Made by a program: the position numbers and the translations under genes. This document shows, piece after piece, positions 1-21,271 of a stretch of 21,271 bases of DNA; positions within the stretch are counted from its first letter, which is position 1, and each line of letters starts with the position of its first letter. A model generated the notes under the pieces. The model had not been told where the DNA came from and did not search any database. It saw nothing but the letters and a program-made list of their open reading frames with translations. The stretch is from JBHIER01 sp046760705 [NCBI: bacterium] (GTDB lineage Bacteria; JBHIER01; G020348925), in the NCBI GenBank assembly GCA_046760705.1, contig JBHIER010000006.1, positions 1 through 21,271 on the forward strand, given 5' to 3'.

Positions 1-66
1 CGTTAGACGGGCCTAATGTCAGTGCAAAGAAGAGATTACAAATGATCATTATGAGGAGGAACAGCT

Positions 67-1035
67 ATGATTAGCACCCATATTCTTCCTAAGGTGGCAG
101 TGGTTGGTGCGGGACGGGTGGGTTCCAGTTGCGCATTCACCCTTATGGTGCACAACCTCGCTGGCGAAATTGCCCTGGTCAACCGGACCATTGAGCGGGC
201 GAGAGGGGAAGCTCTCGACATTGCCCACGGGGTACCGCTTCTCAATACAACCCAAATCACCTATGGTGGTTATGAGTGTTGTAAGGACGCGGATGTGGTG
301 GTGATCACTATCGGCGCCGCGCAGAAGCCAGGTGAAACGCGACTCGAATTAACCCAGCGCAATGCGGCCATCTTCCAGGAAGTCATCCCACAAATTGCCC
401 ACAATACACCCCAGTCGATCTTGATCATTGTTTCCAACCCCGTGGATGTGTTGACCCATCTATCCATTGAGTTATCCGGATTTCCCAGCAACCGGGTTAT
501 TGGATCGGGAACGGTGCTGGACACGGCCCGCTTGCGTTTCGAGATGCGGAAGACCGACCCGTGCGATTTTCGCGATATCCACGCCTACGTGTTGGGCGAA
601 CATGGTGATTCGGAAGTCATTCCTTTGAGTATTATGAGTATCGGAGGTATGCTCCTGGAACCCCTTGGGCCGGAATACTTTGGGAGCGAACAGAAGATGA
701 AAGAGGTGGCGGCTGAAGTGGAGAATAATGTAAAAAACGCAGCTTACGAAATAATCCGCTGCAAGGGTTCCACCCATTATGCGATAAGTGTTTGTGTTGC
801 CAAAATTGTGGAGTCGATTCTTAAGGACCAGCGCTCGGTACTGACGGTGTCCTCGCGGTTGGAGGGAGAGTTCGGCATTCGTGATGTCTGTCTTTCCCTG
901 CCCTGTGTGGTTGGGAAAGATGGTGTGCTAGAACGTCTTTTACCGAGCCTCAATGAAAAGGAAGTCGAAGAGTTGCGCGCATCTGCCGGCCGGCTTCGGG
1001 AAGTGATAAACCAGATTCGCGCCGGAGTGGAATGA
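67..1035 (+). CDS. ldh: L-lactate dehydrogenase (NAD-dependent)
   Basis: This 322-residue cytoplasmic enzyme of the LDH/MDH family should interconvert pyruvate and L-lactate with NADH, a fermentative redox-balancing step. The Rossmann glycine motif GAGRVG is at residues 14-19. The substrate-specificity loop reads GAAQKPGETRLEL. Gln86 occupies the position that is Gln in lactate dehydrogenases and Arg in malate dehydrogenases, which favours LDH. Arg92 in the same loop is the substrate arginine, and catalytic His179 lies in GEHGDSE. Length is normal for the family. A strong Shine-Dalgarno GAGGAGGA lies just upstream of the ATG. The next gene follows after about 140 nt on the same strand. The promoter is not visible and may lie outside the window. 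Function is well supported by motifs; substrate preference is inferred from Gln86. Confidence 0.93.
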   Translation: MISTHILPKVAVVGAGRVGSSCAFTLMVHNLAGEIALVNRTIERARGEALDIAHGVPLLNTTQITYGGYECCKDADVVVITIGAAQKPGETRLELTQRNAAIFQEVIPQIAHNTPQSILIIVSNPVDVLTHLSIELSGFPSNRVIGSGTVLDTARLRFEMRKTDPCDFRDIHAYVLGEHGDSEVIPLSIMSIGGMLLEPLGPEYFGSEQKMKEVAAEVENNVKNAAYEIIRCKGSTHYAISVCVAKIVESILKDQRSVLTVSSRLEGEFGIRDVCLSLPCVVGKDGVLERLLPSLNEKEVEELRASAGRLREVINQIRAGVE

Positions 1036-1088
1036 AACAGTATTTCTAATAAGGCCAGGGATGATCGAGAAAGACAAGGTTGTCTGAC

Positions 1089-1098
1089 TTGTATACCA
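1089..1098. promoter_or_regulatory. Possible GntR-type operator near palindromes
   Basis: TTGTATACCA differs at one base from the TTGTATACAA palindrome typical of some GntR-family operators. It lies just after a perfect 6-bp inverted repeat (AGACAA-GG-TTGTCT, 1072-1085), in the 143-nt gap between the lactate dehydrogenase and membrane-protein genes. No regulator gene is visible, so this is a weak, short-motif suggestion. Confidence 0.2.
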
Positions 1099-1178
1099 AG
1101 ACGCCCTTCTGGCATAGAAGAACGGCTTTTAAAAGCTTCACAAGACACATCTACGTCGTTCCGAGAGGAGGTCCCGAT

Positions 1179-1811
1179 ATGGAACAGAAAGGAATTTCCT
1201 TAACCAACTGGAGTTACCCACAACCCAGGACTGGGTTTACAGGCTTTATTGATAGGCTGGTCGGGCCTGGCGCAACCAAAGCGGAGTTGATTATTCAATT
1301 TAGTTTTGCCCTATGTGCCGGTCTAGCCATGCTTACCTATGCTCTTATTGCCAAGTTACCATGGACGGGCTGGCAAATCGCGGTTGCATCCTACCTCGCT
1401 TTTGATATTTGCGGGGGTATCGCCACCAATGCCACGTCCTCCGCAAAACGGTGGTGGCATAGAGAAGAACCTCGGCACCTGAAGAATCACGCCATATTCA
1501 TTACCGCACACTTTTACATGCCGCTCCTAATCACACTTGCGTTTTTCCCGAGAGACTGGACGTTCTTTGTGGTCACCTATGGGTATCTCCTGATTGCTGC
1601 GGCTATTATTGTCACCTCGCCACTATATTTGCGCCGTCCGGTGGCGTTTATTCTATATACTGGCGCAATCATTATGAATGGATTTTTCATCGAGCCAGTG
1701 CACGGCTTAGAATGGTTTATTCCATTTTTTTACCTGAAACTCCTCATGAGTCACCTGGTGAGAGAAGAACCTTATCGACCAGCATGGGAACAAAAGAGTA
1801 ACGATGGATAG
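1179..1811 (+). CDS. Small polytopic membrane protein of unknown function
   Basis: I do not recognise a family. The 210-residue product is an integral inner-membrane protein with about five hydrophobic segments. These are around residues 37-57, 63-80, 105-122, 128-146 and 153-172, with charged loops such as KRWWHREEPRHLKNH between the second and third. That conserved-looking His/Arg/Glu-rich loop could be a binding or catalytic element, but this is speculative. The ATG at 1179 is chosen over an upstream in-frame TTG at 1080 because GAGAGGAGG lies 7 nt before it. The gene follows the lactate dehydrogenase on the same strand and ends at a hairpin (1811-1847), so the two could form a short transcription unit. 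No enzyme signature is evident. Confidence 0.75.
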   Translation: MEQKGISLTNWSYPQPRTGFTGFIDRLVGPGATKAELIIQFSFALCAGLAMLTYALIAKLPWTGWQIAVASYLAFDICGGIATNATSSAKRWWHREEPRHLKNHAIFITAHFYMPLLITLAFFPRDWTFFVVTYGYLLIAAAIIVTSPLYLRRPVAFILYTGAIIMNGFFIEPVHGLEWFIPFFYLKLLMSHLVREEPYRPAWEQKSNDG

Positions 1812-1847
1812 ATCCGATACAAAAGGGGTACCGTGGCGTATCGGGTC
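1811..1847 (+). terminator. Hairpin after membrane-protein gene, possible terminator
   Basis: GATCCGATAC (1811-1820) pairs with GTATCGGGTC (1838-1847), 9 of 10 canonical pairs around a 17-nt loop, starting at the stop codon. There is no clean T-run; the 3' side reads TCACATCTTTG. It may be a weak intrinsic terminator or an mRNA-stabilising hairpin. Confidence 0.4.
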
Positions 1848-1878
1848 ACATCTTTGAACTTTGATTTTGAACGTAGGA

Positions 1879-1966
1879 TGTCAGGTCGACACAACTGACA
1901 AAAGACAAAGTCGAAGACTCAAAGAGTATAGACAAAAAGGTTCCTGACACCTTTTCTGCTGACACC
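1879..1966. repeat. Cluster of REP-like palindromes with TGTCAG/CTGACA core
   Basis: This stretch contains an inverted repeat TGTCAG (1879-1884) / CTGACA (1895-1900). It also holds a perfect 7-bp hairpin AAAAGGT-TCCTGAC-ACCTTTT (1935-1955) and a direct repeat CTGACACC at 1944-1951 and 1959-1966. The 21-nt palindrome looks like a REP-type element. A near-identical copy lacking one C occurs at 20087-20104 inside another gene. No transposase is visible in the window. Confidence 0.6.
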
Positions 1967-2049
1967 TCCTTTCAAGAGACATCTACGATGAACTGGCAAG
2001 TGGAAGTATCCCTTGTGTTCGGAAAGTAGCGGAATTGGAAGTTGCATGA
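1963..2049 (+). pseudogene. Possible 3' remnant of an antitoxin gene
   Basis: An open frame of 28 codons without a start codon begins directly after the CTGACACC repeat and ends at TGA 2047-2049. It overlaps the ATG of the HicA-like gene as ATGA. The tail reads RDIYDELASGSIPCVRKVAE followed by LEVA. The 4-nt overlap is the arrangement expected for a translationally coupled toxin-antitoxin pair, so this could be the C-terminal end of a lost partner gene cut off by the palindromic element. No family can be assigned from so short a piece, and it may be chance. Confidence 0.3.
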
Positions 2050-2210
2050 AAAGAATTGCTCTGATAAAGAAGCTTCACGAAATGGGTTGTATCTTAATTC
2101 GTCCCGGCAGGAGACACGACTGGTACCAAAATCCTGAAACTAAGGTATCCCAGCCCGTTCCCAGACATACCGAAATCAAAGATCAGTTGTTAAGAATCGA
2201 GAAAAATTAA
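2046..2210 (+). CDS. hicA: HicA-like toxin (mRNA interferase family)
   Basis: The 54-residue protein has the compact HicA layout: N-terminal MKRIALIKKLHEMGC, then the loop RPGRRHDWYQNPE carrying the His expected for ribonuclease activity, then the strand VSQPVPRHTEIKDQLL. Known HicA proteins bind double-stranded-RNA-like surfaces and cleave mRNA. The usual catalytic motif is G-G/S-S-H; here it is GRRHDW, so activity is uncertain. At 54 residues it is slightly shorter than most family members and the C-terminal helix seems curtailed. The ATG at 2046 is preferred to an in-frame TTG at 2013 because it matches the family N-terminus and overlaps the preceding frame as ATGA. No HicB antitoxin is present on either side, so it is an orphan or a relic. 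Confidence 0.6.
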   Translation: MKRIALIKKLHEMGCILIRPGRRHDWYQNPETKVSQPVPRHTEIKDQLLRIEKN

Positions 2211-2257
2211 ACCACCAAGTAAGCTCAGGGCCAAGATATTCTTCAACAAAGCAGTCA

Positions 2258-2903
2258 ATGACAGAACCAAGGCTTACTTTACTAAGTAATGCTACGTTTC
2301 GTGCTGCACTCAAGCAAGGTTGGAAAGATTCTCAGCCCGGAACTACAGAGGGACATGAAGAAGGTGGCTTTATCGTGAGGGTTTCGGCAGGTACTTTAGA
2401 CGGAGTTCGTTGGCCCAAAGGCGAACAGAGTAGTATCAAACTGCCACCGCATCCAAACTGTAAGCTTGATGAGAAAGATATAGTCGCGACGTTCCACACG
2501 CATCCAAATATAGGGAGCGACTATCTTCAAGAACCGAGCGAAGCGGATAAACGTGCTGTTCGAGACGACCCCAATTTGAAAGGGGACTTTTATGAGGGCG
2601 AATTTGTCCTTTCGCAAGAAAAAATCTAAAATCTATCTTATTACACCCAATGGACAGGTACTTCAGGATGACATTGCCGTTTCACTAGCCCGCGCAATGG
2701 CTGCGGCCAAGAAACGCGCTCGTGAGCTAGGTACAGATGTGCTTCAATCTCTCATCACCATCACCCAACGGTCCGCTAACGGGGACTTGTTTTGGCGGAT
2801 AAACTATGGCCCGATAGATTATATGGATCGTCGTGGCGGTGATTTGATCATTGAAGTAGACCAAAACACATCCAGCATCCATCAAGTGCTTCGGGGGCAG
2901 TGA
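2258..2903 (+). pseudogene. JAB/MPN-like metalloprotease gene, frameshifted by a 7-bp duplication
   Basis: Two overlapping frames make one protein. The first (2258-2629) carries JAMM-type features: HEEGGF with the candidate zinc-activating Glu34/Glu35, FHTHP with His80 and His82, then PSEAD with Ser94 and Asp97. The Ser is further from the second His than in canonical JAMM proteins, closer to the arrangement in DUF4329-like domains. It stops after LSQEKI. The second frame resumes with KIYLITPNGQVLQDD and runs to 2903. The join holds a perfect tandem duplication AAAATCT-AAAATCT (2621-2634). Removing one copy gives LSQEKIYLITPNGQ and a continuous 212-residue protein. The gene follows the HicA-like gene by 47 nt. 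The ATG has no good Shine-Dalgarno. As written it is a pseudogene, or a sequencing/assembly error. Confidence 0.65.
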
Positions 2904-3171
2904 AAAGCAGGGTTGGACAGTTTTGTGCCATCTCAAATGGTTTATTTTAAACAGTAAGGTATGAACCTGTCCTGCGGATACGAGCTTTTAAACGTTTGGG
3001 AATGACCCGTTCACGGGCCTCGTTGGCCGAAATACCCCCTGCGGCGGAAAGGAGGAAAAGCAAAAAGGGTTTGATTTTGTTCTAAAAAAGAATTACATTT
3101 TGGGCTGAATATATAATGGTGTGGTCCGCAGGTACCAGTGAGGAAGTTGATTCAATACCCGGGAGGACGTT
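2904..3171. other. 268-nt gap before the S9 peptidase
   Basis: No gene is supported here. A TATAAT hexamer at 3112-3117 could be the -10 box for the peptidase gene, but no convincing -35 lies 16-18 nt upstream. A 27-codon open frame at 3002-3085 has no ribosome-binding site and no recognisable product. Confidence 0.3.
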
Positions 3172-5202
3172 ATGAGACGCTTCCTTTGCTATTCAGTCAT
3201 CCTTTTGTGTTGGGCAGCTTCTATTTTAGCCCAGGATAGAAGGCCCTTGGAGACCGATGACCTGTTTCGGTTCGGGCGGGTGGCTGATCCGCAGGTTTCG
3301 CCAGACGGAGAGCGGATCGCCTATACTGTCTCGTTCGACAACAAGGAGACAAATAAGACGAACAGTGATATCTGGTTAATACCTGTGGAAGGGGGCGAGC
3401 CCCTTCAATTGACCAACAGCCCGGAAAAGGATTACTCCCCCAGGTGGGCGCCCGATGGGGAGAGAATCGCTTTTGTCTCCGATAGAGACGGGAACTCTCA
3501 GATCTGGGTGATCTCTGTTGAGGGGGGAGAGGCGAAAAAAGTGACGTCGCTCTCAACAGGACTATCCCATCCGGTCTGGTCCCCGGACGGGAGATACCTT
3601 TTGGCGAGATCGAGAGTCTACCCGGACTGTGCTTCCGATGAGGAGAATAGAGAGCGAGATGAAGCGAAGGAGAATGATCCGTGCAAGGCCCGGATCATTG
3701 ACGAACTGTTGTACCGACACTGGAATACCTGGCGGGATCGTAAGCGAAATCACCTCTTCTTGGTGAATGCCAGAGATGGAACGTGCCGGGATGTGACCCC
3801 CGGCGACTACGATTGTCCGCCCATCTCTCTCGGAAGTTCTCACGACTATACCTTCTCCCCGGAGATTGAAGAGATCTGTTTCGTCAGGAACATCGACCCG
3901 ATGGTGGCGATCAGCACCAACAACGACCTTTTCACAATCCCCATAGACGGTGGAACTCCCCAGAGTGTGACAACGAGCGAAGCGTGCGACAACGGACCCC
4001 GGTATTCACCGGACGGACGGTATATAGCCTATCGAGGAATGAAACGGCCCGGGTTTGAGTCGGACAGATACCGCTTGATGCTCTACGAGCGAACGACGGG
4101 TGAACAGATCAACCTCACAGAAGATTTTGACCGCTCCGTGAGAGAGTTCGTCTGGTCTCCGGACAGTAGGAGGATCTATTTCACCTGCCGGGACAGAGGG
4201 CGCTGCTCTATCCATTCGGTAGACATCCAAACTAAAAGGCTGAGACAGTTGAGTGCCGAAGGATACAGTCACAGTCTGGCCATTACCCCGGGAGGTCGTG
4301 ATCTTGTCTTCGTCCGCTCTTATTGCCACTATCCGGATGAGATATATCGATTATCGGTCAAAGGGGGCGAGGCGGTACAGATCACTTTTACCAACGAGAG
4401 AGTGCTGGCTCAGATTGAGATGAACCCCTTGGAGGAGTTATGGTTCGAGGGGGCTGAGGGGACCAGAGTTCATGGGTACCTGCTGAAGCCGCCGTTTTTT
4501 GAGGGCGGGGTAAAATATCCAGCCGTTCTGGTTATCCATGGGGGGCCGCAAAGTATGTGGGGGGATCGGTTCATGTATCGGTGGTTCAATTTCCAACTCC
4601 TATCAGCGCCGGGATACGTGTCAATCTTTATCAATCCTCGAGGAAGTGCGGGATACGGGCAAAAGTTTGTCGATGAGGTGAGCACCGACTACGGAAATCG
4701 GTGTTATGTCGATCTGATGAAAGGATTGAACTTCGTCTGCCAGAGGTATGCCTTTATCGATACGACGAAGATAGCCGCGGTTGGTGGATCCTTCGGGGGA
4801 TACATGGTCAATTGGATCGTTGGGCATACGGATCGTTTCGATTGCGCCGTCAGCCACGCCGGGCTGTACAACCTGATCAGCTTCTACGGAGCGACCGAGG
4901 AGTTGTGGTTTCCAGAGTGGGATCTGGGCCAAACTCCCTGGGAGAATCCTGAAGGCTACTCCCGGTGGTCGCCCCACCGGTTTGCCCAAAACTTCAAGAC
5001 ACCTGTGCTCATCACCCATGGCCAGCAGGACTTCCGGGTGCCGGTGGAGGAGTCGATGCAGTTGTTCACCGCCTGCCAGCGGCAAGGCGTGCCAACACGG
5101 TTCGTCTATTTTCCGGACGAGGGTCACGTCATCGAAAAACCGCGCAACGTTACCCTGTGGTGGAGACAGATGTACGATTGGTTTGAGAAATATTTGAAAT
5201 AG
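3172..5202 (+). CDS. Secreted S9-family serine peptidase (acylaminoacyl-peptidase/DPP-like)
   Basis: This 676-residue exported oligopeptidase probably trims short peptides in the periplasm or outside the cell. The N-terminal MRRFLCYSVILLCWAASILA followed by Q is a signal peptide. Residues about 25-410 are a beta-propeller built from TolB/PD40-type repeats, seen as recurring SPDGERIAY, APDGERIAFVSDRDG, SPDGRYLLAR and SPDSRRIYFTCRDRG. The C-terminal alpha/beta-hydrolase domain has an oxyanion-loop region GGPQSMWG, the nucleophile Ser540 in GGSFGGYM, Asp620 in GQQDFRVPVEES and His652 in DEGHVIEKP. The order and spacing fit the S9 family. The propeller is rich in Cys for this family, perhaps forming disulfides. 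GGGAGG at 3161-3166 supports the ATG. It appears to be a single-gene unit. Exact substrate class within S9 cannot be told. Confidence 0.93.
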   Translation: MRRFLCYSVILLCWAASILAQDRRPLETDDLFRFGRVADPQVSPDGERIAYTVSFDNKETNKTNSDIWLIPVEGGEPLQLTNSPEKDYSPRWAPDGERIAFVSDRDGNSQIWVISVEGGEAKKVTSLSTGLSHPVWSPDGRYLLARSRVYPDCASDEENRERDEAKENDPCKARIIDELLYRHWNTWRDRKRNHLFLVNARDGTCRDVTPGDYDCPPISLGSSHDYTFSPEIEEICFVRNIDPMVAISTNNDLFTIPIDGGTPQSVTTSEACDNGPRYSPDGRYIAYRGMKRPGFESDRYRLMLYERTTGEQINLTEDFDRSVREFVWSPDSRRIYFTCRDRGRCSIHSVDIQTKRLRQLSAEGYSHSLAITPGGRDLVFVRSYCHYPDEIYRLSVKGGEAVQITFTNERVLAQIEMNPLEELWFEGAEGTRVHGYLLKPPFFEGGVKYPAVLVIHGGPQSMWGDRFMYRWFNFQLLSAPGYVSIFINPRGSAGYGQKFVDEVSTDYGNRCYVDLMKGLNFVCQRYAFIDTTKIAAVGGSFGGYMVNWIVGHTDRFDCAVSHAGLYNLISFYGATEELWFPEWDLGQTPWENPEGYSRWSPHRFAQNFKTPVLITHGQQDFRVPVEESMQLFTACQRQGVPTRFVYFPDEGHVIEKPRNVTLWWRQMYDWFEKYLK

Positions 5203-5230
5203 AGGTTTTAAACCTGGATTGTTGGCCCCA

Positions 5231-5325
5231 GAGGCTCAGAGACATAGAGATAGATGAAAAACAATATGTGATGGTCTACATGACGGTTGCTGCTTCGCTC
5301 TGTGTGCTCTGTGTCTCAGTGGCTC
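5231..5325. repeat. Imperfect inverted repeat of CAGAGACA/TGTCTC type
   Basis: The arm at 5231-5250 (GAGGCTCAGAGACATAGAGA) is about 15/20 complementary to 5306-5325. The same CACAGAG/CTCTGTG vocabulary recurs at 7373-7481 and 10101-10110, suggesting a dispersed intergenic repeat family in this genome. It lies in the 232-nt gap between the S9 peptidase and dtd. Confidence 0.45.
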
Positions 5326-5348
5326 ATCAGTACAGGTCAAAAAAGCTG

Positions 5349-5377
5349 TTGACTTTTCGCACTGGTGGCGTTATTAT
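5349..5377 (+). promoter_or_regulatory. Sigma70-type promoter for dtd-maf-rodZ
   Basis: TTGACT (5349-5354), a 17-nt spacer and TATTAT (5372-5377) form a near-consensus promoter. It lies about 58 nt before the dtd start and after the inverted repeat, so it probably drives the three-gene operon. Confidence 0.65.
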
Positions 5378-5434
5378 CTTTGGTAAAAGATTCTGGCCTT
5401 AAAATTGCGGGGCAAAGCACAGGATATGTGGTCT

Positions 5435-5875
5435 ATGCGTGTTCTGTTACAGAGGGTGAAGAGGGCGAGTGTCGCAGTGGGTGGAGAGACCCTCGGTAAA
5501 ATTGGCCGAGGGTTGGTGTTGCTGTTGGGGGTGGGGCCTGAGGACACAGGGGAGGATGCGGAATATCTGGCGGACAAATGCGTCAATTTGCGGGTCTTTG
5601 ACGACGGCCGGGGTAAGATGAACCTGTCTGCTCTGGATGTCGGGGGTGACGTTCTCGTAATCTCCCAGTTCACTCTTTACGGGGACTGTCGAAAGGGGCG
5701 GCGACCCAGTTTTACCCATGCTGCGCCGCCGGAGAAGGCAGAGGCCCTCTACCTGAAATTTATGGATCTTCTGCGTCAACGTGGGGTGAGGGTCGAAGGG
5801 GGTGCATTTGGAGCGAAGATGCTGGTCGAGATCTGGAACGACGGACCTGTTACGTTGATGATTGAGTCCAGATGA
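5435..5875 (+). CDS. dtd: D-aminoacyl-tRNA deacylase
   Basis: The 146-residue cytoplasmic enzyme hydrolyses D-amino acids (and glycine misloaded on tRNA-Ala) from tRNA, a chiral proofreading step of translation. Family hallmarks are the N-terminal [15 protein letters not shown], the SQFTLYGD motif at 77-84, and the cis-proline GPVT motif at 137-140 near the C-terminus; together these form the active site of the homodimer. Length matches the family (about 145-150). The ATG at 5435 is chosen over an in-frame TTG at 5405 because it gives the conserved N-terminus; the ribosome-binding site is weak (an AGG about 11 nt upstream). The stop overlaps the next start as ATGA, pointing to translational coupling with maf. 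Confidence 0.95.
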
Positions 5876-6486
5876 AGAGACTCATCCTGGCTTCGGCCTC
5901 CCCGCGGCGAGCGATGCTCCTTCGACAGATCGGGATCGACTTTGAGCAGGTGGTCAGCCGCATCGACGACGAACAGTCCGACCTCACCGATCCCGGAGAC
6001 CACGTATTGTCGATTTCGAGGAGAAAGGCCGAAGATGTGGCCCGGAGAACCTCCGAGGGATTGGTCTTGGGGGCTGATACGGTCGTGGTCCTCGACCGGC
6101 GCATCATGGGAAAGCCGGGGGACAGGGCTGCGGCCCTCCAAATGCTGAGGAAGTTGAGCGGCCGGGATCACCACGTGCTTACCGGGTTGAGCCTCATCGA
6201 CTCCCAAACCTGGCGCGTGTTGAGCGAATACGAAGAGACCCAGGTGCGGATGCGCTGCCTCTCAGAAGAGGAGATAGAAGATTATGTGGCAACCGGCGAA
6301 CCCCTGGGCAAAGCCGGGGGGTACGCTGTTCAGGGGTTAGGAGCAACGCTGGTGGAGAGGATCGAGGGATGCTATTACAACGTCGTCGGACTGCCCATCG
6401 GCAGGCTTTTGAAGTTGATGCAACAGATGGATTTTCCGTTTCGGCTGAAGGCCTGTTCAAAAGAGACGGAGAACCCTTTTCGATAA
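5872..6486 (+). CDS. maf: Maf-family nucleoside triphosphate pyrophosphatase
   Basis: The 204-residue protein should hydrolyse non-canonical or surplus nucleoside triphosphates to monophosphates, and the family is linked historically to septum formation arrest. Seen here are [10 protein letters not shown] at 4-13 (phosphate-binding), the metal/base-pocket aspartate Asp69 in LGADTVV, the lysine of MGKPGD, and the C-terminal [18 protein letters not shown] block. The last block is closer to the dTTP/UTP-preferring YhdE branch than to the m7GTP-preferring YceF branch, which is an inference. The start overlaps the dtd stop by 4 nt. The rodZ-like gene starts 10 nt after its stop, so the three genes are one operon. 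Confidence 0.94.
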
Positions 6487-6496
6487 GAAGCGGACA

Positions 6497-7312
6497 ATGA
6501 AGACCTTCAGTGAAGAGTTGCGAGAAGCCCGCCAGGCCAAAGGGCTGACCCTGGAGGAACTGGCCCATTCGACGAAGATCAGTTTCAAAGTGCTCAAGGC
6601 GATTGAGACTGGGGATTTCGATGTCCTCCCACAAACGTACATTAAAGGTTTCTTAAGATCATACGCCCAGGAGGTGGGATTGGATGCGGCTGAGGTGGTG
6701 CGCAAGTATGAGATCCACTTAAGAGCAACCGATGCGATCTTTTCTCAACCGAGAGCAATGGTGAAGAAGGCCTCGAAGAGATCATCATGGTATCTTTGGG
6801 GGGCCATTATTGGCGTTTTGATTCTACTGCTTCTAGGACTCCTGGTTCTGAGAAGAGAGGAGCAGGGGCCGAGACAGATCCCGGCCGAGATTGAGGAGGA
6901 TACTGTCTCTTCGCCACCCGTTTCCGCGCAACCGATAGAAGCGGACACACAAGTTGTTGCCAGAAGCGAGGAGGATCGCCCCCAGCAGAATGGAGGGGGT
7001 GGGACAGAAATTGTGGGGCAGGGGCAACACGAAATCACCGAACCCGTGGGCTTGACGCTGAGCGCCGAGGCGGTGAGCGACACGTGGTTGCGGGTGCTGG
7101 CCGATGGTGATGACCTCTATGAGGGGATTATGAAAGCCGGTGTCTCTGCCACATGGAGGGCAGAGAGTCTCTTCGAACTGAAGATTGGCAAGGCCAGAGG
7201 CGTCCGTCTCGTTCTGAATGGACAACCTCTCGGAGAGCTGGGCGACCCTGATAAGGTGGTGAAGAAGTTGGTCCTGGATAGAGATGGGATTGTGACAAAG
7301 GTTCTGAGGTGA
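6497..7312 (+). CDS. rodZ: RodZ-like membrane protein with N-terminal HTH
   Basis: This 271-residue bitopic protein has the RodZ architecture. It has a cytoplasmic HTH_25 (Xre-like) domain at about 5-72, including GLTLEELAHSTKISFKVLKA and the conserved FDVLPQTYIKGFLRSYA stretch. A basic juxtamembrane segment KKASKRSS precedes one transmembrane helix at about 98-118. A Glu/Gln/Ser-rich linker follows, then a beta-rich extracytoplasmic DUF4115 domain at about 185-270. In studied bacteria RodZ links MreB filaments to the cell-wall elongation machinery. No mreB is visible here, so the cell-shape role is inferred from family only. The ATG has a purine-rich AAGAAGCGG upstream. It is the last gene of the dtd-maf-rodZ operon, and a long inverted repeat lies downstream. 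Confidence 0.85.
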   Translation: MKTFSEELREARQAKGLTLEELAHSTKISFKVLKAIETGDFDVLPQTYIKGFLRSYAQEVGLDAAEVVRKYEIHLRATDAIFSQPRAMVKKASKRSSWYLWGAIIGVLILLLLGLLVLRREEQGPRQIPAEIEEDTVSSPPVSAQPIEADTQVVARSEEDRPQQNGGGGTEIVGQGQHEITEPVGLTLSAEAVSDTWLRVLADGDDLYEGIMKAGVSATWRAESLFELKIGKARGVRLVLNGQPLGELGDPDKVVKKLVLDRDGIVTKVLR

Positions 7313-7372
7313 ACAGGAGCAGGCCCATAAGGGTCGGAAGAGAGAACTCACTTCTCTAAAGCCAAATTATGC

Positions 7373-7481
7373 GCCACAGAGTCACAGAGAGACAGAGAAT
7401 TCATATTGACAATAAATCAACTCTGTCTGCTCCTCGCCCCGTTGGCTAAAATATCTATCCTACGGGGCGAGCCTCTGTGGC
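7373..7481. repeat. Nested inverted repeat between rodZ-like gene and priA
   Basis: The outer arms GCCACAGAG (7373-7381) and CTCTGTGGC (7473-7481) are perfect complements. Inside them, CTCGCCCCGT (7433-7442) and ACGGGGCGAG (7462-7471) form a perfect 10-bp stem with a 19-nt loop. No T-tract follows. Pieces of it (GCCCCGTTG and CCTCTGTGGC) recur at 10050-10058 and 10101-10110, so it looks like a dispersed repeat rather than a simple terminator. Confidence 0.6.
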
Positions 7482-7518
7482 TAATGCATATTCTCAGATA
7501 CACTTTCTTCGTCTAAAA

Positions 7519-10014
7519 ATGTCCGTCCGCACAAAGAATGTGGCCCGCCCTCTATGTGTAGATGTGGCCCTTCCCCTGCCAGTGGGAGGTGTGTATACGT
7601 ATGCTGTTCCCAAAGGCTGGGCGGCTCAGGTTCGGGTGGGGAGTCGGGTTCTCGTCCCTGTTCGGGACAGACGTACTACCGGTTTTGTCGTCAAGCTGAA
7701 GCGGGAGGGCAACGGGAACCGGCTGAAGGAGATCGGTGACGTCCTCGATGCAGGGCCTCTTTTTGACTCGGTCCTGTTGCGCCTGACCCAGTGGGTGGCC
7801 GACTATTACCTCTGTCCGTGGGGGGAGGTGTTGAAGGCGGCCCTGCCGGCCGGCATCCATCTGGAGAGCAGACGGAAGATCAGGCTCAAAGAGCCCTATT
7901 CGGATCGGCTGCTGGAGAAGGCCGATCGCCTGGTGGCAGAGGGCTCGCGGATCCTGCGGGCCGTCTTTGAAAAGGGAGAACTCCGGTTCGACAAATTGAA
8001 GCAGCTTGTCGGGGAAGAAGGGGTGAGTGTCGCCGTTGAGGAGCTGGAGAGAAAGGGTTACATTGAGGTACAGAAGAGCGTGGGGCCTCCGCGGGTGAAG
8101 ACGCTTTACGAAAGGTGGATTGTGTTGTCTCAGCCGAGGCCCCTGAGTGAGCACCAGATCCAGCAACTCAAAAAGAGGGCACCCCGTCAGGGATCGTGTC
8201 TCGATCTTCTGCTCAAGGCCGAGGGCCACACGATGTCGGCTTCCGAGCTCCGAAGCAGATACGGCATCGACGGGCCGGTCTTGCAGAGGATGAGGACCGC
8301 CGGTCTGATCCGGTTTGTGGAGAGGGAGATGGTTCGGGACCCGTACAGGGGGGTACCTATTGAAAAGGCCCGGGACTTTGTGCCGACGGCCGAACAATCT
8401 GAGGCGCTCAGGCGCGTTGAGCGCGCCGTGCGCAGCCGCGCCTTTCGGGTCTTTCTGCTTCACGGGGTGACGGGCAGCGGCAAGACGCAGGTCTACATTC
8501 GGGCCATCAGGGAGGTTGTCAAACGTGGCCGAAAGGCCATTGTCCTCATCCCCGAAATCGCCCTGACCCCTCAGACGGTGGCCCGGTTCAGGGGCCACTT
8601 CGCCGATCGCGTAGCCGTACTTCACAGCCGCCTCTCCCTGGGTGAGCGGTACGATATTTGGCGGCGCATTCAGGGGGGAGCCTTCGACATCGTCATCGGC
8701 GCCAGGTCGGCAGTTTATGCCCCGGTGAGACGGCTGGGCCTCATTGTCGTAGATGAAGAACACGAGAGCGCGTATAAACAGTCGGACTCTGTTCCCAGAT
8801 ACCACGCTCGCGATGTGGCCATTGTGCGAGCCCGGCTCTCAAAGGCCGTCATCCTTCTGGGAACGGCCACACCCAGCTTGGAATCCTACCATAACGCCAC
8901 CACGGGAAAGTATGCCAGGTGCGCCCTCCCCTATCGGATCGACCATCGCCCTCTTCCCCCTGTCACCGTGGTGGATATGTGCGAGGAGCGCAAGGCCGGC
9001 AATTGGGACATCTTCTCCAACCTCCTCAGGGAGAAAATCGAGCAGAGGTGGGCCAAAGGAGAACAGGTCATTCTACTCCAAAACCGGCGTGGATTCTCCA
9101 GCTACATCCAGTGCGAGCAGTGCGGTTATGTGGCCAAATGTCGGAGTTGCAACGTCACTCTGACCTATCACTCCGCAGAGCACGCGCTGCGATGCCACTA
9201 CTGTGACGCTCGCCACCCGGCTCCGAGCCTCTGCCCCAAGTGCAGCGGCCACCGATTGCGATACAGAGGTGTGGGAACTCAGAGAATTGAGAAGGAGGTT
9301 CAAAAGCTCTTTCCGGGCATCAAAATCCTTCGCATGGACGTTGATACGACCCGCAGAAAGGGGGCGCACGGCCGTATTCTCAAGCTTTTTGAGCGGGGAG
9401 AGGTCGATGTGCTCCTGGGCACACAGATGGTTGCCAAAGGGCTCGATTTTCCCAGGGTCACTCTGGTAGGAGTCATCGATGCCGACGTGGGCCTCAATCT
9501 GCCCGACTTCCGGGCCAGCGAGCGGACCTTTCACCTCCTGACCCAAGTGGCAGGACGAGCCGGGAGAAGCGAGTTGGGTGGGGAGGTGGTCGTTCAAACC
9601 TTCTCTCCGGACAATCCGGCCGTCGCTTTTGCCAGATGCCACGATTATGCCTCCTTCTCCAAAAGAGAGCTCGAACAGCGACGGGAGCTTCGATATCCAC
9701 CCTTCAGCCGCCTCGTCTCCATTCTCACCCAGGGCCGGGAGGAGGAAGAGGTGAGGAACAGGGCGGAGGAACTGGCTCATGGAATTCGCGCCTCTCTGGA
9801 AAAGGGAGCAGATTCTTTCGTCCGCGTGTTGGGACCGGCCCCAGCCCCTTTGACCAAAATCATGGGAAACTACCGCTGGCAAATCATTCTGAAGGGTGAC
9901 GACCCACGCCTTTTTAAAGAGTGCCTCAGAGCCGGGCTCAGTTCTCTGAGCTCTGACCAGAGCTCGAAAAGAGTGAGAGTGACCGTGGATGTCGACCCCG
10001 TCGATATGCTGTGA
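7519..10014 (+). CDS. priA: Primosomal protein N' (replication restart helicase PriA)
   Basis: The 831-residue cytoplasmic 3'-5' helicase recognises stalled forks and reloads the replisome. The N-terminal 3'-end-binding domain begins ARPLCVDVALPLPVGGVYTY. A winged-helix-like segment follows at about 135-290. The helicase core starts with Walker A GVTGSGKT (Lys322), then the Walker B-type VVDEEH, LLGTATPSLES, and motif VI QVAGRAGR. Between the two helicase lobes lies the PriA zinc region with eight cysteines in CEQCGYVAKC, CNVTL, RCHYCD and LCPKCSG. All key elements are intact. The ATG at 7519 is preferred to the GTG at 7477, which lies inside the inverted repeat; a GTG at 7540 is also possible and no site has a clear Shine-Dalgarno. 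It appears monocistronic. Confidence 0.96.
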   Translation: MSVRTKNVARPLCVDVALPLPVGGVYTYAVPKGWAAQVRVGSRVLVPVRDRRTTGFVVKLKREGNGNRLKEIGDVLDAGPLFDSVLLRLTQWVADYYLCPWGEVLKAALPAGIHLESRRKIRLKEPYSDRLLEKADRLVAEGSRILRAVFEKGELRFDKLKQLVGEEGVSVAVEELERKGYIEVQKSVGPPRVKTLYERWIVLSQPRPLSEHQIQQLKKRAPRQGSCLDLLLKAEGHTMSASELRSRYGIDGPVLQRMRTAGLIRFVEREMVRDPYRGVPIEKARDFVPTAEQSEALRRVERAVRSRAFRVFLLHGVTGSGKTQVYIRAIREVVKRGRKAIVLIPEIALTPQTVARFRGHFADRVAVLHSRLSLGERYDIWRRIQGGAFDIVIGARSAVYAPVRRLGLIVVDEEHESAYKQSDSVPRYHARDVAIVRARLSKAVILLGTATPSLESYHNATTGKYARCALPYRIDHRPLPPVTVVDMCEERKAGNWDIFSNLLREKIEQRWAKGEQVILLQNRRGFSSYIQCEQCGYVAKCRSCNVTLTYHSAEHALRCHYCDARHPAPSLCPKCSGHRLRYRGVGTQRIEKEVQKLFPGIKILRMDVDTTRRKGAHGRILKLFERGEVDVLLGTQMVAKGLDFPRVTLVGVIDADVGLNLPDFRASERTFHLLTQVAGRAGRSELGGEVVVQTFSPDNPAVAFARCHDYASFSKRELEQRRELRYPPFSRLVSILTQGREEEEVRNRAEELAHGIRASLEKGADSFVRVLGPAPAPLTKIMGNYRWQIILKGDDPRLFKECLRAGLSSLSSDQSSKRVRVTVDVDPVDML

Positions 10015-10074
10015 AAGGAGTGTACACTCTGTTCCATTCATCAGCCATTGCCCCGTTGCGAAGCTTTACAGGGT

Positions 10075-10101
10075 GCCTGCCTGTGCCGAAGGCAGACAGG
10101 C
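10075..10101 (+). repeat. Hairpin downstream of priA
   Basis: GCCTGCCTG (10075-10083) pairs with CAGACAGGC (10093-10101) with one mismatch; an alternative fold uses TGCC/GGCA around a GAA loop. No T-run follows, so it is more likely a repeat or mRNA 3' end structure than an intrinsic terminator. Confidence 0.45.
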
Positions 10102-10156
10102 CTCTGTGGCGTAAAACCCGGTTGAGAGACGATTTTGCCCGTTCGGAAAAAAAGAC

Positions 10157-10183
10157 TTGACAAAACCTTAAAGTTTTTATAAA
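10157..10183 (+). promoter_or_regulatory. Putative promoter for rho
   Basis: A perfect TTGACA (10157-10162) is followed 15 nt later by TATAAA (10178-10183), or 17 nt later by TAAATT (10180-10185), in a markedly A/T-rich tract. It lies about 300 nt upstream of the rho start. Confidence 0.5.
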
Positions 10184-10386
10184 TTGAAAACTGTTGGATT
10201 CCAGAGGTGAGATGTGCGGTACAGTTTTTCCCTTTTCCGATTGATCCTCAACAAGGGTAGATTTGTCCTGAACGATCTTTGAAGCCCCGAAAGCGATCTA
10301 ATCTCCTTGGAAGATCTCCATGAACTCCTGAGGGTTTTCGAAAGGCGTGATAGTAAAACCGATCTGTGTCCTCCTGAGAAGCTATC

Positions 10387-10431
10387 GAATGCTTGCATTG
10401 AGAATGCTTGCATTGAGAATGCTTGCATTGG
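10387..10431. repeat. Three tandem 15-bp repeats in the rho leader
   Basis: The unit GAATGCTTGCATTGA occurs three times without gaps (10387-10401, 10402-10416, 10417-10431), the last ending in G instead of A. Each unit contains the self-complementary AATGC-TT-GCATT. The array ends 57 nt before the rho start, so it could be a protein-binding array or an RNA structure. Confidence 0.85.
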
Positions 10432-10488
10432 GGTAGAGGATATAGCTTGTTAACAATTTCAACAACAGAGTAAGGAGATGAACTTGCC

Positions 10489-11739
10489 ATGGATCTGATC
10501 GATCTCAAAAAGAAGACCATTCCAGAGTTACAGAAGATGGCGCAGAAGTTGGGGCTCCAGGGGTGTGCTGGTCTGCGAAAGCAGGAGTTGATCTTTAAAA
10601 TCCTGGGGGCGCAGACCGAAAAGAACGGGCTCATCTTTGGCGAGGGGACCTTGGAGATTCTTGAGGAGGGGTATGGTTTTCTGCGTTCTCCGGACTATAA
10701 CTACTTACCCGGCCCGGATGACATTTATGTGTCCCCCTCCCAGATTAAGCGCTTCGGTCTGAAGACCGGAGATACGATCTCCGGACAGGTGAGGCCACCC
10801 AAGGAGAGCGAGAAATATTTTGCTCTACTGAAGGTGGAGGCAGTCAATTTCGAGAATCCTGAAGCGGCCAAAAGCAAAGTACTCTTCGACGATTTGGTTC
10901 CCCTCTATCCTGAGATGAAAATTAAGCTGGAAACCTCCTCCGAGGATCCGTCGATGCGAGTTATGGATCTGTTGACTCCCATGGGAAAAGGGCAGAGGGG
11001 ACTCATTGTGTCACCGCCCAAGGCAGGCAAGACGATGTTACTCCAGAAGATCGCCAACAGCATCACAGATAACCACCCCGAGATCATCCTCATCGTTCTG
11101 TTGATCGACGAGCGGCCTGAGGAGGTGACCGATATGGAGCGCTCTGTGAAGGGTGAGGTGATCAGTTCCACCTTCGACGAACCCCCTGAACGCCATGTTC
11201 AGGTGGCCAATATGGTTTTAGAGAAGTCGAAGCGGCTGGTGGAGTACAGAAAGGATGTGGTCATTTTGCTGGACAGCATCACCCGCTTGGCTCGAGCCCA
11301 CAATGCGGTCGTTCCCCACAGCGGAAAGATTCTCTCCGGTGGTGTGGATTCCCAGGCCCTGCAGAAACCGAAGCGTTTCTTCGGGGCGGCCAGGAATATT
11401 GAGGAGGGCGGGAGCTTAACCATCATTGCTACTGCTCTTGTCGAAACAGGGAGCAGGATGGATGAGGTGATCTTCGAGGAGTTCAAAGGGACCGGCAACA
11501 TGGAACTCGTTCTGGATCGGAGACTGTCAGATCGTAGGGTTTTCCCGGCCATCGATGTGAACCGATCTGGGACGCGAAAAGAGGAACTGCTCATCTCTGA
11601 GAAGGAGCTGAGTCGCATCTGGCTTCTGCGAAAACTGCTCAGTGAGATGAACGTGGTCGAAGCTATGGAGTTCTTGCTGGAGAAGATCAACGAGACGAAG
11701 AGCAACAAGAAGTTCTTCCAGTCGATGGTCGAGATTTAA
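10489..11739 (+). CDS. rho: Transcription termination factor Rho
   Basis: The 416-residue hexameric RNA helicase ends transcription at Rho-dependent sites. Residues 1-45 are the Rho N-terminal SAP-like fold ([18 protein letters not shown]). Residues about 48-120 form the RNA-binding cold-shock domain, with [18 protein letters not shown] and [16 protein letters not shown]. The RecA-like ATPase has Walker A SPPKAGKT (Lys181), [13 protein letters not shown], the FDEPPERH segment and [12 protein letters not shown]. The C-terminal half is canonical ([20 protein letters not shown]). There is no large N-terminal insertion, unlike Rho of several other phyla. AAGGAG lies 11 nt before the ATG, a slightly long spacing. 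It heads the cluster rho-rpmE-DUF1385-prfA-prmC and has a long repeat-bearing leader. Confidence 0.98.
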
Positions 11740-11799
11740 CGTGCCAATTTGTGGCCTCAAGCGCAGTGCTGAAGACCGTATTGAGAGGAGGATACGCTG

Positions 11800-12057
11800 T
11801 TGAAGAAGGGAATTCATCCAGAATACAGACCGACGACCATTACCTGCGCCTGCGGTTCTGTTATCGAAACCCGCTCCACGGCCAAGGAGATTCGGGTGGA
11901 GATCTGCTCCAATTGCCATCCTTTTTTTACCGGCAAACAGAAATTGGTCGATACAGCCGGCCGGGTGGAGCGGTTCCGCAGGAAGTATAAGATGACCGAT
12001 GCTGGGCAAAAGGGCGGTGGGCCCTCACCAGCAGAGGGGCAAGAGAGAGAAGCGTAG
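11800..12057 (+). CDS. rpmE: 50S ribosomal protein L31 (zinc form)
   Basis: The 85-residue L31 binds the large subunit near the central protuberance and helps bridge the subunits. Zinc ligands Cys16, Cys18, Cys36 and Cys39 are present (CAC and CSNC), so this is the Zn-containing type, not the zinc-starvation paralogue. The core [10 protein letters not shown] ... [21 protein letters not shown] is canonical. The C-terminal tail after about residue 62 ([20 protein letters not shown]) is longer than in E. coli L31 and low in complexity. The start is TTG at 11800, supported by AGGAGG 8 nt upstream. It follows rho by 60 nt and is followed by an intrinsic terminator. Confidence 0.96.
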
Positions 12058-12070
12058 CATCCTTTTTCAG

Positions 12071-12127
12071 AGAGTGGCGGAGAACAGTTTCTGAAAAACT
12101 GTCAGCACGGTGAGCCACTCTTTTTTT
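12071..12127 (+). terminator. Intrinsic terminator after rpmE, with nested inner hairpin
   Basis: AGAGTGGC (12071-12078) pairs perfectly with GCCACTCT (12114-12121), and seven T residues follow at 12121-12127. A second perfect stem, ACAGTTT (12084-12090) / AAACTGT (12096-12102), sits inside the loop. The structure lies in the 87-nt gap between rpmE and the DUF1385 gene and should partly or fully separate rho-rpmE from the downstream genes. Confidence 0.75.
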
Positions 12128-12144
12128 GTCTGTAGCCAGAGGAG

Positions 12145-13041
12145 ATGGCGAAGGAATCTCATATCGGTGGACAGGCTGTGATTGAGGGGGTGATGATGCG
12201 AGCCCCTGAGAAGATTGCCATTGCCGTTCGAAAGCCGAACGGACAGATTGGCCTCAAAGAGGAGCCCTTTTTCTCCCTTTCAAAGAGAGTAAAACTCTTC
12301 GGTCTACCCCTTATCCGGGGTGTCGTCGCTCTCGTCGAAACGATCGCAATCGGAGTGAAGGCCATCACCTATTCCGCTGATGCGGCCCTCCAGGATGAGG
12401 ATGGCAACGGGCAGGGGCAGAGGACGTTTTCCACTCCCTGGCTGGTGGGGACAGTAATGGTGGCTCTGGGGTTCGGGTTTTTGATCTTCTTCTATCTTCC
12501 CCTCTTCATTGCTGGACTGTTCAAATTTGAGAGCGGTTTTCTGTTCAATATGATCGACGGCCTGATTCGGCTGATCGTCCTGCTCCTTTACGTCTGGTTG
12601 ATCAGTATGTGGAAGGAGATCCGCAGGATCTTCGAATACCACGGGGCTGAACACAAAACGATTTTTGCCTACGAGGCCGGAGGGACCTTAACAGTAGAGA
12701 ATGCGCGCAACTATACGACCCATCACCCCCGATGCGGCACCAGCTTTCTCCTCATTGTGGTGGGGGTGAGTATCGTCGTCTTCCTCTTTTTGGGCAGACC
12801 GGAGACCGTCGGTGAGCGGTTGCTTCGCTTCCTCTTCGTTCCAGTCATAGGGGGTGTCTCCTACGAGTTGATCAAGCTATCGGGAAAGAAGCAGCGGAGC
12901 AGAGTGGCTCGCATCTTCATGGCTCCTGGTTTATGGCTGCAGAGGATAACGACCAAAGAGCCCAGTGATGACCAGTTGGAGGTGGCGCTGGTAGCTTTAA
13001 AAAGTGCTCTTCGTCAGGGGCGAGAGGGAGAGAATGTTTGA
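12145..13041 (+). CDS. DUF1385 family membrane protein
   Basis: This 298-residue integral membrane protein belongs to DUF1385 (the B. subtilis YqhQ family). Its biochemical role is not established, although it is often described as a predicted metal-dependent enzyme. Family blocks visible are [15 protein letters not shown] at about 7-21, the amphipathic [20 protein letters not shown] segment, and the conserved [16 protein letters not shown], whose His/Glu residues could bind metal. [14 protein letters not shown] follows. Hydrophobic helices lie around 97-125, 133-153, 199-216 and 230-246. It sits between rpmE and prfA as in many bacteria. The AGAGGAG ribosome-binding sequence directly abuts the ATG, and an in-frame TAG four codons upstream rules out an earlier start. 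Its 3' end overlaps prfA by 8 nt. Confidence 0.88.
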
Positions 13042-14101
13042 AAGGTTGAACGGATTAGAGGCCCGGTACAGGGAGATTGACGAGCTGCTCAGCGATCCGA
13101 AAGTTTTGGCCGATCAGGAGAGGGTAAAGCAGTTGGCCAGGGAGCGAGCCGATCTCTCCCCGCCGGTCTCAACCTACCGAGAATATAGGAGGGTGGCCCA
13201 GTCCATCAGGGAGGCCGAGCAGATCTTGGCCAGCTCTTCCGATAGTGAACTCTCCGATCTGGCCAAGCAGGAGTTGAACGATCTGGGGGCGAAGCGGCTG
13301 GCCCTGGAGGAGAAGTTGAAGGAGCTGCTTCTTCCGAAGGATGAGCACGATACGAGGAATACGATTGTGGAGATCCGGGCCGGAACGGGGGGGGAGGAGG
13401 CGGCCGTCTTCGCCGCCGATCTGTACCGCATGTATTCGCGGTATGCGGAACGGAAGGGATGGCGCATCGAAGAGATGAGTTCCAATCCGACTGGCCTGGG
13501 CGGTTTCAGGGAGATTGTTTTTCTGGTGAAGGGTGAGCACGTGTACAGTCGGCTGAAGTTTGAGAGCGGTGTCCACCGGGTGCAACGGGTGCCGATTACC
13601 GAGTCCAGCGGTCGGATTCACACCTCGGCGGCTTCGGTAGCTGTTCTGCCGGAGGCCGCGGAGCTGGATGTGGAGATCGATGAGGGTGACCTGCGTATCG
13701 ACGTCTTCCGCTCTTCGGGCCCGGGGGGACAGAGTGTGAACACGGCCGACTCGGCCGTTCGCATCACCCACCTGCCCACAGGCCTCGTCGTTCAGTGCCA
13801 GGAGGAACGATCCCAGCTCCAAAACCGGGCCAAGGCCCTCAAGGTCCTGCGAGCCAGACTGCTGGACAGAGCCCGGCAGGAGCAGGAGACCAAAATTGCC
13901 GCTGAACGGAAATCGCAAGTGGGGACAGGGGACAGGAGCGCCAAGATCCGGACGTATAATTTCCCCCAAAACCGGGTGACCGATCACCGCATCGGCCTGA
14001 CCATCCACAGACTGGGTGAGATCCTCGACGGGGATCTGAGTGAGCTCATCGACGCTCTGGTTATGGCCGACCGAGCGGAACGGTTGAAGAAGGCCAGTTG
14101 A
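13034..14101 (+). CDS. prfA: Peptide chain release factor 1
   Basis: The 355-residue class I release factor reads UAG/UAA and triggers peptide hydrolysis. The coiled N-terminal domain 1 (about 1-105) precedes the codon-recognition loop with PIT at 187-189. This is the PxT type diagnostic of RF1; RF2 has SPF. The catalytic GGQ is at 231-233 within [20 protein letters not shown]. The C-terminus with [20 protein letters not shown] is normal. The ATG at 13034, preceded by GAGAGGGAGAG, is chosen over an upstream in-frame codon at 13004 because it gives the family N-terminus [12 protein letters not shown]. It overlaps the DUF1385 stop by 8 nt, indicating translational coupling. prmC, whose product methylates the GGQ glutamine, follows 25 nt later. 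Confidence 0.97.
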
Positions 14102-14126
14102 TGGCCAGCCTCCAGCCCAGAAGGAG

Positions 14127-15062
14127 ATGGAAGAGAAAGAGGTAACGGTGCAGGAGGCTCTCCATCGGGTCTCCCACTGTCTGGCCCAAAAAGGGTTTGA
14201 GAACCCCCGCCTCAACGGAGAACTGCTCCTCAGTTGGGCCCTTTGCTGCCGGCGAATTGACCTATACCTCAAGGGAGACCGGCTGCTGAGTCGCCAGGAG
14301 GCTGCCACCCTCCAGGAGGCTTTGGAGAGACGGCTCTCTCACACCCCTATCCAGTACATTGTGGGTTCCACCCAGTTTCTCTCCTGCGATCTGATCGTCA
14401 ACGAAGATGTATTCATCCCCCGACCTGAGACGGAGATTTTGGTCGAGGCGGTCGTGAAGAGGCTTCAGGTCGGCTGGTCAGGCGACACCGGTCCGGTCGT
14501 GGTCGATCTGGGCACCGGTTGCGGCAACATTGCCATCTCATTGGCCCAGGCCTTTCCCAGAGCCCGGGTGTACGCCACCGATATCTCAGAGCGAGCCCTA
14601 TCGGTGGCCCGAGAGAACGGTCGACTGAACGACCTGGCGGCCCACATCTCCTTTCACCTGGGGAATCTCTTTGAACCGTTGGGGGATTTTGGCCTCAGGG
14701 AGGGCGCGGATGCCATCGTCTCCAATCCCCCCTACATCGTCACCTCCGAGATCGCAGATCTTCCCCCAGAGGTTCGAGATTTTGAACCGCAGGTGGCCCT
14801 GGACGGAGGTGAAGATGGTTTGGATGTTTTGCTCAGAGTTGTTCGCGAGGCACCCGTTTTTCTCAGGAGAGATGGACTTCTCGCCCTCGAAGTTGGCCAA
14901 GGCCAGGCGGATGTGGTCCGGTGCATGATGGCCGGTGAAGGCCGGTATGAGGGGATCGAGGTTATCAGGGATCTGAACGGTATACAACGGGTGGTGATGG
15001 GGACGAAGATGGACGGAGGAACCTTCCGACATAGCCCATTGTCGGGTGGCTCCGCACTCTGA
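14127..15062 (+). CDS. prmC: Release factor glutamine methyltransferase
   Basis: The 311-residue SAM-dependent enzyme N5-methylates the glutamine of the GGQ motif of RF1/RF2, raising termination efficiency. It has a helical N-terminal substrate-binding domain (about 1-85) with PIQYIVGSTQFLSCDLIVN and the RPETE loop. The Rossmann domain has the SAM motif DLGTGCGNIAIS, the acidic strand end YATDIS, and the catalytic NPPY at 200-203 that binds the glutamine amide. The C-terminus is slightly extended beyond QRVVMGTK by about 16 residues of no recognised motif. GAAGGAG directly abuts the ATG, an unusually short spacing that also occurs at the DUF1385 gene. Adjacency to prfA matches its function. 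Confidence 0.96.
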   Translation: MEEKEVTVQEALHRVSHCLAQKGFENPRLNGELLLSWALCCRRIDLYLKGDRLLSRQEAATLQEALERRLSHTPIQYIVGSTQFLSCDLIVNEDVFIPRPETEILVEAVVKRLQVGWSGDTGPVVVDLGTGCGNIAISLAQAFPRARVYATDISERALSVARENGRLNDLAAHISFHLGNLFEPLGDFGLREGADAIVSNPPYIVTSEIADLPPEVRDFEPQVALDGGEDGLDVLLRVVREAPVFLRRDGLLALEVGQGQADVVRCMMAGEGRYEGIEVIRDLNGIQRVVMGTKMDGGTFRHSPLSGGSAL

Positions 15063-15105
15063 CCTCCAAAGCGCCTCTTCCCAGTCCGCTCCATGGAAAT
15101 TCCGA

Positions 15106-18100
15106 ATGAGATTGCGCTCCCTAACATATAGGTTCCTTGTCGGCTTGTGTATCCTCTCATTGTTTGCCCACTCCTCTGCCCGGGAGTTCGAAAATCCTGA
15201 TGGAGGGCTCGAGGGAAAAATTCCTTTCGATGATATCGATCTGGCGGCTGGGATTGTGGACGTCGGCGAGTTGAAGCAGACCGTTTTCAACAACGGTCTT
15301 TTGGGGACGTGGGGCTGGTCCGGGTACATCGTCCCTGAGCTTCCGGCCGGATGGTACAAGGGGCACGGTTACGTTCCTGATCTCAATCTCTGGATCGGTG
15401 CCCCGGAGGGGCCCTGGACGCCCACATATTGGGACCCGGCGGCCGGCGACTCGGTGAGCATGGGTCCGACCGTCTCCGAGGCCGAACTCTATGGGGGGAC
15501 GGACAGATCCGATTGGGGGCCCCTTCCAGGCTCCCTGGGTACCCTTTATTCCGGGGAGGCCACCGTGGGGGACGTAGCGCCGGCCTCCTTCTTGGCCCAA
15601 CTTCCTCTGATGGCTACCAGCACCCTGCCCACATCGTGGCCGCTGGACGAACTTGGACAACGAACATGGCCCGGTCCGTGGGGCATTGATCCCCAGACCG
15701 GCCAGGTCTCCAAAGGGCGGTTTGTCTCCGACGAAGACGTCTTCTTCAGCATCACCGACGGTCCGTATGCGGACCGGGACGAGCTCCCCGATCAGGGGTA
15801 CCCTCTCAATATCCAACTGGACGTTTCGGTTCACGGTTTCGATCACCCGTACGAGGACTTCATCTTCTACACGGCCGAGATCATCAACATCAGCCCCTAC
15901 GACTACACAGGTCTCTATGTCGGGGTCTTTTTCGATGCCGATATCCCCGAGTACAACAGCCGAGAGATCGTCAACGACCGCTTCGATTGGGTGGGGTTGA
16001 ACCGGGAGCTGGATCTGGCCTACATCTACGACTATCGCTGGTTTTCTGAGGACTGGCCTGAAGGCGATCCGGCCGCCTACCGGGTCTTCGCTGGAATCCA
16101 GTTCTTGGAGACCCCTCAGGATCTGGGTCTGACAGACTGGCACTGGTTCCGCTGGGAGGAGAGGCCCGGGGTGGTCATCCCGGAGAGGCAGGAGCGGATC
16201 CAGTATGCGGTGCTGAGCGGGGACACGACCGACCTCGAGCCCGAGGAGCGGGACGCCTATTTCCATCCCGACGCGGCCGGCCACCTCGACCCCCACTTCG
16301 ATTCGTGGGAGACGGTGGTGAGCGACTACCCCTTCGGTTTCGATTGCACCTTCCTCGCATCCAGCGGCCCCTTCGATCTGGCCTCAGGGGATACGACCAC
16401 CCTTCGCTGGGCCCTGGTCATGGGCGACGACGAGGAGGATCTGCTGGCCAACGGTAGGTTGGCCAGAGAGTTGTCCGAGCATCAACTGGTGCGGCTCCAT
16501 CCGAAGGTGGGGGAGATCGGCGTGGCCGTTGGCCTAGCCTCCCTGGATACCTGTGAGGTCACGGTGACGGTGAAGAGCTTCGACCACGACGGCATCTCAG
16601 AGGTGAGAGGATACTTTGAGACCTCCGAAGGGACGGTGGTCGATTCGCTTCGGTTGTTCGATGATGGGCTCCACGGTGACGGTGCCCCCGGCGATTCGGT
16701 CTTCTCCAACCGCTGGCTGCTGACGTCCAATCTGGAGCACTATTTTCTGGACGTGCTCTCGACCGATCTCCTCTCCTACGCCACGCGCATCGACCGGGCA
16801 GCGGCCTTCTGGGCCGGACTGGGTGTCCTTCCCCCTTTCGATTTGGCGGCAGAAGGCCAGGAGGAGAAGATCTACCTGCGGTGGTCACCCAATCCGGATC
16901 CGGCTACTGCCGGGTACAATCTGTACTACGACTCCGACGGTCCTGGTCCGCCTTACAACGGAACCGATGCCAATCAGGGGCCCTCGCCCATCGTGGTCGA
17001 TTCGAGAGCCGATTCGAACTCTGTCCTCTCCGGGCTGAGGGATGGGGTGCGATATTTTATCAACATTACCGCCTACGATACGGCCGGCCGCCAGAGCGGT
17101 TTCCCGGCGGAGGTGAGCGCCGTTCCCGGCCTCTCTTATCCCCCCATTGTCTCTGTTCGAGGGCTCTCCCGTGATCAGGGGGCAGAACTGGAATGGGGGA
17201 GGTATGCCACTGCTGCTCCGGCCGACCTGAAGAGATTTCACGTCTACCGATCGAGCGATCTGGGGGTCAGCTACGATAGGATCGCTTCCACCGTCCAGAT
17301 GCATTATCTGGACACCGGATTGAGCAACGGTCTCCCCTACATATATTACGTCACTGCCGAGGACAGCGCCGGTAACGAGCGACTGCCCAGGTTCCCATTG
17401 GAAATCACCCCGGTGGCTGAGGCCGCTGGATTCCCAATTGAGGTGGGTGGGGCGACAGACTACTTCGGGGCGACCGTGGCCGACGTAGATGGGGACGGTG
17501 CCAACGAGATCATCGTCTCGACCCGTGGTCCGGATGGTTACAGTCTCCACCTCCTGGAACTGAACGGATCTGAGCTCCCCGGCTGGCCCGTACGGTTCGA
17601 TTTCCCTTTGCAGGCGCGGCTGACCACGCGGGCGGTGGGCGACTTAGACGGCGACGGTAAGCTTGAGATCGTCGCCGGTTCGGCCAATTACGACCTGGAT
17701 GTTGCTTCCGGTGTCTCTGTCTACGCTTGGCACAGCGATGGGAGTCCGGTGACAGGTTGGCCGCAGCAGATACCAGAGGCCTATTTCAGCGCAGTGGCCC
17801 TGGGCGACCTGAACGGGGACGGCGATCTGGAGATCGTAGCCGGATCCTCAAATCCCGATCTGAGCTCAGGGGCAGTCTATCTGTGGCACCACGACGGGGC
17901 TGTGGCAGCGGGATGGCCCAAGACGAACCGCAGATTTGGGTTCACCCATCCGACTATGGGCGATCTGAACGGGGACGGTGGCCCGGATATCCTCTTCGCC
18001 TCCGATTCACTCTACGCCTGGGACTACGCCGGAGAGGCTCTGCCCGGCTGGCCCCAGCCCTGCGGTTACAGCTATAATTCACCCAACCTCGGAGACATAG

Positions 18101-19308
18101 ATAGGGACGGCGAGCCGGAGATTCTGGTGGCTACCCTCTTCAGCCTGGCCTATGCCTGGGGCCGTGACGGGACTCCTGTTCCCGGTTGGCCGGTGGCTTT
18201 GAACGGAGCGTTGACCTACTATTCGGCCCTCGGAGACCTCGACGGCGACGATGGACTTGAGTTTGTGGTCCCACCCTTTCTGGGCAGCGGCCTCTTCGTT
18301 TTGGATGGTGACGGCAGCCTGGTCCGGTCCATAAGGGTTCCCAATGCTCACTGGTACGCCTTCCCCAGAATTGGTGACGTGGACGGCCAGCCGGGAGTTG
18401 AGATATTGGCCGAGGTTCGGAACATCCAAAATGATGCTTTCTACTATTTTGCTTGGCGACTCGACGGCTCGGTCCTGTTTGGTTGGCCCGTATCGACCTA
18501 CGGCTCAAACTACGATGTGACTGTATGCGACGTCGATGGCGATGGAGCGCTGGATCTGGTCACGGCCCAGGGTCCGTATGTGATGGCCTACTGCCACGGA
18601 TACCCGTACGATCCGGATCGGGTGGAATGGGCCACCACCCACCACGATCTCCATCTGACAAATGCATACGGATTTGAGGCTGCCCCGATGGGGGTCATGC
18701 TTCAAAACTTCTCTGTTTTAGGGAGAGCTGAGGGGGTGCTCCTCCGATGGTCCGTCTCGGGCAGTGGAGAAGTGACCGCTTTTTCGATCCTGAGAGCCTC
18801 CAGAGCCGACGGCCCGTTCGGTGAGGTACAAGGAGAGGTCGAAGAGAAGAACGGCGCTTACTGTTTCCTTGACAAGAATGTTTCTATTGGTTCTCCCTAT
18901 CTCTACAAACTTGAAGTTGTCAGTGCTGCCGGAGAGCGGAGGAGCTTCGGTCCACTGGCGGTCGACTGGTCTGTTCCCTCCCAATTCGCCCTCTTCCAGA
19001 ACTATCCCAACCCCTTTAACCCCACCACAACCATCCAGTACACCATCCCCAGCAGAGAGCACAGAGGAAAGAGCGGAGGGAAGGGAGTGGACTCTGAGCT
19101 CTCCGCTCTTCGCTCTACGCTTAAAATCTACAACATTCTGGGGCAGGAAGTGAGGACGCTATTGGATGAGCATCAGAAGCCGGGCTATTATACCGTTACC
19201 TGGGATGGCCGGGATGAGAACGGCCGCGAGGTCGCCAGTGGGGTGTACTTCTATCGGTTGACAGCGGGAGAGTATACCTATACAAAACGCATGGTGCTTT
19301 TACGATAG
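15106..19308 (+). CDS. Giant secreted FG-GAP/fibronectin-like protein with T9SS-type C-terminal domain
   Basis: The 1400-residue extracellular or surface protein has unknown function. A signal peptide (MRLRSLTYRFLVGLCILSLF, then AHSSA) starts at the ATG at 15106; the in-frame GTG at 15046 overlaps prmC and would bury it. Residues about 28-458 form an unassigned beta-rich module seen in this class of candidate-phylum secreted proteins. Two fibronectin-III-like domains follow (about 575-675 and 680-770). About eight FG-GAP/VCBS repeats (about 780-1165) carry calcium-type motifs such as DVDGDGANEI, DLDGDGKLEI and DLNGDGDLEI, probably folding as a beta-propeller. A third fibronectin-like domain (about 1195-1285) precedes a sorting domain with FALFQNYPNPFNP, LKIYNILGQEVRTL, TWDGRDENG and GVYFYRLTAGEYT. 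A palindromic in-frame insertion sits in its linker. No secretion-system gene is in the window. Confidence 0.85.
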   Translation: MRLRSLTYRFLVGLCILSLFAHSSAREFENPDGGLEGKIPFDDIDLAAGIVDVGELKQTVFNNGLLGTWGWSGYIVPELPAGWYKGHGYVPDLNLWIGAPEGPWTPTYWDPAAGDSVSMGPTVSEAELYGGTDRSDWGPLPGSLGTLYSGEATVGDVAPASFLAQLPLMATSTLPTSWPLDELGQRTWPGPWGIDPQTGQVSKGRFVSDEDVFFSITDGPYADRDELPDQGYPLNIQLDVSVHGFDHPYEDFIFYTAEIINISPYDYTGLYVGVFFDADIPEYNSREIVNDRFDWVGLNRELDLAYIYDYRWFSEDWPEGDPAAYRVFAGIQFLETPQDLGLTDWHWFRWEERPGVVIPERQERIQYAVLSGDTTDLEPEERDAYFHPDAAGHLDPHFDSWETVVSDYPFGFDCTFLASSGPFDLASGDTTTLRWALVMGDDEEDLLANGRLARELSEHQLVRLHPKVGEIGVAVGLASLDTCEVTVTVKSFDHDGISEVRGYFETSEGTVVDSLRLFDDGLHGDGAPGDSVFSNRWLLTSNLEHYFLDVLSTDLLSYATRIDRAAAFWAGLGVLPPFDLAAEGQEEKIYLRWSPNPDPATAGYNLYYDSDGPGPPYNGTDANQGPSPIVVDSRADSNSVLSGLRDGVRYFINITAYDTAGRQSGFPAEVSAVPGLSYPPIVSVRGLSRDQGAELEWGRYATAAPADLKRFHVYRSSDLGVSYDRIASTVQMHYLDTGLSNGLPYIYYVTAEDSAGNERLPRFPLEITPVAEAAGFPIEVGGATDYFGATVADVDGDGANEIIVSTRGPDGYSLHLLELNGSELPGWPVRFDFPLQARLTTRAVGDLDGDGKLEIVAGSANYDLDVASGVSVYAWHSDGSPVTGWPQQIPEAYFSAVALGDLNGDGDLEIVAGSSNPDLSSGAVYLWHHDGAVAAGWPKTNRRFGFTHPTMGDLNGDGGPDILFASDSLYAWDYAGEALPGWPQPCGYSYNSPNLGDIDRDGEPEILVATLFSLAYAWGRDGTPVPGWPVALNGALTYYSALGDLDGDDGLEFVVPPFLGSGLFVLDGDGSLVRSIRVPNAHWYAFPRIGDVDGQPGVEILAEVRNIQNDAFYYFAWRLDGSVLFGWPVSTYGSNYDVTVCDVDGDGALDLVTAQGPYVMAYCHGYPYDPDRVEWATTHHDLHLTNAYGFEAAPMGVMLQNFSVLGRAEGVLLRWSVSGSGEVTAFSILRASRADGPFGEVQGEVEEKNGAYCFLDKNVSIGSPYLYKLEVVSAAGERRSFGPLAVDWSVPSQFALFQNYPNPFNPTTTIQYTIPSREHRGKSGGKGVDSELSALRSTLKIYNILGQEVRTLLDEHQKPGYYTVTWDGRDENGREVASGVYFYRLTAGEYTYTKRMVLLR
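19063..19116. repeat. Inverted repeat inserted in the sorting-domain linker
   Basis: AAGAGCGGAG (19069-19078) and CTCCGCTCTT (19101-19110) are perfect complements. Extended 16-nt arms (19063-19078 and 19101-19116) match at 14 of 16 positions around a 22-nt loop. It encodes the Ser/Arg/Gly/Lys-rich stretch REHRGKSGGKGVDSELSALR between two conserved strands of the domain. Confidence 0.7.
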
Positions 19309-19333
19309 GAAACAGTAATAATTCAGTCTATCG
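19303..19333 (+). repeat. Short hairpin at the end of the secreted-protein gene
   Basis: CGATAG (19303-19308, spanning the stop codon) pairs with CTATCG (19328-19333). The stem is only 6 bp and no T-run follows, so a terminator role is weak. Confidence 0.25.
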
Positions 19334-19390
19334 GACCAAAAACTGTCGGAAGCTTGGCAGTGAAATTTCCCCCAACTCCCTAGAAAGGCA

Positions 19391-19419
19391 TTGACAAAGG
19401 AGGCAAAAAGTGTTATTAT
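19391..19419 (+). promoter_or_regulatory. Strong sigma70-type promoter for HEAT/methyltransferase genes
   Basis: A perfect TTGACA (19391-19396), a 17-nt spacer and TATTAT (19414-19419) lie about 70 nt before the HEAT-protein start. This suggests that the A/T-rich two-gene block is transcribed independently of the upstream gene. Confidence 0.75.
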
Positions 19420-19439
19420 TGATTTCGCATATGAACGAG

Positions 19440-19465
19440 TTGCGTGATATTACGCCTCCACGCAA
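19440..19465. promoter_or_regulatory. Inverted repeat between promoter and HEAT gene, possible operator
   Basis: TTGCGTG (19440-19446) and CACGCAA (19459-19465) are perfect 7-bp complementary arms with a 12-nt spacer. They lie just downstream of the predicted transcription start. It could be a repressor site or a 5' UTR hairpin; no dedicated controller gene is visible. Confidence 0.4.
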
Positions 19466-19487
19466 TTTAGATGAGTGAGTAGATATA

Positions 19488-20954
19488 ATGGCAAACAGAA
19501 GGTCATTTAAGTCTGATATAAGCTTTCTGGAAAAGATTTCCATGGGTGCGACTGGCACCATTGCTGTGTTTAACAATTTGAGAGCTCAGGGACATAATCC
19601 TGTTGAGCTTGAACGTGGTTCAAGAAGCTTTGAAATTTGGAAGGACATCAAGATCAAACGTATCAGAGTGCCTGACATCCTTTGCATAAATTGTAGTAAA
19701 TGTGTTGAATGCAGGACAAAGGCCAAGTTAGAAATCTCCATGTCTCATTCCCAAACAGACCCAGAACGGGGATGGGATTATGGTTTGGATGATAATGATT
19801 TTGTAGCATTTGTGACCTGTAGTCGGATAGGCGATGAGCCTATAGATTGGCAAGTGAGCAGTCCTACTCAATACGTTTCCGTTAAAGACCTCCGGTTAGC
19901 CCAAAAAGGCGATAGTGCCATTTTAACGTTACCAAAAGGGGCAGAAGAAGGTTTTGAAATGAGGATAATTTGGCCCATAGCGACTGCAAGTACCTCCGGT
20001 ATTGTTACGTCGGTTACCCGAGAAAGAATCCAGTATCGAAGGGAGATTGATAACAGAATTATAACTTTGAGGCTTTTGAAAAAGGGAAAGGTTCTGACAC
20101 CTTTGGTTAGGGAAGGTGAAGGGATTGTCGAGAATCAGATCACTGCGTCTATAGTTCCTGTAAGTTTAAACTTTCTGTGCGATAAGTCAGCTTCTGAAGA
20201 CCACTATATTGAATTACACTCGAGTACGTCACTAAGCAAGAGAGATACAGCAACCAAAGCACTCGCTTTCTTTGTTTCTCCCCCAATTACTAACTCTCTC
20301 ATTGATAAGCTCAGCGACTCCAGTGAACATATCTACGTAAGGCTTGAAGCTGCCGCAAGTCTTGCACGTCAAGATGATATTCGTGGATGCGATTTTATTA
20401 AACAGTGTTTAAACGATGAATATTTGCAAAACAGGTTAGAATCCATTATTGTGTTAGTGGAGATTGATAAAGACCCTTCCTGCCAAATCTTAATCGATAC
20501 TCTTTTGGATACAGAGCAACATCCAGAAATACGTGCTGGAGCTGCTTGGGCTCTTGATGAGCTACGCAACAGGTCAGCTTTGAATGCTCTTATTGAAAGT
20601 TTTGTTGCTGTCGAAGAAAACATTCGCATCGAAGCTACCAGAGCTTTAGGTAAACCTGCTCAGCGATTTACTTCTGATATCATCCATGAATTCCCACGAG
20701 CGCATCCTTCTATGAGACCAGGTATTTCATGGGCATTGAGCACAGCAGGAAGGTTTGCCATTCGTGATATGATAGATCTCTTAGTCGACGATGATGCTCG
20801 CCAGTGGGTTGCTTACATTATCGGTACTCAGGACCAACAAAGATACATTTACGAAATAGAGCAACTCAAAATGAGAGATCACGAAGTCTATTTCGCCGCA
20901 ACAGTCTTGTGGAAAATAATGACCAGTTGGGTTTGGGGATTGGAGGAATACTGA
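19488..20954 (+). CDS. HEAT-repeat protein with possible N-terminal PD-(D/E)XK nuclease core
   Basis: The function of this 488-residue protein is unproven. The N-terminal third has a helix (GATGTIAVFNNLRAQGH), an acidic pair Glu40/Glu42, then VPDILCINCSKCVECRTKAK with Asp63, Glu74 and Arg76/Lys78. This spacing resembles a PD-(D/E)XK nuclease active site. Four cysteines (66, 69, 72, 75) spaced CxxCxxCxxC are embedded in it. Residues about 90-250 are an unassigned beta-rich region. Residues about 255-470 form HEAT-like helical repeats (YVRLEAAASLARQDD, EIRAGAAWALDELRNRSALN, NIRIEATRALGKP), which usually act as protein- or nucleic-acid-binding solenoids. The ATG lacks a good ribosome-binding site. 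It overlaps the methyltransferase start by 1 nt (TGATG), so the two are coupled. Base composition is clearly more A/T-rich than the preceding gene, suggesting acquisition. Nuclease assignment is inference. Confidence 0.65.
   Translation: MANRRSFKSDISFLEKISMGATGTIAVFNNLRAQGHNPVELERGSRSFEIWKDIKIKRIRVPDILCINCSKCVECRTKAKLEISMSHSQTDPERGWDYGLDDNDFVAFVTCSRIGDEPIDWQVSSPTQYVSVKDLRLAQKGDSAILTLPKGAEEGFEMRIIWPIATASTSGIVTSVTRERIQYRREIDNRIITLRLLKKGKVLTPLVREGEGIVENQITASIVPVSLNFLCDKSASEDHYIELHSSTSLSKRDTATKALAFFVSPPITNSLIDKLSDSSEHIYVRLEAAASLARQDDIRGCDFIKQCLNDEYLQNRLESIIVLVEIDKDPSCQILIDTLLDTEQHPEIRAGAAWALDELRNRSALNALIESFVAVEENIRIEATRALGKPAQRFTSDIIHEFPRAHPSMRPGISWALSTAGRFAIRDMIDLLVDDDARQWVAYIIGTQDQQRYIYEIEQLKMRDHEVYFAATVLWKIMTSWVWGLEEY
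20087..20104. repeat. REP-like palindrome inside the HEAT gene
   Basis: AAAGGT-TCTGAC-ACCTTT is an 18-nt hairpin with perfect 6-bp arms. It matches the intergenic palindrome at 1936-1954 apart from one missing C in the loop. It is read in frame as KVLTPL. Confidence 0.5.
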
Positions 20955-21271
20955 TGAGATCGCTACCTAAGCCTTTATATAAGACACATTTCGGTAAAGC
21001 TTATTTAGGTGATGCACTGGATCTACTTCAATGTCTGCCAGATGAGTCAATAGACCTCGTCGTGACTTCGCCGCCTTTTGCATTACAACGCCAAAAAGAA
21101 TACGGTAATGTGGATCAGGACGATTATGTAAATTGGCTTTTATCGTTTAGCATTGAGGTAAAACGGGTGTTAAAGGAAACTGGCAGCTTCGTGCTTGATC
21201 TTGGGGGGGCTTATCGTAGAGGTAGGCCTGTACGCTCACTCTACAATTATAGAATCCTTATAAGACTTTGC
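20954..21271 (+). CDS. Site-specific DNA methyltransferase, beta class (m4C-type), partial
   Basis: The first 106 codons are in the window and the gene runs off the right edge. The product opens with YLGDALDLLQCLPDESIDLV leading into the catalytic motif TSPPF at about 38-42, then ALQRQKEYGN, VLKETGSFVLDLGGAY and RSLYNYRILIR. A catalytic motif close to the N-terminus, with the SAM-binding FxGxG motif expected later, is the beta-class order. TSPPF rather than DPPY favours N4-cytosine methylation, as in M.PvuII-like enzymes. That is an inference from a partial sequence. The SAM motif and target-recognition domain are not seen. GGAGG lies 7 nt before the ATG, and TGATG couples it to the HEAT gene. 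It is probably half of a restriction-modification or related defence module. Confidence 0.88.
   Translation, partial: MRSLPKPLYKTHFGKAYLGDALDLLQCLPDESIDLVVTSPPFALQRQKEYGNVDQDDYVNWLLSFSIEVKRVLKETGSFVLDLGGAYRRGRPVRSLYNYRILIRLC

What the first reader, a model, noticed from the sequence alone, without database searches (positions are those of the whole stretch)
19391..21271. Coupled HEAT-repeat putative nuclease and beta-class DNA methyltransferase: candidate unusual restriction-modification module
Directly seen: a near-consensus promoter, an A/T-rich two-gene block with 1-nt stop/start overlap, an m4C-type methyltransferase motif (TSPPF), and an upstream protein with HEAT repeats. Family knowledge: genes tightly coupled to solitary beta-class methyltransferases are often the cognate restriction enzyme. 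Inference: residues 20-80 of the HEAT protein (Glu40/42, Asp63, Glu74, Arg76/Lys78) form a PD-(D/E)XK-like core. The HEAT solenoid would then replace a conventional target-recognition or dimerisation domain. No standard endonuclease is recognisable, so this may be an under-described architecture.
Basis: partly seen in the sequence, partly recalled or inferred. Interest (0 to 1): 0.72.

Follow-up and report, generated by a model that had tools for sequence, protein, structure and literature searches.

The report
HEAT-protein partner of a PvuII-type methyltransferase
A bacterial gene pair couples a DNA-marking enzyme of the well-known PvuII type to an undescribed three-part protein that sits where the DNA-cutting enzyme normally sits, so it is probably an unrecognised kind of restriction enzyme.

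Summary
In detail: a near-consensus promoter (19391-19419), a 488-codon HEAT-repeat gene (19488-20954) and, overlapping its stop by 1 nt, a methyltransferase (20954 to the window end). The methyltransferase is of the M.PvuII family (predicted N4-C, CAGCTG). I found 18 further homologues of the HEAT protein, in archaea, Chloroflexota, Desulfobacterota and viral contigs. An M.PvuII-like gene follows in 18 of 19 (window included). Elsewhere M.PvuII-like genes sit beside R.PvuII, an HNH nuclease or an Mrr-type nuclease; the HEAT protein occupies that slot, and PF09225 (R.PvuII) was found in 0 of 14 HEAT genomes searched. CAGCTG is strongly depleted in six of seven HEAT genomes sampled, though partly in relatives too. 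Against: two loci carry both HEAT protein and R.PvuII, one has a different methyltransferase, and the PD-(D/E)XK fold could not be confirmed. A middle domain resembles the RNA-polymerase beta sandwich-barrel. Best reading: a type II restriction-modification system with an undescribed restriction-enzyme family (0.65).

The parts
19391..19419 (+). sigma-70-type promoter-like site TTGACA-17-TATTAT with TG before the -10
   Evidence: 11 of 12 matches; consensus match only
19488..20954 (+). HEAT-repeat protein, 488 aa: candidate restriction endonuclease
19488..19967 (+). N-terminal domain, residues 1-160: unassigned, candidate nuclease; its first 112 residues are the most conserved part (mean pairwise identity 0.60, 28 of 112 invariant in 18 full-length members)
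19605..19721 (+). residues E40-K78, holding the invariant set E40, E42, R43, D63, E74, R76, K78 (candidate active site)
   Evidence: invariant in 19 of 19
19974..20165 (+). residues 163-226: beta domain matching a region of the RNA polymerase beta subunit (sandwich-barrel; that name is recalled)
   Evidence: Z 9-10, rmsd 1.5-2.1 over 60-65 residues
20181..20927 (+). residues 232-480: HEAT solenoid
20954..21271 (+). M.PvuII-like beta-class DNA methyltransferase, first 106 codons, cut by the window end; 1-nt overlap with the HEAT gene
   Evidence: (relative L001 matches M.PvuII 1boo, E=1.4e-139)
21065..21079 (+). TSPPF motif (m4C-type catalytic motif; the meaning is recalled)
   Evidence: invariant in the 15 MTases of A9

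Best explanation
The pair is a horizontally acquired type II restriction-modification system. The second gene encodes an M.PvuII-type methyltransferase that puts N4-methylcytosine on CAGCTG. The first gene encodes a three-domain protein that fills the place of R.PvuII: an N-terminal metal-dependent nuclease domain (candidate residues E40/E42, D63, E74, R76, K78), a sandwich-barrel domain like one of RNA polymerase beta, and a HEAT solenoid. It would cut unmethylated CAGCTG in incoming DNA while the methyltransferase protects the host. Shown: gene coupling, residue conservation, M.PvuII family membership, occupation of the nuclease slot, depletion of CAGCTG in most HEAT genomes sampled. Inferred: endonuclease activity, the target of cutting, the role of each domain, horizontal acquisition (from base composition and scattered occurrence).
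For: MTase of relative L001 matches M.PvuII over residues 6-301, E=1.4e-139; window MTase 89% identical to it over 106 aa. HEAT-MTase adjacency 18 of 19. Invariant E40, E42, R43, P62, D63, E74, R76, K78 in 19 of 19; residues 1-112 are the most conserved part. HEAT and MTase distances correlate, r 0.79, over 105 pairs of 15 loci (shared ancestry not removed). At 26 of 29 M.PvuII-like places read, from 498 genomes, neighbours are HEAT protein 7 (one a C-terminal remnant), R.PvuII 5, Mrr-type 5, HNH 3, none of these four 6, and no place had two of the four (chance of no overlap 0.0002 if independent). PF09225 found in 0 of 14 HEAT genomes and in 3 of 3 positive controls. CAGCTG observed/expected: G1096 3/92.2, G968 1/82.5, G559 2/24.7, G970 2/17.4, G933 0/12.7, G575 1/7.7, window 0/2.7.
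Against: L007 and L008 carry HEAT protein, M.PvuII-like MTase and R.PvuII together, so there the HEAT protein is not a substitute; their MTase groups with R.PvuII-linked ones. L060 pairs the HEAT protein with a different MTase in divergent orientation. No nuclease fold was confirmed. CAGCTG is not depleted in G584 (13/15.0); it is partly depleted in HEAT-free relatives of G968 (15/64.5 pooled) and in other controls (55/82.7, summed); and the 14-kb stretch around the HEAT genes of G968 itself holds 7 sites, so avoidance there may predate this copy. HEAT genomes against all non-HEAT samples P=0.02, against the G968 family alone P=0.05. Other hexamers are equally depleted in some of these genomes.
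Confidence: 0.65

Rival explanations
1. The HEAT protein is not a nuclease but an accessory of the M.PvuII-type methyltransferase (DNA-binding scaffold, regulator or specificity aid); cutting, if any, is done by an unlinked enzyme, or the methyltransferase acts alone.
For: HEAT solenoid and sandwich-barrel-like domains are scaffold-like; it coexists with R.PvuII in L007 and L008; no nuclease family match.
Against: The invariant acidic and basic residues cluster in the N-terminal domain in the manner of an active site; R.PvuII, HNH or Mrr-type nucleases take its place elsewhere; CAGCTG is depleted in most HEAT genomes sampled while R.PvuII was not found in them.
Confidence: 0.17
2. The HEAT protein is a nuclease that reads something other than bare CAGCTG (another sequence, a modified base or a DNA structure), and the methyltransferase is only its habitual neighbour or one of several protectors.
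For: L060 pairs it with a different MTase; L007 and L008 have R.PvuII already.
Against: 18 of 19 members keep an M.PvuII-like MTase next door; HEAT and MTase distances correlate; CAGCTG is depleted.
Confidence: 0.1
3. The HEAT protein is the effector of an ATPase-driven, Lamassu-like defence module and the methyltransferase gives self-protection.
For: An SMC-like ATPase related to LmuB (E=3.2e-30) lies directly upstream in L002 and L004.
Against: By tblastn that ATPase is encoded only at L002 and L004 among the 20 HEAT loci searched; several of these loci are cut short by contig ends.
Confidence: 0.06

Closest known systems
PvuII restriction-modification system (M.PvuII, R.PvuII, C.PvuII; Proteus vulgaris pPvu1)
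   Same: The methyltransferase is the same family, matching along residues 6-301 of M.PvuII; the predicted site CAGCTG is depleted in most HEAT genomes sampled.
   Different: No R.PvuII at the window or in the other HEAT loci except L007 and L008, none in 14 HEAT genomes; no ORF of 60 aa or more on the + strand between the upstream gene and the HEAT gene that could be a small HTH regulator; the partner is the HEAT protein, co-oriented and overlapping, whereas in pPvu1 R and the HTH gene lie divergently from M.
Mrr_cat-type nuclease beside an M.PvuII-like MTase (e.g. L082, L130, L139)
   Same: A large single protein next to the same kind of methyltransferase, in the nuclease position.
   Different: Recognisable Mrr_cat domain (E=2.9e-9); no similarity found to the HEAT protein's N-terminal domain.
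HNH_2 plus MTaX1 nuclease beside an M.PvuII-like MTase (e.g. L081, L126, L138)
   Same: Same slot next to the MTase.
   Different: HNH catalytic domain with MTaX1 (L081); no HEAT repeats reported for it.
Bacterial RNA polymerase beta subunit, sandwich-barrel region (region name recalled)
   Same: Fold match of residues 163-226 (Z 9-10, rmsd 1.5-2.1 over 60-65 residues, 19-27% identity).
   Different: Only this one domain; Foldseek E-values are 0.002 or worse, so common descent is not shown.
HEAT/alpha-Rep solenoids (YibA, CpcE/F, designed alphaReps)
   Same: C-terminal half.
   Different: A generic scaffold; says nothing of enzymatic function.

Membership tests
PvuII-type type II restriction-modification system | M.PvuII-family N4-cytosine methyltransferase | tested here: met
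   L001 MTase against 1boo E=1.4e-139; window fragment 89% identical to L001; activity not tested
PvuII-type type II restriction-modification system | R.PvuII (PF09225) as cognate nuclease | tested here: not met
   absent by tblastn from the window and every HEAT locus searched except L007 and L008 and from 14 of 14 HEAT genomes by profile (positive control 3 of 3). The window's own contig ends at 21271 and several genomes are draft assemblies
PvuII-type type II restriction-modification system | restriction pressure on CAGCTG in host DNA | tested here: inconclusive
   strong depletion in 6 of 7 HEAT genomes sampled, but partial depletion also in HEAT-free relatives and one exception
PvuII-type type II restriction-modification system | site-specific cleavage of unmethylated DNA | not testable with these tools
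   needs enzyme assay
PD-(D/E)XK nuclease superfamily | conserved D ... (D/E)-X-K residues | tested here: inconclusive
   D63, E74 and K78 invariant in 19 of 19, but the position two after E74 is Arg, not Lys (E-x-R-x-K)
PD-(D/E)XK nuclease superfamily | alpha-beta-beta-beta-alpha-beta core fold | tested here: inconclusive
   model order H11-33, E38-40, E64-66, E71-78, E82-87, E105-113 at modest confidence; the rows of the PDB fold searches cover mainly the beta domain
PD-(D/E)XK nuclease superfamily | sequence-profile relation to a known member family | tested here: inconclusive
   no Pfam family matched the window's N-terminal domain and only scattered weak ones other members; weak phrog_7517 (unknown function) in 8 of 19, best E 0.024; no PDB match; no relation to the Mrr-type or R.PvuII neighbours by hhalign; absence of a hit does not exclude it
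HEAT-repeat proteins | HEAT repeats forming a solenoid | tested here: met
   HEAT_2 E=4.7e-13; model 237-479 all helical; Z 14.1 to an alphaRep, rmsd 9.9 over 246 residues
Lamassu defence systems | LmuB-like SMC ATPase next to the effector | tested here: not met
   present only in L002 and L004 among the HEAT loci searched; not in the window

The most novel reading that the evidence does not exclude
A restriction-endonuclease family of unprecedented build: an N-terminal nuclease domain of unassigned fold, an RNA-polymerase-beta-like sandwich barrel and a HEAT solenoid, which has replaced R.PvuII as partner of M.PvuII-type methyltransferases in archaea and bacteria and cuts CAGCTG.
Probability: 0.45. 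Interest if true: 0.75.

Novelty: new variant of a known kind. Interest (0 to 1): 0.6.

Why it matters
If true, it adds a restriction-enzyme family that current libraries miss (no Pfam, NCBIfam or PADLOC match fell in the N-terminal domain of the window protein) and shows that one methyltransferase family has been served by at least four different kinds of nuclease. A HEAT solenoid and an RNA-polymerase-like barrel in a restriction enzyme would be an unfamiliar way to handle DNA. The prediction is sharp: the target is probably CAGCTG, so a single digest with commercial PvuII as standard decides it.

Tried and rejected
Relatives on plasmids or phages: tblastn of the window protein and of L007's protein against 72,556 plasmid and 50,697 phage records found none. 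Viral contigs: the single-sequence scan found none; alignment and pattern scans gave L007, L008, L054 and L060; of the 7 stretches three encode members by tblastn.

Zinc-ribbon or iron-sulfur idea from C66, C69, C72, C75: only C66 is invariant; C69 is Thr in L054 and L060, and C72 and C75 vary, so a four-cysteine site is not a family feature.

Third gene in common: the 116-aa ORF after the MTase of L054 looked GIY-YIG-like by eye but has no Pfam or PHROG hit and no convincing counterpart at the other loci (only hits of 12-22 aa with E 1.4 or worse). The LmuB-like ATPase is confined to two loci.

Best viral Foldseek hit (A0A2I6UH17, E 8.6e-4, TMq 0.42, rmsd 5.6), an unannotated Salinibacter phage protein, which I took to be the 168-aa gene of that record by its length, has no family hit and no profile relation, so I do not use it. 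I saw no PD-(D/E)XK nuclease among the rows shown; the beta domain fills those lists.

Literature, search listings only, no paper opened: PvuII with HEAT repeat and restriction-modification gave 0 papers; HEAT repeats with restriction endonuclease, nuclease domain and DNA methyltransferase gave 1, on casposons; PvuII accessory-protein terms gave 80, of which 15 were listed, general R-M papers by title; some searches listed 5, 0, 5 and 0 papers, none on such a protein by title or abstract start. REBASE was not available.

Whether the HEAT-free relatives of G968 carry an M.PvuII-like system was not tested separately, so some may themselves be under PvuII-type restriction.

Full report
Observation. 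The window's last 1.9 kb hold a promoter-like site at 19391-19419 (11 of 12 consensus bases), a 488-codon gene at 19488-20954 with HEAT repeats (HEAT_2 E=4.7e-13), and an overlapping methyltransferase gene from 20954 that the window cuts after 106 codons. GC drops from about 0.60 to 0.42 at this block, which fits horizontal acquisition. No whole genome is held for the window.

Which methyltransferase. The full-length MTase of the relative L001 matches M.PvuII (PDB 1boo) over residues 6-301, E=1.4e-139; the window fragment is 89% identical to it over 106 residues. The stretch NPSKLPSPIEWVNKRKIRVKDAVNT of L001 is identical in M.PvuII, so I infer the same target, CAGCTG, methylated at N4 of a cytosine; that M.PvuII makes m4C in CAGCTG is established knowledge (recalled). 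The window itself does not reach that stretch.

The HEAT family. A genome scan with residues 20-130 gave four close relatives (L001, L002, L004 from Methanophagales archaea; L003, lacking its first codons, from a Dehalococcoidia genome; 73-78% identity) and two partial ones from one Desulfobacteraceae genome (L005, L006). Profile searches then gave, at full length and seeds included, 2 of 197 genomes close to G003 (matches in the other 58 genomes listed start at model position 210 or later, in the HEAT part), 3 of 395 Desulfobacterota plus the partial G005, 3 of 294 genomes of the phylum of G001 plus two partial and 7 of 400 Chloroflexota (one frame-broken). Viral contigs gave L007, L008, L054 and L060. 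I count 19 members with a readable N-terminal domain, window included.

Coupling. An M.PvuII-like MTase gene follows directly in 18 of 19. It is cut by the end of the sequence in the window and L047; in L074 the HEAT gene is frame-broken while the MTase match runs through. In L007 and L008 about 220-250 nt separate the genes; elsewhere they overlap or lie within about 20 nt. The exception, L060, has a different N6_N4 MTase gene, divergently oriented.

Conservation. Of residues 1-112, 28 are invariant in 18 full-length members (mean pairwise identity 0.60); of residues 232-480, 7 of 249 (0.38); of residues 163-226, none of 64 (0.33). The invariant set includes E40, E42, R43, K55, K57, R58, R60, P62, D63, C66, E74, R76, K78 (19 of 19). 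D63 follows P62 at the edge of a predicted strand and E74, R76, K78 would lie on one face of the next (the facing is inferred), which is how a PD-(D/E)XK site looks, but with Arg at the position usually held by Lys.

Fold. AlphaFold gave a mostly confident HEAT solenoid, a fair beta domain and a modest N-terminal part (mean pLDDT 66.6 for the whole, 71.5 for residues 1-226; 7 and 9 sequences). Residues 163-226 match a region of the RNA polymerase beta subunit (Z 9-10, rmsd 1.5-2.1 over 60-65 residues, 19-27% identity; Foldseek E 0.002 at best). Nothing convincing matched the N-terminal part: no PDB chain by profile up to E 10, scattered weak Pfam hits in at most 3 of 19 members, weak hits to a PHROG of unknown function in 8 of 19 (phrog_7517, best E 0.024), one weak viral model. 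The nuclease fold is therefore inferred.

What stands in this place elsewhere. M.PvuII-like MTases (E up to 1e-60) occur in 21 of 251 Chloroflexota and 7 of 247 Desulfobacterota genomes, 29 places. I read 26 of 29 (not G953, G391 and the second place of G350). Neighbours: HEAT protein 6 intact and 1 C-terminal remnant (L125), R.PvuII 5, Mrr_cat-type nuclease 5, HNH_2/MTaX1 nuclease 3, none of these four 6; no place had two of the four. Flanks differ in length and several end at contig ends. Independent placement would give no overlap with probability 0.0002 (places are not phylogenetically independent). On plasmids, 33 records have such a MTase; of 10 read, R.PvuII is beside it in 8 and the HNH nuclease in 2, one of which (L082) also has the Mrr type, so the exclusion is not absolute; the HEAT protein is in none. 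PF09225 was found in 0 of 14 HEAT genomes, in 0 of the tool's 14 named genomes, and in 3 of 3 positive controls. The HEAT protein thus sits in the nuclease slot.

The awkward cases. L007 and L008 carry HEAT protein, MTase and a convergent R.PvuII (L007's matches PDB 1eyu, E=2.9e-47; L008's is 86% identical to it). Their MTase groups with R.PvuII-linked MTases (support 0.90 with L127), so there R.PvuII may be the MTase's own partner and the HEAT gene a second, separately placed unit. R.PvuII-linked L123 and L124 nest among HEAT-linked MTases (support 0.83-0.85), so partners have probably been exchanged more than once.

Site avoidance. Against a maximal-order Markov expectation, CAGCTG counts were G1096 3/92.2 and G968 1/82.5 (400 kb each), G559 2/24.7, G970 2/17.4, G933 0/12.7, G575 1/7.7, G584 13/15.0, window 1-19300 0/2.7. 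The archaeal loci are too short to tell (0/1.3, 1/2.8, 0/1.1). Nine non-HEAT genomes, many samples short, sum to 55/82.7. Nine HEAT-free members of the G968 family pool to 15/64.5 (one, G1114, gave no readable bases; their own M.PvuII status was not tested). HEAT genomes against all non-HEAT samples: P=0.02; against the G968 family alone: P=0.05. The 14-kb stretch around the HEAT genes of G968 holds 7 sites, one inside the HEAT gene, although the sampled rest has 1 in 400 kb, so that avoidance is probably older than this copy; the other operons listed hold none. Several other palindromes are as depleted in these genomes. I read this as support for CAGCTG as a restricted site in these lineages, not as proof that the HEAT protein cuts it.

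Mechanism. Most likely the HEAT protein is the restriction enzyme: nuclease at the N-terminus, DNA reading or assembly through the barrel and solenoid, self-protection by m4C. Closest known system: PvuII. It works like a PvuII-type R-M system; it belongs to that kind by its methyltransferase only, since R.PvuII was not found. I rate it a new variant of a known kind.

Noticed in passing
L002:5343-7778 and L004:374-2812: SMC-like ATPase related to Lamassu LmuB (E=3.2e-30) directly upstream of the HEAT gene in two Methanophagales genomes; 82% identical between them.
   Followed up: partly
window residues 163-226 of the HEAT protein (19974-20165): Beta domain with the fold of a region of the RNA polymerase beta subunit inside a presumed restriction protein.
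   Followed up: partly
L052:5517-5809, L005:2-145, L006:7944-8063, L051:3599-3724: Partial copies: in L052 HEAT residues 4-33 lie next to MTase residues 246-336 (looks like an internal deletion); L005 loses homology after HEAT residue 54; L006 and L051 stop at contig ends.
   Followed up: partly
L006:1653, 3793, 7531 and L005 about 145-155: The word GTTATACGC occurs 3 times in L006 (0.03 expected) and again where the HEAT homology of L005 breaks off; perhaps a recombination site of a gene-cassette array.
   Followed up: no
L123, L124, L126, L128, L130, L132, L134, L138-L140: M.PvuII-like methyltransferases are paired with R.PvuII carrying an extra N-terminal part that looks HTH-like (L123, L124), HNH_2/MTaX1 nucleases or Mrr_cat nucleases; one MTase family, several nuclease kinds.
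   Followed up: partly
L060:4306-6093 and 6451-7923: A HEAT-family member divergently placed from a 595-aa N6_N4 MTase of another type; its site specificity should differ.
   Followed up: no
L076 (G968): The stretch around the HEAT genes holds 7 CAGCTG sites in 14 kb while 400 kb sampled from the same genome hold 1; the host seems to have avoided the site before these genes arrived.
   Followed up: partly
L054:425-775: 116-aa ORF after the MTase that looks GIY-YIG-like by eye (GVYVIWYG..VRIGQG), without a Pfam or PHROG hit.
   Followed up: partly
window 15046-19308: 1420-aa protein upstream with a C-terminal YPNPFNPTTTIQYTIP segment, a sorting-tail-like motif (recalled) of FCB-type bacteria; a hint at the window's host.
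   Followed up: no
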